64,000 nucleotides of DNA from Streptacidiphilus anmyonensis (lineage in GTDB: Bacteria > Actinomycetota > Actinomycetes > Streptomycetales > Streptomycetaceae), in NCBI RefSeq assembly GCF_000787855.1, contig NZ_BBPQ01000019.1, positions 8,990 through 72,989 on the forward strand, in the 5' to 3' direction. The notes below the pieces were generated by a model. It made no database searches. It had not been told where the DNA came from and worked only from the letters and a program-made list of their open reading frames with translations. How positions within the stretch are numbered: the first letter of the stretch is position 1; the number at the start of each line of letters is the position of its first letter. A program made the position numbers and the translations under genes. Of the stretch, positions 1 through 64,000 are shown piece after piece.

Positions 1-357
1 CCGCGCCCGAGCACAGCGCAGGCAGACGACGGCCGCGTCGAACGACGCCTCGTCGGCGGGCCCCCGCTCGGCCCGTCCCGCCACGACCGTGACCGGCACC
101 GGGGCGGCGCGCGCCGTCTCCTCGGCGAGGGCGCGCAGGTCCGGCTCGGGCTCGACGGCCAGGACGCGGGTGACCTCGCGCGGGTAGTGGGCGAAGTTCA
201 GCCCGTTGCCCGCGCCGATCTCGACGACCTCCCCGGACAGCCCGGCCAGCAGCCGCCTGCGGTGCTCCGTGATGCCGGCCTTCTCCAGCGCGGGGCCGAT
301 GACCCTCGACCAGAGCCTGGCGAAAACGGGATGACGGACAGCCTGTCGCTCAGCCAT
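1..357 (-). CDS. Class I SAM-dependent methyltransferase, C-terminus cut by window edge
   Basis: The frame begins at an ATG at 357 and stays open to base 1, giving 119 codons with no stop, so the C-terminal part lies outside the window. The motif VVEIGAGNGLNF (about residues 43-54) is the glycine-rich SAM-binding loop of Rossmann-fold methyltransferases. An acidic residue follows strand 2 (LAVEPEPDLR). The pattern matches the methyltransferase domain 11 family (UbiE/phospholipid-methyltransferase-like). The substrate cannot be told from this fragment. Confidence 0.8.
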   Translation of the reverse strand, partial: MAERQAVRHPVFARLWSRVIGPALEKAGITEHRRRLLAGLSGEVVEIGAGNGLNFAHYPREVTRVLAVEPEPDLRALAEETARAAPVPVTVVAGRAERGPADEASFDAAVVCLRCARAR

Positions 358-456
358 GGGCGGTCACCGGTCTCCTCGATCGCGTCTGCGGGGTGACGGC
401 GACGATACGCCGTTGACCGTCCGTTCCGTCCGCTTCGTCCGCTCCGCCGCGCTCGT

Positions 457-735
457 CTACTCCAGGCGGATCAGGCTGCCCTGGGGGTCGATCCGGTCCG
501 CCGCCTCGTCGTCGAACCAGACGCCGCCCGTGGCGAGGTACCGGAAGCGGTGCTCGCCGGGCGGGAAGGAGATGCTCACCGTGCGGGTGCCGTCCCGGCG
601 TTGGACCAGCTCGGCGGTGCCGGGCCGCCATCCGTTGAAGTCGCCGACCACGCTCACCGTCCCCACTGGCACCTGGGCCGGAAGCCGGAACGTCACCCGG
701 GTCTTGCCGCCGAACAGTCGCGTCCGCGTGAGCAT
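457..735 (-). CDS. Stand-alone glycogen-binding (AMPK-CBM48/isoamylase N-terminal-like) domain protein
   Basis: A 92-residue protein starting at ATG 735. It is almost entirely one early-set beta-sandwich domain: VSVVGDFNGWRPG, then FPPGEHRFRYLATGG and a closing WFDDEAADR. The VGDFNGW and HRFRY signatures are those of the CBM48/AMPK-beta glycogen-binding fold that precedes catalytic domains in branching enzymes. Here no enzyme domain follows. Such small proteins are common in Streptomyces, and their role, possibly glycan binding or a partner for a separate enzyme, is inferred. Neither neighbour is a carbohydrate gene. Confidence 0.75.
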   Translation of the reverse strand: MLTRTRLFGGKTRVTFRLPAQVPVGTVSVVGDFNGWRPGTAELVQRRDGTRTVSISFPPGEHRFRYLATGGVWFDDEAADRIDPQGSLIRLE

Positions 736-866
736 CGCGTCGCCTCCCCTACCGCTCCCACCGCACGGGTTTCCGTGCGCCGCGCACCAGCATGGCCGAT
801 GCCGCGCGCGGGTGAAAGGCGACCCTGGTCTCCCGCCGGAGCCCTCCGGATGGTTACCCTTCGGTA

Positions 867-1664
867 GTGACCGCTGAAGCCTTCTACCTCCCGCTCGGCG
901 AGCAGCGCTTCGCCGCCACCGCCGCGACCCGTGGGCCCTGGTCGCCCGACTCGCAGCACGCCGGTCCGCCGGCCGCGCTGCTCGGCCGTGCGGTCGAGCA
1001 GCGGCCCGGGGCACGGGAGGGCTTCCGCGTCGTCCGGATGACCTTCGAGATCCTGCGGCCGGTGCCGCTGGGTGAGGTGCGCGTCGCCGTGCGGGAGGCC
1101 GAGACGGGCCGCAGCGTCGAGCGCGTGGACGCCGAACTGCGCACCGCCGAGGGCAAGGTGGCGGCGCGGGCGCACGCGCTGCGGATCCGTGTCGGGGAGC
1201 CTGCGGAGCTCGCCGACCTGCCGACGATCGAGTCGCCGCTCGCGGTTCCCGGCCCCGAGCAGTCGACCCCGCAGGCCTTCCCGCTGCCGTGGGACGAGGG
1301 CTACCACACCGCGATGGAACTGCGCTTCGCCCACGGCTCGGTCACCGAGCCGGGCCCCGCCACCGCCTGGTTCCGGATGCGGCTCCCGCTGGTCGCGGGC
1401 GAGGAGACCTCGGGCCTGTCCCGGGTGCTGATCGCCGCCGACTCCGGCAACGGCATCTCCGGCGCGCTGGACTTCCGGCGCCACACCTACGTCAACCCCG
1501 ACCTCACGGTCCACCTGCGGCGGCCGCCGGTGGGCGAGTGGGTCGGCCTGGACGCGCGCACCAGCGTCGACCAGGCGGGCATCGGGCTCGCGGACGCGCA
1601 ACTGCTGGACGAGAAGGGCGTCATCGGCCGCTCCGCGCAGAGCCTGTTCATCGCCGCGCGCTGA
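867..1664 (+). CDS. Acyl-CoA thioesterase-like (hotdog fold, TesB-type) protein
   Basis: 265 residues from a GTG start at 867. The sequence has two tandem hotdog-like halves, as in the TesB/4HBT_3 family: an N-terminal HAGPPAALLGRAVEQ segment (the HAG/PPxALL pattern that packs against the active site), then RMTFEILRPVP, and a C-terminal half ending in DAQLLDEKGVIGRSAQSLFI, which resembles the closing strands of thioesterase families. It probably hydrolyses an acyl-CoA in the cytoplasm, and the chain-length preference cannot be read. It stands alone between minus-strand genes. Confidence 0.75.
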   Translation: MTAEAFYLPLGEQRFAATAATRGPWSPDSQHAGPPAALLGRAVEQRPGAREGFRVVRMTFEILRPVPLGEVRVAVREAETGRSVERVDAELRTAEGKVAARAHALRIRVGEPAELADLPTIESPLAVPGPEQSTPQAFPLPWDEGYHTAMELRFAHGSVTEPGPATAWFRMRLPLVAGEETSGLSRVLIAADSGNGISGALDFRRHTYVNPDLTVHLRRPPVGEWVGLDARTSVDQAGIGLADAQLLDEKGVIGRSAQSLFIAAR

Positions 1665-1694
1665 CGCCGTGAAGCACGCCGGAAGGCACGGCCC

Positions 1695-1886
1695 TCAGCC
1701 GGGGCGCTTCGCGTGGCGGCGCGCGCTGATCTGCGCGCGCTCGGCCGCGGCCTGCTTCTCGTAGCCGGGAGGGGTGACGGTGTAGGTGCACTGCCCGCAG
1801 ACGTATCCGCCGTCGGGACCGAGTTGGACCGCGGCCCCGCACCAGACGCAGTTCGTGCTGTCGTAGTCGTCGGAGCTCGAGGTCAT
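1695..1886 (-). CDS. Small zinc-ribbon protein
   Basis: 63 residues from ATG 1886. Two CxxC knuckles (CVWCG and CGQC), separated by about 12 residues, form a zinc ribbon. A basic, alanine-rich C-terminal helix (EKQAAAERAQISARRHAKRPG) follows. The length and layout are typical of actinobacterial zinc-ribbon hypothetical proteins. The role is unknown, and nucleic-acid or protein contact would be a guess. It is divergent from the exonuclease III gene, about 100 bases away. Confidence 0.7.
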   Translation of the reverse strand: MTSSSDDYDSTNCVWCGAAVQLGPDGGYVCGQCTYTVTPPGYEKQAAAERAQISARRHAKRPG

Positions 1887-1986
1887 GTCCGGAGCGTATC
1901 GGGTGGGGGCGGGTCCCGGCTGCGGCGCGTCGTAAGGTGGGACGGGCGCGTCGCCGGTGCGACCGCCTGGACCCGACTCGCGAGGA

Positions 1987-2811
1987 ATGAGCTCCCAGGT
2001 GATCATCACCACCGTCAACGTCAACGGCCTGCGCGCCGCCTCGGGCAAGGGCTACGTCGAGTGGCTCGCGAACACCTCGGCGGACGTCGTCTGCCTCCAG
2101 GAGGTGCGCGCCGAGCCCGGCCAGCTCGCGGCCGAGGTCGCGGCGCCCGCCGGCTGGCACGTGCTGTGGGCGCCCTCGACGACGGCGAAGGGCCGGGCAG
2201 GCGTGGCGGTGCTGTCGCGGCGCGAGCCGGAGCGGATGAAGATCGGCTTCGGCTCGGACGAGTTCGACGGCTCCGGCCGCTACGCGGAGATCGACCTGCC
2301 GGGCGTCACCGTCGCCAGTCTCTACCTTCCCTCGGGCGAGGTCGGCACGCCGCGCCAGGACGAGAAGGAGCGCTTCATGGGCGAGTTCCTCGACCACCTG
2401 AAGCGCCTGCGCGAGCGCGCCGCCGAGCAGGGCCGCGAGGTCGTGGTCTGCGGCGACTGGAACATCGCGCACCGTGAGGCGGACCTGAAGAACTGGAAGG
2501 CCAACCAGAAGAACGCCGGCTTCCTCCCCGAGGAGCGCGCCTGGCTCACCCGCGTCTTCGACGAGCTCGGCTACGTCGACACCGTCCGCAGCCTCCACCC
2601 GGACGTCACCGGCCCGTACTCCTGGTGGTCCTACCGCGGCCGCGCCTTCGACCAGGACAGCGGCTGGCGCATCGACTACGTCGTCACCACCCCCGGCCTC
2701 GCCGCCCGCGCCGTCTCCGGCGTCGTCGAGCGCGCCGAGTCCCACCCGGAGCGCTGGAGCGACCACGCGCCGGTCACGGTCGCCTTCGACTGGAACCCGC
2801 CGGTCTCCTGA
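1987..2811 (+). CDS. xthA: Exodeoxyribonuclease III / AP endonuclease
   Basis: 274 residues, the usual length for ExoIII. Family motifs appear in order: TTVNVNGLRAA (metal ligand Asn), CLQEVRAEPGQL (LQE metal-binding Glu), GRAGVAVLSR, VVVCGDWNIAHREADLKNWKANQKNAGF (GDWN catalytic Asp-Asn), YSWWSYR, WRIDYVVTT (DY), and WSDHAPVTV (catalytic SDH). These are the endonuclease/exonuclease/phosphatase superfamily landmarks. It cleaves at abasic sites and trims 3' ends in base-excision repair in the cytoplasm. ATG 1987 is preferred because the homologous core begins there. An in-frame codon 30 bases upstream would only add ten residues. Confidence 0.95.
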   Translation: MSSQVIITTVNVNGLRAASGKGYVEWLANTSADVVCLQEVRAEPGQLAAEVAAPAGWHVLWAPSTTAKGRAGVAVLSRREPERMKIGFGSDEFDGSGRYAEIDLPGVTVASLYLPSGEVGTPRQDEKERFMGEFLDHLKRLRERAAEQGREVVVCGDWNIAHREADLKNWKANQKNAGFLPEERAWLTRVFDELGYVDTVRSLHPDVTGPYSWWSYRGRAFDQDSGWRIDYVVTTPGLAARAVSGVVERAESHPERWSDHAPVTVAFDWNPPVS

Positions 2812-2826
2812 CGCCGGACCCCGGCG
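2812..2826. terminator. Short hairpin between convergent genes
   Basis: CGCCGG-ACC-CCGGCG lies right after the exonuclease III stop and just before the stop of the convergent gene. It is a 6-bp perfect stem with a 3-base loop. It could end transcription from both sides but is weak. Confidence 0.35.
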
Positions 2827-2836
2827 CTCACCGCGG

Positions 2837-3190
2837 TCACCGGAACTCGTGCACCACCTGGATCTCGCCGACGATATGGGCGTTGAACTCGTCCAGCTCC
2901 TCGGCGGGCACCCACAGCTCCAGGATCGTCTCCCCGCCCACCTGCTGGACCGGGTAGCGGTCCAGGAACGCCGACTCGACCTCGAAGCGCGTCACGAAGC
3001 CGCCACCGTCGAACCTGACGTTCCAGTCCCTGGCGATCCGGATCGCGTAGTCCTCGTTGAGGACCGGATAGAAGATCGGCTGCTCGGGCAGGCGCGGCGG
3101 CCACGCACGCCAGTTGAGCTCCCGCACCAGGTCCAGCTCCCTGGGTCCGGTGGGTCGCCACAGAGTCGTCGTCGAGGGCCTGCTGGTCAT
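2837..3190 (-). CDS. Conserved actinobacterial protein of unknown function
   Basis: 117 residues from ATG 3190. The core reads TLWRPTGPRELDLVRE, then WPPRLPEQPIFYPVLNEDYA and ARDWN. I recognise this as a widespread Streptomyces family often labelled ADP-ribosylation/crystallin J1, but it is far too short to be an ADP-ribosylglycohydrolase and the label should not be trusted. There is no signal peptide or membrane segment. It is convergent with exonuclease III. Confidence 0.75.
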   Translation of the reverse strand: MTSRPSTTTLWRPTGPRELDLVRELNWRAWPPRLPEQPIFYPVLNEDYAIRIARDWNVRFDGGGFVTRFEVESAFLDRYPVQQVGGETILELWVPAEELDEFNAHIVGEIQVVHEFR

Positions 3191-3297
3191 GGGCACCGGA
3201 CCATACCCACGACGCCGCGCACCTGCCAGGGAGTTTCCCCAGCACGGCTGCGGATGCGGGGCCTTCGACCGGGACGCCTCAGGCGCCTGGGTCCCGT

Positions 3298-4128
3298 TCA
3301 GCTTCTGCTCGTGCGGGTGGCCGTGACCGCCACGGCCGTGTAGTGCAGGGTGAACGCTCCGCCCATCGCGTCCACGGCGTCGGCCACGGCTGACAGCACC
3401 TGCTCCAACTGCGCGGCGGGGAGCCGGGTGTGGCCGCCCGTGGTGGGCAGCTGGTCGAGCCACTGATCGCGGGTGTAGTCGCGGTCCCAGGCGAAGTGCC
3501 ACTCCTCGGGCTCGCTGAAGGAGCCGCTGGCGCGGATCCCGTCCGTCGCACGCGCGGTGAGCGCGGCGTAGCGGACCCCGCCCGAGGCCGACCACTGGGC
3601 GGCGGCGAGCGAGTCGGGCAGCAGGCGGCGGTAGACGGCGCCGAAGGCCGCGGCGACTTCGGGCGAGGGCTGGTCGACGTTCCAGAACGCGGCGAGGCGG
3701 CCGCCGGGCCGCAGGGCGTGGGCGGCTTTCGCCGCGCCCGCGAGAGGGTCGACCCAGTGCCAGGTCTGACCGGAGACGACGGCGTCGAAGAGGCGCCCGG
3801 CCGGGTCCCAGCTCTCGAAGCGGGCGATCTCGACCTCGCACCCGCGCCGGTCTCGCGCCCAGGAGGCCATCCGCGGGTCGGCGTCGACGCCGAGCACGGT
3901 GCAGCCTGCGGCCTCGAACTGCCGGGCCGCGATGCCGGTGCCGACGCCGACGTCCAGGACCGAGCGCCCGGGGCTCGCCGCGAGCACGGCCTCGACCAGG
4001 GCGTCGGGATAACGCGGGCGGGCCCGGTCGTAGCGCTCGGGATCGGTGCCGAACGATTCGGCGAGCTCACGGACCTGATGCGGCGAGACGGGAGAGGGGA
4101 GAGCCCCCTCGGGCGGTAGAGTGGGCAT
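3298..4128 (-). CDS. Class I SAM-dependent methyltransferase (type 11)
   Basis: 276 residues from ATG 4128. VLDVGVGTGIAARQFEAAG is SAM motif I and LGVDADPRM holds the ribose-binding acidic residue. SGQTWHWVDP and the region ALRPGGRLAAFWNV are typical of methyltransferase domain 11 proteins in Streptomyces. The substrate is unknown. The start codon (4126-4128) lies inside the upstream palindrome 4120-4137, so the message is probably nearly leaderless and under direct control of the divergent TetR regulator. Confidence 0.85.
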   Translation of the reverse strand: MPTLPPEGALPSPVSPHQVRELAESFGTDPERYDRARPRYPDALVEAVLAASPGRSVLDVGVGTGIAARQFEAAGCTVLGVDADPRMASWARDRRGCEVEIARFESWDPAGRLFDAVVSGQTWHWVDPLAGAAKAAHALRPGGRLAAFWNVDQPSPEVAAAFGAVYRRLLPDSLAAAQWSASGGVRYAALTARATDGIRASGSFSEPEEWHFAWDRDYTRDQWLDQLPTTGGHTRLPAAQLEQVLSAVADAVDAMGGAFTLHYTAVAVTATRTSRS

Positions 4129-4137
4129 GTGCCCACT
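4120..4137. promoter_or_regulatory. TetR-type operator, copy 1
   Basis: AGTGGGCA-TG-TGCCCACT is a perfect 8-bp inverted repeat with a 2-base spacer. It covers the start codon of the methyltransferase. Its centre lies 21 bases, two helical turns, from the centre of copy 2, which is typical of sites bound cooperatively by two TetR dimers. Confidence 0.75.
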
Positions 4138-4140
4138 ATG

Positions 4141-4158
4141 AGTGGGCGGTCGCCCACT
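4141..4158. promoter_or_regulatory. TetR-type operator, copy 2
   Basis: AGTGGGCG-GT-CGCCCACT is a perfect 8-bp inverted repeat with a 2-base spacer and shares the AGTGGGC/GCCCACT arms with copy 1. It sits about 30 bases ahead of the TetR gene start, consistent with autoregulation. Confidence 0.75.
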
Positions 4159-4189
4159 CGTCAAGGACATCCAGGAGAGGGGTTCCCCG

Positions 4190-4777
4190 ATGCCGACCGG
4201 CGTGGCCATCCGCGACCCGCGCCAGCAGCTGTTCGAGGCCGCCGAGCGCGTGCTGCTGCGCGAGGGCCCGAGCGCACTGTCCAGCCGGGCCGTCACGACC
4301 GAGGCGGACTGCGCCAAGGGCGTGCTGCACCGGCACTTCCCGGACTTCGACGCGTTCCTCGCCGAGCTCGTCCTCGACCGCATCGCCCGCATCGACGCGC
4401 GGGCGGCGACCCTCCAGGCCGCCGCCGGCCGGGGGGCCGTGGTCGACAACCTCGCGGACGCGCTCACGGACATGCTCGGCCCGGTGGCCGTCGCCGTCGT
4501 CGGGCTGGTCATCTCCCGCGACGCCCTCCGCGCGCGCCTGCGCGAGGCACGCCCGAGGGGTGTCCCGCTGCTCGGCGACGCTGCGGCCGTCCTCGCCGCC
4601 TACCTCGCGACCGAACGCGACCTCGACCGCCTCTCCCCCGACACCGACGTGGACGCCCTCGCGCCCACCCTCATCGGCGCCGCCCACCTCCTCCTCGCCG
4701 ACCGCACCGGCGCCCCGCCGGACCCGGGGGCGCTCCGACGCGTCATCACCGGCGTGACGGGAGCGTGGCTGCGCTGA
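4190..4777 (+). CDS. TetR/AcrR family transcriptional regulator
   Basis: 195 residues from ATG 4190, preceded by AGGAGAGG at a good distance. The N-terminal helix-turn-helix reads QQLFEAAERVLLREGPSALSSRAVTTEADCAKGVLHRHFPDFDAFLAELV, the standard TetR layout with recognition helix near KGVLHRHF. The C-terminal ligand-binding part is alanine-rich and not assignable. An in-frame ATG at 4142 would fall inside operator copy 2 and is less likely. It is divergent from the methyltransferase across two tandem palindromes and probably represses both genes until a ligand binds. Confidence 0.88.
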   Translation: MPTGVAIRDPRQQLFEAAERVLLREGPSALSSRAVTTEADCAKGVLHRHFPDFDAFLAELVLDRIARIDARAATLQAAAGRGAVVDNLADALTDMLGPVAVAVVGLVISRDALRARLREARPRGVPLLGDAAAVLAAYLATERDLDRLSPDTDVDALAPTLIGAAHLLLADRTGAPPDPGALRRVITGVTGAWLR

Positions 4778-4925
4778 CCCCGCCGACTGCGCTTGGGCGC
4801 AAAGGGTGAAACGGCAAGAGCATGGTACGTACTCGAACTATATGCGGGTACGTGAGGTGTACATGCACCGACGAGCCCTGTGGAGCCCAATGACTCCCCT
4901 CGCGGTGAGAAACAAGGAGACCCCA

Positions 4926-5321
4926 GTGGTCAAGCGCGCGATGAAGTACGGTCTGGCCGCAGCGGCGACGGCGGCCATGCTGGTCGGCTCGGGCGGCTTT
5001 GCGGCCGCCGCCGGCACGGGAACGATGCACATCGTCGAGGGCCCGAAGGTGCCGCTTCCCAAGGCGCCCGGCAACGGCTACGCCGGGGACGCGGCGGCCT
5101 CGGCCAAGTGTCCGGCCGGGGAGGTCCTCACGGGCGGCGGAGCCGAGGTGAAGGCTGGGAACTCCTACGTCGCGCGCTACAACCTCTCGGCGAGCAGGCC
5201 GATCGGCAACGAGACGTGGTGGGCCTACGGCACGAACACCGACCCCACCGACGCGGGCACGATCCAGGCCTTCGCGGTCTGCGCGAAGGTCACCAACCTG
5301 GACGTGGTCCACACTCCCTGA
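4926..5321 (+). CDS. Small secreted protein of unknown function
   Basis: 131 residues from GTG 4926, preceded by AAGGAG seven bases upstream. The N-terminus (basic start, hydrophobic alanine stretch, then GGFAAAAGTG) is a Sec signal peptide. The mature part has two cysteines (KCPAGEVLTGGG and FAVCAKV) that could form a disulphide and a WWAYGTNTDPTDAGTIQAF segment. This layout is common among secreted Streptomyces proteins of unknown role. The 148 bases upstream hold AT-richer sequence with two GGTACGT/GGGTACGTG motifs that may be part of its promoter. Confidence 0.75.
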   Translation: MVKRAMKYGLAAAATAAMLVGSGGFAAAAGTGTMHIVEGPKVPLPKAPGNGYAGDAAASAKCPAGEVLTGGGAEVKAGNSYVARYNLSASRPIGNETWWAYGTNTDPTDAGTIQAFAVCAKVTNLDVVHTP

Positions 5322-5388
5322 CGCGGCCACGAGGTACGAAGCTGACGAAGGTAGGGGCGGCGCACCTTCCCAGGCGACGCCTCTGCCG

Positions 5389-6075
5389 TCAACGCCAGGC
5401 CGCGGCCATCGCGGGGCGTCCGGTCGCCCGCGCCAAGTCCGCGATGGCGTCGCTCTTGACGAACCACGCCGCGCCGAAGGCGAAGACCGAGACCGACTCC
5501 CCCGCGAAGACGGGCGTCAGCCCGCCCGCGCCGGTGAAGTGGAGCAGGTCGGCGAAGAGTATGCCCGCGATGCAGAGGCCGATGACGACGCCGCAGACCA
5601 GGTAGATCCGCCGCCGCAGCGGGCCGTCCGGCTCGGAGGCGTCGCGGAAGAGGCGGACGCAGAAGACGGCGAGGGCGGTGAAGACGATCGCGGCGGAGAC
5701 GACGTGGATCTCGCCGAGCAACTTCTGCGTGGTCGACGGGTGGGCGACGATCGAGGCCGGCGGTTCCATCGGGCACATCGCGACCACGACCGCGAACAAG
5801 CCCGCCACCGAACTCCACACGTCCTCACGGCGGTTGTGGCGGTAGCAGAGCAGGATCACCCCGATGGCCCACAGGCCGCCGACGAAGACGTTGCGCATGT
5901 GGGTGTAGTACGAACCGCTCAGCGAGGCCAGCAGGCCGAGATGCGCGGAGATGATGCTGTTGCCCAGCGGCAGCACGATCGGCAGGGCGATGCCCACGAT
6001 TCCGACGCCCAGCCGCAGGCGCTTGACGGTAGTGGTGTCCTGGTCGGTTCGAGCGACCGCCTCGACAGTCGTCAT
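5389..6075 (-). CDS. DUF998-like integral membrane protein
   Basis: 228 residues from ATG 6075, with GGGGGTGTG just upstream as a possible ribosome site. About six to seven hydrophobic helices are visible (for example LGVGIVGIALPIVLPLG, NVFVGGLWAIGVILLCY, SVAGLFAVVVAMC, VVSAAIVFTALAVFCV, LVCGVVIGLCIAGILF). The spacing and the short HNRRED loop after helix 2 resemble DUF998 membrane proteins. No transport or catalytic motif was found, so the function is unknown. Confidence 0.7.
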   Translation of the reverse strand: MTTVEAVARTDQDTTTVKRLRLGVGIVGIALPIVLPLGNSIISAHLGLLASLSGSYYTHMRNVFVGGLWAIGVILLCYRHNRREDVWSSVAGLFAVVVAMCPMEPPASIVAHPSTTQKLLGEIHVVSAAIVFTALAVFCVRLFRDASEPDGPLRRRIYLVCGVVIGLCIAGILFADLLHFTGAGGLTPVFAGESVSVFAFGAAWFVKSDAIADLARATGRPAMAAAWR

Positions 6076-6269
6076 GCGCCACACCCCCTGGACCGGTGAC
6101 GGCGGACGCCATTCCGCTTTCGTGACGCCCTGCAATGGTCATACGCGCAGGGTGACGGCATGTCAATCGAACGAACAGGTTTCCACAACCGCTGTAAGAG
6201 TCCGAGGCCGACGCCCTCTCCCCTGGTGTGACCGCTGCGGCGGCGGTCGCGACGGCAGAGGAAGGACGG

Positions 6270-6695
6270 ATGACGATGCGCATCGCGCACGACCTGATCG
6301 CGCACCAGCAGGTGGCGGACCGGTGCGGCCGCGCGCTGGCAGCGCGGCTGGAGTACCGCGCCGAGGAGCCCTACGAGGTCCGGCTGCTCTTCCACACCGA
6401 CCGGCCCGATCCGGTCGTCTGGGTCTTCGGGCGCGACCTGCTGCTCGAGGGGCTCCGCCGCCCGTGCGGATCGGGCGACGTGCGCATCCGACCGGCCTTC
6501 GACGGGGGCCGTCACCTGCTCTCCGTGGTGCTGGCCGGGGACACCGGGACGGCTGTCGTCGAGATCCCGGCAGCCGAGGCCGGGGCCTTCGCTCTGCGGA
6601 CGCTTCGTCTCGTCCCCGAGGGCGAGGAGGTGCAGCGCCTGGACGTCGACTCCCTCACCGCGAGCCCCCTGCTCACCGCGGGTCGCCTCGGCTGA
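6270..6695 (+). CDS. SsgA-like sporulation/cell-division protein (SALP family)
   Basis: 141 residues from ATG 6270 with GAAGGA upstream, the usual SALP length. Landmarks are ARLEYRAEEPYEVRLLFHTD, VVWVFGRDLLLEGLRRPCGSGDVRIRP and the C-terminal half rich in valine strands. SALPs occur only in sporulating actinomycetes, where they steer septum placement, FtsZ recruitment or wall synthesis. Which paralogue this is (SsgA-G) cannot be settled from the sequence. It stands alone and ends at a strong bidirectional terminator. Confidence 0.88.
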   Translation: MTMRIAHDLIAHQQVADRCGRALAARLEYRAEEPYEVRLLFHTDRPDPVVWVFGRDLLLEGLRRPCGSGDVRIRPAFDGGRHLLSVVLAGDTGTAVVEIPAAEAGAFALRTLRLVPEGEEVQRLDVDSLTASPLLTAGRLG

Positions 6696-6731
6696 GACCG
6701 TCCGGAAAGCCGGAGGCCGCCCCGAAAGCCG

Positions 6732-6765
6732 GAGCGCCCGGCCACCGCAGGGTGGCCGGGCGCTC
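6732..6765. terminator. Bidirectional hairpin terminator
   Basis: A perfect 15-bp stem (arms GAGCGCCCGGCCACC and its complement) with a GCAG loop lies between the convergent ssgA-like gene and the S53 peptidase gene. Confidence 0.85.
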
Positions 6766-6779
6766 GTGAGGGGTCGGCG

Positions 6780-7988
6780 TCAGCCGGTGAAGGCGGTCAG
6801 GCCGTTCGGGGTGCCGAGGCCGGTCGGGCCGTCGTAGCCGGTCTCCGCGGTGCAGAGGTAGGCCGGGGAGCAGCTGGCGGTCTTGCCCGTGGTCACGTCG
6901 TTGAGCGACGTGGTGTTGGCGTACAGGTTCTTGGCCGGGACCGAGGCGCTGTGCGTGCCCGCGTCGGCGTAGACGCCGGCGATGAGCGGGGCCGCGACGG
7001 AGGTGCCGCCGTAGACGCTCCAGCCGGACGCGCCGTAGGTCTGGTAGACGGCCACGCCGGTCGCCGGGTCGGCGACCGCGGAGACGTCGGCGACGGTCCG
7101 CTTCGAGCAGCCGGTGTCCTTCTGCCAGGACGGCTTGGGCTCATAGGCGGAGCAGCCGGAGCCGGCGCCCTCGGTGCTGGAGGTGGACCAGACGCTCTCG
7201 CTCCAACCACGGGTGTTGGACGCCTTGCTGAGCGAGGTGCCGCCGACCGCGGTGACGTTCGGGGACGCCGCCGGGTACTCCACTCCGTAGCCGCCGTCAC
7301 CGGAGGAGGCGGTGATCACGATGCCGGGGTGGTTGAAGTAGGTGCTGTCGTAGCTGGTGTCGGCGGAGGACTCCGAGCCGCCGTAGCTGTTGGAGATCTC
7401 GGTGGCGCCGAGCTTGGCGGCCTCGTTGACCGCGGTGCCCAGGTTGGTCATGCTCGCCGTCTTGGCCTCGACCAGGATGATGTGCGCGTTGGGGGCGATC
7501 GCGGAGACCATGTCCAGGTCGAGCGAGATCTCGCCGGCCCAGCCGGAGTTGCTGCTCGGCAGGGTGCTGCTGCCGGTCTGGCTGACGATCTTCAGGCAGC
7601 CGCTGGCAGTGGTGCAGGCCGGCAGGCCGTACTGCGAGCGGTAGACCGCGAGGTCGGAGGCCGCGTTCGGGTCGTTGTAGGCGTCGACGATCGCGACGGT
7701 CTGGCCCGCGCCGCCGTTGGCGGCGATGTTGTACGCGGAGCGCAGGTCCGAGGGTCCGTAGCCGGACGGCGTGGCATTGGGGGTGACGCCGGTGGCGCGG
7801 ACGTGCTCGGCGGTGCTGGTGACGTGCAGCGCGTTACAGAAGACGTGACCGGGAGTCAGGTCGACGGCGCACGAGCGGGTCCAGGAAGCGCCGTGGGTGG
7901 ACGCGGCCTGGGCGGGCGCGGCGGCCATGAGGGCCGAGACGCCGAGGGCGACGGCGGTGGCCGCGGCGGATATCGACGAGGTGCGCAA
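6780..7988 (-). CDS. Secreted S53 (sedolisin) family serine-carboxyl peptidase
   Basis: 402 residues. The start is read as TTG 7988 because GGAGG (7996-8000) lies at the correct distance and the signal peptide (TAVALGVSALMAAAPAQA) begins right after it. An ATG at 8036 has no such site. The catalytic set of the family is present: Glu153 and Asp157 in GEISLD, the oxyanion-hole Asp in SSGDGG, and Ser330 in GGTSVAAP. The protein lacks a long pro-region, so it is a compact sedolisin of the type common in actinomycetes. It is exported and degrades protein, usually at acid pH. It is not obviously linked to the glucan genes beyond proximity. Confidence 0.9.
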   Translation of the reverse strand: MRTSSISAAATAVALGVSALMAAAPAQAASTHGASWTRSCAVDLTPGHVFCNALHVTSTAEHVRATGVTPNATPSGYGPSDLRSAYNIAANGGAGQTVAIVDAYNDPNAASDLAVYRSQYGLPACTTASGCLKIVSQTGSSTLPSSNSGWAGEISLDLDMVSAIAPNAHIILVEAKTASMTNLGTAVNEAAKLGATEISNSYGGSESSADTSYDSTYFNHPGIVITASSGDGGYGVEYPAASPNVTAVGGTSLSKASNTRGWSESVWSTSSTEGAGSGCSAYEPKPSWQKDTGCSKRTVADVSAVADPATGVAVYQTYGASGWSVYGGTSVAAPLIAGVYADAGTHSASVPAKNLYANTTSLNDVTTGKTASCSPAYLCTAETGYDGPTGLGTPNGLTAFTG

Positions 7989-8281
7989 CGTACAGCCTCC
8001 AGTGGGGAGTTCGGGCCCGTTCGCGCAGGCGGACACGACACCGTGCCACCTGCGCGAACGATATGACGTAGCGAGGAACCTCTGAACACCCTCTTAAGTG
8101 GTGTCAGCTGGCGAGAACCGTACCCACGGTGTCTGCGGACTGACAAGAGATGGTCGGCCGATGAAACTCACGTTTACCCGCCCGCAACAATGCTCCGCGC
8201 GTAGCCCCATGTGTCGAACCGTCAGAAACCCTTACCTAAGCGCGAAAACCAGCGGCCCGACGTCCAGGAGATTCACAGCGG
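7989..8281. other. Intergenic region, promoter side of the S53 peptidase gene
   Basis: About 290 bases without a gene. Locally AT-richer sequence (around 8090-8240) should hold the minus-strand promoter of the peptidase. No clear -35/-10 pair or palindrome could be assigned by eye. Confidence 0.4.
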
Positions 8282-8320
8282 ACGGCCGGACCGGCTCCTC
8301 GACGGAGCCGGCCCGGCCGT
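8282..8320 (-). terminator. Hairpin terminator after the compact GH87 gene
   Basis: A 17-bp stem with one mismatch (left arm 8282-8298, right arm 8304-8320) and loop TCGAC begins about 34 bases after the GH87 stop in the direction of transcription. Confidence 0.8.
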
Positions 8321-8353
8321 TGACGGCGCCGCCCCTGAAGGAGGCGGTGCCGG

Positions 8354-10390
8354 TCAGTGGGAGGCGTCCGGGGCGAGCCAGGGGCTCGGCGCGGCCGGCG
8401 GGACGACGGCGGGGCGGTCGTCACAGGTGATCGTGTTCGGCAGCTCCCACGGCGCCAGCCAGGCGCCGGTCGTGCCGCCGCCGGTGTTGCCGCCCAGGTC
8501 GGTGAGGGAGAACTCCGAGCCCGCCGAGGTGAAGTGGAACGAGCCGCAGTTGTTCACCCCGACCGCGCCCACGTTCCGTGCCTCCACGTCCTGGAACGTC
8601 GCGTTCCCGGCCGCGCGGGCGCTGACCACGTCGGTGCCCGTGCCGTCCACCCGGATGTGGCTGAAGTGCACGTTGCTGATGGAGTACTGGTCCTTCACGC
8701 TGTAGTCCGAGACCAGCATGACGGCGTCGTAGGTGTTGTCCAGGAAGTCGTCGCCGGTGACCTGGACGTCCGCGTCGATGCTGTGCTCCAGCGCGTAGAT
8801 CCAGATCGCGCCCAGCCCGATCTTCCAGTTCAACTCGAAGGTCCCGGCCCGGACGGTGGTGTTGTCCGCGACCGAGATCCGGCCCGCGAACGGCACCGCG
8901 CCGAAGCGGGTGCCCAGTTGGATCGCGCTGCCCTCCCGGATCGGGTCGGCGACGAGGTTGCCGGAGACGGTGAGGTCCGAACCGCCGTAGAGCGCGATGC
9001 CGTTGGCCAGCACGGGCGTCTGCACGGTGTTGTGCGCGACGACGTCGTGCGCGTCGGCGGCCGGTGCGGACCAGAGCGCGATCCCGTCGTCCCCGGTGTT
9101 GCGGACGAAGTTGCCCGCGATGAGCGAGTTCGTCACCCCGCCGTGGAAGTTGATGCCGTCGGCGATCTGGTCGGCGATCTGGTTGCCGGTGATCCGCAGG
9201 TCGTTCATCGGGCCGTCCAGCCAGATGCCCACCTTGGTGTGCTGGATGTACAGCCCCTCGATCGAGGAGTCACTGAGCGCGCCGCCGACACCGTTGACCT
9301 GGTCGGTGTCGATCCGCTCGCGCACGTCGCCCTCGATGGCGAAGTCCCGCAGGTGCACGTCGTGGCTGCCGCCGGCGGAGGCGTCCTTGCCGTAGAAACC
9401 GACCCCGGTGTGGACCGAGCCGTCGGGCATGGGCGAGGAGAGCGTCACCTGGTGGCCCTTGATGACGGTGTACCAGTTGCCCGCGCCCTGGATGGTCACG
9501 TGGTCGACGATGATGTGCCGGTTCACCTGGTACGTCCCCGGCGGCACCCACACCGTCCGTCCGCTGCGCTGTGCGGCGGCGACCGCCGCGTCGAAGGCGT
9601 CGGCGGAGTCCTTGACCCCGGTCGGGTCGGCGCCGAAGTCCCGGACGTCGAGGGCGTGCTCGGGCGCGCGCAGCGGCGGCGCGACGCGCTGCGTGTCGAG
9701 CACGTCGATCGTCGTGGTCGCGGCCGGGCTTCCGGCCAGGACGGCCAGCCGGATCACCTGCCCCGCGTGGTAGGTGTGGTCGAGCAGCAGGCGCTGCTCG
9801 TCGTAGAAGTGGCTGGGCCGGAACGGCGTCGGGAAGACGGGCGCGGGCGTCGTCTGGTCCGGCACGCAGCTGCACTCGGTGGTCCACCAGTCCGGGTCCA
9901 GCGGACCGGCGCCCGGGTCGTTGGTGAACGGGTACTCGTTGTAGAGCCAGGCGTACTGCGAGGTCAGCGTCATCGTCCGGCGGTGCTTCCCGTCGACGCT
10001 GACGTCGAGCGGCGCGGTGATGCCGCCGCCGTCCGGGGCGTCCGGGATGCTGTAGCGGACGGTGATCGCGTTGGTGTCGGCGGGCAGGGTGAAGTCCACG
10101 TACTGACCCGGCGTCAGCGAGACGGCCTTACGGCCGGTGGCCTCGGACGCGAGGGTGTACGGCGTCGTGTCGGGCCCGATCACCGTCCCGTCGGTCCGGG
10201 CGTTGAAGGCGTTCTGCTCGGCGAAGCCGGGGTTCGCACCCCGGCCCCGCAGCAGCGACGGGTCGATCCCGGCCTGCGTCACCACGGGCTCCGGTCCGTG
10301 GGCAGTGGCATGCGCCGCGCCGGTCCCTCCGACGGCGGCGAGCAGACCTACGGCGATGGCGAGGGAGAGTTGTCTCTTTCTGTGCGACAT
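8354..10390 (-). CDS. Secreted GH87-like alpha-1,3-glucanase (compact form)
   Basis: 678 residues from ATG 10390, with AAGGAG eight bases upstream. A signal peptide (LSLAIAVGLLAAVGGTGAAHA) is followed by a jelly-roll segment (EATGRKAVSLTPGQYVDFTLP, then RYSIPDAPDGGG and SQYAWLYNEYP), then a right-handed parallel beta-helix (FGADPTGVKDSADAFDAAVAAA, VPPGTYQVNRHI). The putative catalytic aspartates are Asp411 (ADGINF) and Asp434-Asp435 (TGDDG), spaced 23 and 1 residues apart as in characterised GH87 alpha-1,3-glucanases. It lacks the discoidin, Fn3 and CARDB modules of the large GH87 protein at 17273-21559, with which it shares several core phrases. It should hydrolyse alpha-1,3-glucan or nigeran outside the cell. 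Its upstream region is occupied by a repeat element. Confidence 0.82.
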   Translation of the reverse strand: MSHRKRQLSLAIAVGLLAAVGGTGAAHATAHGPEPVVTQAGIDPSLLRGRGANPGFAEQNAFNARTDGTVIGPDTTPYTLASEATGRKAVSLTPGQYVDFTLPADTNAITVRYSIPDAPDGGGITAPLDVSVDGKHRRTMTLTSQYAWLYNEYPFTNDPGAGPLDPDWWTTECSCVPDQTTPAPVFPTPFRPSHFYDEQRLLLDHTYHAGQVIRLAVLAGSPAATTTIDVLDTQRVAPPLRAPEHALDVRDFGADPTGVKDSADAFDAAVAAAQRSGRTVWVPPGTYQVNRHIIVDHVTIQGAGNWYTVIKGHQVTLSSPMPDGSVHTGVGFYGKDASAGGSHDVHLRDFAIEGDVRERIDTDQVNGVGGALSDSSIEGLYIQHTKVGIWLDGPMNDLRITGNQIADQIADGINFHGGVTNSLIAGNFVRNTGDDGIALWSAPAADAHDVVAHNTVQTPVLANGIALYGGSDLTVSGNLVADPIREGSAIQLGTRFGAVPFAGRISVADNTTVRAGTFELNWKIGLGAIWIYALEHSIDADVQVTGDDFLDNTYDAVMLVSDYSVKDQYSISNVHFSHIRVDGTGTDVVSARAAGNATFQDVEARNVGAVGVNNCGSFHFTSAGSEFSLTDLGGNTGGGTTGAWLAPWELPNTITCDDRPAVVPPAAPSPWLAPDASH

Positions 10391-10425
10391 CGAGCGGCTC
10401 CTTTTTGGCAGACGGGAAGGACCTT

Positions 10426-10557
10426 CAGGGGCGCGAGGCTCCACCGATGTGCGGCTCCGCCGCGTGGGGGCGAGAAACCACTGATGAGCGGACGGCCCCG
10501 CACATTCGGGGCTCTACCTGGGCGGGTGGCTTGTCGCGGCAGTTCCTCGCGCCCCTG
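10426..10557. repeat. Palindrome-ended intergenic repeat, copy A
   Basis: A 132-base element with perfect 13-bp inverted ends (CAGGGGCGCGAGG / CCTCGCGCCCCTG). Its two outer segments match copy B at 16982-17110 in the opposite orientation, while the central part differs. Elements with these ends are, to my knowledge, common between genes in Streptomyces. It fills most of the space between the GH13 alpha-glucosidase stop and the GH87 start and may separate the two transcripts. Confidence 0.8.
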
Positions 10558-10579
10558 GATGGTGCGACTTGCTCGGATC

Positions 10580-12208
10580 TCAGACCCTGAGCCAGACGGC
10601 CGTGTCGGACGGGAGGGCCGACTGACCGTGCAGCTCGTCGCTGGCCAGCAGCACGGTGCCGGTGAAGGGGAGGGCGACGGCCTCAGCCGAGAGGTTCACC
10701 ACGCAGGCGAAGCCCTCTCCCCTCCGGAAGGCCAGCACCCCCTGCGGTGTCCCTTCCAGCCACTCGAAGCCGCCGTCGCCCAGCTCGCGGCGGAGCCGCA
10801 GCGCCTCCCGGTAGAGGGAGAGCATCGACCCCGCGTCGGCGGCCTGCGCCTCGACCGTGTACTCCTTCCACGCCTCCGGCTGCGGCAGCCACGGCACACC
10901 GCCGGCGTCGGCGGGCGAGAAGCCGAACGGCGGCTCGCCGCCCGACCAGGGCAGCGGGACGCGGCAGCCGTCCCGCCCGGGGTCCGCCGGGTTGCGGCCC
11001 TTCCGTTCCCACATCGGGTCCTGCCGCAGGTCGTCGGGGATGTCCTCGACCTCCCACAGGCCGAGCTCCTCGCCCTGGTAGACGTAGACCGCGCCGGGCA
11101 GCGCCTGTGTCAGCAGGGCCGCGGCCCGCGCGCGGCGCGTCCCGCGGGCGAGGTCCACGGGGCGGCCGTGCTGCCGGGCGTAGATCGCGAAGGAGGTGTC
11201 CTCACGGCCGTAGCGGCTGACCACCCGGTCGACGTCGTGGTTGGACAGCACCCAGGTGGCCGGCGCGCCGGCCTCGTGGTGGAAGCGCAGGGTGTCGTCG
11301 ATGACGCCGCGCAGCCGCTCCGCCTCCCACGCGCACTCCAGATAAGGGAAGTTGAAGACGGTGTGCATCTCGTCGGGACGCAGGTAGCGCGCCATCCGGG
11401 CGGCGTCCGGCAGCCAGACCTCGCCGATGAGGACGAGCCCGCCCCCGTAGGACTCGGCGACGCGCCGCCACGCGCGGTAGACCTCGTGGACCTCCTCGCG
11501 GTCGGTGAAGGCGCGCTCCTCGGGGTCGCTCACGGGCAGGTCCGCGTCCTTGACCAGCAGCGCGGCCGAGTCGATGCGGAAGCCGTCCGCACCGCGGTCG
11601 AACCAGAAGCGCAGCACGCTCTCGAACTCGGCGCGGACGTCGTCGTGCTCCCAGTTGAAGTCGGGCTGCTCGGGGGCGAACAGGTGCAGGTACCACTCCC
11701 CCGGCCGGCCGTCGGGCTCGGTGACGCGGGTCCAGGTCGGACCGCCGAAGAAGCCCTGCCACTCGGTCGGCGGCAGCTCCCCGTCCGCGCCGCGTCCGGG
11801 CCGGAACCAGAACCGCGCCCGCTCGGGCGAGCCCGGTCCCGCCGCCAACGCGGCCTGGAACCAGGGGTTCTGGTCGCTGGTGTGGTTCGGCACGATGTCG
11901 ATGACGACGCGGATGCCGAGCTCGTGCGCCTGGCGGATCAACCCCTCCGCGTCGGCCAGCGTGCCGAACAGCGGGTCGATGGCGCGGTAGTCGGCGACGT
12001 CGTAGCCGGCGTCGGCCTGGGGCGAGGCGTACCAGGGGTTGATCCAGATCGCGTCGACGCCGAGCTCGGCGAGGTAGGGCAGGCGCGCGCGCAGCCCGGC
12101 CAGGTCGCCCACCCCGTCGCCGTCGCCGTCGGCGAAGCTGCGGGGGTAGATCTGGTAGATCGCGGCGTTCCGCCACCACGGGAGCTCGCGCTCTCCGGTT
12201 CCGGGCAC
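10580..12208 (-). CDS. GH13 alpha-glucosidase (intracellular, AglA-like)
   Basis: 542 residues from GTG 12208, no signal peptide. The GH13 signature blocks are complete: DIVPNHTSDQ, GFRIDSA with nucleophile Asp213, LIGEVW with acid/base Glu263 and LSNHDVD with Asp325. The layout without a C-terminal binding module is that of GH13 subfamily 30/17-23 alpha-glucosidases, which release glucose from short alpha-glucosides in the cytoplasm. It is the last gene of the importer operon (binding protein, two permeases, then a 160-base gap). The likely substrate is the oligosaccharide that the importer brings in, maltose-type or nigerose-type. Confidence 0.9.
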   Translation of the reverse strand: MPGTGERELPWWRNAAIYQIYPRSFADGDGDGVGDLAGLRARLPYLAELGVDAIWINPWYASPQADAGYDVADYRAIDPLFGTLADAEGLIRQAHELGIRVVIDIVPNHTSDQNPWFQAALAAGPGSPERARFWFRPGRGADGELPPTEWQGFFGGPTWTRVTEPDGRPGEWYLHLFAPEQPDFNWEHDDVRAEFESVLRFWFDRGADGFRIDSAALLVKDADLPVSDPEERAFTDREEVHEVYRAWRRVAESYGGGLVLIGEVWLPDAARMARYLRPDEMHTVFNFPYLECAWEAERLRGVIDDTLRFHHEAGAPATWVLSNHDVDRVVSRYGREDTSFAIYARQHGRPVDLARGTRRARAAALLTQALPGAVYVYQGEELGLWEVEDIPDDLRQDPMWERKGRNPADPGRDGCRVPLPWSGGEPPFGFSPADAGGVPWLPQPEAWKEYTVEAQAADAGSMLSLYREALRLRRELGDGGFEWLEGTPQGVLAFRRGEGFACVVNLSAEAVALPFTGTVLLASDELHGQSALPSDTAVWLRV

Positions 12209-12264
12209 GACGAACCTGCTTTCTGGAAGTCATCGAGATGACGTCATCGGGTTGGGGAGCCGCC

Positions 12265-12307
12265 GTCCCGGCCGGCCCCCGGTCAGGGGCGGGCGGCGGG
12301 CCGGGAC
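12265..12307 (-). terminator. Possible attenuating hairpin between malG-like permease and alpha-glucosidase
   Basis: GTCCCGGCC (12265-12273) pairs with GGCCGGGAC (12299-12307) across a 25-base GC-rich loop. It lies in the 160-base gap before the alpha-glucosidase gene and could reduce read-through, but a chance GC-rich pairing is possible. Confidence 0.3.
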
Positions 12308-12368
12308 GACGGGGTTCGCGTCGGGCGACGCGCCCGGCGGGGGCGGACGACGGCCCTGGCCGGCCCGG

Positions 12369-13259
12369 CTAGCCCTTGAGGCCGCCCGCGGTGAGTCCCG
12401 CCATGATGTTGCGCTGGAAGACCAGGAACAGCGCGATGGTCGGGATCGAGGCCAGGAACAGCCCGGCGATCAGGGAGTTCTCCGGCATGGAGGTCGCCGC
12501 GGTGTTGACGCCGACGTTGAGCGTCTCGTGCGAGGGCACGGTGATCAGCGGCCAGAGGAAGTCCTTCCAGACCGCGACCACGCCGAAGATGGAGACGACG
12601 CCGAGGATCGGCCGCGACAGCGGGAGCACCACCGACCAGAGCACGCGCAGCGGGCCTGCGCCATCGATGGCCGCCGCGTCGAGGAGCTCGTTCGGGATGG
12701 AGTCGAAGAACCGCTTCAGCAGGAAGATGTTGAAGGCGTTGGCCACGGTGGGCAGCCAGATGACCCACGGGGTGTCCTGGAGGTTCCAGTGGACCAGCGG
12801 CAGATCGAGCACGGTCAGGTACTGCGGGATGACCAGCGCCGCAGCGGGGATCATCATCGAGGCCAGCATCATGCCGAGGATCACGTTGCCGAGCACCGGG
12901 CGCAGCTTGGACAGCGCGTAGGCGGCGGCGACGTCGAACAGCAGTTGGAAGAGGAGCGCTCCGCCGGCGTAGACGACGGTGTTGAGCAGCAGTCCGCCCA
13001 TGCCGAGCCTGGACCAGGCCTCGGTGAAGGCGTGTGTGGCGGGGTGGGTCGGGAAGAGCGTGGGCGGGGTGCGCACCAGCTCCTGGGAGGACTTGAAGCC
13101 GCCGGTGGCCATCCAGTACAGCGGGCCGACGAAGGCGATCGTGGTGACCAGCAGCACCAGCGTCAGCACGAGCCGGTAGAGCAGGCGTCCGCGCGGCTGG
13201 GCGAGCCGGACCGGGGAGACGAGCGTGCGGGTGGCGCCGGAGTGGGCGGCGGTCGTCAT
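12369..13259 (-). CDS. ABC sugar transporter permease (MalG-type)
   Basis: 296 residues, six predicted membrane helices. The cytoplasmic EAA loop reads LDAAAIDGAGPLRVLWSVVLPL, which docks to the ATPase. The C-terminus KG is typical for the MalG group. It begins one base before the stop of the upstream permease gene, so translation is coupled. No ATPase gene lies nearby, as expected in Streptomyces where the shared MsiK ATPase energises such importers. Confidence 0.93.
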   Translation of the reverse strand: MTTAAHSGATRTLVSPVRLAQPRGRLLYRLVLTLVLLVTTIAFVGPLYWMATGGFKSSQELVRTPPTLFPTHPATHAFTEAWSRLGMGGLLLNTVVYAGGALLFQLLFDVAAAYALSKLRPVLGNVILGMMLASMMIPAAALVIPQYLTVLDLPLVHWNLQDTPWVIWLPTVANAFNIFLLKRFFDSIPNELLDAAAIDGAGPLRVLWSVVLPLSRPILGVVSIFGVVAVWKDFLWPLITVPSHETLNVGVNTAATSMPENSLIAGLFLASIPTIALFLVFQRNIMAGLTAGGLKG

Positions 13260-13260
13260 G

Positions 13261-14205
13261 TCACTCCTCCCGTCCGCGGCGCTCCAGCCACAGGTAGAGC
13301 GCCGAGAAGCAGCCGAGCACCAGCAGCATGATCACGCCCAGGGCAGCCGCGGTGTTGAACTTGTCATAGTTGAACGCGTAGTTGTAGAGCAGGTAGACCA
13401 CGGTCGTGGTCGACCCTTCGGGCCCGCCGCCGGTGAGGACGAACGACTCGGTGAACATCTGCATGGTGGCCACCACCTGCAGCATCAGCATCAGCGACAG
13501 GATCAGCCGGGTCTGCGGCACGGTGACGTGCCAGATCCGCTGGAGCAGGTTGGCCCCGTCCAGTTCGGCGGCCTCGTAGAGCTCGCCGGGGATGCCCTGG
13601 AGGGCGGCGAGGTAGACCAGGGTGGCGCTGCCCATGTTGCCCCAGGTCGAGACGAGCACCAGCGAGGGCATCGCGGTGCTCTTCGACGCCAGCCACGAGG
13701 AGGTGGGCAGGTGCAGCGCGTGCAGGATCTGGTTGAACAGACCGTAGCCGGGGTCCATGAAGTACTTGAAGAGCAGGATGCCGGCCACCGGGGGCAGCAT
13801 CACCGGCAGGTAGACCAGGACCCGCAGGTAACCCTGGGCGTGGCGGCACTCGTTGATGACGATCGCGGCCACGAAGGGCGCCGCGAAGCCGAAGAACAGG
13901 GCGATGCCGGTGAACTCCAGCGTACTGCGCCAGGCCGCCCAGAACTCCGGGTCGGCGGTGATCTGCCGGTAGTTGGCGAGGCCGACCCACTGGGCCTCGC
14001 CGTAGTGGACCCGCTGGAACGACATCACGATCTCGCGGATCATCGGGTACCAGGTGAACAGCACGAAGCAGAGCAGCGCGCCGATCAGGAAGGCGTGGGC
14101 GCGCAGGTTCCGCGCCAGCGAGCGGCGCAGGGCCGCGAACCGGTCGTGCGGTCCGGCGCCCGCCGCGTCGACGCGGGCGCCGCCGCGTGTCAGCGTGACA
14201 GCCAT
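13261..14205 (-). CDS. ABC sugar transporter permease (MalF-type)
   Basis: 314 residues with six membrane helices after a cytoplasmic arginine-rich start (RRSLARNLRAHAFLIGALLCFVLF). The EAA loop is YEAAELDGANLLQRIWHVTVPQ-like, the MalF/UgpA pattern. It is the partner of the MalG-type permease immediately downstream and of the lipoprotein upstream. GGAG lies just before the start. Confidence 0.93.
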   Translation of the reverse strand: MAVTLTRGGARVDAAGAGPHDRFAALRRSLARNLRAHAFLIGALLCFVLFTWYPMIREIVMSFQRVHYGEAQWVGLANYRQITADPEFWAAWRSTLEFTGIALFFGFAAPFVAAIVINECRHAQGYLRVLVYLPVMLPPVAGILLFKYFMDPGYGLFNQILHALHLPTSSWLASKSTAMPSLVLVSTWGNMGSATLVYLAALQGIPGELYEAAELDGANLLQRIWHVTVPQTRLILSLMLMLQVVATMQMFTESFVLTGGGPEGSTTTVVYLLYNYAFNYDKFNTAAALGVIMLLVLGCFSALYLWLERRGREE

Positions 14206-14298
14206 GGGTGACTCCTCGTCAAGGTGTCGGCCGTCCGGCCGGACCGCGGCGGGGTTGGAGCGGTCCGGTCGGACGACACGTCACTGGTTGGCCAGACG

Positions 14299-15729
14299 TC
14301 ACTGATTCGCGAGAATCTGGTTGGCCTGGGTCTCGGCGGTGGACAGCACCTGGTCCAGGTTGGCGTTGGGGTCGGTCATCGCCGCCGACATCGCCGTGTC
14401 GAGGACCTTGTAGAGCTGCTGCGCCGCCGGGGGCTCGTTGACGCTGCTGGTCGGGTTGTTGACGTAGGGGTCGTAGTTGGACAGCGGCAGGTTGCCGTTG
14501 GTCTTGAGCGAGCTCGTGATCTGGTTGATCTGCGGGGAGTTCGAAGCCCAGAAGTACGGCTCGGGGATGGAGATCGCCACCGGGTCCTTGCTGGAGCCGG
14601 CGAGCGTCGCGGCCCGGGAGAAGTTGAACTGGCCGGCGTCGGGGGTCAGGTACTCGAAGTCGATCCAGGCGATCTCGGCCTTGATCTGGTTCGGGGTCTG
14701 GCCCTTCTTGAAGTAGTAGAGGTCGCCGCCGCCGAGGCTGTTGCCGGGGCCGGAGGCGCCCGGCATCGGGCCGAGGCCGAAGGCGTTCTTGTCCGCGCCG
14801 AGCACCTCGATCAGGTGCTTGACCACGTCCGGCGCGCCGATGAACATGCCGACCTTGCCGGTGGCCAGCGGCGGGAAGGCGTCGGCCCACTGGGTGACGG
14901 GGGTCGCGCCGATGCTGTGGTCGACGAAGCGCATGTCGTGCAGGCGCTGGAGGACCTGCTTGCCCTGCGGGGAGTTGAACGCGGCCTTGGTGCCGCCTGC
15001 GTTCACCATCTGGCCGCCGAGGCTGTAGAGCTCGGAGGTGAAGTGCCAGCCGCCGGTGTTGCCGCCGCTGTAGTCCTCGTAGCCGGTGATGCCGTTGCCG
15101 AGCGCGGCGATCTTCTTGGCGTCGGCCTGGAGTTGGTCCCAGGTGGTGGGCGGCTGGTCGGGGTTGAGACCGGCCTTCTTGAACAGGTCGCGGTTGTAGA
15201 CGAGCCCGGTGGAGTAGTAGTTGATCGGCAGGGCGTAGGTCTTGCCGCCCGTGCCGAGGTTCTGCTTGACGCTCGGCAGCATGGTCGAGTAGCCGGGCAC
15301 CGTCTGGTCGTTGACGTAGGCGCTGATGTCGGCGGCGTCACCGGAGTTGAGCGTCTGCTCCTGGTCGGTGAAGTAGGCGTGGTACGCGCCGGTCTCGTCG
15401 TGGGCCTTGTACTCGGCGGTCTGCTGCGCCGGCACCTCGCACTGGCCCACGTAGGGCTTCGCGTCGACGGTGACGTTGGGGTACTTGACCTTGAACAGCG
15501 CCAGGTCGTCGGCGTAGTTGGCCTTGCCCGCGGCCTGGTCGGCGCCCGGCGCGCAGTCGATCGAGATGGTGACGGTGGCGTTCGGGTCGAGCGGCTTGCC
15601 GTCGGCCACACCGCCGGCGGCGTTGCCGCCGCCCCCGGACGAGCCGCTGCTGCCGCAGGCGGCGGTACCGAGACACAACCCTGCCGCGATGGCGATGGCG
15701 GCGAACGTGCGCGATCTGTTCAGCATCAT
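14299..15729 (-). CDS. ABC transporter sugar-binding lipoprotein (family 1)
   Basis: 476 residues from the first of two adjacent ATGs at 15729. A lipoprotein signal ends in LGTAAC with Cys25 as the lipidation site, followed by a glycine/serine linker. The mature part has the family 1 solute-binding layout, with aromatic residues that could stack on sugar rings (for example NYYSTGLVYN, GGWHFTSELYSLGG). It is first in the operon with the two permeases and the GH13 alpha-glucosidase, and is transcribed away from the lacI-type gene. It should capture the oligosaccharides released by the secreted glucanases. Confidence 0.9.
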   Translation of the reverse strand: MMLNRSRTFAAIAIAAGLCLGTAACGSSGSSGGGGNAAGGVADGKPLDPNATVTISIDCAPGADQAAGKANYADDLALFKVKYPNVTVDAKPYVGQCEVPAQQTAEYKAHDETGAYHAYFTDQEQTLNSGDAADISAYVNDQTVPGYSTMLPSVKQNLGTGGKTYALPINYYSTGLVYNRDLFKKAGLNPDQPPTTWDQLQADAKKIAALGNGITGYEDYSGGNTGGWHFTSELYSLGGQMVNAGGTKAAFNSPQGKQVLQRLHDMRFVDHSIGATPVTQWADAFPPLATGKVGMFIGAPDVVKHLIEVLGADKNAFGLGPMPGASGPGNSLGGGDLYYFKKGQTPNQIKAEIAWIDFEYLTPDAGQFNFSRAATLAGSSKDPVAISIPEPYFWASNSPQINQITSSLKTNGNLPLSNYDPYVNNPTSSVNEPPAAQQLYKVLDTAMSAAMTDPNANLDQVLSTAETQANQILANQ

Positions 15730-15803
15730 GCGTGCCCCATGGTCGAAGTGACGTGGTGGGTGGGGGAAAGCCGGCGTGTGAGGAACGTAGGACGCCACGC
15801 TGG

Positions 15804-15954
15804 CTTACGCAAGAGCTCGACGCAAAATTGAAAAGTCACGACTGTGCGTCGCCTGACATGACCGCCGCCAAGGGCTTCGGGCGGGTCAAACCGCCTTCTC
15901 CCCGTCCTGACCTGGCCGTTTGCGGGCTGCAAACCGCTTCTTGCAATCGCTTGC
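15804..15954. promoter_or_regulatory. Divergent control region with candidate LacI operators
   Basis: Between the binding-protein gene and the lacI-type gene there are three candidate half-site clusters. CTTACGCAAG (15804-15813) is one base short of a palindrome. GTTTGC-GGGCT-GCAAAC (15918-15934) is a perfect 6-bp inverted repeat. TTGCAATCGCTTGC (15941-15954) carries TTGC half-sites. TTGC/GCAA half-sites are typical of LacI-family operators, so control of both genes is plausible. Which site is used is not known. Confidence 0.5.
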
Positions 15955-15978
15955 CGAATCCTGCTCTACTCTTGCGCC

Positions 15979-16983
15979 ATGAAGAGCAGACTCGCCGAGG
16001 TGGCACAGAAGGTCGGAGTCAGCGAGGCCACGGTCAGCCGCGTGCTCAACGGCCGGCCCGGCGTCTCCGAGGGCACCCGGAACGCGGTCCTGGCGGCGCT
16101 CGACGTGCTCGGCTACGAGCGCCCCAGCCAGCTGCGCGGAGAGCGCGCCCGGCTGATCGGCCTGGTCCTGCCGGAGCTGCAGAACCCGATCTTCCCGGCG
16201 GTCGCCGAGGTCGTCGGCGGCGCCCTGGCCCAGCGGGGCTTCACCCCCGTGCTGTGCACCCGCACCGCGGGCGGCCTCTCCGAGGCCGACTACGTCAACA
16301 TGCTGCTGGACCAGCAGGTTTCCGGCGTGGTCTTCGCCGGCGGCCACTTCGCGGAGGCCGACGCCCCGCACGAGCATTACGCGCGGCTGCGCGACCGCGG
16401 CATCCCCGTCGTGCTGTTCAACGCGGCGGTCGAACACCTCGGCTTCCCCCAGGTCTCCACGGACGACACCGTCGCCGTCGAGCAGGCCTTCGCCCACCTC
16501 GCCGCGCTCGGCCACGAGCGCATCGGCATGATCGTCGGCCCCGAGGACCACATCCCCTCCCAGCGCAAGCTCGCCTCCTTCGCCGAGCAGTGCGCGCGCT
16601 CCGGCCGAGAGGTCCTGCCGGACCAGGTCGCCCACGCCCTCTTCGCCCTCGAAGGCGGCCACGCGGCGGCCAGCCGCATGCTGCGCGCCGGCGTCACCGG
16701 CATCATCTGCGGCAGCGATCCGCTCGCGCTGGGCGCGATCCGCGCGGCACGGCGCGCGGGACTGTCCGTCCCGGGCGACGTCTCGGTGGTGGGCTTCGAC
16801 GACTCGGCCTTCATGAACTGCACGGAACCGCCGCTGACGACGGTCCGTCAGCCGATCGAAGCGCTCGGCCGCGCGGCCGTCGCGCTGCTGGTCAACCAGA
16901 TCGAGGGCGCGACGGTGGCGGCGGAGGAGCTCCTGTTCGAACCCGAGCTCGTCGTCCGCGGCTCGACCGGCCCGGCCCGCTAG
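15979..16983 (+). CDS. LacI family transcriptional regulator of the alpha-glucan importer
   Basis: 334 residues from ATG 15979. The N-terminal helix-turn-helix (RLAEVAQKVGVSEATVSRVLNGRPGVS) and hinge helix are classical LacI. The periplasmic-binding-like effector domain follows, ending with SVVGFDDSAFMN and TTVRQPIEALGRAAV. It is divergent from the importer operon and precedes the large GH87 gene, so it is the obvious candidate regulator of the whole alpha-glucan set. Its stop codon TAG is formed by the first bases of repeat copy B. Confidence 0.92.
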   Translation: MKSRLAEVAQKVGVSEATVSRVLNGRPGVSEGTRNAVLAALDVLGYERPSQLRGERARLIGLVLPELQNPIFPAVAEVVGGALAQRGFTPVLCTRTAGGLSEADYVNMLLDQQVSGVVFAGGHFAEADAPHEHYARLRDRGIPVVLFNAAVEHLGFPQVSTDDTVAVEQAFAHLAALGHERIGMIVGPEDHIPSQRKLASFAEQCARSGREVLPDQVAHALFALEGGHAAASRMLRAGVTGIICGSDPLALGAIRAARRAGLSVPGDVSVVGFDDSAFMNCTEPPLTTVRQPIEALGRAAVALLVNQIEGATVAAEELLFEPELVVRGSTGPAR

Positions 16984-17110
16984 GGGCGCGAGGAACTGCG
17001 CGACAAGCCACCCACTGCGGATGGCCCTTCATCCAACAGGGCCATCCGCGGTGGGTGGCTTGCTTGCGCCCACGCGGCGGAGCCGCAGATCGGTACAGCC
17101 TCGCGCCCCT
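16982..17110. repeat. Palindrome-ended intergenic repeat, copy B, with strong inner hairpin
   Basis: A 129-base element with perfect 12-bp inverted ends (AGGGGCGCGAGG / CCTCGCGCCCCT). Inside, 17004-17027 pairs with 17039-17062 over 24 positions with a single G-U type mismatch and an 11-base loop, which makes a strong terminator-like hairpin after the lacI-type gene. The ends match copy A (10426-10557) in inverted orientation. The middle differs. Confidence 0.82.
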
Positions 17111-17127
17111 GACACTTGCCACGTCCA

Positions 17128-17156
17128 TTGACTGCATGCGCTCACGTCTGTAACTT
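17128..17156 (+). promoter_or_regulatory. Candidate vegetative promoter of the large GH87 gene
   Basis: TTGACT (17128-17133), a 17-base spacer and TAACTT (17151-17156) match the -35/-10 pattern of the main Streptomyces sigma factor. The GH87 start codon lies about 115 bases downstream. The same -10 hexamer and spacer length occur in the promoter at 23828. Confidence 0.5.
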
Positions 17157-17272
17157 CCTGGCGAAGCTTTGGAAATCTGCGACAGTATCGCGGAAGACCA
17201 CAGCCACCAGCGAGGGGGCCCGGGTCAGGGGCGCGGCTCGCCTCGGCGTCCGTTCACAGGAACCGAGGGACG

Positions 17273-20200
17273 ATGAACCACGCACGAACACGCGCGCCGG
17301 CGCTTCTCGCCGTGCTCGCCACGCTCTTCGCACTGCTGCTGGGTACCGCCGTCGCTCCCGCCCACGCCGCGGGCAGCAACCTCGCGGCGGGCAAGAGCGC
17401 CAGTGCCTCCAGCGCCAACGGCCAGTACGTCGCCGGCAACCTCAACGACGGCGACCAGTCCAGCTACTGGGAGAGCACCAACGGCGCCTTCCCGCAGTGG
17501 GCCCAGATCGACCTCGGCTCGGCGACGAGCGTCAGCCAGGTCGTGCTGAAGCTCCCGAGCGGTTGGGGCTCCCGGACCCAGACGCTCAGCATCCAGGGCA
17601 GTACCGACGGGAACACCTTCGCCACCGTCGTGGCCTCCGCCACCTACACCTTCGACCCCGGCTCCGGGAACACGGTCACCGTCAACTTCGGGGCGACGAG
17701 CACCCGCTACGTGCGCGTGAACATCACCGCGAACAGCGGCTGGAACGCCGCCCAACTGTCCGAGTTCGAGATCTACGGCAGCTCCAACGCGCCCACGAAC
17801 CTCGCGCTCGGCAAGACCATGAGCGACTCCGGGCACACCCAGAATTACGTCGCGTCCAACGCGAACGACGGCGACGCGAACACCTACTGGGAGTCCACCG
17901 ACAACGCGCTCCCGCAGTGGCTCCAGGTCGACCTCGGCGCTTCCGTCACCGTCGACCAGGTCGTGCTGAAGCTGCCGCCGTCCACCTCCTGGGCCGCTCG
18001 GACCGAGACACTCGCCGTCCAGGGCAGCACGGACGGCAGCAGCTTCAACGACCTCGCCGCCTCCGCCGGCTACGGCTTCGACCCGGCCACCGGCAACACG
18101 GTGACCATCAACTTCAGCCAGGCGACCACCCGTTACGTGCGACTGGACATCACCGCCAACACCGGCTGGCCCGCCGGGCAGATCTCCGAGTTCGAGGTCT
18201 ACGGCCCGACCGGGGCCGCACAGCCGCCCGCCGCGCCCACCAACCTGACCTACACCCAGAACGCCGCCGGGGCGGTGGCGCTCACCTGGACGCCGTCCAG
18301 CAGCAGCGGCGTGACGGCGTACGACGTCTACGCGAACAACGCGCTGCTGACCTCCGTCCCGTCCACGGCGACGAGCTACACCGACAACCCGCCGACCACC
18401 TCGACGATCACCTACTTCGTGCGCGCCCGCGACGCCGCCGGCGACCAGTCGGCCAACAGCAACAGCGTGACCCGCGCCGGGGCTTCGGCCACGCCGCCCA
18501 CCGCGCCGAGCAACCTCGCCTACACCCAACCGGCCTCCGGGCAGGTCAAGTTGACCTGGTCCGCAGCCTCCGACCAGGTCGGGGTGACCGGATACAACGT
18601 GTACCGCAACGGCAGCAAGCTCGCCTCCGTGGGCGGTTCGACGCTGACGTACACCGACTCCGTCGCCGACTCGCTGACCGTCTCGTACGACGTGACGGCC
18701 ACCGACGCCGCGGGCCTCGAATCCGCCGCGTCCAACACCGTGACCCGCACCGGGTCCGGCGGCACCTCCACCGACCTCGCCCTGCACAAGCCGATCGACG
18801 GCACCGCGTACACCTACACCTACGCGCCCGCCAACGCGAACGACGGCGACGTCACCACCTACTTCGAAGGGTCCTCCTACCCCTCGCAGCTGACGGTGCA
18901 TCTGGGTGCCAACGCCGACCTGTCCTCCGTCGTGGTCAAGCTCAACCCGGCCTCGGCCTGGTCGGCGCGCACGCAGACGATCGCCGTGCTCGGACGCGAG
19001 CAGAGCTCCTCGACGTTCACCACGCTGGCGGCCGCGCAGTCGTACTCCTTCGACCCGAGCAGCAACCAGAACACCGTCACCATCCCGGTCTCCGGCCGGG
19101 TCGCGGACGTCGAGCTCTCCATCACCTCCAACAGCGGCGCGCCGGGCGGGCAGGTCGCCGAGCTCGAGGTCTACGGCACTCCGGCGCCGAACCCGGACCT
19201 GACGGTGACCTCCAGCTCCTGGTCGCCGTCCGCGCCGGTGGAGACGGACTCCGTCACCGCCTCCGCCGTGGTGAAGAACGGCGGCACCGCGGCCTCGGTC
19301 GCGACCGACGTCAACTTCTACCTCGGCACCACCAAGGTCGGCTCGACCACCGTCGGCGCGCTCGCGCCCGGCGCGACCCAGACCGTCTCGGCGAACATCG
19401 GCACCCAGAGCGCCGGGACGTACCAACTGACCACCAAGGTCGACGAGTCGAGGAAGAACTTCAACCTGACCGCCGACCAGAGCTACACCAACCCGACCAA
19501 CCTGGTCGTCACGCCGGTCCAGTCCGCCGACCTGGTCGGCACGCTCTCCTGGACGCCGAGCAACCCGGCCGCGGGCAACACGGTCAACTTCTCCGCCACG
19601 GTGAAGAACCAGGGCACCATCGCCACCACCAGCGGCAGCCACGGCCTCACGCTCACGCTGCTGGACGCGACGGGCAACACCGTCACCACCCTGACCGGCT
19701 CGGTCAGCGGCACGATCGCGCCCGGCGCGACGACCTCCCCGATCAGCCTCGGCTCGTGGACGGCGGTCAACGGCAAGTACACCGCGCACCTGGTGCTCGC
19801 GGCCGACGCGAACGAGCTGCCGATCAAGCAGCCGCATCTGACCAGCGACACCCCGCTCTTCGTCGGCCAGGGCGCCAACATGCCCTACGACTCCTACAAG
19901 TCCACCGACGGCGTCCTCGGCGGCTCCGGCGCGATCGTCGGCCCGAACCGCACCATCGGCGACATCGCCGGTGAGGCCACCGGGCGCGAGGCGGTGACGC
20001 TGGACAACACCGGCGACTCCGTCAGCTGGACCTCGCGCGAGGCCACCAACACCTTCGTGCTGCGCTACTCCATCCCCGACGCACCGGGCGGCGGCGGCAT
20101 CAACGCCACCCTCGACCTCTACGCCAACGGGCAGTTGGTGCAGCCGCTGAACCTCAGCTCGCACTACGCCTGGCTCTACGGCTCGGAGACCAGCCCCGGC

Positions 20201-21559
20201 GACAGCCCGAGCGCCGGCTCGCCACGGCACATCTACGACGAGTCCAGCTTCCTGCTCGCGCAGTCGTATCCGCAGGGCACGTTGTTCACGCTGAAGAAGG
20301 ACGCGTCCAACTCGTCGCAGTACGCGATCGACTTCATGAACCTGGAGCAGGCCGCCCAGACGGCGAACCCCGACCCGGCCCACCTGGTCGTCCCCGGCGG
20401 CTTCACCCAGACGGACGTCCAGAACGCGCTCGACAAGGTGCGGATGGACACCACCGGCACCTGGACCGGCGTCTACCTGCCCGCCGGCCAGTACGCGATC
20501 ACCGGTCGCCTCCAGGTGTACGGCAAGCCGGTCAAGGTGGTCGGCGCGGGCGTCTGGTACAGCCAGTTCGTCGCCCCGCAGAACCAGACCGACACGGACA
20601 CCGGCTGGGACCTCCAGTCCGGCGCCAGCGGGTCGACCTTCACCGGCTTCGCCTGGTTCGGCAACTACACCACCCGCCAGGACGGCCCCGGCCACACCTG
20701 GGACCTGCGGAACATGTCGAACATCACGATCGACAACGTCTGGATCGAGCACAACGTGGTCGGCGTCTGGGGCGCCTCCAACGTGCAGAACTCCACCTTC
20801 ACCAACATGCGCATCCGCGACACCATGGCGGACGGCATCAACCTCACCAACGGCAGCCAGGGCAACCTGATCTCCAACGACGAGGCGCGCAGCACCGGTG
20901 ACGACAGCTTCGCGCTCTTCGCGGCCCAGGACCAGAACCCGGGCAGCAAGCTGGAGAACAACACCATCCAGAACGTCACGGCGATGACCCCGTGGCGCGC
21001 GGCGGGCGTCGCGGTCTACGGCGGTGGCGGCAACACCATCCAGAACTTCGTCGTCTCCGACACCCTGTGCTACTCGGGTCTGACCATCTCCTCGCTCAAC
21101 TTCGGCTACGCCTTCGAGGGTTTCGAGTCGTCACCGCAGACGACCATCTCGAACTTCTCGCTCACGCGGGACGGCGGGCACTTCTGGGGCGCGCAGGTCT
21201 TCCCGGCCATCTGGGCCTTCTCGGCGACCCAGCCCTTCCAGGGCATCCGCGTCAACGACGCGACCATCACCGATCCCACCTACAGCGGCATCATGTTCCA
21301 GAGCGACTACTCGGGAGGCAGCGCCCTCAACCCGGTGACCGACACCGTCTTCACCAACACCACCATCACCGGCGCCCACGCGTACAACGACGCCTACGGC
21401 ACCGGTAGGTCCGGCTACGGCATCTGGGCCAACCCGCTCCCGGAGTCCGGCCAGGGCCCGGCGGTCGGGTCGGTGACCTTCAACCACCTCGTGGAGAACA
21501 ACAACGACGTGAACATCCAGAACACGACGTCGACGTTCACCATCACCGTCAATCCGTAG
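17273..21559 (+). CDS. Secreted multidomain GH87 alpha-1,3-glucanase (mutanase/mycodextranase type)
   Basis: 1,428 residues from ATG 17273 with GAGGGA upstream. After a signal peptide (residues 1-33) come discoidin/F5-8C domain 1 (about 35-170), discoidin 2 (170-315), Fn3 1 (316-405), Fn3 2 (405-497), discoidin 3 (498-640), two CARDB-like domains (640-745 and 746-865) and the GH87 catalytic part (866-1428). The catalytic part starts at MPYDSYKSTDGVLGG, carries a jelly roll and then a beta-helix. Putative catalytic residues are Asp1187 (ADGIN) and Asp1210-Asp1211 (TGDDS), with the spacing of known GH87 glucanases. The discoidin domains should bind insoluble alpha-glucan. It acts outside the cell on alpha-1,3-glucan and can feed the importer operon to its left. 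Confidence 0.9.
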   Translation: MNHARTRAPALLAVLATLFALLLGTAVAPAHAAGSNLAAGKSASASSANGQYVAGNLNDGDQSSYWESTNGAFPQWAQIDLGSATSVSQVVLKLPSGWGSRTQTLSIQGSTDGNTFATVVASATYTFDPGSGNTVTVNFGATSTRYVRVNITANSGWNAAQLSEFEIYGSSNAPTNLALGKTMSDSGHTQNYVASNANDGDANTYWESTDNALPQWLQVDLGASVTVDQVVLKLPPSTSWAARTETLAVQGSTDGSSFNDLAASAGYGFDPATGNTVTINFSQATTRYVRLDITANTGWPAGQISEFEVYGPTGAAQPPAAPTNLTYTQNAAGAVALTWTPSSSSGVTAYDVYANNALLTSVPSTATSYTDNPPTTSTITYFVRARDAAGDQSANSNSVTRAGASATPPTAPSNLAYTQPASGQVKLTWSAASDQVGVTGYNVYRNGSKLASVGGSTLTYTDSVADSLTVSYDVTATDAAGLESAASNTVTRTGSGGTSTDLALHKPIDGTAYTYTYAPANANDGDVTTYFEGSSYPSQLTVHLGANADLSSVVVKLNPASAWSARTQTIAVLGREQSSSTFTTLAAAQSYSFDPSSNQNTVTIPVSGRVADVELSITSNSGAPGGQVAELEVYGTPAPNPDLTVTSSSWSPSAPVETDSVTASAVVKNGGTAASVATDVNFYLGTTKVGSTTVGALAPGATQTVSANIGTQSAGTYQLTTKVDESRKNFNLTADQSYTNPTNLVVTPVQSADLVGTLSWTPSNPAAGNTVNFSATVKNQGTIATTSGSHGLTLTLLDATGNTVTTLTGSVSGTIAPGATTSPISLGSWTAVNGKYTAHLVLAADANELPIKQPHLTSDTPLFVGQGANMPYDSYKSTDGVLGGSGAIVGPNRTIGDIAGEATGREAVTLDNTGDSVSWTSREATNTFVLRYSIPDAPGGGGINATLDLYANGQLVQPLNLSSHYAWLYGSETSPGDSPSAGSPRHIYDESSFLLAQSYPQGTLFTLKKDASNSSQYAIDFMNLEQAAQTANPDPAHLVVPGGFTQTDVQNALDKVRMDTTGTWTGVYLPAGQYAITGRLQVYGKPVKVVGAGVWYSQFVAPQNQTDTDTGWDLQSGASGSTFTGFAWFGNYTTRQDGPGHTWDLRNMSNITIDNVWIEHNVVGVWGASNVQNSTFTNMRIRDTMADGINLTNGSQGNLISNDEARSTGDDSFALFAAQDQNPGSKLENNTIQNVTAMTPWRAAGVAVYGGGGNTIQNFVVSDTLCYSGLTISSLNFGYAFEGFESSPQTTISNFSLTRDGGHFWGAQVFPAIWAFSATQPFQGIRVNDATITDPTYSGIMFQSDYSGGSALNPVTDTVFTNTTITGAHAYNDAYGTGRSGYGIWANPLPESGQGPAVGSVTFNHLVENNNDVNIQNTTSTFTITVNP

Positions 21560-21582
21560 CACCTCGCTCTGGTGACCACGCG

Positions 21583-21615
21583 CGCGGGCCCCGACCCCTC
21601 CGGTCGGGGCCCGCG
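21583..21615. terminator. Bidirectional hairpin terminator
   Basis: A perfect 14-bp GC-rich stem (CGCGGGCCCCGACC and complement) with a CCTCC loop lies between the GH87 gene and the convergent small secreted protein gene. Confidence 0.85.
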
Positions 21616-21635
21616 TCGTCAGCCGCCGTTCCCCC

Positions 21636-22136
21636 TCAGGAACGGTGCGCCGACGTTCCGTCATGGTCGACGTCGATCTCGTTGTTGATGTTGCCGACAT
21701 TGAAATTGATCAAGCCGCTGCAGGCGAGCAGGCACAGCCCGTTCGAGGGCGTCGGTGCCGCCGACACCACGACCGTCGTCACCGCGTTCGAAGCAGTGCA
21801 GTTGTCGTTGCCGTTGTAGGCGGCCGTGATCGTGTGCGAGCCGGCGGTGGACAGGGAGGTCGTGTAGGACGCCGCCCCGGCCGCGCTCACCGGCACGGTG
21901 TCCAGGAGCGTGCTGCCGTCGAAGAACGTCATGCCGAGCCCACCGCTGGGGTCTCCGGCGCAGGACACCGTCGCGCTGAGGCTCACCGACTGCCCGACGG
22001 TCACAGCCGAGGGTGAGGCTTGGACCGCCGTCGTCGAAGGCCCTGCCGCCGCAGCCGGCGAGGCAAGGGCCACAACTGCCGTCATGGCGGCGGCAGCGAC
22101 CGAATTCCAGGCCAGCCTGTTCTTCCAACGCGTCAC
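21636..22136 (-). CDS. Secreted protein with a bacterial Ig-like (Big_3-type) domain
   Basis: 166 residues from GTG 22136. GAGGAGG immediately upstream decides this start over an ATG at 22160. A signal peptide (AAAAMTAVVALASPAAAAG) precedes one Ig-like domain: STTAVQASPSAVTVGQSVSLSATV, then a cysteine, FFDGSTLLDTVPVSAAG, SLSTAGSHTITAAYNGNDNC, and a closing valine strand. A short C-terminal tail has two cysteines (CLLAC) and the DVDHDGTS segment. It may act in cell-surface or matrix contact. No enzymatic part is visible. Confidence 0.75.
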   Translation of the reverse strand: MTRWKNRLAWNSVAAAAMTAVVALASPAAAAGPSTTAVQASPSAVTVGQSVSLSATVSCAGDPSGGLGMTFFDGSTLLDTVPVSAAGAASYTTSLSTAGSHTITAAYNGNDNCTASNAVTTVVVSAAPTPSNGLCLLACSGLINFNVGNINNEIDVDHDGTSAHRS

Positions 22137-22553
22137 CGGGTCGCCTCCTCGAGAAAGCATGTAGGGGAACAGATCAAGACCGTAAGGCGGGAACATCCCT
22201 GTTTCGGGGCATGACGGCGCGCGTCGGCCTGTTTGGCCGACGGGGTTCCTTCGGACGGCCGCCCTTTCCGCGGAGCAGTGCGGCCATGGCGTAGTCGACT
22301 TGCTCGTCCTGGTCGAGGGGTGACCGCTCCGCGTACCGCGTCGTGCGTCGCCGGGAGCTACGGCGTCCGGTCCGCGCCGTGCAGGGCGTGCAGGATGTGC
22401 GGCCAGGCGTCCGCGCCCAGCGCGGCGTCCTCGGCGTCGCTCCCTCCGGAGGCGAGATGCGTCGCGGGCCCGGCCGGGCCCTCTCCGGGCAGCCGGGGCC
22501 GGTGCCCGGCCGCGGGACGCTCGACCCGCACCGTTGCTGTCGGGCGCAGGGCC
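22137..22553. other. Intergenic region with possible gene remnants on the minus strand
   Basis: A 417-base stretch without a confident gene. On the minus strand a short open frame from GTG 22531 to TAG 22358 (57 codons) reads like protein (AEDAALGADAWPHILHALHGAD). In another minus frame, just beyond, LDQDEQVDYAMAALLRGKGG also looks protein-like. They could be the two halves of one decayed gene, but I recognise no family. Confidence 0.3.
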
Positions 22554-23750
22554 TCACCCCGCGCTGGTCGCGTGGCGTTCGAAGACCGCCGCCTGGGCCT
22601 CGCGGAGGGCGGAGGCGATGGCGCCGAGGAGGACGGCGTCGTCGCCGAGGGTGCTGGGGGCGACCTCCGGGCGGAGGGGGGTCATCCGGCCGAGGGCGTC
22701 GCGGACGGGGTCGAGGAGGAGGTCCGCGCTGTGGCCGACGCCGCCGCCGAGGACGACGAGGTCCGGGTCGAGGACGGCGGTGACGGCGGCGACGACGAGG
22801 GCGAGTCGTTCGCCCTCGCGGGCGACGGCCTCCTGCGCGCGGGGGTCGCCCGCGCGGGCCGCGTCGAAGACGTCCTTGGCCGTCGGGGCGTCGCGCAGGC
22901 CGAGTTCGCGGGCGGTGCGGACGATGGCGTCGGCCGCCACCGCGTCCTCCAGCGTGCCGCGGCGGCCCGTGGCGGTCGGGGCCGGGTCGGTGGCGGCGCT
23001 GAGGGACAGCGGGAGGAAGCCGATCTCGCCGGCCGCGCCGTGCGCGCCGGTGAAGAGGCGGCCCTCGGCGACGACGCCCATGCCGAGGCCGGTGCCGACG
23101 AGGACGTAGACGAAGAGGCGGCTGCCCCGGCCCGCGCCGAAGGCGTACTCGCCGAGCGCGGCGAGGTTGGCGTCGTTGTGGATGGACAGGTCCGGGCCGC
23201 CGAGCTGCGTGCGCAACTGCTGGACCAGCCCCGCCCGGCCCCAGCCGGGCAGGTTGACGGCGTACCGGACGCGCCCCGACTCGGCGTCGAAGACGCCGGG
23301 GGTGCCGACGGCGGCGTGCACGACCTGGTCGGCGTGGACGCCGGCCTCCGCGAGGGCGCGCTTCGTCGCCGCGGCGACCGCGTCGGCGACGGCGTCGGCC
23401 GTGCTCCCCTCGTTGGGGACGTCGACGCGGGCCTGGATGCGGCCCGCGAGATCGGCGACGGCGATCCGCAGCCGGGCGCGGCCGATGTCGACGCCGAGGA
23501 CGTAGCCGGCGGTCGGGTCCGGCTCGTAGAGCACCGCGCTGCGTCCGCGTTCGGGGACGATCGTGCCGACCTCGCGCACCAGCCCGCCCTGCTCCAGCGC
23601 GGCCAGGGCGCTGGACACCGTCGGCTTGGACAGGCCGGTGTCGCGGGCGAGTTGGGCGCGGCTCGCGGCGCCGACGCTGCGCAGGTGTTCGAGCAGCAGC
23701 AGCTCGTTGTTGCTGCGCAGTCTCGTGCGGCTCCAGGGTTGCTCGTCCAC
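22554..23750 (-). CDS. ROK family transcriptional repressor
   Basis: 398 residues from GTG 23750. The N-terminal winged helix (NNELLLLEHLRSVGAASRAQLARDTGLSKPTVSSALAALEQGGLV) is typical of NagC/XylR/Rok7B7-type repressors. The ROK fold follows: GYVLGVDIGRARLRIAVAD (phosphate loop), GTPGVFD, IHNDANLAALGEYAFG, VGTGLGMG. The zinc motif CxCGxxGCxE normally found after GEIG is absent (GEIGFLPLSLSAATDP instead). It is divergent from the permease-kinase-SIS operon and should repress it through the palindrome at 23840-23859. Confidence 0.9.
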   Translation of the reverse strand: MDEQPWSRTRLRSNNELLLLEHLRSVGAASRAQLARDTGLSKPTVSSALAALEQGGLVREVGTIVPERGRSAVLYEPDPTAGYVLGVDIGRARLRIAVADLAGRIQARVDVPNEGSTADAVADAVAAATKRALAEAGVHADQVVHAAVGTPGVFDAESGRVRYAVNLPGWGRAGLVQQLRTQLGGPDLSIHNDANLAALGEYAFGAGRGSRLFVYVLVGTGLGMGVVAEGRLFTGAHGAAGEIGFLPLSLSAATDPAPTATGRRGTLEDAVAADAIVRTARELGLRDAPTAKDVFDAARAGDPRAQEAVAREGERLALVVAAVTAVLDPDLVVLGGGVGHSADLLLDPVRDALGRMTPLRPEVAPSTLGDDAVLLGAIASALREAQAAVFERHATSAG

Positions 23751-23827
23751 GGGCTCCAGCTTCTCGGGTGGTCCGGCCTCGGTCGTCGTCGGCCCTCAAC
23801 TCTAGACAACTGTGATCGCCCGGAGCC

Positions 23828-23856
23828 TTGACGGCACTAGTAAAGGAATTTAACTT
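23828..23856 (+). promoter_or_regulatory. Promoter of the permease-kinase-SIS operon
   Basis: TTGACG (23828-23833), a 17-base spacer and TAACTT (23851-23856) form a good vegetative promoter. Transcription would start about 35 bases before the permease ATG at 23901. The ROK-type palindrome covers the spacer end and the -10 box. Confidence 0.65.
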
Positions 23857-23859
23857 TAC
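23840..23859. promoter_or_regulatory. Candidate ROK repressor operator
   Basis: GTAAAG-GAATTTAA-CTTTAC is a perfect 6-bp inverted repeat around an A/T-rich core, standing out in GC-rich DNA. It overlaps the -10 box, the expected position for a repressor site. Confidence 0.7.
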
Positions 23860-23900
23860 AACCCCCACCCCACACCACAGCTCCCCAACGGAGGCCCTTG

Positions 23901-25376
23901 ATGTCCGACCCGGCCGGATCGTCCGGACTGTCCAGAAAGGTCGGCCCGTTCCAGGCGACCGCCATCAACATGAGTCAGATGTGCGGAATCGGACCGTTCG
24001 TCACGATCCCGCTCATGGTCGCCGCCTTCGGCGGACCGCAGGCCGTCATCGGCTGGATCGCCGGCGCGATCCTCGCTCTGGCCGACGGTCTGATCTGGGC
24101 GGAGCTCGGCGCCTCGCTGCCGGGCTCCGGAGGCACCTACGTCTACCTGCGCGAGGCGTTCCAGTACCGCAGCGGCAAGCTCATGCCGTTCCTGTTCGTC
24201 TGGACCGCCATGCTCTTCATCCCGCTCATCATGTCGACCGGCGTCCAGGGCCTGGTGCAGTACCTCGGCTACCTGTTCCCGAAGCTCACCACCGGTCAGG
24301 GCGACATCGTGGGCGTCGGCGTCGTCGCGCTGGTCATCCTGCTGCTCTGGCGCAAGATCGAGAACATCGGCAAGGTCACCGTCGTGATGTGGGCGGTGAT
24401 GATCGTCTCCGTCGCCGCGGTGATCCTGGCCTCGTTCACGCACTTCCACCCGTCGCTGGCCTTCACCTGGCCCGCGCACGCGATCCAGCTGACCCACGGC
24501 GCGTTCTGGATCGGCTTCGCCTCGGGCCTGACCATCGGCATCTACGACTACCTCGGCTACAACACCACCGCCTACATGGGCGCCGAGGTCAAGAACCCGG
24601 GCCGGGTGCTGCCGCGCTCCATCATCTGGTCCATCGTCGCCATCATGGGGATCTACCTGCTGCTGCAGATCGGCGTCCTCGGCGTCATCCGCTGGCAGGA
24701 CATGCTCGACCCGAACAACGTCGCCTCCCAGTCCGTCGCCTCGGCGGTGCTGGAGAAGACCTTCGGCAAGACCACCGCGGACGTGGTCACCTGGCTGATC
24801 CTCATCACCGCCTTCGCCTCCGTCTTCACCGGCCTGCTCGGCGGCTCCCGGGTGCCCTTCGACGCCGCGCGCGACCAGGTCTTCTTCAAGTCCTTCGCCA
24901 AGCTGCACCCCAAGCACAACTTCCCGGTGCTGGGCCTGCTCAGCATGGGCGTCATCACCGCGGCCGGCTTCCTCTTCGCCCGCCACGTCGGCAACACCGC
25001 CACGCACCCGCCGCTGGGCATCCTGATCACCCTGCTCACCACCGTGATGGTGATCATCCAGGCGCTCGCCCAGATCGCCGCCGTCACCGTGCTGCGCAGG
25101 CGGCAGCCGAACCTGGCCCGGCCGTACAAGATGTTCCTCTACCCGCTGCCGAGCGTCGTCGCGGGCATCGGCTGGCTGGTCATCTACGGCTACGCGGACA
25201 AGGCCAACCCGGGCGTGCACCCCATCGAGTGGTCCCTCGGCTGGGTCGCCCTCGGCGTGGTGGCCTACCTGATCTGGTCCCGGGTGGAGAAGGTCTGGCC
25301 CTTCGGCGAGAAGCAGATCCGCGAGCAGTTCCTCGCCGAGCAGCAGGCCACCGAACTCGCCGGCTCCGCCACCTGA
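23901..25376 (+). CDS. APC superfamily amino acid/amine permease
   Basis: 491 residues from ATG 23901 with GGAGG just upstream. About 12 membrane helices. Family landmarks are MCGIGPFVTIPL (helix 1 substrate loop), EVKNPGRVLPRSI (the conserved loop after helix 6) and KLHPKHNFPVLGLL. APC members carry amino acids, polyamines or, in the case of FrlA, glycated amino acids. Being first in an operon with a sugar-type kinase and a SIS-domain enzyme argues for a substrate with both an amine and a sugar part, rather than a plain amino acid. That is inference. Confidence 0.85.
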   Translation: MSDPAGSSGLSRKVGPFQATAINMSQMCGIGPFVTIPLMVAAFGGPQAVIGWIAGAILALADGLIWAELGASLPGSGGTYVYLREAFQYRSGKLMPFLFVWTAMLFIPLIMSTGVQGLVQYLGYLFPKLTTGQGDIVGVGVVALVILLLWRKIENIGKVTVVMWAVMIVSVAAVILASFTHFHPSLAFTWPAHAIQLTHGAFWIGFASGLTIGIYDYLGYNTTAYMGAEVKNPGRVLPRSIIWSIVAIMGIYLLLQIGVLGVIRWQDMLDPNNVASQSVASAVLEKTFGKTTADVVTWLILITAFASVFTGLLGGSRVPFDAARDQVFFKSFAKLHPKHNFPVLGLLSMGVITAAGFLFARHVGNTATHPPLGILITLLTTVMVIIQALAQIAAVTVLRRRQPNLARPYKMFLYPLPSVVAGIGWLVIYGYADKANPGVHPIEWSLGWVALGVVAYLIWSRVEKVWPFGEKQIREQFLAEQQATELAGSAT

Positions 25377-25474
25377 TCGATCCGTCGATCCGTCGACCCG
25401 GGAGCCACCGATCCAGCGGGCCCGGCCGGGACCTCCCCGCCCCGGCCGGGCCCGCACCCTGAGGAAACGCACTG

Positions 25475-26542
25475 ATGCCCGTGACACCGCAGGACCCCAC
25501 CCCGCTGCCCCACCCTTACCGACCCCAGGACGACCAACCCCAGGACCACCACGCCCAGGACCACCAGGCCCAGGACGAGGCGCCGGGCACGGTCATCGGC
25601 GTCGACTTCGGCGGCACCAAGACCGAGGTCGCCCTCGCCGACTCCCGCGGGCGCCTGCTCGCCCGCGAACGGCTCGACACCCTCGCCGAGCGCGGCCCCG
25701 ACCAGACCCTCGCGCGCGCCGCCGACGCCGCCCGACGGCTGGCCCGCGAGTCGCGCGAGCGCCACGGCGTCGCCGTCGCCGCCTACGCCGCCGTCGCGCC
25801 GGGCATCGTCCAGGCCGACCGGATCCTGCTCACCCCCAACCTGCCCGGCTGGGAGCGGCTCGCCCTGTCGACGCGCCTGGCCGAGGAGTTGGACACCCCA
25901 TCGGTCGCCGTCGCCAACGACGTCCGGGCGGGCGCGCTCGCCGAGCTGCGCTTCGGGGCGCTGCGCGACGCCGACCCGGGTCTGTACGTGAGCCTCGGCA
26001 CCGGCATCGCGGCCGCGCTGACCGTGGGCGGGCAGGTCCTCGCCGGCGCGCACCAGGCGGCCGGGGAGATCGGCTACGTCAACCCCGGCGGCGCACCCGT
26101 GGACGCCGTCGCGGCCGGGCACGCGCCGCTGGAGGAGATCGTCGGCGGCAAGGGCCTCGGCGAACGGGCCGCCGAACTGCTGGGCCGCAGCGTCAGCGCC
26201 GCCGAACTGTTCCGCAGCACCGACCCCGACGCCCGCGACCTGGCCGAGCACGCGCTCACCGTGCTGGCCGTCACCCTCGCCAACCTCTGTGCCTTCGCCG
26301 ACCCGGCCCGGATCGTGCTGGGCGGCGGCATGATGGCCGCCGCCGAGGTGATCCTGCCCACCCTGGAGCGGCTGATCGCCGACGCCACCCCCTTCCCGCC
26401 CGAACTGCGGGCCGCCCGCTTCCGTCGCGACGCCTCGCTGCACGGCGCGGTCACGCTCGCGATCGACAGCCTCCACACGCACCGCCGCGAACGCGGCGGC
26501 GACCGACCGCGTCCCACCGCACCCCTGGGAGCCCTTCGATGA
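25475..26542 (+). CDS. ROK family sugar kinase (zinc motif missing)
   Basis: 355 residues from ATG 25475 with GAGGAA upstream. After a His/Gln/Asp-rich leader (residues about 12-37, encoded by a roughly 15-base tandem repeat) comes the phosphate loop VIGVDFGGTKTEVALAD, then NDVRAGALAELRFG with the catalytic Asp, SLGTGIAAAL, and VLGGGMM. The CxCGxxGCxE zinc motif of ROK kinases is replaced by GEIGYVNPGGAPVDAVAAGHAPLEE-like sequence without cysteines. The catalytic Asp is kept, so it may still phosphorylate a sugar or amino sugar. The stop overlaps the SIS gene start by 4 bases, which implies coupled translation. Confidence 0.85.
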   Translation: MPVTPQDPTPLPHPYRPQDDQPQDHHAQDHQAQDEAPGTVIGVDFGGTKTEVALADSRGRLLARERLDTLAERGPDQTLARAADAARRLARESRERHGVAVAAYAAVAPGIVQADRILLTPNLPGWERLALSTRLAEELDTPSVAVANDVRAGALAELRFGALRDADPGLYVSLGTGIAAALTVGGQVLAGAHQAAGEIGYVNPGGAPVDAVAAGHAPLEEIVGGKGLGERAAELLGRSVSAAELFRSTDPDARDLAEHALTVLAVTLANLCAFADPARIVLGGGMMAAAEVILPTLERLIADATPFPPELRAARFRRDASLHGAVTLAIDSLHTHRRERGGDRPRPTAPLGALR

Positions 26543-27612
26543 CGACCACGACGACCACCCGGCCCGCCGCCGTCCCCGGCGCCCGGATGGAGGCGGAGAT
26601 GCGCCAGCAACCGGAGGTGCTGGCCGCCCTGGTCGACCGCTGGCCGGCCCTGACCGCGCAGGTCGCCGCCCTGACGGACGGTGCTCCGCCGCTCGGCGTC
26701 GCCTTCCTCGCCCGCGGCTCCTCCGACCACGCGGCCCTGCTCGGCCGCTACGCCGTCGAACTGCGGACGGGCCTGCCCACGTGCCTGGTGGCGCCGAGCG
26801 TGGCGACCGCGTACGGCAGGGCGCCGGAGGGCTTCCAGGGCTGGCTGCTGGTCGCGCTCTCCCAGTCCGGCCGCACACCGGAGATCGTCGACCTGGCGCG
26901 CCGCTACGCCGACGCGGGCGCGCGGGTGGTCGCCGTGACCAACGACGGCGGATCCGCGCTGGCGGGCGCGGCTCATCTGTCGATCGCCCTGGAGGCGGGG
27001 CCCGAGGTCGCGGTCCCGGCGACGAAGACCGTCACGGGGCAGTTGCTCGCCCTGCTGGCCCTCGCCGCCGGGCTCGCGCCCGGCGGGTTCGGATCGGCCG
27101 GGCTCACGCAGGCTCAGGCCGCCGCCCTCCCGGACGCGGTGGCGCGCGTCCTCGCGGACGCGGAGAGCGCCGAGCGCGCCGCGGCGCTGCTCGCCGACCA
27201 CGACCGCCTGGCCGTCGTCGGGCGCGGCGCCTGCTACCCGGCGGCCCTGGAGAGCGCGCTGAAACTCCAGGAGACCACCGGCCTGATGGCGCACGGCTTC
27301 TCGACAGCGGACTTCCGCCACGGGCCGATCGCGGTCTGCGGTCCTGAGGCCCCGGCCCTCCTGCTCGCCGGCTCGGGCCCGGCGGACGCGGACACCCTCG
27401 ACCTCCGCGACGCCCTGGCCGCCCGTCGTGCCCCGATCCTGCTGGCCGGCGCCGCGCCCGAGGCCGACCTGCCCTGGCCCGCGCTCGGGCACCTCGGCGA
27501 CTGCGTCACGGCGACCGTGCGGGGCCAGCAGCTCGCCTTGGCGACCGCCCGCCGTCTCGGCATCGACCCGGACCGGCCGGCGGGGCTCAACAAGGTCACC
27601 ATGACCAGCTGA
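26539..27612 (+). CDS. SIS-domain aldose-ketose isomerase/deaminase (NagB-II/AgaS/FrlB type)
   Basis: 357 residues from ATG 26539, overlapping the kinase by 4 bases. Two SIS domains: the first has RGSSDHAALLGRY and SQSGRTPEIVDLARR (phosphosugar-binding serines), and the second has GRGACYPAALESALKLQETTGL then FSTADFRHGP. The protein ends GLNKVTMTS, as in GlmS-like isomerase domains, but it has no glutaminase domain. The N-terminal MEAEMRQQPEVLAALV matches glucosamine-6-phosphate deaminase II and fructosamine-6-phosphate deglycases. It should remove an amine from the phosphorylated substrate made by the ROK kinase. Confidence 0.85.
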   Translation: MTTTTTTRPAAVPGARMEAEMRQQPEVLAALVDRWPALTAQVAALTDGAPPLGVAFLARGSSDHAALLGRYAVELRTGLPTCLVAPSVATAYGRAPEGFQGWLLVALSQSGRTPEIVDLARRYADAGARVVAVTNDGGSALAGAAHLSIALEAGPEVAVPATKTVTGQLLALLALAAGLAPGGFGSAGLTQAQAAALPDAVARVLADAESAERAAALLADHDRLAVVGRGACYPAALESALKLQETTGLMAHGFSTADFRHGPIAVCGPEAPALLLAGSGPADADTLDLRDALAARRAPILLAGAAPEADLPWPALGHLGDCVTATVRGQQLALATARRLGIDPDRPAGLNKVTMTS

Positions 27613-27742
27613 CCCCCACCAGCCGACGCCCACCAGCTGCTCCCCGCGGCACGGTTCCGGAGCCGTCACGTCCATGACGCGGCGTCATTTCGATTGCGGC
27701 ACACGCGTCATGGCCGTGCGGAGCGACGGGGAGGGGGCGCTC

Positions 27743-28588
27743 ATGAGAGCTCCCGACAGCGTCGACCGCCGCTCCGCGCGGAGGGTCCTGCGGATCGCCG
27801 CGGCCGTGCTCGTGTGCGCGCTCGTGGGCTGGGCCGCCTACGGGTGGGCGCGGCGCTTCGCCGGAAGGGACTGGTACGAGGACCCGCACGGGCCGGTCTT
27901 CGTCTCCGCGGACGGCCGCACGCTGCTCTTCGCCTACGGTCCCGCCGAGATGAGCGGCGAGATGGCCTCCTGCTTCTCCCCGATCAGCTTCGACCTGTCG
28001 GTCCAGCCGCACGCGGCCTCCGTCGCCGTCCGCTTCCACGTCCACCAGGCTCCCGGCCAGACGCACGCCGACGGCTCCTGCTCCCAACCGGTCGGGTTCC
28101 CGCTGGCGCTCGGGCGGCCGCTCGGAGCCAGGACGCTGACCGACAGCCACGGACGCCCGCTGCCCGTCCTGGACGGGCAGCGGGTGCCGCAACTGAAGGA
28201 CCCGCGGCTGACCGAGCCCTTCGGCCCCATTCCCTGCGTCGTGCAGCAACGGGGGCAGGCGCCCGGATACTGCACGGGCCCGCTGGCGTTGTGGCACGGC
28301 TACACGGACAGCGCGCAGCGCGTCACGTGGGACTTCTACCAGCGCCCCGCGACGGGACCCGGCACCGCTCCCCCGAGGGCGTCCAACCCGCCGTCCCGCT
28401 GGCGCGCGGCGACGAACGGCGCGCCCGCCGACTGCTACACCCTGGGCGCGGACCTGTGGAGCCTGTGGTGGCGGCAGGGCGGCTACGAACTGACCCTTGT
28501 CCTCGCGTCGTCGGGCAGGCCGACGCCGGTCCCTTCGGACACGGCCGCCTGCGCGTCGCTCGCGAAGGAGACGGGCTTCGTCCGATGA
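27743..28588 (+). CDS. Membrane-anchored protein of unknown function (tandem paralogue 1)
   Basis: 281 residues from ATG 27743, preceded by GGGGAGGGGG. An arginine-rich start and one membrane helix (VLRIAAAVLVCALVGWAAYGWA) anchor an extracellular part with five or more cysteines. It shares VSADGR and PLGARTLTDSHGRPLPVLDGQ with the next gene (VSADGR, PLGARTLVDAHEGTPVTVFQG), so the pair looks like a diverged duplication. No known domain was recognised. An in-frame ATG 69 bases upstream is less likely because it has no ribosome site. Confidence 0.7.
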   Translation: MRAPDSVDRRSARRVLRIAAAVLVCALVGWAAYGWARRFAGRDWYEDPHGPVFVSADGRTLLFAYGPAEMSGEMASCFSPISFDLSVQPHAASVAVRFHVHQAPGQTHADGSCSQPVGFPLALGRPLGARTLTDSHGRPLPVLDGQRVPQLKDPRLTEPFGPIPCVVQQRGQAPGYCTGPLALWHGYTDSAQRVTWDFYQRPATGPGTAPPRASNPPSRWRAATNGAPADCYTLGADLWSLWWRQGGYELTLVLASSGRPTPVPSDTAACASLAKETGFVR

Positions 28589-29385
28589 GGCGCCACGCCG
28601 CCGCCCTCGCCACCCTCCTCGCCGTCGCGCTCAGCGCGCTGGGAGGCGTACTCGCCGCCCGCGCCACGCCGTCCGACGGCCTGGTCGCCACCCCCGTCGG
28701 CCCCGCGCTGGTCTCCGCGGACGGCCGCAGGGTGAGCGTCACCGAGACCGGGCAGTGCCTCGGCTCCGGCCTGTTGCGCGCCCGCGGGCGCGGTCCGACG
28801 GTGGTGCTCGACCTCCGAACCGTGCCGCACACCGGGCCCTGCGTCGGCGGCGCCCGACTGCTCGTCCGGCAGGTCGACCTCGCCGCGCCGCTCGGCGCCC
28901 GCACGCTCGTCGACGCGCACGAGGGCACACCGGTGACGGTCTTCCAGGGCGCGGACCTGCTGCGTCCCTGCACGCTCCCGGCCGGCTACCGGCTCGCGTA
29001 CGTCGCGCCCGGATACGCCCCGGGATACGCGCCCGGCGGTTCCGACGCGCAGTGGTCCCCGGCGGCGTCCACCCTCTTCACCGACGACGAGCGGGGCTCG
29101 CTGTGGCTTGTCGAGGAGTACGGGCGGCACTGGCCCGACGGCTGGCCGACCGACCTTCCGCTGGTCGCGGCGGACGGCCGGCTCGCCCGGGTGGGCCCGA
29201 ACGGCATCGCCTGGCAGCGGCGGGCACCTGACGGTGGGGCGCTCAGCCTCGCCCTTCTGTCCGACGCGGGGCTGCCCACCGCCTCCCTCGTCGCCGTGGC
29301 CGACAGCCTCCCGGTCGTCCCGCTCCCGACACCGGCTGGAAACCGGGCGCTCACAAGTCCTCCATGTGCGCGCCGTGTGCAGTAG
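28585..29385 (+). CDS. Secreted protein of unknown function (tandem paralogue 2)
   Basis: 266 residues from ATG 28585, which overlaps the previous stop by 4 bases (ATGA), so translation is coupled. A signal-like N-terminus (AAALATLLAVALSALGGVLAARA) precedes a mature part with cysteines at QCLGSG, GPCVGG and RPCTL. A repeated GYAPGYAPGG occurs near residue 150. It is related to the upstream gene over the VSADGR and PLGARTL segments. Function unknown. Confidence 0.7.
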   Translation: MRRHAAALATLLAVALSALGGVLAARATPSDGLVATPVGPALVSADGRRVSVTETGQCLGSGLLRARGRGPTVVLDLRTVPHTGPCVGGARLLVRQVDLAAPLGARTLVDAHEGTPVTVFQGADLLRPCTLPAGYRLAYVAPGYAPGYAPGGSDAQWSPAASTLFTDDERGSLWLVEEYGRHWPDGWPTDLPLVAADGRLARVGPNGIAWQRRAPDGGALSLALLSDAGLPTASLVAVADSLPVVPLPTPAGNRALTSPPCARRVQ

Positions 29386-29427
29386 GCTCAAGCCAACACT
29401 GCTCACGGCGGGCGCAAGGATGTTCAT

Positions 29428-29883
29428 ATGTCGGCTGCGGAACGCGCCAGGGAACAACTCGTCGGCTGGCCCGATCTGACGCTCGGTCAATCCTCTTGCG
29501 GGGTAGGCACCTCGCTCTCCTCGGGCGGGCGGGAGATCGTGCACTTCCACACCGGCCCGCAGACCGATGTGCAGTTGACCCCGGCCGCCATCGCACGGCT
29601 GGACGAACGCCTGCGCGAGTCCACGGCGGTCCGGCTCCACGCCGACTCCGGCTGGGTGACGGTGCTGGTGGAGTGCGACACCGACATCGACCTGCTCTCG
29701 ACGCTGGTCAGCGTCGCCCTCCAGGCCAACGCGGCGCAGCACCCCACTCTGGTGCCGACGCCGTGCAACTTCCAGCGCACGACGATCCTCCGCCCCGAGG
29801 GGCAGCAGCGGGCGTCCGAGCCCCGGCGCCTTCTCGACGGCCTCCGCCGCCGCGGCCTCATCCGCCCCCACCACGCGGCGTAG
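29428..29883 (+). CDS. Luciferase-domain (DUF5519) protein
   Basis: 151 residues from ATG 29428. Segments EIVHFHTGPQTDVQLTPAAIARL, then VRLHADSGWVTVLVECDTDIDLLSTLVSVALQAN match the small actinobacterial luciferase family proteins (DUF5519). They are not flavin monooxygenases, since no bacterial-luciferase barrel is present. Cytoplasmic by sequence. Role unknown. Confidence 0.7.
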   Translation: MSAAERAREQLVGWPDLTLGQSSCGVGTSLSSGGREIVHFHTGPQTDVQLTPAAIARLDERLRESTAVRLHADSGWVTVLVECDTDIDLLSTLVSVALQANAAQHPTLVPTPCNFQRTTILRPEGQQRASEPRRLLDGLRRRGLIRPHHAA

Positions 29884-30245
29884 CCCGCGTCATCGCGACG
29901 ACCCCTCCCCCTCGGGCGGAGAGGGCGACAGCCCTGACGGCGCACGCGCATGTCCGGGACCCTGACGAGCCGGGCCCCGAAGTCGCCCCGCCGGCATCAC
30001 TGATCCCGTCGGCATCCCTGATCGCGTCGGCATCCTCGATCCCACCATCGTCCGACCCGCCACCGTCCGACCCGTCGGCGTCTGACCGTCGGCGGGCAGC
30101 CGCCGTCCGGGCGCGCGCGACCCCGAGGGCAACAGTTCACCGACGTGACGCGAACTCGTCAGCCCTATGGCATCTGGCATGGAAAGCATGCACGCTGACA
30201 GGTAATCCGAGCATGCACAATCACCTCGCCCCGGGAGTGAAACCC
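29884..30245. other. Intergenic region with short tandem repeats
   Basis: About 360 bases without a gene. It carries three 18-base direct repeats (29992-30045, consensus CGGCATCNCTGATCNCGT) and a pair of GCATGCAC boxes about 25 bases apart (30186-30193 and 30211-30218) in the probable promoter zone of the phosphoesterase operon. Confidence 0.6.
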
Positions 30246-31148
30246 ATGCGTCCGAAGTCCCGCCTCGCCCTCGCCGCCGCCGTCACCGCGGCGACCGCCG
30301 GGATCGCCGCTCTCTCGCTCGCCCCGCAGGCCGGCGCGCAGGCCGCCGCGCCGAAGGCCCATGTGCACGCCCAGCTCGCCGCCTCCGCCCTGCCGACCTA
30401 CTCGCACGTCGTGGTCGTGATGGAGGAGAACCACGCGTACAACGAGATCATCGGCAGCAGCTCCGCGCCCTACATCAACTCCCTTGCCAACGGCGGCGCG
30501 CTGATGACGCAGTCGTTCGCCGTCACGCACCCGAGCGAGCCCAACTACATGGCGCTCTTCGCGGGCAGCACCTTCGGGCTCAGCTCCGACAAGTGTCCCG
30601 TCAACGAGGGCACCACCGCCAACCTCGGCTCCGAACTGCTGGGCGCGGGCGACACGTTCAAGGGCTACTCCGAGGGCCTGCCGAGCACCGGCTCGACGAC
30701 CTGCACCTCCGGCGCCTACGCGCGCAAGCACTCGCCGTGGATCAACTTCAGCAACGTCCCGAGCTCGGACTCGGTGGCGTTCAGCGCCTTCCCGTCCAGC
30801 TCCAACTACGCAAGCCTGCCGACGCTCTCGTTCGTCATCCCGAACCTGAACGACGACATGCACGACGGCACCGTCGCGCAGGGCGACACCTGGCTGAAGA
30901 ACAACATGTCCGCCTACGCCACCTGGGCCAAGGCCAACAACAGCCTCCTGGTCGTCACCTGGGACGAGGACGACTCCACCGAGAGCAACCAGATCGCCAC
31001 GATCTTCTCCGGCGCGAACGTCGTGACCGGCAAGTACAGCGAGAAGATCAACCACTACAACGTCCTCTCCACGCTGGAGCAGATGTACGGCCTGGCCAAG
31101 ACCGGCAGCGCCGCGAGCGCCACGCCCATCACCGACATCTGGGGCTGA
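30246..31148 (+). CDS. Secreted phosphoesterase (acid phosphatase/phospholipase C superfamily)
   Basis: 300 residues from ATG 30246 with GGGAG upstream. A signal peptide ([26 protein letters not shown]) is followed by the phosphoesterase core: [16 protein letters not shown] (metal-binding Glu-Asn), [25 protein letters not shown], and [19 protein letters not shown]. These match PF04185-type alkaline/acid phosphatases. It should release phosphate from organic esters outside the cell. It is followed after 3 bases by efeO, which suggests co-transcription with the iron-uptake genes. Confidence 0.85.
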
Positions 31149-31151
31149 GCG

Positions 31152-32342
31152 TTGACCGCTCGTGCCCGGTTCCGCCGTCCGCTGCTCGCCGGGGCTCTGG
31201 CCCTGGCGGTGGCGGGCGGCGCCGTCGGTCTCACGCTCGCGCTCGACGGCTCCGCCGCGGCCGGGCCGGCGCCGCTCGCCGTGACCGTCGACAAGCACGC
31301 CTGCGGCGCGCCGCCGGCGCGGCTCCCGGCCGGTCCGGTCGACTTCGAGGTGCGCGACGCCGCGACGACCTTCGTCAGCGTCTACGTCACCGACCCGACC
31401 GGGGCCCGCGCGTACGCGGAGATCCGCTGGCTCGGCCCGAACCACTCGCTGCCCCTGTCCGCCTCGCTGGCCGCGGGGCGCTACGCGCTGCGTTGCGTCT
31501 TCTCCGACGGCCCCGTGCTGACCTCGTCCACCGTCGCCGTGAGCGGCTCGGCGACGGACACCGAGACCGGCTACCGGCCGATGAACAGCACCGAGTTGGA
31601 GCAGCCGGTCACCGCCTACCGCGCCTACGTCGCGGCCGCGCTGCCGCACCTGCTGGACGCGGCGCGCACTCTCGACGCCGACGTCGCCCGCGGCGACCTC
31701 GCCGCCGCGCGGACGGACTGGCTGCCGGCGCACCTCGCCTACGAGCGGCTCGGCGCCGCGTACAACTCCTTCGGCGACTTCGACGGCGACATCGACGGCC
31801 GCCCCGACGGACTTCCCGACGGCGTGGACGATCACGGCTGGACGGGTTTCCTCGCGATCGAGCACGCGCTGTGGCACGGCGCCCCCGCCGACAGGGTCCG
31901 GCCGCTGACGCAGAAGCTGGTCGCCGACGTCAACGGGCTGATCGCCGACTTCCCCAGCGAGGACATCGACTCCGAGGACCTGCCGCTGCGGGCGCACGAG
32001 ATCCTGGAGAACGCCCTGCAGTTCCAGCTCACCGGCCAGGAGGACCAGGGTTCCGGCACGACGCTGGCCACGCTCGACGCCAACGCGCAGGGCACCCAGG
32101 AGGTGGTGTCGCTGCTCGCCCCGCTGGTGCGCGAGCGCGACCCCGGGCTCGTCGAGACCCTCGACCAGGGCCTCGCCACGCTGCGCGGCCAACTCGCCGC
32201 CGCCCACGGCAGCGCGGCCGACTGGCCTGCCGCAGCCTCGCTCGACCGGGCCACCCGCGAGCGTCTCGACGGCACGCTGGGCGCGCTGCTGGAGCAGCTC
32301 GCCGCCCTGCCCAACCTTCTCAGCCCGAGGAACGGAGCCTGA
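31152..32342 (+). CDS. efeO: EfeO-like iron-uptake protein (cupredoxin plus M75/imelysin domain)
   Basis: 396 residues, start read as TTG 31152. It begins with a signal/anchor helix ([22 protein letters not shown]), then an N-terminal cupredoxin-like domain (about 40-135) and a C-terminal M75 domain with HxxE in [10 protein letters not shown] and IEHALWHG. The length and domain order are those of EfeO, which handles ferrous/ferric iron in the EfeUOB system at the outer face of the membrane. EfeU, the permease, is not encoded in this window next to it. The stop is two bases from the efeB start. Confidence 0.88.
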
Positions 32343-32344
32343 CC

Positions 32345-33619
32345 ATGAGCGAACCCCAGCTCTCCCTCGGGCGACGGGGCTTCCTGCAACGGGCGACGGC
32401 GGGCGTGGTCGGCGCGGCGGCCCTGGGCGCGACCGCCGCGGACACCGCGCGCGCGGCCACGGCGGCGACGTCGTCCGGGCCCGTGCCGACGACCACCGGC
32501 TCGGGCCGGGTCATCGCCTTCGAGGGCCCGCACCAGTCCGGCATCCTCACCCCGCCGCAGGCGGCCGCGACCTTCGTCTCCTTCGACGTGATCGCCCCCG
32601 ACCGGGCGGCGCTGCGGGACCTCTTCGCCGTGCTGACCGACCGCGTCCGCCGCCTCACCGCGGGCGGCCCGGCCCCGGCCACCGACCTCGCCTCGGCGCC
32701 CTCCGACAGCGGCACGCTCGGTCCCGTGCTGCCCGCGGACGGACTGACCGTCACCGTCGGCGTGGGGGCCTCCCTCTTCGACGAGCAGCGCTACGGTCTC
32801 GGCGCGCGGCGGCCGGCCAAGCTGACGGCCATGCCGGTCTTCGCGGACGACGACATGGCCCACTCGACCGAACTGCACGGCGACCTCTCGCTCCAGCTGT
32901 GCGCGGACTCGCGCGACACCGTCGCCCACGCGCTGCGGGACATCGCCAAGCACACCCGCGGCGCGATCCAGGCCCGCTGGAAGATCGACGGCACCCACTC
33001 GGCCCCGCGCCCGAGCGGCGCGCCGCGCAACCACCTCGGCTTCAAGGACGGCATCGCCAACCCCGACACCACCAGCGGCGCCGTCACCGACGCGCTGGTG
33101 TGGACCCACGGCGGCCGCGACGGCGAGCCCGCGTGGACGGAGGGCGGCTCCTACCAGGTGATCCGCATCATCCGGATGCTCGTCGAGTTCTGGGACCGCG
33201 TCTCCCTGGACGAGCAGGAACGCATGATCGGCCGGCGCCGCGACTCCGGCGCTCCCCTGGACGGCTCCGCCGAGACCGACATCCCCGGCTACCAGGCGGA
33301 CCCCGCAGGCCTGTTCATCCCCATGGACGCGCACATCCGGCTGGCCAACCCCCGCACCAAGGCGACCGCCTCGCAGCAGATCCTGCGTCGCGGCTACAAC
33401 TACGAACGCGGCCTGGACACCGACGGCAACCTCGACCTCGGCCTCGTCTTCTGCTGCTACCAGCAGGACGTCTCCCGCCAGTTCGCCGCCGTCCAGGCCC
33501 GCCTCGCGGGCGAACCCCTCGTCGACTACATCTCCCCCACCGGCGGCGGTTACTTCTTCGCCCTCCCCGGCGTCCGCGGCCCCCACGACTCCTTCGCCTC
33601 GGGGCTGTTGGCCGAGTAG
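32345..33619 (+). CDS. efeB: EfeB, Tat-exported Dyp-type haem peroxidase
   Basis: 424 residues from ATG 32345. The twin-arginine signal [20 protein letters not shown] directs export by Tat. The Dyp fold has GFKDGIANP (GxxDG catalytic Asp), [41 protein letters not shown] and [11 protein letters not shown]. EfeB oxidises ferrous iron or haem-linked substrates with peroxide to feed EfeO/EfeU. It is last in the operon with the phosphoesterase and efeO and is followed by a hairpin. Confidence 0.92.
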
Positions 33620-33622
33620 CCC

Positions 33623-33661
33623 TGCCGGGCGGATCGTTCGGTCCGGCCCTGCCGCCCGGCA
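33623..33661 (+). terminator. Hairpin after efeB
   Basis: TGCCGGGCGG (33623-33632) pairs perfectly with CCGCCCGGCA (33652-33661) around a 19-base loop, immediately after the efeB stop. Confidence 0.6.
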
Positions 33662-33779
33662 CGTGGGCCCGCCGCGAGTGACGTCTGTCATGCCTGATCC
33701 GTTATCAGCAGCGCTGGCACGGCGTCGCATCGGAACGAGATCATGGTCCCTCACGCACTGAGTCAACGGGGGAACGACG

Positions 33780-34505
33780 ATGTCGCCGCACGAGATCGAG
33801 CTGTACGCCTGCGCCGCCGCGGTGGTCACGGCGGGGCTGCGGACGCTGGTACTGGTGGGGCCGGCGGACGGTGCCCGAGCCGGGCGGACCGCGCGGGGCG
33901 GTGTGCAGCCGGGCGAGGTGGTCGCCGTCCTGCGGGCCGCACTCGCGCGACGACCGTGGGTCTCGCTCGGGCTGTTCGCGGTCATGGCCGTGATGGCGGT
34001 GGTCCAGTACGCCGCGCCCGCCGTGGTCGGCGACCTGATGCGGCAGCCGGGCGCGCTGTCCGACGGGCAGTGGTGGCGGGCCGGAACGGCGCTGCTGGTG
34101 CAGTCCTCGGGCCTGGCCCAGATCGCGTGCAACCTGCCCGCGCTGCTCGTGGTCGGCGTCGTCGCCGAGGCGGTCCTCGGCGGCTGGCGGACGGCGGGGG
34201 TCTTCCTCGTCTCGGGCGTCGCCGCGCAGACGGCCAGCCTGGCCGGTTGGGCGCCCCGCGGCGGCGGGGACTCCGTGGCGGTCTGCGGTCTGGTAGGCGC
34301 CCTGGCGGTCGTCTGCCTGCTGCGGGGCGCCGACTTCGGACGGACCTTCCAGGACAGCCCGCTGGTCCTGCTCGTCCCCGCCGCGGGCCTGGTCCTCTGC
34401 GCCCTCCGCAACAACCACGGCGTCGGCCTCGTCGCAGGCTGCCTTCTGGGCCTGCTGCTGAGCGTCCGCGGCCCCGTCGGCCTGCCCCGGCCCGCGGCGG
34501 CCTGA
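33780..34505 (+). CDS. Rhomboid-like membrane serine protease
   Basis: 241 residues from ATG 33780, six hydrophobic helices. Ser165 in GGGDSVAVCGLVGAL occupies the GxSx(4)GLxG position of rhomboids, and His213 in NNHGVGLVAGCLLG matches the catalytic His with its HxxGxxxG helix. The usual GASG is altered to GDSV. WWRAGTALLVQSS resembles the WR motif before helix 2. It probably cleaves membrane proteins within the bilayer, but activity depends on the altered motif. It is convergent with the DinB-type gene. Confidence 0.75.
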   Translation: MSPHEIELYACAAAVVTAGLRTLVLVGPADGARAGRTARGGVQPGEVVAVLRAALARRPWVSLGLFAVMAVMAVVQYAAPAVVGDLMRQPGALSDGQWWRAGTALLVQSSGLAQIACNLPALLVVGVVAEAVLGGWRTAGVFLVSGVAAQTASLAGWAPRGGGDSVAVCGLVGALAVVCLLRGADFGRTFQDSPLVLLVPAAGLVLCALRNNHGVGLVAGCLLGLLLSVRGPVGLPRPAAA

Positions 34506-34556
34506 GCGGGCGCCAGGTCAGAGCGGTCAGGCTCGCAAGTCCAGGCCGGGGCCGGT

Positions 34557-35111
34557 TCAGGCCCCTCCGGGGCCCAAGCCGTGGGCGCAGAGGTCGAGCA
34601 GGAGGGCGATCTCCGCGCCGTGGTGGGCACACTCGTCGATGGCGTGGGTGGTGAGGGCGAGGTAGCTGTCCTCCGCGTACGGGCCGGCCACGGGGCCCAT
34701 CGGCGCGACGAGACGGACATCGCCGAGCGAGACGACGTGGGCGCGGAAGCGGGCGAAGTCCTCGGCCAGGGCAGCGATGGATTCCTTGGCCGTGGCGGGC
34801 CAGAGCTGCCGCTCCGCGCCGGTCCCCGGCTCCTCACCGAAGAAACGACCGTAGCCGCGCAGGCAGTCGGATCCGATGTGCCAGGCCCGCCAGGCGATCG
34901 TGGCGAAGGGCGCCCGGCCCGTCGACCCCTCCGGCCGGTCGTCGGCACGGGAGAGGCCGTCCGCGCCCACGCTCACGCTGAGGCAGTCCGGGACCGGCTC
35001 CCACAGGTACGCGGCGTCCGTCATGCCCTCGAGTCGCGCCAGGAAGCGGTCCCGGACCTCATCGAAGGTCATCAGGACACCGTCGGTCACCGGGTTCGGG
35101 CGCTCGCTCAT
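34557..35111 (-). CDS. DinB-like four-helix-bundle protein
   Basis: 184 residues from ATG 35111. The DinB/YfiT fold places metal-binding His residues in AWHIGSDCLRGYGRFF and in LTTHAIDECAHHGAEIALL. These proteins include thiol-dependent S-transferases (mycothiol or bacillithiol linked) in actinobacteria. GGAG lies upstream, and the start is 12 bases from the end of a broken monooxygenase-like gene, with which it would once have been co-translated. Confidence 0.8.
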   Translation of the reverse strand: MSERPNPVTDGVLMTFDEVRDRFLARLEGMTDAAYLWEPVPDCLSVSVGADGLSRADDRPEGSTGRAPFATIAWRAWHIGSDCLRGYGRFFGEEPGTGAERQLWPATAKESIAALAEDFARFRAHVVSLGDVRLVAPMGPVAGPYAEDSYLALTTHAIDECAHHGAEIALLLDLCAHGLGPGGA

Positions 35112-35123
35112 CGAGACCGCTCC

Positions 35124-35312
35124 TCAGTCGCGTTGGAAGGAGTACCCGCGCTCGACGCGGGCGACCTCGACCGCGTAGCTGTCGTGTCAGCCCTCCCGGC
35201 CGGGGCGTTGGGCCTCCAAGTGTTCCGGATGCGCCTCCCATGCCGCCACCGACTCGGTGTCGGAGAAGTGGAGGAAAACGATTCCGGGCGGGGCGACACC
35301 GGGGGCCGCCAT
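35124..35312 (-). pseudogene. Broken antibiotic-biosynthesis-monooxygenase-like gene
   Basis: From ATG 35312 the frame reads GIVFLHFSDTESVAAWEAHPEHLEAQRPGREG and then meets an in-frame TGA. The next codons continue in the same frame (HDSYAVEVARVERGYSFQRD) to a second TGA at 35126-35124. Both halves fit one small ABM-fold (dimeric alpha-beta barrel) protein, FSD...W...H...H being a familiar pattern in that family. The N-terminus is also shortened. A premature stop by point mutation is the simplest reading. Stop read-through or selenocysteine is unlikely without supporting signals. Confidence 0.65.
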
Positions 35313-35379
35313 GGCAGGCGTGCTCCCTTCCGTCGGGCACGGGACGAGCCCGTGGTGGTGACGAGTTGCTCGGGCCGCC

Positions 35380-36081
35380 TCACTCGGCCGGGCCGGCCAG
35401 GTCGGCGAGGGTGTTCCAGAACATCAGCTCGTAGCTCTGCAGCATCCGCCCGTATTCGAGGGGGTCGCCACCGTCGGTGCGGTCGGCCGACGAGGACGCC
35501 TGCAACGCCTGCCAGTGCTCCACGAGGGCGAGCGCGGGGGCGTCCGCCTCCGGGTCGGGCGCGGCGTCCGGGACGGCGAAGAAGTCGAAGAACGCGCAGG
35601 CTTCGTCCGCGAAGCCGTAGTGGTCGCGCAGCGCGCGGACGGCGGTGGCGCAGTAGCCGCCCCAGGCGGCGAAGTTGGCGGTGAGGGCGAGGACGACGCC
35701 GACCGGGTCGCCGTTCAGGGCGAGCCAGGCGAGGTAGGCCGGGTACGCCTGGCAGCCCGCGAGCGGGGGCCGGGCGCGCAGCGCCGCGTCGTCGAGACCG
35801 CAGGCGGCGGCGAACGGCGGCAGCAGGCCGAGCGCCCGGCTCTCCCCGGCGGCCAGGTCCGCGAAGTACGCGCCTCCGGGCGCGTCCGCGCAGCGCGCCG
35901 CCAAGGTGAGGAAGCTGCGCCGGTCGCTCGCGATGATGCGCCGCTGCTGCGCCGCGAGCTCGCCGAGCACGCGCAGCGGAGCGCTGCCGTCGGCGATCCG
36001 CCCGATCAGCCGGTTCTCCCCGGCGCCCGGCGCCAGTTCCTCCCGCACCCGGGCCAGCAGACCCGCCGCGTCCTGCGCCAT
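35380..36081 (-). CDS. TenA/PqqC-like (haem-oxygenase-fold) protein
   Basis: 233 residues from ATG 36081. All-helical sequence with FLTLAARC...GGAYFADLAAGE, then AYPAYLAWLAL, and GGYCATAVRALRDHYGF, the layout of TenA-like proteins. Real thiaminase II catalytic residues could not be confirmed, so it may be a non-thiamine member. The 232-base gap upstream holds a 15-base direct repeat (CCTCTGTGGA twice, near 36204-36230). No thiamine riboswitch was seen. Confidence 0.65.
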   Translation of the reverse strand: MAQDAAGLLARVREELAPGAGENRLIGRIADGSAPLRVLGELAAQQRRIIASDRRSFLTLAARCADAPGGAYFADLAAGESRALGLLPPFAAACGLDDAALRARPPLAGCQAYPAYLAWLALNGDPVGVVLALTANFAAWGGYCATAVRALRDHYGFADEACAFFDFFAVPDAAPDPEADAPALALVEHWQALQASSSADRTDGGDPLEYGRMLQSYELMFWNTLADLAGPAE

Positions 36082-36313
36082 GGAGTAAGCCCCCTCCGCC
36101 TCGCCTCGGTGACGCGCGTCCGCCCGGCCTTCGTGCGTCCACGTACCGCCTACGTAAGCACAGGCGGGTCCGGTCCGACGAGAGGCTGGCCGTGGGCGGA
36201 TCGGACCTCTGTGGACCGGGCCTCTGTGGAGCAGGCCTTCTCCGACCAGACGCCCGTCGGCCAGACCGTGCCGACCGGCTCTTCGCCACACCGCACGTTC
36301 GCGGAGGACGACC

Positions 36314-37351
36314 TCAGCCGCGCGTCGCGGCAACGACGTGAACCGTCACCGACGCGAGGAACGGGCCCCCGGCCAGCGCGTCCAGCCACCCCTGCGCCGC
36401 CTCGGCAGTCAAGTAGCCTGCCGCTACCGCCCGTTCGGCGTTGCGCTGGAAGCCGAGGATGCGGTCCGCCTCCCCCGCGTCGCGCAACACGGCGGCGACC
36501 GGCACGACGGCGTCCACCGCGAGCCCCGCCTCGGCCGCGCGCCGGGCGAGTTGGCGGCCGACGACGCCGTTGCGGATGACCCGGTCCACGACGTGCCGGG
36601 TGTAGGCGCGCGAGGCCTCCAGGTCCGGGTGGTCGAACACGAGCGTCTCCCAGTCGGGTTCGGCCAGCACGACGCGGCCGCCGGGACGCACCACACGGGC
36701 CGCCTCGGCCAGCACGAGCGCCGGATCGGCGGCGTGCTGGAGGACCCGGTGCATCCAGACGCGGTCGACGCACGCCGACGCCAGCGGGAGCGCGTGCGCG
36801 TCCCCGCGCAGGAAGGCGACGCCGGGCACCCGCCCGCCGTGGCGGGCCCGTGCCTCGGCCGGCATCCGCGGGTCCCGGTCGACCCCGATGACCCGCCCCG
36901 ATCCGGCCACGGCCGCGGCGAGCAGCGGCACGTCGCCACCGGGCCCGCAGCCGACGTCGAGGACGGTCCCGCCCGGCTCGGGGTGAAGTTGGCGCGCCAT
37001 GACGTCGCGGTAGGCGTGGAGCGCGCCGACACCGGAGAGCCGCTGCTGGTAGGCCACCCGGTCCGGCACCGCCGCCTCGAACATCCGCTGGGTGACCCGC
37101 GCGGTCGCGTGCAGCTCCCGCTCCAGCGCGGCGCGGCCGGCGTCGGTGAGCCGCAGCGGGCGCTGGCGTCCCTGCCTCTCCAACGGCTCGATCAGGCCCT
37201 TGGCCTCCAACCGCGCCAGGGCGCTGGAGAGGCTGCCCCGCCCGAGGCGCTCCCCCGTCACCTCCCCGACCGCGGTGTTGACGGCGTATCCGTGCAGGGG
37301 CCCGCGCGCCAGCGCGCACAGGACCAGCAGTTGGGCGTCGGCCGTCTGCAT
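36314..37351 (-). CDS. PadR-type winged-helix domain fused to a SAM methyltransferase
   Basis: 345 residues from ATG 37351 with GGAGGAG eight bases upstream. Residues 1-90 form a PadR-like winged helix (LLVLCALARGPLHGYAVNTAVGE, LSSALARLEAKGLIEPLE, RPLRLTDAGRAALEREL). Residues about 120-345 are a class I methyltransferase: GGTVLDVGCGPGGDVPLLAA (motif I), IGVDRDPRM, FLRGDAHALPLA, and VVRPGGRVVLAEPDWETLV. The frame is continuous with no sign of a missed stop, so this is a true fusion. The small-molecule methyltransferase part might sense or modify the ligand of the DNA-binding part. It is divergent from the cis-prenyl transferase gene across a palindrome. Confidence 0.85.
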   Translation of the reverse strand: MQTADAQLLVLCALARGPLHGYAVNTAVGEVTGERLGRGSLSSALARLEAKGLIEPLERQGRQRPLRLTDAGRAALERELHATARVTQRMFEAAVPDRVAYQQRLSGVGALHAYRDVMARQLHPEPGGTVLDVGCGPGGDVPLLAAAVAGSGRVIGVDRDPRMPAEARARHGGRVPGVAFLRGDAHALPLASACVDRVWMHRVLQHAADPALVLAEAARVVRPGGRVVLAEPDWETLVFDHPDLEASRAYTRHVVDRVIRNGVVGRQLARRAAEAGLAVDAVVPVAAVLRDAGEADRILGFQRNAERAVAAGYLTAEAAQGWLDALAGGPFLASVTVHVVAATRG

Positions 37352-37393
37352 CGGTCGCACTCCTCCGCTTCCACTTCCCGGTGACATCGTCCC

Positions 37394-37416
37394 GATAGCA
37401 CGCGATGCGTGCTATC
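37394..37416. promoter_or_regulatory. Palindromic operator of the PadR-methyltransferase fusion
   Basis: GATAGCACGC (37394-37403), GAT spacer, GCGTGCTATC (37407-37416): a perfect 10-bp inverted repeat. It lies 43 bases upstream of the fusion gene and 84 bases upstream of the prenyl transferase, the only strong palindrome between them. Confidence 0.75.
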
Positions 37417-37499
37417 CGCGTCGTAGTATGCCGCCATGGCCGGACTCCCGTGAACCGGTCCTCCCGTGAAGGGACGTCAGGAAGGGGACGCCGACCGTC

Positions 37500-38276
37500 A
37501 TGAAGATCTCCGCTCCGCTGTACGCCCTGTACGCCCGACGCCTGCGCCGGCAGGTGGGTGCCGGGCCGCTGCCCCGGCACATCGGCCTGGTGATGGACGG
37601 CAACCGGCGGTGGGCCCGCCGGGTCGGCCTCGGCAACCCCAGCCTCGGCCACCGCTACGGGGCCGCCCACCTGGAGGAGGTGCTCACGTGGTGCGAGCCG
37701 CTCGGCATCCGGCACGTCACGGTGTTCGTCTGCTCCACCGAGAACCTCAGCCGCCGGGGCGACGAGGAGGTCGCCTACCTCATGGACGTCATCGAGGAGC
37801 TGGCCCTCGACCACCTGGGACGCCCGGAGGCACGGTGGCGGCTGCACATCGCCGGCTCGCTCGACCTCCTGCCGGACTCGACGGCGCACGCCCTCAAGCG
37901 TGCCGTCGAGGCGACGCGCGGCTGCGCCACCGGCGCGCACCTGACCCTCGCCATCGGCTACGGCGGCCGGCAGGAGGTCATCGACGCGATGCGGGACCTG
38001 CTCCACGAGCGCGCGGCGCAGGGCCGCACCCTGAGCGAGGTGGCCGACGACCTCACCCCCGAGGACCTCACCCGCCACCTCTACACCGCCGGCCAGCCCG
38101 ATCCCGACCTGGTCATCCGCACCAGCGGCGAGCAGCGGCTCTCCAACTTCCTGCTGTGGCAGAGCGCCTACTCGGAGCTCTACTTCTGCGACGCCTACTG
38201 GCCCGCCTTCCGACAGGTCGACTTCCTGCGCGCCCTGCGCAGCTTCAGCGCCCGCGAACGCCGCTACGGCGGCTGA
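37500..38276 (+). CDS. uppS: Isoprenyl (cis-prenyl) transferase, UppS family
   Basis: 258 residues from ATG 37500. Canonical motifs: HIGLVMDGNRRWARR with catalytic Asp33, GHRYGAAHLEEVLTWC, TVFVCSTENLSRR, and DPDLVIRTSGEQRLSNFLLWQSAYSELYF (substrate and magnesium binding). It condenses isopentenyl diphosphate with a short prenyl diphosphate in cis. The product may be undecaprenyl/decaprenyl diphosphate for wall synthesis, or a short chain for a specialised product. Actinomycetes usually carry more than one copy. It is divergent from a regulator-methyltransferase fusion. Confidence 0.92.
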   Translation: MKISAPLYALYARRLRRQVGAGPLPRHIGLVMDGNRRWARRVGLGNPSLGHRYGAAHLEEVLTWCEPLGIRHVTVFVCSTENLSRRGDEEVAYLMDVIEELALDHLGRPEARWRLHIAGSLDLLPDSTAHALKRAVEATRGCATGAHLTLAIGYGGRQEVIDAMRDLLHERAAQGRTLSEVADDLTPEDLTRHLYTAGQPDPDLVIRTSGEQRLSNFLLWQSAYSELYFCDAYWPAFRQVDFLRALRSFSARERRYGG

Positions 38277-38331
38277 CCACCGCCCGGCGCGCCACCACTG
38301 CACCAACTGCACCCTGCAAGGAGTCCTGACG

Positions 38332-38874
38332 GTGTCCCAACCCGCCTCCGCCGATGTCCCGGCCTACCTGCCCGGCATCGCCCGCGCCTTCCCTGCGGTC
38401 TCCGCCGTGGTCACCGACCCTGAGGGGCGAATCCTGCTGGTGCGCAGCCGCAACCGTGAGCCGTGGGGCTGCCCCGGCGGCGTCATCGATCCGGGCGAGA
38501 CCCCGGAGCAGGCCGCCGAGCGCGAGCTCGCGGAGGAGACGGGCCTTCGACTGCGGGCCGGGCGGCTGCTGCACGTCGCCTGGGCGACGGGCGACGGGAG
38601 CGATCTGCTGAACATGCCCGGCGTGCAGTTCTACTTCGATATGGGCACCCACCCGCTCCCGCACCCGCCGCTGCGCCTCCAGCCGGACGAGATCCGCGAC
38701 GCCGCATGGGTCGCCCCCGACGACCTCCCCTCCTACACCGGCGCCCTGCGCATCTCCCGGATCCACGCCGCGCTCGCCGCCCGCACCGGCGGCGAGGTCC
38801 GCGTCCTCTCTGCCACCCGCACCGAACTCGACGCCGACGCCGCCGCCTTCACCGCGCGCCGGGACCGGCATTAG
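38332..38874 (+). CDS. NUDIX hydrolase
   Basis: 180 residues from GTG 38332 with AAGGAG eight bases upstream. The Nudix box GGVIDPGETPEQAAERELAEETGL fits Gx5Ex7REUXEExGU. It hydrolyses a nucleoside diphosphate linked to another group in the cytoplasm. Substrate not predictable. The gene follows the prenyl transferase after 55 bases and may share its transcript. Confidence 0.9.
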   Translation: MSQPASADVPAYLPGIARAFPAVSAVVTDPEGRILLVRSRNREPWGCPGGVIDPGETPEQAAERELAEETGLRLRAGRLLHVAWATGDGSDLLNMPGVQFYFDMGTHPLPHPPLRLQPDEIRDAAWVAPDDLPSYTGALRISRIHAALAARTGGEVRVLSATRTELDADAAAFTARRDRH

Positions 38875-39143
38875 CGCCGCCCGCGCCCCCGCTGCTTTCC
38901 GCCCTTGGCGCTGTCCCCACACGCCAGAACCGATCGGCCGGGAGCAAGCTGCTGAAGTCTCTCGACCAGGTCAGGGTGGGTATGCGACTCCCATCCCTCG
39001 TCGGCATAGGCACCGCGCTCCTCCAGAACGGCCTGCGCTCGCAGCAGGTCGAGCAGCGCGGTGTTCTGAGGGAGGTTCGACACGCGGATCGTCCGATCAG
39101 CACGAACTGCTCGTGTCGGCGGAGGAGTCGGCCGGACGGTCAT
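38871..39143 (-). CDS. Small protein of unknown function, coupled to upstream gene
   Basis: 90 residues. Its ATG at 39143 overlaps the stop of the preceding minus-strand gene by 4 bases, which favours a real gene. The core is TIRVSNLPQNTALLDLLRAQAVLEERGAYADEGW, followed by a very basic tail (GGKQRGRGRR). It overlaps the NUDIX gene 3' end by 4 bases. No family was recognised. Confidence 0.5.
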   Translation of the reverse strand: MTVRPTPPPTRAVRADRTIRVSNLPQNTALLDLLRAQAVLEERGAYADEGWESHTHPDLVERLQQLAPGRSVLACGDSAKGGKQRGRGRR

Positions 39144-39514
39144 TCGTCATCGAGTCGCTGGAGAACCTGTGTGAAGTCGCCGTCGTCGAGGAGACCGGCC
39201 AGCACCTGCGTCATGTTGTCGACGCCGGGGTCCCGGACGATGAGGCCGTCGGAGCACCGGAAGTAGCGGCCGCCCTGTGCCTCGCCCGTGCGAGCCCAGC
39301 TCTCCATGATGCGTTCGACCTCGGCAAAGGTGAGCACGGTCGCGCTCCAGCGTGAGCCGTCCTCTGTCAGCCGGACCTCGACGTCGACGTTGCAGACGGT
39401 GTCCAGAGGCTCACCCGCATTGGGCAGGAACGACGCCTCGAACCGATCTGTTCGGACGCGGTACCAAGGCTCGTCCCACCCCTGCTGAACGGCTTCGGTC
39501 CCGGTGTTGGTCAT
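39140..39514 (-). CDS. Conserved small protein of unknown function
   Basis: 124 residues from ATG 39514. Segments WYRVRTDRFEASFLPNAGEPLDTV, VEVRLTEDGSRWSATVLTF and VDNMTQVLAGLLDDGDFTQVL suggest a soluble alpha/beta protein. The stop overlaps the next gene start (ATGA). Proteins of this shape often sit beside polymorphic toxins as immunity proteins, but no toxin is visible here, so that remains a guess. Confidence 0.6.
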   Translation of the reverse strand: MTNTGTEAVQQGWDEPWYRVRTDRFEASFLPNAGEPLDTVCNVDVEVRLTEDGSRWSATVLTFAEVERIMESWARTGEAQGGRYFRCSDGLIVRDPGVDNMTQVLAGLLDDGDFTQVLQRLDDE

Positions 39515-39651
39515 ACAAGGAGTGTGTCGACGCAGTCCGGACTGCTCAACTGGGTTCCTCGGCCGACTTCCGGGCTTCGAGCTGTCGCAGCAGCAGTTAC
39601 GTCGGGGGTCTCGGGGGCCGCTGTCCTAGGGGGTGTGTCAGAGTCTGCGCA

Positions 39652-39966
39652 TGCTCGAGATCGTGGTGAAGACGGAGAACTGGGAGCGGCACGTCCACGT
39701 GTCAGCCGAGGAACTAGCTGGGCTGGTCCGACGAATCGGTGGCGACGGTGACCGGTTCCTTTCAGTGCACGGACTCCGCTGCAGCCGGCCACGGACTGAT
39801 GCTCCTCTACGGCGGCTTCGACAGCTCGTCCGAGACCACGGCGGCGATCGGCCACGAGGCCGTGGCTGCCCTTGAAGCAGTCGGCCTGCACGTCGAGTGG
39901 GATCGTGACCCCGGCCGGGCCATCACCGTCACCCCGTTGGACTGGCGTCGTCGCCTGGTCGGTTAG
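39652..39966 (+). pseudogene. Chimeric, frameshifted remnant ending in a DUF6891-like tail
   Basis: The first part (from 39652) reads LEIVVKTENWERHVHVSAEELAGLVRRIGGDGDRFL. The protein-like reading then shifts frame near 39757 to CTDSAAAGHGLMLLYGGFDSSSETTAAIGHEAVAALEAVGL and ends PGRAITVTPLDWRRRLVG, a tail I recognise from DUF6891-type proteins. A missing middle plus frameshift points to an internal deletion joining two gene ends. Confidence 0.6.
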
Positions 39967-39984
39967 GGATCGGCGTCAAAGAGA

Positions 39985-40155
39985 TCACACCCACATGAGG
40001 AGTGAGCCGAGGGTGACGGCTGCCTGATAGCACTCGGCCCTCTTGTCGTACCGCGTTGCGATGCCGGGCCACTGCTTCAGCCTGTTGAAGCATCGTTCGA
40101 CGACGTTGCGCCCCTTGTAGAGCTGCTTGTCGAAGGCAGGTGGGCGGCTCCGGAA
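39985..40155 (-). mobile_element. C-terminal remnant of an IS5-family transposase
   Basis: The minus strand reads RPPAFDKQLYKGRNVVERCFNRLKQWPG then ATRYDKRAECYQAAVTLGSLLMWV and a stop at 39985-39987. The Y-x-x-RNVVERCFNRLKQ block carries the catalytic Glu of the DDE triad of IS5-type (Streptomyces) transposases. The N-terminal two thirds are gone, so it is not mobile. Confidence 0.85.
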
Positions 40156-40170
40156 CGGCCGCGCCGACTA

Positions 40171-40290
40171 CGTGACGGCCCCAACCGACCGCGCCTGGCC
40201 TGGCCTGGCTTCCAGCGCCACCTGATCGTCGACCGCAACGGTACCCGGCACCGCTGCCTGTCACGATCACCGGCCGCGACGTCACCCGAC
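40171..40290 (+). mobile_element. Second, degenerate IS5-type transposase fragment
   Basis: The plus strand reads TAPTDRAWPGFQRHLIVDRNGT, close to the transposase phrase GPSPVDRARPGSKHHLIVD, then shifts frame and continues LPVTITGRDVTR. It lies in the opposite orientation to the remnant at 39985-40155, so two insertions or an inversion are needed to explain them. Confidence 0.6.
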
Positions 40291-40439
40291 CGTCACCGCC
40301 GCGGGGCGTGGTCCCGCGGATCCGGGGCCTGTGGAGCGGCCCCGGCCGCGGACCGCGGCGTGTGTACTCCGGGCGGAGACAGCAGCGGTGACAAGGGAAC
40401 CGGGCCGGTGGTCCGGGCGCGGCAGCGTCCGGGGGTCGG

Positions 40440-42104
40440 TCAGTCGGCGATGGCGGCCAACTCGCGTTCCACCGCGGCCGCGTGTGCCTCCGCGTCCTCG
40501 CGGGCGCGGCGGGGGCTCCAGCGGCCCGTCATGGTGAAGACGAAGGGGAGGAAGACGGCCTGGCCGGCGAAGCAGATCCACCACCAGGTCTGCCACTGGC
40601 CCGGGCCGTCCTTGGCGGCCTGCTGCACCTGGGTGCCGTAGGTCTGAAGGACCGTCAACTGCGGCTGGGCCTTCGCGACCGTCTGCAGGTCGGCCGGGCT
40701 GACCTGCTGGGTGGCCTGGGCCAGCAGGGTGGGCGGGATCGCGTTCGGCGGGTACTTGGCGAGTTCGGCGAAGAGCTGCGGATGGGCCTGGACGATGGCG
40801 AGCGCCGGGCCGGCCTCCGCCTGGGCCGTGGCGACCTGCGTGCCGTGCTCCACCAGCGGGGTGACCGCGGTGACGACGACCGGCACGAACGCCGCCGAGA
40901 CCGCCACGACGATGCGGATGATCCACCCCCACACCGCCAGACCCGTCGCCGTCGCGGCCGGGTTGTGCTTCTCGACCGTCTCGGTGAAGCTCGCCATCCA
41001 CGGCGCGTAGGCGACACCGCTCAGCACGCCGACGGCCGCGCACAGCGCGGCGAACGTGTAGTAGCCGGTGGTGGGTTGGGTCGCCCTGGTCGCGAAGAAG
41101 GCCGTCGCGGCCATACAGCCGAGCGCGCCCACGATCATGAACGGTTTGCGGACCCGCAGCCGGTCCGAGAGCAGGCCGACCACCACGAGGGCGACGGCGT
41201 TCGGCGCCCAGTACCAGTTGGCCAGCGCGTTGGCGCGCTGCTCGGTGTAGCCGAAGGTGGTGGCGAAGAAGACGACGAAGTTGCCGACGGCGGCGAAGTA
41301 GAAGAGCAGGAAGACGCTGATCGCGAAGGCCGAGCCGACCACGTCGAGCCGCATCATCTGCCGCCAGTGCCCCGATCGTTGCTGCTCGGGGTCGATCCCG
41401 GCCGCGCGCGCCTCGACCAGCGCGCGGTCCCGCAGGGTGACCATGATCTGGTCGCGCAGCCGCGGTGACAGCTCGCGCAGGCCGAACAGCGCGAGCACGA
41501 AGACCAGCAGCCCCGCATAGCCGGAGTAGCGCAGCTCGTCCTGCCAGGTCGCCGAGTCGAGCGTCGCGCTGGTGACACTGGTGACCACCAGGCTGCCGAT
41601 GACGGGGCCCATGGTCCAGTAGCCCATGGCCGTGGCGCGGCCCAACTGCGGGGAGAAGTCGCGGATCAGCGCCGGGGTGGCCACCAGCACGATGCCCTCG
41701 ACGAAGCTGACCGCCGCGAAGAGGACCAGGTAGGCGGTCTGGTTCGGCGCGGCGGGCAGGCCGACCACCAGCAGCAACGACGCCACCAGCAGCCCGTAGA
41801 CCACGAGGTTGGCCCGTCCCCACCGGTCCGCCAGCCCGGCGACCAGGGAGGCGAAGGCGCCGACGGCGTTGCCGATGACGCTGATCCAGACGAAGTCGCG
41901 GAAGGTCATCCCGTAGTGCTGGATGATCGAGGTCGCCACCGCGTACTGCACGTAGAGCTCGTAGTAGAGCACCACCGTGGTGACGACCACGATCGCGAGG
42001 TACAGATAGCGGCGCGCCGTGTCGGGGTAGTGCGGGAGTTCTCTTCGCCAGAGCCTGGCGAGCGGATTCGGGACGGTCTCGGGGACGGACACGGTCGCGG
42101 TCAT
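40440..42104 (-). CDS. Major facilitator superfamily transporter with a large periplasmic loop
   Basis: 554 residues from ATG 42104 with GAGGAGG upstream. Twelve helices in MFS order, with the motif A loop GLADRWGRANLVVYG after helix 2 and LSDRLRVRKPF in the second half. Unusually, about 115 residues (AVTPLVEHGTQVATAQAEAG... to ...DGPGQW) lie between the penultimate and last helices, probably outside the cell. The substrate is unknown. The gene faces a TetR-type palindrome upstream (42198-42209) that may control it. Confidence 0.85.
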   Translation of the reverse strand: MTATVSVPETVPNPLARLWRRELPHYPDTARRYLYLAIVVVTTVVLYYELYVQYAVATSIIQHYGMTFRDFVWISVIGNAVGAFASLVAGLADRWGRANLVVYGLLVASLLLVVGLPAAPNQTAYLVLFAAVSFVEGIVLVATPALIRDFSPQLGRATAMGYWTMGPVIGSLVVTSVTSATLDSATWQDELRYSGYAGLLVFVLALFGLRELSPRLRDQIMVTLRDRALVEARAAGIDPEQQRSGHWRQMMRLDVVGSAFAISVFLLFYFAAVGNFVVFFATTFGYTEQRANALANWYWAPNAVALVVVGLLSDRLRVRKPFMIVGALGCMAATAFFATRATQPTTGYYTFAALCAAVGVLSGVAYAPWMASFTETVEKHNPAATATGLAVWGWIIRIVVAVSAAFVPVVVTAVTPLVEHGTQVATAQAEAGPALAIVQAHPQLFAELAKYPPNAIPPTLLAQATQQVSPADLQTVAKAQPQLTVLQTYGTQVQQAAKDGPGQWQTWWWICFAGQAVFLPFVFTMTGRWSPRRAREDAEAHAAAVERELAAIAD

Positions 42105-42197
42105 GCAGGGCCCTCCTCGTCGCTGACGCGCACGCCGCGCATGCGGGCGCGCGGCCAGGTGAATTTCGAGTCGCCGTGAATGGGAATTCAGCACACC

Positions 42198-42244
42198 TAC
42201 CGGTCGGTATGGAGGAATGTAGGAGTCCACCCCCGGTCGGTCAA
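42198..42244. promoter_or_regulatory. Candidate TetR-type operator pair
   Basis: TACCG-GT-CGGTA (42198-42209) is a perfect inverted repeat with a 2-base spacer. A second CCGGTCGGT occurs at 42233-42241. Sites of this form are bound by TetR-family proteins, but no tetR gene is adjacent. Confidence 0.4.
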
Positions 42245-42422
42245 TGCCCCGCGCAACACCCGCGGAGATTCGGCCCGCAGCCCGCAGCCCGTCCGCGGCG
42301 GCCCGTCCGTGGTGGCCCGCCGTCGGCGCCGCGTCGGCCCTCGGCGCCCCCGTGGCGCCCCCGCGGCTCGCCGCCTCCGGCCCGCCGTCGACACGCGCGG
42401 CCCGGCTGGCTAGGCTCATCGC
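42245..42422. other. Gene-free part of a 350-base intergenic stretch
   Basis: Very GC-rich sequence between the MFS and SnoaL-like genes (42105-42454). Nothing beyond the operator pair at 42198-42244 and the motif at 42423 was found. Confidence 0.5.
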
Positions 42423-42435
42423 GACTATTCAACTT
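42423..42435. promoter_or_regulatory. Possible PadR box shared with the padR promoter
   Basis: CTATTCAACTT (42425-42435) upstream of the SnoaL-like gene matches ATAGTCAACTT (43431-43441) upstream of the padR-type gene at 9 of 11 positions. Shared boxes suggest the PadR protein controls both. Confidence 0.3.
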
Positions 42436-42454
42436 GTTGTCCAGGAGGTCGATC

Positions 42455-42862
42455 GTGCAGACCGTGCACCCGTTCCGCGCAGCCGTGGAGTCCCGCGACG
42501 TCGCCGCGCTCGAGGCCCTGCTGGCCGAGGACGTCGTCTTCACCAGCCCCGTCGCGTTCAAGCCCTACCCGGGCAAGGCCATCACGGCTGCGATCCTGCG
42601 CGGCGTCATGCGGGTCTTCGAGGACTTCCACTACGTCCGCGAGATCGGCGCGCCGGACGCGCGCGACCACGCGTTCGTCTTCAAGGCCACGGTGGACGGC
42701 CGCGAGGTGCACGGCTGCGACTTCCTGCACTTCGACGACGACGGCCTGATCGACGAGTTCACGGTCATGGTCCGCCCGCTCTCGGGCGCGCAGGCGCTGG
42801 CGGCCGCGATGGGCGCGCAGTTCGCCCGGATCGAGGCGGAGGCCCTCGGCGCGCTCGGGTGA
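42455..42862 (+). CDS. SnoaL-like/NTF2-fold protein
   Basis: 135 residues from GTG 42455 with AGGAGG upstream. The alpha+beta cone fold of the SnoaL family is visible: HPFRAAVESRDVAALEALLAEDVVFTSPV, PYPGKAITAAILRGVMRVFEDFHYV, HAFVFKATVDGREVHGCDFLHFDDDGLIDEFTVMVRP. Members are ketone cyclases, dehydratases or ligand-binding proteins. It is convergent with the padR-type gene. Confidence 0.85.
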   Translation: MQTVHPFRAAVESRDVAALEALLAEDVVFTSPVAFKPYPGKAITAAILRGVMRVFEDFHYVREIGAPDARDHAFVFKATVDGREVHGCDFLHFDDDGLIDEFTVMVRPLSGAQALAAAMGAQFARIEAEALGALG

Positions 42863-42872
42863 CGGAACGGCC

Positions 42873-43421
42873 TCAGCGCCGCGCGAGCACCGAGAGGACC
42901 TGCTCGCACCAGCGGACGTTCTCACGCTCGAAGGAGAGCCCCCGCATCAGCGTCAGGTACGGGCCGACCCGTTCGACGGAGGCCAGGTACTCCTCCTCGA
43001 ACCGCCCGTCCAGCAGGCGGGCGCGCAGCCGCTCGTAGCGGGCCACCTTCTCCTCCGCGTGCGCCCTGCGCGCCTCCAGCGCCACCCGCACCTCCGCCGC
43101 GTCGCCCGCGTCCACCGCCTGGACCTGGACCAGGAGTTCGTCGCGGACGGCGCCGGGGCGCGGCGGCCGCGCGGTGAACGCGCGCAGTTCGGCGCGGCCG
43201 GCCTCGGTCAGCGAGAAGAGCCGCTTGTTGGGACGGCGCTCCTGTTCCACCACGCGCGCCCGGACCAGACCGTCCGCCGCCATGCGGTCGAGCTCCCGGT
43301 AGAGCTGCTGGGGCGTCGCCGCCCAGAAGTTCGCGACCGACGCGTCGAATCCCTTGGCGAGGTCGTACCCGGACGCCTCGCCTTCGAGGAGGGTCGCCAT
43401 GATCGCGTTGCGCAGTGCCAT
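42873..43421 (-). CDS. PadR family transcriptional regulator
   Basis: 182 residues from ATG 43421. N-terminal PadR winged helix: NAIMATLLEGEASGYDLAKGFDASVANFW, then PQQLYRELDRMAADGLVRARVVEQERRPNKRLFSLTEAGRAEL. A C-terminal helical region of PadR type (Vir_act_alpha_C) follows, ending in VRWCEQVLSVLARR. It probably represses itself and the neighbouring SnoaL-like gene. Confidence 0.9.
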   Translation of the reverse strand: MALRNAIMATLLEGEASGYDLAKGFDASVANFWAATPQQLYRELDRMAADGLVRARVVEQERRPNKRLFSLTEAGRAELRAFTARPPRPGAVRDELLVQVQAVDAGDAAEVRVALEARRAHAEEKVARYERLRARLLDGRFEEEYLASVERVGPYLTLMRGLSFERENVRWCEQVLSVLARR

Positions 43422-43489
43422 GAGGCGAGGATAGTCAACTTCGCGGCCATATGAGCCGCCCGTCCAGCACGCTAGGGCAGACTCACCCC

Positions 43490-44149
43490 GTGACGATCAC
43501 CGTGCCCTACGTCTCCCAGTTCGCCTCCCCCGACCTCGTCCCCGACCTGATCGCCCGGACGGTCCCGGCCGAGGACGATCCGCGCTGGGCCGAGTCGGGC
43601 GCGCAGTCGCCGCAGGAGTACGCGTGGTGGTGTCGGCGCGTCTGCGGGATGGCGTGCCTGCGCATGGCCCTGGTGCACTGGCGCGGCGACGCGCCCGGGA
43701 CGGTCGGGCTCGCGCACGAGTGCGTCGCGGCCGGCGCGTACGTGGTGGACGGGGAGAGGGTCCAGGGCCTCATCTACGCCCCGTTCGCCGACTACGTACG
43801 CGAACGCTGGGACCTGGCGGCGACGGTCGAGACCGCTCTCGAGCCGGCGCAGGTGCGCGAGCACCTCGACGCGGGCCGCCTGCCGATGCTCTCCGTGCAC
43901 CCCTCGATCCGCACCCTCGACCCCGAGCCGCCCGCCCGGGGAGGGCATCTGGTCCTGGCCGTCGGCCACGACGACGAGGCCCTGTACGTCAACAACCCCT
44001 CCGGCTTCCCCGGCAGCCAGCACTACGCACGCGTGCCCTGGCCCGACCTGGACCGCTTCTTCGCCCGCCGGGGCGTCGTGCTGGCCGATCCCCTGACCAC
44101 GCGCGCGGCGGCCCGACCCGCCGGGCAGGCGGGTCGGGCGGCCGGGTAA
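43490..44149 (+). CDS. C39-like peptidase (papain fold)
   Basis: 219 residues from GTG 43490. An in-frame ATG at 43451 would add 13 residues without a ribosome site. The fold shows Cys in RRVCGMACLRMAL, His in GGHLVLAVGHDDEALYV and Asn in NNPSG. These are the C39-like Cys-His-Asn residues. Streptomyces homologues cut or bind peptides, but substrate and localisation are unknown as no signal peptide is seen. Confidence 0.8.
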   Translation: MTITVPYVSQFASPDLVPDLIARTVPAEDDPRWAESGAQSPQEYAWWCRRVCGMACLRMALVHWRGDAPGTVGLAHECVAAGAYVVDGERVQGLIYAPFADYVRERWDLAATVETALEPAQVREHLDAGRLPMLSVHPSIRTLDPEPPARGGHLVLAVGHDDEALYVNNPSGFPGSQHYARVPWPDLDRFFARRGVVLADPLTTRAAARPAGQAGRAAG

Positions 44150-44151
44150 GC

Positions 44152-44188
44152 GGGCAACCGGGCAACCGGGCAACCGGGCAACCGGGCA
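44152..44188. repeat. Octanucleotide tandem repeat
   Basis: GGGCAACC occurs four times perfectly (44152-44183), followed by a partial fifth unit. It lies just after the C39-like gene stop and is likely to vary in copy number between strains. Confidence 0.85.
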
Positions 44189-44209
44189 GAGCCGACCAGG
44201 CAGGGCCGC

Positions 44210-44710
44210 TCAGGCGGCGGTCGGTGCGCCGGCCACGTGGCGGTCGCCGCCGTTGTGCTGCTGCCACAGGCGGTAGACCGCCACCGCTTCCTCGCGCGGC
44301 TCGTGACGCATCGGCAGTCGGCGTTCCTCCCAGCTCTTGGCGAACTCCTCGTAGAAGTTGCCCAGTTCGAAGTACTTCCGGTCGTCCACGTAGTGCGGCT
44401 CGTAGGCGTCGCGGGTGGTGAGGAAGACGACCTCGTCCGGCGAGCAGTAGTACAGCGAGCCCAGGCACATCGGGCAGGGGTGGGCCAGGACGTAGATGGT
44501 GGCGCCGGTGAGGTGCTCGGTGCCCAGCTTGGTGCAGGCCTCGCGGATGGCGAGGATCTCCGCGTGGGCGGTGGGGTCGCCGCTCTGGGCGACCCGGTTC
44601 GGGCTCTCGGCCAGGACCCGGCCGTCCTTGACGATCACGGTGGCGAAGGGGCGGCCACCCTCGGCGACGTTGCGGCGCGCGAGGTCGACGGTGCGCTGTG
44701 CGAAGTCCAC
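44210..44710 (-). CDS. Nucleoside/guanine deaminase-like (CDA superfamily) protein
   Basis: 166 residues from ATG 44710. Zinc motifs HAE (PTAHAEILAIREA) and PCPMC (AHPCPMCLGSLYYC) define the cytidine-deaminase-like fold. The close fit to the guanine deaminase/TadA-like subgroup is suggested by the C-terminal LGNFYEEFAKSWEERRLPM. It starts 11 bases after the cynS stop, so co-transcription with cynS is likely. Its substrate in that context is unknown. Confidence 0.85.
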   Translation of the reverse strand: MDFAQRTVDLARRNVAEGGRPFATVIVKDGRVLAESPNRVAQSGDPTAHAEILAIREACTKLGTEHLTGATIYVLAHPCPMCLGSLYYCSPDEVVFLTTRDAYEPHYVDDRKYFELGNFYEEFAKSWEERRLPMRHEPREEAVAVYRLWQQHNGGDRHVAGAPTAA

Positions 44711-44721
44711 GGTGGCTCCTC

Positions 44722-45192
44722 TCAGAAGGGCTTGGTCGGCAGGTACTTGCCGTCCAGGGTGATGACGGCGCGCTCGCCGCCCTCGGGGTCGGCGACCTTC
44801 TTCACGTCCAGCCTGAAGTTGATCGCGGAGATGATGCCGTCGCCGAACTGCTCGTGGACCAGCGCCTTGAGGGTCGTGCCGTAGACCTGGAGCATCTCGT
44901 AGAAGCGGTAGATCGTCGGGTCGGTGGGGACGCCGCCGGGGATCGAGCCGCGCGTGGGGACGGTCTGGAGCAGCAGCGCCGCGTCCTCGTCGAGGCCGAG
45001 CAGTTCGGCCACCGCCTCCGCGGAGTGCTGCGGCAGGGCGTGCTGGCCGAGGACGGCCGCCGTCGTGAACGCGGGCGAGAGGCCGGCGGCGTCGGCGACC
45101 TGGTGCCAGGAGAGGTCCTTGCGGGTCTTCGCCTCGACGGCGGTGGCAGCGAGCAACTGACGGGCGGTGGGGTCGAACTGGGCGTGCAGCAT
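44722..45192 (-). CDS. cynS: Cyanate hydratase (cyanase)
   Basis: 156 residues from ATG 45192 with AAAGGAA upstream, the normal cyanase size. The N-terminal helical domain ([26 protein letters not shown]) precedes the conserved catalytic domain [38 protein letters not shown], with the active-site Arg, Glu and Ser. It converts cyanate and bicarbonate to ammonia and carbon dioxide. It works with the carbonic anhydrase upstream, which resupplies bicarbonate. Confidence 0.96.
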
Positions 45193-45470
45193 GGAAGGGA
45201 TTCCTTTCGAGGGGGTGGGGATTCGGGTCGGGGATTCAGGTGGGGAAGTCAGGTTGGGACTCGGGTCGGAGCCAGGTCGGCCCCGGGGCCCGGCACATGG
45301 CCGAGACCGAGGCCGGAGCGGGGGTCGACGCCGGGGCAAGAGCCGAGTCCGTGACCGGGATCGGAGTCGAGCGGGGGCAGGGTCGAGGCCGGAGCCGGGT
45401 CGCCGTCTCGGCGCGGGCGCGGCGTCGTCGCGGCGCGGGCGCGGCGTCGTCGCGGCGCGGGTGACGAGCC
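45193..45470. repeat. GC-rich intergenic spacer with a 22-base tandem duplication
   Basis: A 278-base spacer separates cynT and cynS. It contains loosely repeated GGTCGGG and GAGCC motifs and, at 45409-45461, two perfect copies of a 22-base unit (CGGCGCGGGCGCGGCGTCGT plus CG) and a partial third. No gene is seen. Confidence 0.7.
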
Positions 45471-46067
45471 TCAGGCGGCCAGGCGCGCGGTGGAGGCGGT
45501 CGCGTCGCGGACCTCGTCGACGCGGCCGGTCGCGATGTCGAAAACCCAGCCGCGCAGCGTGATCCGCCGCTCCGCCACCGCGCGGGCGACGGAGGGGTGC
45601 GTACGGAGGGTCGCCAGCTGCGCCAGCACGTTCTGCCGGACGAGGGCCGGGACGTCCCCGGTGGCCGCCGTCCGGGCGACCGAGGTGGCCGCGAGCCGGA
45701 GCCAGTCGGCGACCGCCGGGAGGCCGCTCAGGTCGTGGCCGTGGGCGAGCGCGGTCATCGCCCCGCACGCGGAGTGCCCGCAGACGACGACGTCCCGCAC
45801 GCCCAACGCGGCGACGGCGTACTCGATGCTCGCCGTGACCCCGTCGGCGCCCGGCGCGTAGGCGGGGACCAGGTTCCCGGCGGTGCGGACGACGAACAGC
45901 TCGCCGGGCTCGCACCCGGTGATCAGCTCGGGGACCACACGGGCGTCGGAGCACCCGATGAACAGGGTGTGCGGGGTGTGGTTCGCGGCCAGGTGGGCGA
46001 AGAGCTCCTCTCTGGCCGGGAAGACGTCCCGCTGGAATCGCGCGACGCCGTCGGCGAGGTCATGCAT
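45471..46067 (-). CDS. cynT: Beta-class carbonic anhydrase
   Basis: 198 residues from ATG 46067 with GGGAGTG upstream. Zinc ligands lie in [10 protein letters not shown] (Cys, Asp-Arg pair) and GHSACGAM (His, Cys). [11 protein letters not shown] and [18 protein letters not shown] are family signatures. In the cyanate operon it hydrates carbon dioxide to bicarbonate, the co-substrate of cyanase. It is first in the minus-strand operon and divergent from cynR. Confidence 0.93.
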
Positions 46068-46134
46068 GGAATTCACTCCCTTGGATGGCGGCCTGCCCCG
46101 TGGGGCCCGACGAGATCCACCCTGCATGACCTGT

Positions 46135-46186
46135 ATCTATAGTGTCCAAGACGCAGTAAACATGCTTGGCATAGCTGACATCTATA
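46135..46186. promoter_or_regulatory. CynR-type control region
   Basis: The motif ATCTATA occurs at 46135-46141 and again at 46180-46186, the pair being 45 bases apart in locally AT-rich DNA between cynT and cynR. LysR-type regulators often bind such repeated T-N-A boxes on divergent promoters. The second copy overlaps the region where cynR translation begins. Confidence 0.45.
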
Positions 46187-46195
46187 CTTCTGTCC

Positions 46196-47137
46196 ATGGC
46201 CCTCGAACTACGCCACCTGCGCTATCTGCTCGCTGTCGCCGAGCATGGCAACTTCACCCGCGCGGCCGAGGAGCTGCACATCTCCCAGCCGACGCTCTCG
46301 CAGCAGATCAGGCAGCTCGAACGGACGCTCGGCACGCAGCTGCTGGACCGCACCGGCCGCACCGTCCGTCTCACCGACGCCGGAGACGCGTTCGCCCGCC
46401 ACGCGCGCGGCGCGCTGCGGGACCTGGCCGCCGCCGAACGCGCCGTCCACGACGTGCAGGACCTCTCACGCGGACATCTGCGCCTCGCGGTCACCCCCAC
46501 GTTCTCCGCCTACCTCGTCGGCCCGCTCACCGCCGAACTTCACGCACGCCACCCCGGCCTGACCCTGACCGTGCGGGAGACGACCCAGGAACGCATCGAA
46601 TCCGGGCTGCTGGCCGATGAGTTCGACCTCGGGATCGCCTTCCGGGGGCCCCATCTGCCCGGCGTCACGGCCGAGCCCCTGTTCACCGAGACGCTGACCC
46701 TGGTCACCGGCGCCGGCCACCGCGCAGGCAGCCCCGCCGCCGACCTCGGCGCCCCGCTGCCCGTCAGCGAACTGGCGGAGCACCGGCTGGCGCTGCTCAG
46801 CGGCGACTTCGCCACCCGCGGCCACATCGACGGCTACTTCACACGACACGGCGTCAGCCCGAACGTCACCGTCGAGGCCAACTCCATCCTGGCGCTCACG
46901 GAGGTCGTCCGGCGCGCTCCGCTGGCCACCGTCCTGCCCGCCGCCGTCACCCACGACCACCCCCACCTCACGCCGGTCCCCCTCGATCCGCCCCTGCCCA
47001 CCCGGGCCGTCGCCCTCCTCGAACGCACCGACGCCTACCGCAGCGCCGCCAGCCGCGCCTTCACCCGGCTCACCCGCGAACTCGTCCACGCCCGCGGCTA
47101 TCCGCCCGCCGCTGCTGCGGTCCCGGTCCCGTCCTGA
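46196..47137 (+). CDS. cynR: LysR-type activator, CynR-like
   Basis: 313 residues from ATG 46196. The N-terminal LysR helix-turn-helix (LRHLRYLLAVAEHGNFTRAAEELHISQPTLSQQIRQLE) is complete, followed by the effector domain beginning LRLAVTPTFSAYLVGPLTAELHARHP. The CynR name rests on its position opposite cynT and on overall fit to the CynR/CbbR-like branch. It should activate cynT-cynS in response to cyanate. Confidence 0.85.
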   Translation: MALELRHLRYLLAVAEHGNFTRAAEELHISQPTLSQQIRQLERTLGTQLLDRTGRTVRLTDAGDAFARHARGALRDLAAAERAVHDVQDLSRGHLRLAVTPTFSAYLVGPLTAELHARHPGLTLTVRETTQERIESGLLADEFDLGIAFRGPHLPGVTAEPLFTETLTLVTGAGHRAGSPAADLGAPLPVSELAEHRLALLSGDFATRGHIDGYFTRHGVSPNVTVEANSILALTEVVRRAPLATVLPAAVTHDHPHLTPVPLDPPLPTRAVALLERTDAYRSAASRAFTRLTRELVHARGYPPAAAAVPVPS

Positions 47138-47456
47138 GGCGCACGTCCGGGTCGTCGTGCTCCCAACGCGACGTTCGGCGCCGGGAGATCGGTGGCCCCC
47201 GGGGTGCCACCCGGGTGATCGGAGCGAACGCCTCACCGGTCGCCCGGTCCGTGAACGGCTCACCCAGGCGGGAACCGGCAAGCGGTTCCATCCACCGGCG
47301 TGCGAGCGGTTCCACCCACCACGGCGCGTCGCCGGCGCGAGCTCGCCGCGGACCGACGCCGGACACCGAGGCTCGGGCCGGACCCGGGGCCCCGGACGGC
47401 GACCCCAGGCGGCCGGACGCGGGCCGAACCGGGCAGGGCGGCCCCCGCGGGAGACG
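47138..47456. other. Intergenic region, no gene
   Basis: A 319-base stretch between cynR and the convergent lacI-type gene. It shows a direct repeat (AGCGGTTCCAYCCACC, near 47281-47320) and a possible weak hairpin GGTGGC/GCCACC near 47191-47211 that may end cynR transcription. Confidence 0.5.
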
Positions 47457-48521
47457 CTAGCCGACCGTCGTCGCCGTGCTGTCGCGCAGCACCAGCTCCG
47501 CCGCCAGGGCGACGCGACGGGGCTCGTCCCCCGAGGGTTCCAGCAGCAGGCGGACCGCCGCCTCGCCCGCCGCCTCCAGCGGCAGGCGTACGGTGCTGAG
47601 CGCCGGGCGCAGGTCCGCCGCGAAGGGGACGTCGTCGAAGCCGACGACGGAGACACGGTCCGGAACGGCGAGGCCGAGGTCGTCACGCAACCCCGCCAGT
47701 GCGCCGGCCGCCATCACGTCGTTGAGGACCAGCACCGCCGTCAGGTCCGGCCTGGCGCGCAGCAGGCGGACGGCGGCCACCCGGCCGCCCTCGCGGGTGA
47801 AATCGCCGACCGTCACGGCGTCGGGCGCCAGCGGCGCGCCGAGGCTGCGCAGCGCGCGGCGCGCACCGTCGAGGCGGTGGCGGACGGTCAGCAGCTCGGC
47901 CGGGCCGGAGACGACGCCGATCCGGCGGTGGCCGAGATCCCACAGCCCGCGCGCGGCCAGCCCGCCGCCGCCGCGGTTGGCCATGACGACGGTGTCCAGG
48001 TCCGGCCCGCGCTCGCCGACGCAGACGACGCGGCCGCCGTCCGCCTCGAAGCCCGCGATCTCCTCGGCCAGTCGCGCGGTCGCGTCGGCGTCAGCCGTGC
48101 CGCTGCCGGCCAGGATGACGGCGCGGGCACGCTGCGCGCGCAGGCTGCGCAGGTACTCCAGCTCCAGGCCCGGCTCGCGGAAGGTCGCCGCGATCATCAC
48201 CATCAGCCGCTGCTCACGCGCGGCGCGCATCGCGCCCGCGGCGATCGCGCCGAAGTACGGGTCGGCGACGTCGTGGACGATCAGGCCGACGACATCGCTG
48301 GTGGCACGCGCCAGGGCCTGCGCCGGCGCATTGGAGACGTAGCGCAGCTCCTGCGCCGCCGCCTCCACCCTGCGGCGCAGCTCCTCGCCGACCGTGCGCG
48401 AGCCGCTGCCGTGCAGCACGCGCGAGGCCGTGGCCAGGGAGACGCCCGCCTGCTGGGCCACCTGCTGGAGGGTCACCCCGGCGGTGTGCACGGGACGGGT
48501 CCTTGACCGTGGATTCGCCAT
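47457..48521 (-). CDS. LacI family regulator of the beta-galactosidase gene
   Basis: 354 residues from ATG 48521. The helix-turn-helix is VTLQQVAQQAGVSLATASRVLHGSGSRTVGEELRRRV, with hinge ELRYVSNAPAQALA. The effector domain includes VIGLIVHDVADPYFG-like and SVVGFDDVPFAADLRPALSTVRLPLEAAG. The perfect palindrome at 48547-48560 lies between it and the GH35 gene, so it should repress both in the absence of a galactoside. Confidence 0.92.
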   Translation of the reverse strand: MANPRSRTRPVHTAGVTLQQVAQQAGVSLATASRVLHGSGSRTVGEELRRRVEAAAQELRYVSNAPAQALARATSDVVGLIVHDVADPYFGAIAAGAMRAAREQRLMVMIAATFREPGLELEYLRSLRAQRARAVILAGSGTADADATARLAEEIAGFEADGGRVVCVGERGPDLDTVVMANRGGGGLAARGLWDLGHRRIGVVSGPAELLTVRHRLDGARRALRSLGAPLAPDAVTVGDFTREGGRVAAVRLLRARPDLTAVLVLNDVMAAGALAGLRDDLGLAVPDRVSVVGFDDVPFAADLRPALSTVRLPLEAAGEAAVRLLLEPSGDEPRRVALAAELVLRDSTATTVG

Positions 48522-48546
48522 GACCGTACGGTACCGGGAAAGCGAG

Positions 48547-48560
48547 GGAAAGCGCTTTCC
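48547..48560. promoter_or_regulatory. LacI-type operator
   Basis: GGAAAGCGCTTTCC is a perfect 14-bp palindrome with the central CG of LacI operators. A further GGGAAAGCG half-site lies at 48536-48544. The operator is 30 bases from the beta-galactosidase start and 26 bases from the regulator start. Confidence 0.85.
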
Positions 48561-48589
48561 ACTCACCGCCCCGGAACGGACTGAACGCC

Positions 48590-50413
48590 GTGTTCCTCAC
48601 CACCACCGACGACGGCTTCCTGCGCGACGGCCGTCCGCACCGGGTCGTCTCGGCCGCGGTCCACTACTTCCGCATCCGCCCCGAGCTCTGGCGCGACCGG
48701 CTGGAGCGGCTTCGCGCCATGGGCGTCAACACGGTGGAGACGTACGTCGCGTGGAACGTCCACGAGCGTGAGCGCGGCCGGTTCGACTTCGCCGGCGCGC
48801 AGGACGTGGCCGGGTTCGTCCGGCTCGCGGGCGGGCTCGGCCTCGACGTGATCGTGCGGCCCGGTCCCTACATCTGCGCCGAGTGGGAGGCGGGCGGCCT
48901 GCCCGCCTGGCTGCTCGCCGATCCGGCCGTCCGCCTGCGCCGCACCGACGCGACGTACCTCGCCGCCGTCGACGCCTGGTTCGACGCACTGCTGCCGCAG
49001 CTGACGCCGCTTCAGGCCGAGGCGGGCGGGCCGGTCGTGGCGATGGCCGTGGAGAACGAGTACGGCAGTTTCGGCAACGACACCGCGTATCTGGAGCACC
49101 TGCGCGACGGACTGCTCCGGCGCGGCGCCACCTGCCTGCTCTTCACCGCCGACGGCGCCGAGGACTGGTTCCAACTCGGCGGCAGACTACCGGGCGTGCT
49201 GACCACCGGCACCTTCGGCTCGCGCCCGCAGGAGGCGCTGGACTGCCTGCGCCGGCACCAGCCGGACGGGCCGCTGGTCTGCATGGAGTACTGGCACGCC
49301 TGGTTCGACAGCTGGGGTGAGCCGCACCGGGTGCGCGAGGCGGCCGAGGCCGCGCAGGTCCTGGACACCCTGCTGGCGGCCGGTGCCTCGGTCAACCTCT
49401 ACATGGGCCACGGCGGCACCAACTTCGGCTGGTGGAACGGCGCCAACTGCTACGACGGCCGCTACCTCCCGATCACCACCAGCTACGACTACGACGCGCC
49501 CGTCGGCGAGGGCGGCGAGCTCAGCCCCAAGTTCCACGCCTTCCGGGAGGTGATCGCACGTCACACCGGCCCGGTCGCCAACCCGTTGCCGCCGACGCCC
49601 GCACGGCTCGCGCCCCGCCGGATCGAGGGGCCGGCGGGCCGCGTCGCCCTCTTCGACTGCCTCGACCTGCTCGGCGACGCGGCCCGGCGGCTGGAGCCCG
49701 AACCGATGGAGGCGCTGGGCCAGTCGACCGGGCTCATCCTCTACCGCACCAGGCTGCGCGGCCCGTTGGCCACCGCGGACCTGCGGATCGACGGGCTGGC
49801 CGACCGCGCCCAGGTGTTCCTCGACGGCCGCGAGCTCGGCACGCTGCACCGCAACGAGCCGCTCGGCGCGGTGCCGCTGACCGTTCCGGCCGACGGCGCC
49901 CGCCTGGACGTGCTCGTGGAGAACCAGGGGCGGGTCGACTACGGCCCGCAGCTGGCCGACCGCAAGGGCATCACGGGCGGGGTCCGGCTGGAGCGGCAGT
50001 ACCAGTTCGGTTGGGAGATCCGCCCGCTCCCGCTCGACCCGCTGCCCGAGCTGCCGTACTCCCAGGAGAATCCGACGGATCCGCCGGCGCAGTCGGATCC
50101 AGCGGATCCGGCGGGCCAGGCCGCCTCCGGCCCCGCCTTCCACCGTTTCGAGCTGGACCTGGGCGAGGAGCGGCCCGCCGACGGCTTCCTGGCCCTGCCG
50201 GGCTGGACCAAGGGCATGGTCTGGCTCAACGGCTTCGCTCTCGGCCGATACTGGGAGATCGGCCCGCAGCGCACCCTCTACGCCCCCGCGCCGCTCTGGC
50301 GGCCGGGACTCAACGAGGTCACCGTCCTGGAACTGCACAGCCCCGGCCGGGGCCTGGAGCTGCGGGACGCTCCGGACCTCGGCCCGACCGATCCCGCGCC
50401 GGAGGGCTTCTGA
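48590..50413 (+). CDS. GH35 beta-galactosidase (intracellular)
   Basis: 607 residues from GTG 48590, no signal peptide. The GH35 barrel has VVSAAVHYFRIRPELW, VIVRPGPYICAEWEAGGLPAWL, VENEYGSFG with acid/base Glu157, and CMEYWHAWFDSWGE with nucleophile Glu233. Two C-terminal jelly-roll domains follow (PEYSQ... region and WLNGFALGRYWEIGPQRTLY). It removes terminal beta-galactose from imported oligosaccharides. No transporter is adjacent. Confidence 0.93.
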   Translation: MFLTTTDDGFLRDGRPHRVVSAAVHYFRIRPELWRDRLERLRAMGVNTVETYVAWNVHERERGRFDFAGAQDVAGFVRLAGGLGLDVIVRPGPYICAEWEAGGLPAWLLADPAVRLRRTDATYLAAVDAWFDALLPQLTPLQAEAGGPVVAMAVENEYGSFGNDTAYLEHLRDGLLRRGATCLLFTADGAEDWFQLGGRLPGVLTTGTFGSRPQEALDCLRRHQPDGPLVCMEYWHAWFDSWGEPHRVREAAEAAQVLDTLLAAGASVNLYMGHGGTNFGWWNGANCYDGRYLPITTSYDYDAPVGEGGELSPKFHAFREVIARHTGPVANPLPPTPARLAPRRIEGPAGRVALFDCLDLLGDAARRLEPEPMEALGQSTGLILYRTRLRGPLATADLRIDGLADRAQVFLDGRELGTLHRNEPLGAVPLTVPADGARLDVLVENQGRVDYGPQLADRKGITGGVRLERQYQFGWEIRPLPLDPLPELPYSQENPTDPPAQSDPADPAGQAASGPAFHRFELDLGEERPADGFLALPGWTKGMVWLNGFALGRYWEIGPQRTLYAPAPLWRPGLNEVTVLELHSPGRGLELRDAPDLGPTDPAPEGF

Positions 50414-50488
50414 GCGCGCCCGCCACCGGGCTCGCCCTGCTCGACGCGTCGCGCGGGATCGGTCGCCTCCTGCCTCGGGGTCCGACTG

Positions 50489-52357
50489 CTACCAGCTGTC
50501 GTTCCGGCTCCCGTTGCCGGACCCGCCGGTGGTGAAGGAGTGGTTGCTGCCGGGCTCCCAGGTGATCGAGCCGTCGGAGTTCTTGATGAGGTACTTGTAC
50601 TCGACGTAGGTGTTCGCCGGCAGGCTGACCGTGCCGCTCCACACCGGGTAGCCGGAGGAGGAGAGCGGGATGGCCTGGCTGGTGTTCCAGCTGCCGAGCG
50701 CCGGGATCGAGCCGACCAGGTAGACGTTCTGGCCCCAGCTGGTCGTCTCGTTGACGGCGAAGGACTCACCCACCGTGCCGGAGGCGGCCGTCGGCAGGTA
50801 GAGCGCCACCGCGTCCATCGCCGGGACGGTGACGGTCGCGGTCCCGTTCGTCGTGACCGAGACGGTCGAGCCGGAGCACGCGCCGGTCGACGGGGTCAGG
50901 TCGCCGTGGATGACGTCGCAGTAGTTCCCGGCCGGCAGGCCCGTCTCGAGGGTGACGGTCTTGGCGCTGCTCTCGTTGTTGATCGCGATCCAGCCGCGGT
51001 CGCCGCGGCTGAACGCGATGAAGTTGCCGCCGTCGTCGTACCAGTTGGCCACCGTCTGGCCGGCGACGGCGTTGTGCCAGCCGACCATGTTGGCGACGCC
51101 CTGGTTGCGGTCGGTGCAGAACCAGCCGTTGGAGCAGTCCGTGTTGGTGACGAAGCCGTTGGCGTCGGCCGGCGGGGAGTCGTCGCTGTTGGTCCAGTCG
51201 AAGCTCGCGTAGACCTGCGGGACGTCGTAGCCCCAGGCCAGCTCGTAGAGGTTGGCCAGGATGTAGCTCGCGCCGGACTTGTAGTTCAGGGTGCTGCCGT
51301 CGCGCTCGGTGTCGTGGTTGGTCACCATCGACGTCGAGGCGGACGGCGGCTCCAGGCCCCAGCTCTGGCCGAAGGTCTTGAGGTTGGCGATGTTCCCGGT
51401 GAACTGCGCCTTGAGGTCCTGGGCGTAGGTGAACTCGATGACGCTGCCGTTGGACTCGAAGGCGGCGGGCTGCAGCGCGCTGTTCGTGCTGCCGGGGATG
51501 ACCTCCTGGTAGACGTAGGGGCGCGTGTTCGTCCAGGTGGTGTTGTGCACCTGGGCGAGGATCGCCGTCATGTCCGCCTGGTTGATGTGCTTGGCGGCGT
51601 CCATCCGGAAGCCGTCCACGCCGTCGGCGACGAGGCTGTTGAGGTAGCCGGCCTCCTGGGTGCGCACGTGGGAGGTCTCGGTGGCGAGGTCCTCCAGGTT
51701 GGACAGGTCGCAGTCCTGCACCTGGGTCTGGTTGTTCCAGTCCTGGATGGAGAGGTCCGAGTCGGGGCAGTTGCCCGGGTACTGGTGGAAGTCGGAGCTG
51801 CTGTAGCCGGGCTGGGAGTAGCTCTCGGTCGACGAGTTGAAGGTGTCGCCGCCGTAGGAGTCGGTGCTGGTGTTGTTGTTGCCCGCCATGTGGTTGAGCA
51901 CGGCGTCGGCGTAGACCTTGACGCCGGCGTTGTGGCAGGTCGTGACCATGGAGGCGAACTGCGCGGCGTTGCCCATCCGACTGTTGAGGTCGTAGCCGAT
52001 CGGCTGGTAGACGTCCCACCACGCGTGGGTCGATCCGGCGAGCCGGATGGAGTCCTCCGGCGGGGCCACCTCGACCGCGCCGTAGCCCTTCGGGCCGAGC
52101 ACGTTGGTGCACTCGCTCGCGACGGAGGTCCAGTTCCACTCGAAGAGGTTGGCGATCACGTCGCCGCCGTCGGGCGCGGCGGCGGCGTGCGCGGGCACCG
52201 CCTGGACGGTCAGCGGCAGCACGGCGCCGGCGAGCAGCGCGCCGACGCCGGCCCAGCGGGCCTGACGGCGGCCTGCCGCACGGCGCGGTACGGGCTGCGC
52301 CGAGGTGTCCTGTCCCGGCTGCGGTCTCGACGGGACGCGCTTCTGGATGCGCTTCAT
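50489..52357 (-). CDS. Secreted GH13 alpha-amylase with C-terminal CBM20 starch-binding domain
   Basis: 622 residues from ATG 52357 with GGAGAGAG upstream. A long basic leader and a hydrophobic segment (GVGALLAGAVLPLTVQAVPAHAAA) form the signal. The GH13_32-type catalytic domain has DAVLNHMAG, GFRMDAAKH (nucleophile Asp253), YQEVIPG (Glu285) and VTNHDTERD (Asp349). The C-terminal 100 residues (FAVNETTSWGQNVYLVGSIPALGSW... VEYKYLIKNSDGSITWEPGSNHSF) are a CBM20 domain for raw starch. It acts outside the cell on starch and glycogen and could supply the importer locus at 12-16 kb. Confidence 0.95.
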   Translation of the reverse strand: MKRIQKRVPSRPQPGQDTSAQPVPRRAAGRRQARWAGVGALLAGAVLPLTVQAVPAHAAAAPDGGDVIANLFEWNWTSVASECTNVLGPKGYGAVEVAPPEDSIRLAGSTHAWWDVYQPIGYDLNSRMGNAAQFASMVTTCHNAGVKVYADAVLNHMAGNNNTSTDSYGGDTFNSSTESYSQPGYSSSDFHQYPGNCPDSDLSIQDWNNQTQVQDCDLSNLEDLATETSHVRTQEAGYLNSLVADGVDGFRMDAAKHINQADMTAILAQVHNTTWTNTRPYVYQEVIPGSTNSALQPAAFESNGSVIEFTYAQDLKAQFTGNIANLKTFGQSWGLEPPSASTSMVTNHDTERDGSTLNYKSGASYILANLYELAWGYDVPQVYASFDWTNSDDSPPADANGFVTNTDCSNGWFCTDRNQGVANMVGWHNAVAGQTVANWYDDGGNFIAFSRGDRGWIAINNESSAKTVTLETGLPAGNYCDVIHGDLTPSTGACSGSTVSVTTNGTATVTVPAMDAVALYLPTAASGTVGESFAVNETTSWGQNVYLVGSIPALGSWNTSQAIPLSSSGYPVWSGTVSLPANTYVEYKYLIKNSDGSITWEPGSNHSFTTGGSGNGSRNDSW

Positions 52358-52721
52358 GGGGCTCTCTCCTGTGCGCACGGCCCGGCCGCGGACGACCGGG
52401 AGCCGGGCAGCACGACGTGAGCGCGTCGTCGCGCCGGAGGAACCGGTGGCCGTGGGGAGCCAGGGGGTGGGTGCGCGACGGTCGGCCACGACCTGTCCCC
52501 GGCTGTGACCGCCCGCCGCGTACGCGACCTTCTCGCGGTGTTGATGACGGCGTCAATAACCGCGTGGAAATTCTTACCGCAACTTTCGGCAACACCTTTC
52601 GAAGCCCGTTCGTCGCGCCCTGCGCCCATCCGGGTGTTCCCCGCGGTGTTGCGCTGCCGGAGGCGGGCGGCAGGCGGATCAGCGGAGATCATGGGCGCCG
52701 GACCACGAGACGAGGAGCGCC
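52358..52721. other. Divergent control region of the amylase gene and the YhgE-like gene
   Basis: 364 bases without a gene. Two CTTTCG repeats 13 bases apart (52583-52588, 52596-52601) and an imperfect inverted repeat near 52539-52559 (GTTGATGAC/GTCAATAAC) lie in the AT-richer centre. No confident -35/-10 pair. Confidence 0.4.
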
Positions 52722-54020
52722 ATGGCCACCGCAAGCTCCCCCCGGCCGCCCACGCGCGGGGCCCGCGCGATGACGCTCGTGCGCAACGGCCGGCTGTGGC
52801 TGGTCCCCACCATCCTCTGCGCCCTGGTCACGCTCTTCCTCTCGCTGCTCTACATGGGCGGCATCATCGACCCCAACGGCCACCTGCACCGGCTGCCCAT
52901 CGGCCTGGTGAACGAGGACCAGGGCGCGCCGCCGCCCGGCCAGACACAGAACGTCGGCACCCAGATCACCGCCGCCATCCCGGCGCAGACGCCCGGCCGG
53001 ACCGTCCAGTGGCGGCCGCTGACGGCCGCCCAGGCCCAGGACCAGCTCTCCTCCGGCAAGATCTACGGGGCGCTGGTCGTCCCCCAGGACTTCACCGCCT
53101 CCATCGAGGCACTCGGCACCATGAAGGCGACGGCGCTGCCCACCCTCACCGTGCTCACCAACCCGGGCCTGGGCAGCCTCGGCTCCTCGCTCGCCGCGCA
53201 GATCTCGCAGAGCGCCGCCCACCAGGCCTCCCTCAGCATCGGCCAGCAGCTGTCCCGGTCCGCCGCCGCCCAGGGCGCGAACGCGACCACGCAGACGCTG
53301 CTCAGCGACCCCGTCTCGGTCACCACCCAGCAGGGCCATCCGATCCCCTCCCACAGCGGGCTGGGTCTCAGCGCCTTCTACTACACGCTGCTGCTGGTGC
53401 TGACCGGCTTCCTGGGAGCCAACATCGTCCACAACGGCGTCGACTCCGGCCTCGGCTACGCCGACACCGAGCTCGGCCCCTGGCACAGCCGGCGTCCCAC
53501 CGTCCCGATCAGCCGGACGCAGACCCTGCTGCTGAAGATGACCATGACCTCGTTCATCGTCATCCTCACCACCACGCTGGTCATGATCGCCACCATCGCG
53601 ATCCTCGGCATGAGCGCCACACACCTGCCACTGCTGTGGATCTTCTCCTACTGCGCGAGCCTGGCGGTGGGCCTGGGCGTGCAGGCGATCAACGCGGCCT
53701 TCGGCGGGATCGGCCAGCTGGTGGCGATGTTCGTCTTCATCGCCCTGGCCCTGCCGTCCTCCGGGGCCACGATCCCGCTGCAGGCCGTCCCGGGCTTCTA
53801 CCGCTTCCTCGCCGTCTTCGAGCCCATGCGGCAGCTCAGTGACGGCATCCGGGCGATCCTCTACTTCGACGCCCGCGCCGACGCCGGACTCACCCGCGCC
53901 TGGATCATGATCGCGATCGGCTGGACGGCCGCGCTCCTCTTCGGCTTCGGCATGACGCTGTACTACGACCGCAGGGGCCTGCACCGCCTCACCCCGCAGC
54001 CGGAGCGCACGCCGACCTAG
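52722..54020 (+). CDS. YhgE/Pip-like ABC-2-type membrane protein (DUF3533)
   Basis: 432 residues from ATG 52722. One N-terminal helix (LWLVPTILCALVTLFLSLLYMGG) is followed by an extracytoplasmic region of about 190 residues (IGLVNEDQGAPPPGQTQNVGTQI, GKIYGALVVPQDFTASI) and five to six C-terminal helices. This matches YhgE/Pip and DUF3533 proteins related to ABC-2 permeases and to surface proteins of ESX-linked loci. No ATPase is adjacent. Function unknown. Confidence 0.8.
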   Translation: MATASSPRPPTRGARAMTLVRNGRLWLVPTILCALVTLFLSLLYMGGIIDPNGHLHRLPIGLVNEDQGAPPPGQTQNVGTQITAAIPAQTPGRTVQWRPLTAAQAQDQLSSGKIYGALVVPQDFTASIEALGTMKATALPTLTVLTNPGLGSLGSSLAAQISQSAAHQASLSIGQQLSRSAAAQGANATTQTLLSDPVSVTTQQGHPIPSHSGLGLSAFYYTLLLVLTGFLGANIVHNGVDSGLGYADTELGPWHSRRPTVPISRTQTLLLKMTMTSFIVILTTTLVMIATIAILGMSATHLPLLWIFSYCASLAVGLGVQAINAAFGGIGQLVAMFVFIALALPSSGATIPLQAVPGFYRFLAVFEPMRQLSDGIRAILYFDARADAGLTRAWIMIAIGWTAALLFGFGMTLYYDRRGLHRLTPQPERTPT

Positions 54021-54123
54021 GTCGGGCGGACGGCAGGGCCCCCGCGGCGGGGCTCGTGCCGAAAGGCCCGCGCCGGAAGGCCCGCGCGGGAAGGCTCGGG
54101 GGCCCGGTCCGGTTGCTCCTTGT

Positions 54124-55131
54124 GTGAACGCACCGTTGAGGCTCTCGCTGCTGGACCGGTCCGTGCTGCGCGAGGGGCAGACCGCCGCGCAGGCGCTGCG
54201 CGACACCGTCGCACTGGCGCGGTACGCGGAGGAGCTCGGCTACCACCGCTTCTGGGTCTCGGAGCACCACGGGGTGCCGGGGATCGCCGGTTCCGCGCCC
54301 ACCGTGCTGGCCGCGGCCGTCGCGGGGGCGACGTCGCGGATCCGGGTCGGGACGGGCGGGGTGATGCTGCCCAACCACCGGCCGTTCGTGGTGGCCGAGC
54401 AGTTCGCCGTGCTCGGGTCGCTCTTTCCAGGGCGGATCGACCTGGGGCTCGGCCGTTCCGTCGGCTTCACCCGCGCCGTGCAGGAGGCGCTCGGTCACAC
54501 CGTGCGGGACGCGGAGGACTTCCCCGAGCGGCTCGCCGAACTGCTCGACTTCCTGCGAGGCGACGACGCGCGCCGTCCCGGCCTGCGGGTGCAGCCGGCG
54601 GACGGGCTGCCGGTGCCGCCGTTCGTCCTCGCGCTCGGCGCGGGCGCGCGGATCGCCGCCGAGGCGGGCCTCCCCGTCGTGGTCGGCGGCGTGCACGACC
54701 GCGCGCGGCTGCTGGCGGCGGTCGCGGAGTACCGGGACGCGTTCAAGCCCTCGCCTTGGCGCGACGAGCCCTACGTCGTCATCGCGGCGCCGGTCGCCGT
54801 CGGCGGGACGGCCGAGGAGGCCCGGGAGATGCTGGCGGCCGAGTCCTGGTCGCTGGCCCAGGCCCGCACGCTCGGTGCCTTCCCGCCACTATCCCCGCCC
54901 GAGGCGGTGCGGTCGGCGCGGATGACAGCGCGGCAGCGCACCCTCTTCGAGCAGGCGCGGGCCGGGCACGTCGCGGGCACGGAGGACGAGGTGCGCGGGG
55001 CCCTGGACGAGCTGGTCACGGCCACGGGAGCGGACGAGATCCTGGTCACCGCCAGCGCCTACGACCCCGCCCGGTTGCGCGCGTCCCTCGCCGGGCTGGC
55101 CCGGGTGGCGCACCCCGACCGAAGAAGTTGA
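54124..55131 (+). CDS. LLM-class flavin-dependent oxidoreductase (MsnO8-like)
   Basis: 335 residues from GTG 54124. The bacterial-luciferase TIM barrel shows RLSLLDRSVLREG, ELGYHRFWVSEHHGVPGIAGSAP (WxSEHH), TSRIRVGTGGVMLPNHRPFVVAEQFAVLGSLFPGRIDLGLGR, typical of the MsnO8/YvbT branch. It uses reduced flavin to oxidise an unidentified small molecule. The stop overlaps the promoter zone of the next gene. Confidence 0.88.
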   Translation: MNAPLRLSLLDRSVLREGQTAAQALRDTVALARYAEELGYHRFWVSEHHGVPGIAGSAPTVLAAAVAGATSRIRVGTGGVMLPNHRPFVVAEQFAVLGSLFPGRIDLGLGRSVGFTRAVQEALGHTVRDAEDFPERLAELLDFLRGDDARRPGLRVQPADGLPVPPFVLALGAGARIAAEAGLPVVVGGVHDRARLLAAVAEYRDAFKPSPWRDEPYVVIAAPVAVGGTAEEAREMLAAESWSLAQARTLGAFPPLSPPEAVRSARMTARQRTLFEQARAGHVAGTEDEVRGALDELVTATGADEILVTASAYDPARLRASLAGLARVAHPDRRS

Positions 55132-55134
55132 CTT

Positions 55135-55150
55135 TCATCATTGTTGATGA
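55135..55150. promoter_or_regulatory. Inverted repeat upstream of the DsbA-like gene
   Basis: TCATCA-TTGT-TGATGA is a perfect 6-bp inverted repeat in an AT-rich patch, just after the previous stop and about 50 bases before the next start. It could be the site of a MarR- or HTH-type regulator, or an early part of the promoter (TATTCT at 55158 may be a -10 box). Confidence 0.4.
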
Positions 55151-55197
55151 CCTCATGTATTCTGAAGGAGCACTGCCAGGAACGAAGGAGCAAGACC

Positions 55198-55848
55198 GTG
55201 CGCGTGGAGATCTGGGGCGACATCAACTGCCCGTGGTGCTACATCGGCAAGGCCCGCTTCGAGAAGGCGCTGGCCGCCTTCCCGCACCGGGACCAGGTCG
55301 AGGTCGTCCACCGCTCCTTCGAGCTGGACCCGCAGGCCCCGCAGGAGCCGCGCCCGGTCCTGCCCGCGATCGCCGCGAAGTACGGCATCAGCGTCGACCA
55401 GGCCCGCGAGGCCGAGGAGCGGATCGCCTCGCACGCCCACGGCGAGGGCCTGCCCTACCGGGGCGCCGAGCGCGACGTCGCAAACAGTTTCGACATGCAC
55501 CGCCTGCTGCACTTCGCCGAGGAGCGGGGCCGCCAGGAGCAGCTGCTCGACCTGCTCTACCGCGAGAACTTCGACGGCGACACCTCCCCCTTCGCCCCCG
55601 GCCGACTGCTCGCGCTCGCCGTCGAGGCGGGCCTCGACGAGCGCCAGGCAGCCGACGTCCTGGCCGACCCGGCCGCCCATGCCGACGCCGTCCGCGAGGA
55701 CGAGGCCACCGCCGCGGCCCTGGGCGCCACCGGTGTCCCGTTCTACGTCTTCGACCGCCGCCTCGGCGTCTCGGGCGCCCAGCCCCCGGCCGCGTTCACC
55801 TCCGCGCTGGAGCAGGCCTGGAGCACCCGGACGGTCCCGCAGACCTGA
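55198..55848 (+). CDS. DsbA-family (FrnE-like) oxidoreductase
   Basis: 216 residues from GTG 55198 with GAAGGAG upstream. WGDINCPWCYIGKARFEKAL contains the CPWC redox motif of the FrnE/2-hydroxychromene isomerase branch of the DsbA fold. GVPFYVFDRRLGVSGAQ is the cis-Pro region. It is cytoplasmic, as no signal peptide is present. It probably acts in thiol exchange or isomerisation. Confidence 0.9.
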   Translation: MRVEIWGDINCPWCYIGKARFEKALAAFPHRDQVEVVHRSFELDPQAPQEPRPVLPAIAAKYGISVDQAREAEERIASHAHGEGLPYRGAERDVANSFDMHRLLHFAEERGRQEQLLDLLYRENFDGDTSPFAPGRLLALAVEAGLDERQAADVLADPAAHADAVREDEATAAALGATGVPFYVFDRRLGVSGAQPPAAFTSALEQAWSTRTVPQT

Positions 55849-55942
55849 GCGGTGTCACCCGGGCGGCCTCACCTCGGTTGTGGCGACCCGTCGCCTGGCC
55901 AAGGCTGGGACGAAGGCGCGTACGTCCGGATGAGGTGAGGAT

Positions 55943-56737
55943 GTGCTGACGGCGAAGAGCGTGTTCCGGGAGATCCTGGACGACGACGAGGCGTTCCGAC
56001 TCTTCTGCTCGATCGCGGCGAGCGGTGAGGCGCAGGGCGGCTGGGAGAACGGTCGCATCGCGGCGCTCCTGCCGGAAAGCCTCGGCTACCTCGCCCCGCG
56101 CGTCGCGCGGCACGGAGCCGACGAGGACAAGCACGGCCGGATCTTCAACGCGCTGCTGCACAAGCGCGGCCTCGCGCCCGTCCCGGTGCCGCCGGAGGCC
56201 GACTACACGATGATCCTGGAGCGCCTGGGCATCGGCCTCTCCCACCGCAAGCTCTCCGCCGACAAGCCGCTCACCGAGCACGACGTCGTCGCCTACCTGG
56301 CCCACAGCCGCGTCACCGAGCAGCGGGCGAGCGAGCAGATGCGCATGCTGGTCCACTACTTCGGCGACGACCAGGTCATCGGCAAGGCGGTCCGCATGAT
56401 CTGCCGCGACGAGGACAACCACCTCGCGTACTGCCACGAGGAGTTGCTCCGCCTCGCGGCGGCGGGCCGGGGCCGCGAGATCAAGGACCTGCTCGACCGG
56501 AGCGCGGCCGCCGAGATCCGCGTCTACCGCGACGTGAGCCTCGCGGTGATGGGCCGGATGGCGGAGATCCTGCGCTGGCCGAAGGCGAAGGCGGCGGTCA
56601 TCAGTACGGGCATCCACGGGATGTACGGGGTGGAGCGCGTGGGAGGCTGGTACCGGATGGTCAGCCTTCGGATGCCGGAGCGCATCGGGGCGCTGGACGG
56701 GCCCGTGCCGGCCCCGGCGGCGCCCGAGTTCGCCTGA
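55943..56737 (+). CDS. Ferritin-like superfamily protein
   Basis: 264 residues from GTG 55943 with GTGAGG upstream. Helices carry ADEDKHGRIF and ICRDEDNHLAYCHEELL, the two ExxH-type metal ligand sets of a di-iron four-helix bundle. REQRASEQMRMLVHYFG provides another Glu. The bundle fits ferritin-like oxygenase/oxidase families. Substrate and partner proteins are unknown. Confidence 0.7.
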   Translation: MLTAKSVFREILDDDEAFRLFCSIAASGEAQGGWENGRIAALLPESLGYLAPRVARHGADEDKHGRIFNALLHKRGLAPVPVPPEADYTMILERLGIGLSHRKLSADKPLTEHDVVAYLAHSRVTEQRASEQMRMLVHYFGDDQVIGKAVRMICRDEDNHLAYCHEELLRLAAAGRGREIKDLLDRSAAAEIRVYRDVSLAVMGRMAEILRWPKAKAAVISTGIHGMYGVERVGGWYRMVSLRMPERIGALDGPVPAPAAPEFA

Positions 56738-57020
56738 GTCCGGTCCGCTGAGCCCGGCCGGGTACGGCTGGGTACGGCTGGCTACGGGCGAGTTCCCGTC
56801 GGCGACACGCGGTTCGCCCCCGGACGATCCTTGCGCGGGCTGCGAAGCCGGTGCACCTGCTCGATTCGCCAGGTTTCGCCGCCCCCGCGCTACTCCCCCA
56901 CACCCCTGGACGACGCACCAGGCTGGTGATCGTGAAAGCGAACGAGAACACGCACCAGCTGCCCGTCCGCCTGCCCGCCTCCTTCGTCCGGTGGTGGCTG
57001 GCCGATCCCGCCCAGGAGTC
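56738..57020. other. Intergenic region with a decamer repeat
   Basis: About 280 bases, no convincing gene. GGTACGGCTG occurs twice in tandem with a partial third copy near 56761-56787. Confidence 0.45.
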
Positions 57021-57461
57021 TCAGCCCCAGTCCTTGTCCAGGTCCAACTCCGCACGGCGCTGCGTGAACGAGAACCAGTTGCCCGAGTCGTCGCGGAAGA
57101 TCGCCTCCGTCCCGTAGGGGCGCTCCTGCGGCTCCTGAAGGAACTCCACGCCGCGCGCCTTCATGGCCGCGTAGTCGGCGTGGATGTCGTCCGTGGCGAA
57201 GACGCCCGCGCCGAGGACGCCCTTGGCGACGAGCCGCTTCAGCTCCTCCGCGGACTCCGGGTCCAGCGCGGGCGGACCCGGGACCATCAGGGTGATCTCC
57301 AGATCCGGCTGGTCCTTGGCGCCGACGGTGAGCCAGCGCATCCCGCCCTCCCCCATGGTCATGTCCGTGCGGACCTCCAGCCCGAGCTTCTGCGTGTAGA
57401 ACTCCCTGGCCCGGTCGTGGTCCAGCACCCAGACGTTGGCGATGGACATGCCCTTGATCAC
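57021..57461 (-). CDS. VOC (glyoxalase/bleomycin resistance) family protein
   Basis: 146 residues from ATG 57461. The paired beta-alpha-beta-beta-beta fold shows IANVWVLDHDRAREFYTQKLGLEVRTD and GVEFLQEPQERPYGTEAIFRDDSGNWFSF. Metal-binding residues are partly visible (Glu in TEAIF). It follows an AraC-type gene by 73 bases on the same strand and is probably its target. Confidence 0.88.
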   Translation of the reverse strand: MIKGMSIANVWVLDHDRAREFYTQKLGLEVRTDMTMGEGGMRWLTVGAKDQPDLEITLMVPGPPALDPESAEELKRLVAKGVLGAGVFATDDIHADYAAMKARGVEFLQEPQERPYGTEAIFRDDSGNWFSFTQRRAELDLDKDWG

Positions 57462-57534
57462 GGCAGTCTCCTCCGGTTCCGGCGAGGGCGCGTCCCGCCC
57501 TCGCTCCTGCTGACCACCGTAGAGACGTCGGGGC

Positions 57535-58041
57535 TCAGTCGGCTTCTCCGGAATTGCGCTCCTGCTCCGGCTCCTGCTCCCGCCCTTCCCGGGCGTGGAA
57601 CGCCTTGAAGCCGCCGTGCCAGAGCAGGGCGTAGCAGCCGGGGACGAGGGCGCTCCCGGCCTCGACGTGCCGCGCCCGGTACTGGCTCGGAGTCAGGCCG
57701 GTGTGCTTCCGGAAGCTCGATGAGAAGGTGCCGAGACTGGCGAAGCCGACCAGGGTGCAGATCTCGGTGACCGACAGGTCCGCGGTCCGCAGCAGTTCCT
57801 CGGCGCGCTCGATGCGCCGCCGGCTGAGGTACTGCCCGGGCGTCTGCCCGTAGGCCGCCCGGAAGACGCGGATGAAGTGGTACCGCGAGTAGCCCGCCGC
57901 CCCGGCGACCGCGTCCAGGTCGATCGGCTCGGCCCAATCGCGGTCCATGGCGTCCTTGGCCAGCCGCAGCCGACGCAACTGCGCAAGCCGGGCGCGCTGC
58001 GCCTCGGACGGCCCGCCGGACGGGTGGTCGGTACGGCTCAC
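57535..58041 (-). CDS. AraC family transcriptional regulator
   Basis: 168 residues from GTG 58041. Two helix-turn-helix motifs fill residues 30-130: DLDAVAGAAGYSRYHFIRVFRAAYGQTPGQYLSRRRIERAEELL and DLSVTEICTLVGFASLGTFSSSFRKHTGLTPSQYR. It has no large sensing domain, only a short C-terminal tail. AraC/VOC pairs like this are common in actinomycetes, often linked to electrophile response. Confidence 0.9.
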   Translation of the reverse strand: MSRTDHPSGGPSEAQRARLAQLRRLRLAKDAMDRDWAEPIDLDAVAGAAGYSRYHFIRVFRAAYGQTPGQYLSRRRIERAEELLRTADLSVTEICTLVGFASLGTFSSSFRKHTGLTPSQYRARHVEAGSALVPGCYALLWHGGFKAFHAREGREQEPEQERNSGEAD

Positions 58042-58151
58042 CCTTCGATCGTGTCACGGCGCACCGACACATACGGTCCAGGTCCGCTGAAGGGTCCCGC
58101 CAGGAGCGAAGAGAGCACTCCCGGAAGCCTTGCGGGATGCGCCTCCCGCCG

Positions 58152-58332
58152 ATGCCCCAGCCGCAGGATACGGAGATCCAGGAGCCGCCCCTGATCCCTG
58201 GTCAGGTAGGCCGCTCGCTGCGGCTCTACTGGGAGGGCACGCACGCCGAGGCGGAGCAGGTCTACCGGCTGGGCATGTCGGCGGCGCAGACGCCCGAGGT
58301 TGCCGCCGTCCTGGACAACCACGCGCACCGGG
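58152..58332 (+). pseudogene. Possible truncated gene fragment
   Basis: From ATG 58152 the plus strand reads IPGQVGRSLRLYWEGTHAEAEQVYRLGMSAAQTPEVAAVLDNHAHRV, which looks like protein and is not opposite a real gene until 58333, where it runs antisense into the N-acetyltransferase 3' end. It may be the 5' remnant of a gene cut off there. Low confidence. Confidence 0.3.
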
Positions 58333-59235
58333 TCACTGGTTCTCGGCCGACTGCTGCTTCGCTCGCCACTCCGCGCCCGCGCGCTGGATGCGGTCCCACA
58401 GGGCAGCGCGGTCGGCGTCGTCGATGGCCGAGAGGTCCAGGTGGAACACGTCCGTTGCGAGCTTGAACAGCTCCTCGGCGGACTCGAGGAGCCGTGTGGT
58501 GCGCCGTCCGGCCCCCTCGTCGCGGGTGAACTCGTCGTCCAGGACGAACTCGGCACCGCCCGCGTCGCGGCGGAAGAGCTCGAACCACATGACGTAGGGA
58601 GACTTCGGCGACGTCGAGAACTCGGTGTGGCAGGCCATGAAGTCCTCCCACGTGGCCGGTGCCAGGGTGAAGTCCATGCTGTGGAACGTCGTCTGCGCCG
58701 GATCGGTGCAGAACCGCCAGGCGTCCGGGCCGATCTCCGGCAGCGGCCGCAGCTCGAAGCGGAAGGGGCCCTGGTTGTGGACGCCCTCCCGGAGCGGGAT
58801 GGGCTCGTGGTGCGAGTTGGCCAGGCCGACGTCGACCGACCAGCGTTCGCCGTCGATCACGACGGTGAGGGCCATGTGCGTGGCGTATTCGTCGGCGGAC
58901 GCCTTGGCGGTCGCGGCAGAGCCGTTGATCTGGCCGCGGTGGACGGTGACGTCGTACCCGAGGGCGGTCAGCAGCTCGCTGAACGCGTTGTTGAGGTTGA
59001 AGCAGTAGCCGCCCCGGCCGGCCAGGATACGGGCTATGGACTCGGCCGGGTCGATGCCCTGCGGGCGCCCGAGCTGGATGTCGACGTTCTCGAAGGCGAT
59101 GAGCTCGACGTGGGCGCGGTGAAGCCTGCGCAGAGTGTCGAGCGACGGAGCGCCGAGGGACTCCGGGTCGTCGACGCCGAGCCTGGCCAGGTAGGGCGCG
59201 ACCCAGGCGGGATGATCGTTCGTCTTCGAGGTCAT
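58333..59235 (-). CDS. nat: Arylamine N-acetyltransferase
   Basis: 300 residues from ATG 59235. The catalytic triad is Cys78 in GGRGGYCFNLNN, His120 in YATHMALTV and Asp135 in WSVDVGLANSHHEPIPL. The fold is that of NAT enzymes, which move acetyl groups from acetyl-CoA to arylamines and hydrazines. Some actinobacterial members make macrolactams instead, but no biosynthetic cluster is adjacent here. Confidence 0.93.
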   Translation of the reverse strand: MTSKTNDHPAWVAPYLARLGVDDPESLGAPSLDTLRRLHRAHVELIAFENVDIQLGRPQGIDPAESIARILAGRGGYCFNLNNAFSELLTALGYDVTVHRGQINGSAATAKASADEYATHMALTVVIDGERWSVDVGLANSHHEPIPLREGVHNQGPFRFELRPLPEIGPDAWRFCTDPAQTTFHSMDFTLAPATWEDFMACHTEFSTSPKSPYVMWFELFRRDAGGAEFVLDDEFTRDEGAGRRTTRLLESAEELFKLATDVFHLDLSAIDDADRAALWDRIQRAGAEWRAKQQSAENQ

Positions 59236-59412
59236 GGCTGCGAACCCTAGTGCAGCATCACCCGGATCCCGCAGGGATTATCGCTGCGCTGTACTGGCTG
59301 GCGCTCCGACGGCGATGGTCCCGTGAAAGAACGGTTGACGGCGCGTCTCGCTGCGGGTTGAGCCCGGCGACTGCCAGGCGCAGCCGACACGGCTGCGCCC
59401 GGGGCGCAGGGT

Positions 59413-60633
59413 TCAGTCCGGGACCGGCAGGATCGCGCTGAGCGGCAGGACGCTGTGCCGGAGGTCCGGGTCGACGGGGTTGTTGAACGGCGGGTACTTG
59501 GGCGCGCCCGCGTTCCTGCGGTAGACCTCGGTGGAGATCTCGGGGCTGCGGTCGAACTCGGGGATCACCCGGTCGCCGAAGAGTTCGACCATCTCCAGGT
59601 GCTCCTCGAAGGTCATGCCGCCCGCGAGGCCGAACACCAACTGGTCGCAGCCGACGCGCTGGTAGGCCTCGACCTGTTCGCAGACCTCGTCCGGGGTGCC
59701 GCAGAGCAGGTAGCCGCCGGCGATCAGCTCGTCGAGCAGCTCCTCGCCGCCGAACGCGCCGAGGTTGATGGGCGGTTCGGGCCAGGTGATGCCGTCGGCG
59801 GACTTCGGCATGGTGTCGTGGTAGAGGTTGACCAGCGTGACGATGTAGGCGTTGCCCGCCGAGAGCGCGATCTCGCGGGCCCGCTTGCGGTCGTTGAGGC
59901 AGACGACGGCGTTGGTCATCATCACGTTGTTGTTCTGGTAGTCCCCGAGGATCTCGACGGGGTTCTCCGCCGCCTCCTTGTAGGCCTCGATCCGGCCCTT
60001 GAGGTTGTAGATCGGCTCGAAGTTGAAGGCGATGGCGCCGATGCCCAGCGAGCCCGCCTTGGCGAACGAGGGCGGATTGCCGCAGGCCATCCAGATCGGC
60101 GGGTGGGAGTGCCCGTAGGGCTTGGGCAGGATGTTGTGCGGGGTGGGGACGGTGAAGTGCCGCCCCTCGAAGGAGTAGTCGTACTGCTCCCACATCCGCA
60201 CGATCTCGCGGGAGACCTCGTCCCACTCGGGTTTGGTGGAGTCGGTCTCCAGGATGTTGAACGACCTCAGCTCGTGGGAGCCCGCGCCTCGGCCCGTGCC
60301 CCACTCGAAACGGCCCTCGGTGATGTGGTCCAGCATGGCCGCGCGTTCGGCGAAGCGGACGGGGTGCTCCTTGCGCGGGGAGAGGGAGTTGATGCCGGTG
60401 CCGAGGTGGATCCGCTCGGTGCGGGCGGCGACGTAGCCCATGACGACCTCGGGCGCGGACATGTGGCTGTACTCGGTGAGGGAGTGGTGCTCCCCGAACC
60501 AGACGAACTTCCAGTGGTGCTTGTCCGCCTTGATGGCGATCTCCATCTCGCGGCGCAGCGCGAGATGCTCCGAGGCCCGGTCGTGCGCGGCCGGGCCGGG
60601 GATGAACCCGTTGACGAAGATGCCGAATTCCAC
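59413..60633 (-). CDS. LLM-class flavin-dependent oxidoreductase (F420/FMN luciferase-like)
   Basis: 406 residues from ATG 60633. FGIFVNGFIPGPAAHDR, WKFVWFGEHHSLTEYSHMSAPEVVMGYVAARTERIHLGTGINSLSPRKEHPVRFAERAAMLDHITEGRFEWGTGRG are luciferase-like TIM barrel motifs. The 400-residue length and C-terminal CDQLVFGLAGGMTFEEHLEMVELFGDRVIPEFD resemble actinobacterial monooxygenases. The substrate is not predictable. Confidence 0.88.
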   Translation of the reverse strand: MEFGIFVNGFIPGPAAHDRASEHLALRREMEIAIKADKHHWKFVWFGEHHSLTEYSHMSAPEVVMGYVAARTERIHLGTGINSLSPRKEHPVRFAERAAMLDHITEGRFEWGTGRGAGSHELRSFNILETDSTKPEWDEVSREIVRMWEQYDYSFEGRHFTVPTPHNILPKPYGHSHPPIWMACGNPPSFAKAGSLGIGAIAFNFEPIYNLKGRIEAYKEAAENPVEILGDYQNNNVMMTNAVVCLNDRKRAREIALSAGNAYIVTLVNLYHDTMPKSADGITWPEPPINLGAFGGEELLDELIAGGYLLCGTPDEVCEQVEAYQRVGCDQLVFGLAGGMTFEEHLEMVELFGDRVIPEFDRSPEISTEVYRRNAGAPKYPPFNNPVDPDLRHSVLPLSAILPVPD

Positions 60634-60818
60634 GGAGGGTCCTCCTGGCTGTGACGGAGTGTGCAGCGCCGCAAGAACATCTGACTATCCATCAGATTTG
60701 ACGACAAGGCAACGGCCATGGGGTCCCGCCGCCGAATCCCTGCCACCCGGGCCCAGGCGGGTGGATACTCCAGCTGCGGGCGGGCTCGCTCCGCGTGCTT
60801 CGGGGGGACGGGGACGCG

Positions 60819-61910
60819 ATGAGCATGATCTGGTGGGGCGTCACCTCACGTTCGCTGCGCCGCCTCACGGCGCGCGCACGGCAGGGGTGGCGTCGGGCGG
60901 TGACGGGGGCGCTCGGCGGGACCGGGTTCGTCCTCGTCGTGGCCGGCGCGGAGCAGCACACCGCGCACGCCCAACATCTGTGGATGGCAGGCGCGTTGCC
61001 CTTCGCCGCGGCGGCCGTCGGGTGGCAGGTGTGGCGCGCGCCGGAGGAGGGGCTGCCCGACGCGCTGCGGCTGCGTGAACGCAGTCGGCGGATCGGTCTG
61101 CGGACGGCCTCGGTGCCCGGCTTCGGCGCCTCGGTCGGCCTGGTCGTCCACCTCGGCGCGCACGGCGCTCTCGCCCACCAGGCGGGCGTGGCCGCGCTGT
61201 GGGCGGTGGCCGCCGCTCCCGTCCCGGTCCTGGCGGAGGGCGCACTGTGGGCCGCCGCACCGCGTCGGCTGCGCCTCCAGGTGCGCACGGCGCGCATCGC
61301 GGAGGCGGTACGGGAGGTGAACTCCGGCGTCGGGCGGCTCTCGCAGCTCGCCTTCGACCCCGAGGCCGGCTACGCCGGGGCCCCGGTCCCGCACCGGTCG
61401 CTCGCACCCGCCGACCACCTCGGAGCGGCGCGCGAGGCACGGCCGACGCGGGAGCAGACCGTGGCGATGCTGGGCCTGAGCCTGCTGAACCGCGCCCACC
61501 GGACCTGGATCCGGGAGGCGTCGCTGCGCTGGGACGGCGAGGCGCTGATCCTCACCGACGGCCGCCGCAACAGCGTGGCCGTCCCGCACGACGGAACGCG
61601 GCGCCCCGGGCACGGGCGGCTCGCGGACCGCCCGGTCGAGCTGGTCTGGCTGCGCGAGCAGGCCCCGGGCGAGCCGGGCTGGCAGATCCGCCTCCTGCTG
61701 CTGGACGCGTCCGGCCGCCGCCTGCTCACCATGCCGGGGCTGGGCTTCCTCTACGGCGAGATGGCCGCGGTCGCCGCGGCGTCCGGGCTGCGCTTCACCT
61801 TCCACAACTGGGCCGGCGCCCCGCCGGAACTCCCCGGACGCCGCCTGTGGACGCGCGTCTTCCCCCGCCGTCGCGGGCACGTCCGCCTGCGGATGGCCCG
61901 CCGTCTCTGA
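60819..61910 (+). CDS. Membrane protein of unknown function
   Basis: 363 residues from ATG 60819. Four hydrophobic helices fill the first 150 residues (AVTGALGGTGFVLVVAGAE, HLWMAGALPFAAAAVGWQVW, ASVGLVVHLGAHGALAHQAG, AALWAVAAAPVPVLAEGAL). A soluble C-terminal half follows with ASLRWDGEALILTDGRRNSVAVPHDGT and LVWLREQAPGEPGWQIRLLLLDASGRRLLTMPGLGFLYGEMAAVA. That half resembles a PH-like beta fold, but no named family was recognised. Confidence 0.7.
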   Translation: MSMIWWGVTSRSLRRLTARARQGWRRAVTGALGGTGFVLVVAGAEQHTAHAQHLWMAGALPFAAAAVGWQVWRAPEEGLPDALRLRERSRRIGLRTASVPGFGASVGLVVHLGAHGALAHQAGVAALWAVAAAPVPVLAEGALWAAAPRRLRLQVRTARIAEAVREVNSGVGRLSQLAFDPEAGYAGAPVPHRSLAPADHLGAAREARPTREQTVAMLGLSLLNRAHRTWIREASLRWDGEALILTDGRRNSVAVPHDGTRRPGHGRLADRPVELVWLREQAPGEPGWQIRLLLLDASGRRLLTMPGLGFLYGEMAAVAAASGLRFTFHNWAGAPPELPGRRLWTRVFPRRRGHVRLRMARRL

Positions 61911-62036
61911 GCACGCGCCTGCGACGGTCGACCGGGATGCGGAAAGATCTTCGTCGGCCGTGTCGATCCACGGCCGCGCCGTTCGACCTGGGGTAGAGAG
62001 GTCGAAGGGCGACCCTCACCGGTCTAGGAGGCCGAG

Positions 62037-62456
62037 ATGGCGAAGTACATGCTGATCATGCGGAACACCGACGAGTCGCTGGCGAAGATGATGGGGACGC
62101 CGTTCGAGCAGATGCTGGAGACCGTCGGCCGCTTCAACGAGGAGCTGATCAAGGCGGGCGTGCTCGTCGCCGCCGAGGGACTGGACGACCCCGGCCAGGG
62201 CGTCGTCGTCGACTACAGCAGTGAGACGCCCGTCGTCACCGACGGCCCCTACGGCGAGACGAAGGAGCTGTTCGGCGGCTTCTACCTGCTCGACGTGGCC
62301 TCGAAGGAGGAGGCCGTGGAGTGGGCGCGGCGCATGCCCGCGATCCCGGGCTCGAGGTGCGAGATCCGGCGGGTCCCGGGGATCGACGAGTTCCCGCAGG
62401 ACAACGAGTGGATCGTCAAGGAGCGCGCCTGGCGCGAGCGGACGGGCCAGCTCTGA
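62037..62456 (+). CDS. YCII-related (DGPF-domain) protein
   Basis: 139 residues from ATG 62037 with GGAG upstream. YMLIMRNTDESLAKM opens the domain, and the DGPYGETKELFGGFYLLDVASKEEAVEWA segment carries the DGPF-type motif seen in proteins paired with ECF42 sigma factors. The gene overlaps the sigma-factor gene by one base (TGATG). Confidence 0.9.
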   Translation: MAKYMLIMRNTDESLAKMMGTPFEQMLETVGRFNEELIKAGVLVAAEGLDDPGQGVVVDYSSETPVVTDGPYGETKELFGGFYLLDVASKEEAVEWARRMPAIPGSRCEIRRVPGIDEFPQDNEWIVKERAWRERTGQL

Positions 62457-63838
62457 TGCGGCAGGCCGGCGACGGCCCGTCGGACGCCGCCTCGTCGCGC
62501 GCCGCCTCGGAAGCTGCGGCGAGCGCCGCCTCGGAAGCCGCCTCGGGCGGCGCCGAGGCGGCGCGGCGCGCCGTCGAGGCCGTGTGGCGCATCGACTCGG
62601 CGCGGATCGTCGGCGCGCTGGCCCGCTACACCGGCGACTTCGAGCTGGCCGAGGACGTCGCGCAGGAGGCGCTCGCGGAGGCGCTGGTCGGCTGGGCCCG
62701 CGACGGCGCGCCCGCGAACCCGGTGGGCTGGCTGCTGGCGACCGGTCGGCGACGGGCCATCGACGCCTTCCGCCGCCGCTCGGCGCGGGACGAGCGCTAC
62801 GCGCTGCTGGCCGGCCCGCTCACCGAGGGCGGGACCAGCTCTGGCGCGGTCGACCCGCAGCGCCCGGCGGACGACCTGCCGTGGGATCCGGACCGGGTGG
62901 AGGACGACGTCCTGGCGCTGATCTTCATCGCGTGCCATCCGGTGCTCTCGCCGGAGGCCCGCGTCGCGCTGACGCTACGGGCGGTGGGCGGCCTCACCAG
63001 CGAGGAGATCGCGCGGGCCTTCCTGGTCCCGGTCGCCACCGTGCAGGCGCGGATCACCCGGGCGAAGAAGACGATCGCGGCGGCGCGGGTGCCGTTCGAA
63101 CTCCCGCCCGCCGAGGACCGGCGCGAGCGGCTCGGCGGGGTGCTCAGCGTGCTGTACGTGATCTTCACGGAGGGGTCGACGGCGACGTCGGGAGACGCGC
63201 TGCTCCGGCCCGACCTGGCCTACGAGGCGATCCGGCTGGGTCGCATGCTGGCCGCGCTGCTGCCCGAGGAGCCGGAGGTCCACGGAGTTCTCGCACTGTT
63301 CGAGCTGACGGCGGCACGGTTCCCGGCCCGCACCGGCCCGGACGGCGAGGCGGTGCTGCTGGAGCACCAGGACCGGCGGCTGTGGGACCGCTCGGCGATC
63401 CGCCGCGGCCTGGCCGCGCTCGGCCGCGCCTCGGCGGCCGGACGCGGGCTCGGCCCGTACGGGCTCCAGGCCGCGATCGCCGCCTGCCACGCCGTCGCTC
63501 CGTCGGTCGCCGAGACCGACTGGGACCGCATCGTACTGCTCTACGAGTCGCTGGGGCGGGTCGCGCCCTCACCGGTGGTGGAGCTGAACCGCGCGGTCGC
63601 CGTCGCCATGGGCCACGGCCCGCAGGCCGCGCTCGACCTGGTGGACGACCTGCTCGTCTCCGGCCGCCTCTCAGGATCGCACCTGCTGCCGGGCGTGCGG
63701 GGCGAGCTGCTGACCCGCCTCGGCCGCACCGCGGAGGCCCGCGCGGAGCTGGAACTCGCCGCCCGCCTGTGCGGCAACGCCCAGGAGCGCGCGGTGCTCC
63801 TCCGCAAGGCGGCGGCACTGCCACCCGACCCGGCCTGA
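62456..63838 (+). CDS. ECF42-type RNA polymerase sigma factor
   Basis: 460 residues from ATG 62456. After an alanine/serine-rich leader, the sigma-2 region is ARIVGALARYTGDFELAEDVAQEALAEALVGWARDGAPANPVGWLLATGRRRAIDAFRRR and the sigma-4 region is SPEARVALTLRAVGGLTSEEIARAFLVPVATVQARITRAKKTI. A long C-terminal SnoaL/TPR-like extension (GGVLSVLYVIFTEGSTATSGD, HGVLALFELTAARFPARTGPDG, LYESLGRVAPSPVVELNRAVAVAMGHGPQAAL) replaces an anti-sigma factor. The upstream YCII-domain partner is diagnostic of ECF42. The signal sensed is unknown. Confidence 0.94.
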   Translation: MRQAGDGPSDAASSRAASEAAASAASEAASGGAEAARRAVEAVWRIDSARIVGALARYTGDFELAEDVAQEALAEALVGWARDGAPANPVGWLLATGRRRAIDAFRRRSARDERYALLAGPLTEGGTSSGAVDPQRPADDLPWDPDRVEDDVLALIFIACHPVLSPEARVALTLRAVGGLTSEEIARAFLVPVATVQARITRAKKTIAAARVPFELPPAEDRRERLGGVLSVLYVIFTEGSTATSGDALLRPDLAYEAIRLGRMLAALLPEEPEVHGVLALFELTAARFPARTGPDGEAVLLEHQDRRLWDRSAIRRGLAALGRASAAGRGLGPYGLQAAIAACHAVAPSVAETDWDRIVLLYESLGRVAPSPVVELNRAVAVAMGHGPQAALDLVDDLLVSGRLSGSHLLPGVRGELLTRLGRTAEARAELELAARLCGNAQERAVLLRKAAALPPDPA

Positions 63839-64000
63839 GCGGAACCGGCCCTGTGCCGGACCGGCACAAACCCCGGTCCGCCGCCCACCGAGACGGCCAC
63901 GCCGCGCCGGACCGCACGGCGGTCCCCGCCTACGCGGCACGGAGCCAGCCGGCCACAGGCCCCGGCCGCACGTCGCCGGACGCACGCGCAGGCCCCACAC
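63839..64000. other. Right-edge intergenic sequence
   Basis: 162 bases after the sigma-factor stop. A short GC-rich inverted repeat is possible (CCGGACCGG region, 63845-63885), otherwise no feature is visible before the window ends. Confidence 0.4.

Follow-up and report, generated by a model that had tools for sequence, protein, structure and literature searches.

We identified four open reading frames that form a locus within the window, the 64,000-nucleotide stretch of DNA analysed here, which comes from the soil actinobacterium Streptacidiphilus. A ROK-family repressor gene (22554..23750, minus strand, 398 aa; Pfam ROK, 170.6 bits) is divergent to an APC-family permease gene (23901..25376, plus strand, 491 aa; AA_permease_2, 155.6 bits), which is followed on its own strand by the genes for a ROK kinase (25475..26542, 355 aa; Pfam ROK, 136.2 bits) and a SIS protein (26539..27612, 357 aa; SIS, 99.4 bits). 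The permease start was placed at the ATG at 23901, picked for the GGAGG ahead of it, the mechanical ORF beginning with TTG at 23898. The kinase and SIS frames overlap by ATGA. The repressor gene lies just beyond the interval covered by the initial annotation (23751-27612), although it figured in the title of that annotation.

The permease, kinase and SIS genes are adjacent in 13 species, with the repressor gene alongside in 11 of them by hand count. The 13 include Streptomyces tateyamensis (L060/L069/L079), which lacks the repressor and has a broken SIS frame that stops near residue 50, and L034, in which the repressor match is in two pieces. At L041 and L058 the kinase and SIS genes are present and no adjoining permease was found, and L036/L055 is truncated at the contig end. 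For the species counts, the same loci found by two routes were merged; genes of the relatives were called with a home-made caller.

A 20-bp palindromic operator, GTAAAGGAATTTAACTTTAC (23840..23859, strand-neutral), is the presumed site of the ROK repressor. It is letter-identical in 10 species, carries one substitution in L043 and has diverged in L060, and the pattern GTAAAGN8CTTTAC occurs at this single site in the whole 9.39-Mb genome. The permease promoter also contains a -35-like hexamer, TTGACG (23828..23833, plus strand), at which CTTGAC is invariant between species in a DNA alignment of ten species plus L112; a sigma-70 scan of this promoter gave no formal match. The conserved gene grouping and operator exceed chance. 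In line with the initial proposal, the permease, a ROK rather than a PfkB kinase, the SIS protein and a ROK rather than a GntR repressor have the appearance of a single regulated catabolic unit.

The N-terminus of the repressor is a winged helix (MarR_2/HTH_IclR at 15-60, Pfam). Among the 12 other own-genome ROK loci examined by tblastn, its nearest relative is L219 (37%, 191 bits), closely followed by L218 (188 bits); this nearest relative is itself a ROK regulator, encoded behind a perfect CsnR box (L244 10528). The CsnR box AGGAAANTTTCCT, as defined in the available text of PMC6097792, gave no site at two or fewer mismatches within the window, so the operator is not a CsnR box. One-mismatch boxes are found in the gaps of orthologous loci, ahead of GH2 genes (L192-L194) and at G714, and we therefore term the repressor and its operator CsnR-like rather than CsnR. 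The sites before the GH2 genes have 16 of 21 bases in common with the window operator at two loci, and the third is partly degenerate. Throughout 1.80 Mb of relatives' loci, we counted 12 CsnR-like sites at one mismatch or fewer and 19 at two or fewer, which correspond to 7 and 11 distinct places since the loci overlap. The best reading of the repressor is a putative CsnR-type ROK repressor, which is predicted to be released by glucosamine or a small chitosan oligomer.

The SIS protein has two SIS stretches (Pfam) and a double-SIS GlmS-isomerase fold without the glutaminase domain. It scored 170.2 bits against the NagB-II profile, 147 against GlmS and 22 against FrlB; as the first value lies under the NCBIfam equivalog cut-off (NF046059, 430 bits), we call the protein NagB-II-like rather than a member of the equivalog. 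Its best solved relatives are of the NagB-II type (1e-39 to 7e-41), and its model (pLDDT 87) gave structural Z scores of 35.5-41.7 for NagB-II entries, 37.9-42.0 for GlmS/GFAT, 30.3 for FrlB and 28 for FraB. The NagB-II structures from Shewanella (8eol/8eym/8fdb) and Stenotrophomonas (7kqa), 31-34% identical in the structural alignment, share its fold, the catalytic Glu/His and the C-tail LxKVT, whereas the window protein differs in a K-to-Q change next to the catalytic Glu and in the HAE block. The catalytic E245 and H261 and the C-tail K352 are invariant in 12 rows, and the GlmS-type C-tail lysine motif is absent from FrlB. An AU test (35/76 rows) disfavoured the union of the cassette clade with FrlB (p 0.032), FrlB being a long branch, as it and AgaS are in both trees. 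In the tree, the SIS clade of the cassette is sister to a clade whose loci, in 11 of the 12 read, contain PTS EIIC genes, and for which 22 tested genomes had no nagB above the cut-off. Left out of the tree input were the degenerate SIS paralogues L012, L013 and L046 together with a mis-extracted GlmS of the window genome; the S. tateyamensis protein was lost for its length.

By sequence and modelled structure, the SIS protein thus groups with the NagB-II deaminases and GlmS, not with FrlB, and is a predicted glucosamine-6-phosphate deaminase. The initial annotation had held that its fructosamine proposal would fail if the SIS protein grouped with such deaminases and the permease carried an ordinary amino acid; the first half of this, a grouping with glucosamine-6-phosphate deaminases or GlmS, is what we found. 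A point against a glucosamine function is that nagB is present in all 13 Streptacidiphilus genomes tested (12 above the cut-off, one slightly below), so that the SIS enzyme would duplicate a deaminase already available to its hosts. Streptomyces NagS, the GlcNAc-6-P dehydratase described in the accessible part of PMC12680351, is also a SIS-domain enzyme of amino-sugar metabolism; it is MurQ-related and was expressed from a 796-bp fragment, in contrast to the 357-aa GlmS/NagB-II-like protein. An assignment of the window protein as such a dehydratase was rejected, with MurQ models at 19-26 bits versus 170 for NagB-II.

In an alignment, the kinase keeps the DxGGTK phosphate motif (D44), the ND catalytic pair (N148/D149) and the sugar-binding E198, the residue roles being transferred from NagK (PMC10031466). 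It has Y201 (EIGY) where the sugar/zinc His of ExGH is expected and is without the CxCGxxGCxE zinc motif, which is likewise missing from the relatives surveyed. The motif is present in seven of the 12 other own-genome ROK loci, and zinc-less ROK proteins are among the remaining five; its absence is therefore taken as the mark of a subgroup, not as an exclusion from the ROK kinases. The top kinase profiles are those for N-acetylmannosamine kinase (85 bits) and allose kinase (82 bits), all far under their cut-offs. These profiles would suit another amino sugar, such as galactosamine, mannosamine or kanosamine, handled by the same steps, as would the PfkB kinase, class-II aldolase and second SIS gene found near the kinase-SIS pair in Streptomyces sp. 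NRRL WC-3742. We consider such a substrate very unlikely, because exo-beta-D-glucosaminidase genes, CsnR-like sites and nagB in the relatives indicate glucosamine.

The permease matched the FrlA model with 96 bits and 25% identity. It is the top match of its genome, followed by two further permeases at 82 and 70 bits, and the model cut-off of 800 bits says little here because the E. coli control also fell below it in that search. On these scores the likeness to FrlA appears generic. E. coli frlABCDR likewise combines an APC permease, a sugar kinase and a SIS enzyme; its SIS enzyme, kinase (FrlD, PfkB) and regulator (GntR) are from other families or subgroups, and the gene calls next to the cassette loci contained no match to FrlC. 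The initial annotation had drawn on this system to propose uptake and breakdown of a fructosamine, in which the permease would import a glycated amine (Amadori compound), the ROK kinase would act at C6 and the SIS enzyme would release glucose-6-phosphate and the amine. The shared three-step logic and the FrlA match of the permease speak for this proposal; the SIS protein unlike FrlB, the AU test, the non-PfkB kinase and the glucosaminidase and nagB partners in relatives speak against it, leaving it unsupported and, in our judgement, extremely improbable. The other substrate class named in the same annotation, amino sugars with glucosamine as the example, agrees with the findings.

That context was read in five Streptomyces that carry orthologues of the permease (71-75%) and repressor (63-65%) without the kinase and SIS genes. 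In three of the five, the gene next after the repressor encodes a GH2 exo-beta-D-glucosaminidase and has a CsnR-like site ahead of it; the fourth has a GH35 gene instead, and in the fifth (L196) a glucosaminidase is absent behind the repressor. In genome G714, a canonical nagB lies 25 bases beyond the repressor and is 53.5% identical to the nagB of the window genome. In genome G460, three genes overlap in succession: a SIS gene from the clade of the cassette, a BadF kinase gene and a GH4 gene. An own-genome operon preceded by a perfect CsnR box encodes counterparts of the BadF kinase and GH4 proteins, with 45% and 57% identity respectively, and by this likeness the neighbours in G460 belong to a putative chitosan-oligosaccharide (csn-type) cluster. 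Within Streptacidiphilus, the distribution of glucosaminidase genes does not follow that of the cassette, with one found in 6 of 7 genomes that have it and in 4 of 6 that lack it.

A PLP enzyme, YhfX, is encoded in six relatives, five of them with a different permease, and none was found in the window's genome. In these variants an amino-acid permease (APC2), a distant protein replacing that of the window, stands beside the same kinase and SIS types, an arrangement for which free glucosamine does not account. A glucosamine with an N-substituent, such as a Heyns-type conjugate to an amino acid from which the SIS enzyme would release fructose-6-phosphate and the amino acid, would agree with these variants and with a more distant locus in which genes for a HemL-like aminotransferase, an FGGY kinase and a LysA-like decarboxylase lie beside the SIS gene. 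Salmonella Gfr has a SIS-type deglycase converting glucoselysine-6-P to fructose-6-P and lysine, according to the portion of PMC12675984 available, in which the text and a legend differ over its name, GfrE or GfrF. For the window itself this substrate seems quite unlikely, as the glucosaminidase and nagB genes that accompany permeases and repressors of these types require free glucosamine only and YhfX is absent. A broader notion, which we also hold to be unlikely, is that the kinase and SIS enzyme are a module that processes N-substituted glucosamine in addition to the free sugar, the APC2/YhfX variants taking a glucosamine-amino acid conjugate and YhfX racemising or cleaving the released amino acid.

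Glucosamine is the building block of chitosan, and the permease, kinase and predicted deaminase would make a full set for its use; no deacetylase is among the cassette genes. From the genes and their order, the operator, the protein families and residues, and the associations in relatives, we infer transport, enzyme activities, inducer and repressor binding, and consider that the cassette most likely serves the catabolism of glucosamine, not of glycated amino acids. An exo-beta-D-glucosaminidase encoded elsewhere in the genome would liberate glucosamine, which the permease would take up and the kinase convert to glucosamine-6-phosphate; the SIS enzyme would then deaminate and isomerise this product to fructose-6-phosphate and ammonia. 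The repressor would occupy the palindrome at the permease promoter until freed by glucosamine or a small chitosan oligomer. No APC carrier that has been characterised for glucosamine is known to us.

Related arrangements have been described. In the available text of PMC6097792, the Streptomyces csnREFGHK/CsnR regulon likewise combines a ROK repressor, a palindromic operator, a dedicated importer and a sugar kinase for a chitosan-derived sugar, and CsnR boxes also precede GH2 genes, as related operators do in relatives of the cassette. That system handles oligomers with an ABC transporter and a GH4 enzyme, whereas in the window the permease is of the APC family and the kinase a ROK protein, a predicted SIS deaminase belongs to the set and the operator is not a CsnR box; a csn-type operon lies at another place in the window genome. 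RokL6 of Streptomyces coelicolor is also a ROK regulator over a glucosamine-tied transporter, SCO1448, which belongs to the MFS, and the accessible part of PMC12680351 does not mention a kinase or deaminase alongside. Bacillus subtilis gamAP (PMC3648570) is similarly an additional glucosamine operon under its own repression in a nagB-bearing organism; it differs in that its importer is a PTS, its deaminase canonical and its repressor of the GntR type.

If a conjugate were the substrate of the APC2/YhfX variants, this would hint at what YhfX, an uncharacterised enzyme, and the likewise uncharacterised yhf operon of E. coli do. If the glucosamine assignment is true, the cassette would provide an amino-acid-type (APC) glucosamine permease, a route for which no description was found in the literature searched, and would place a zinc-motif-less ROK kinase and a NagB-II-like deaminase at work in actinobacteria already owning nagB. 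Since in streptomycetes the DasR regulon and the making of antibiotics are linked to glucosamine-6-phosphate, as stated in the available text of PMC6520443, a separately controlled inlet for this compound would be of physiological interest.

The cassette, carried by a 9.39 Mb genome, comprises a ROK repressor gene on the reverse strand (22554-23750), a palindromic operator, GTAAAGGAATTTAACTTTAC (23840-23859), and genes for an APC permease (23901-25376), a ROK kinase (25475-26542) and an SIS protein (26539-27612); the kinase and SIS frames share an ATGA overlap. The permease, kinase and SIS genes occur together in 13 species: ten in which GTAAAGGAATTTAACTTTAC is letter-exact (the window and the related loci L034, L035, L037, L038, L039, L057, L059, L061 and L112), L043, whose operator carries one substitution, L060, and L197, a cassette from another family with merely 36-58% identity. 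The repressor adjoins these genes in all but L038 and L060. An alignment of ten promoter regions (nine exact-palindrome species and L043) revealed CTTGAC upstream of the palindrome at an invariant spacing, and L112 has it at the same distance; a sigma-70 scan gave no formal match at the cassette promoter. Because GTAAAGN8CTTTAC occurs at one site in the whole genome, the regulator looks local in reach.

Close SIS relatives are sporadic, with at least 79% identity in 7 of 14 Streptacidiphilus genomes and matches at E <= 1e-60 in 16 of 394 Streptomycetaceae genomes. The copy in Streptomyces tateyamensis (L060, L069 and L079) is decaying, with an in-frame TGA near SIS residue 50, no adjacent repressor and a diverged operator. 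Beyond the repressor, the window encodes a 1428-aa protein (17273-21559) that combines CatAgl D1/D2, catalytic domains of alpha-1,3-glucanase, with three F5/8 type C domains; it takes the same position in L035, L037, L054 and L056. A fungal-wall link is possible, and co-regulation with the cassette is hypothetical.

The SIS protein scored 170 bits against the NCBIfam model of NagB-II, the glucosamine-6-phosphate deaminase type, compared with 147 for GlmS, 30 for AgaS, 29 for GlmD and 22 for the fructoselysine deglycase FrlB. Among solved structures, NagB-II and similar proteins matched at 1e-39 to 7e-41, GlmS at 4e-24 or weaker, and B. subtilis FrlB at 6e-4. In structural alignments, the predicted model (pLDDT 87, pTM 0.89) gave Z scores of 37.9-42.0 for GlmS/GFAT, 35.5-41.7 for NagB-II, 30.3 for FrlB and 28 for FraB. 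Glu245, His261 and the C-tail Lys352 were invariant in a 12-row alignment; E. coli FrlB possesses the Glu and His and is without the LxKVT tail. A 35-row tree left the sister relation of the cassette clade open, and constraining that clade with FrlB was disfavoured (p 0.032; this value is modest, and long branches are involved).

A 76-row tree placed the window protein inside a 25-row clade (99/97), sister to a 24-row clade (join 93/86). A PTS EIIC gene lies near the SIS gene in 11 of the 12 sister-clade loci read, and the two EIICs scanned had about equal GlcNAc-type and glucose-type scores. None of the 22 sister-clade genomes tested (12 from family f19, 10 from f21) had a nagB match over the curated cut-off; some f21 genomes had weaker matches, up to 129 bits. 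Other relatives occur alongside ABC importers and GH3 enzymes. Degenerate SIS paralogues in L044, L045 and L046 (41-43% identity) no longer contain the SQSG loop, the Glu/His catalytic block or the C-tail lysine, and have probably ceased to be enzymes of this kind. At L115 (4119-10955), a wide-clade SIS gene stands in an unexplained combination with HemL-like aminotransferase, FGGY kinase, LysA-like decarboxylase and beta-lactamase-family genes.

The kinase retains the ROK catalytic residues, with the sugar/zinc histidine replaced by tyrosine (EIGY) and the cysteine motif missing. EI[GA]Y was found in 27 of 30 rows of relatives; in the other three, all from one genome, the pattern found nothing. 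Among the 12 other ROK loci fetched from the same genome, out of 22 matches, the canonical zinc motif is present in seven and missing from five, one of which, the csn-type regulator, also carries EIGY. As the equivalent histidine in P. shigelloides NagK both contacts GlcNAc and binds zinc (PMC10031466), altered sugar handling by the cassette kinase is plausible but unproven.

Gene neighbourhoods in relatives point to the substrate. Permease orthologues (71-75% identity), found by a permease search in five Streptomyces, accompany the repressor with no adjoining kinase or SIS relative. In three of them (L192, L193 and L194), the repressor is followed by a gene for a GH2 protein with an exo-beta-D-glucosaminidase Ig domain (113-119 bits); one copy, with its start read, shows an N-terminal signal peptide by eye. 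A GH35 gene occupies this position in the fourth (L195), and in the fifth (L196) neither a glucosaminidase nor a GH35 gene was found there. Upstream of the GH2 gene, L193 and L194 have the site AGTAAAGTTTCCTAACTTTAC, which is partly degenerate in L192. AGTAAAGTTTCCTAACTTTAC has 16 of 21 bases in common with the window operator and contains, with one mismatch, the CsnR box (AGGAAANTTTCCT, PMC6097792).

In genome G714, nagB (Pfam PF01182; product 53.5% identical to the NagB of the window's genome) lies 25 bases behind the repressor, and between the repressor and permease genes there is a CsnR box with one mismatch. The SIS gene in genome G460 also belongs to the 25-row clade. It overlaps a gene for a BadF-type kinase, itself overlapping a GH4 gene; the genes upstream in that row encode a ROK repressor, a protein related to the window ROK kinase (41%) and an ABC importer of the oligopeptide type. 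The GH4 and BadF proteins are 57% and 45% identical to counterparts in a csn-type operon of the window's genome (L244, about 3300-10541; G000:C125), in which a ROK regulator, transporter-like genes (recognised by eye only), GH4 and BadF kinase genes follow a perfect CsnR box. This is the arrangement that PMC6097792 describes for the chitosan-oligosaccharide operon csnREFGHK. Thus, relatives of all four parts adjoin genes whose natural substrate is glucosamine, its oligomers or its 6-phosphate.

Against the glucosamine reading, nagB was found in all 13 Streptacidiphilus genomes tested (12 over the cut-off, G013 just under), and the window operator does not itself constitute a CsnR box. Free glucosamine also does not explain the variants with YhfX, or the neighbours of wider kinase relatives: ABC importers of the oligopeptide and other types and, once, a gene of a lyase family. 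Six loci from three genera (L040, L113, L042, L074, L075 and L076) combine kinase and SIS genes with YhfX (PDB 4kbx, E 4e-64; PF21279). In five of these the permease is a distant type, APC2, about 23% identical to the type in the window, APC1; the sixth locus is truncated at the end of its contig. L113 additionally has an ABC importer of the ribose type. The APC1 form and the APC2 form with YhfX each occupy two subclades of the SIS tree.

YhfX, a component of the uncharacterised yhf operon of E. coli, had no match in the window's genome and occurs in 19 of 394 genomes searched; four of the 16 contexts read are ROK-linked, and most others resemble the yhf operon. It is also present in L157, L160 and L164, recurring beside a ROK kinase and SIS gene or beside ROK proteins and ribose-type ABC importers. 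L157 and L160 also carry a phosphotriesterase-family gene, a yhf neighbour as well. Further palindromes, built as CTTTAtTAAAG with extended arms, lie between the ROK regulator and ROK kinase genes of the YhfX-type loci L040 (8500-8760) and L160 (11450-11580), and are probably operators of sister repressors; L113 has a similar, less symmetric sequence.

Under the glucosamine reading, the cassette would import glucosamine, the kinase would convert it to GlcN-6-P, the SIS deaminase would yield Fru-6-P and ammonia, and the sugar would lift repression. In a search of open-licence papers, neither such a cassette (permease, kinase and SIS) nor an APC permease for glucosamine was found described. Pathways of this kind are known; this set of components is new to us. 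At a separate site lacking a recognisable box, the window's genome encodes a GH2 protein with the glucosaminidase Ig domain. Matches to this domain occurred in 6 of 7 Streptacidiphilus genomes with the cassette and 4 of 6 without it, and so did not track the cassette. Since this GH2 protein and the csn-type operon for oligomers are encoded elsewhere in the genome, the monomer would fall to the window cassette.
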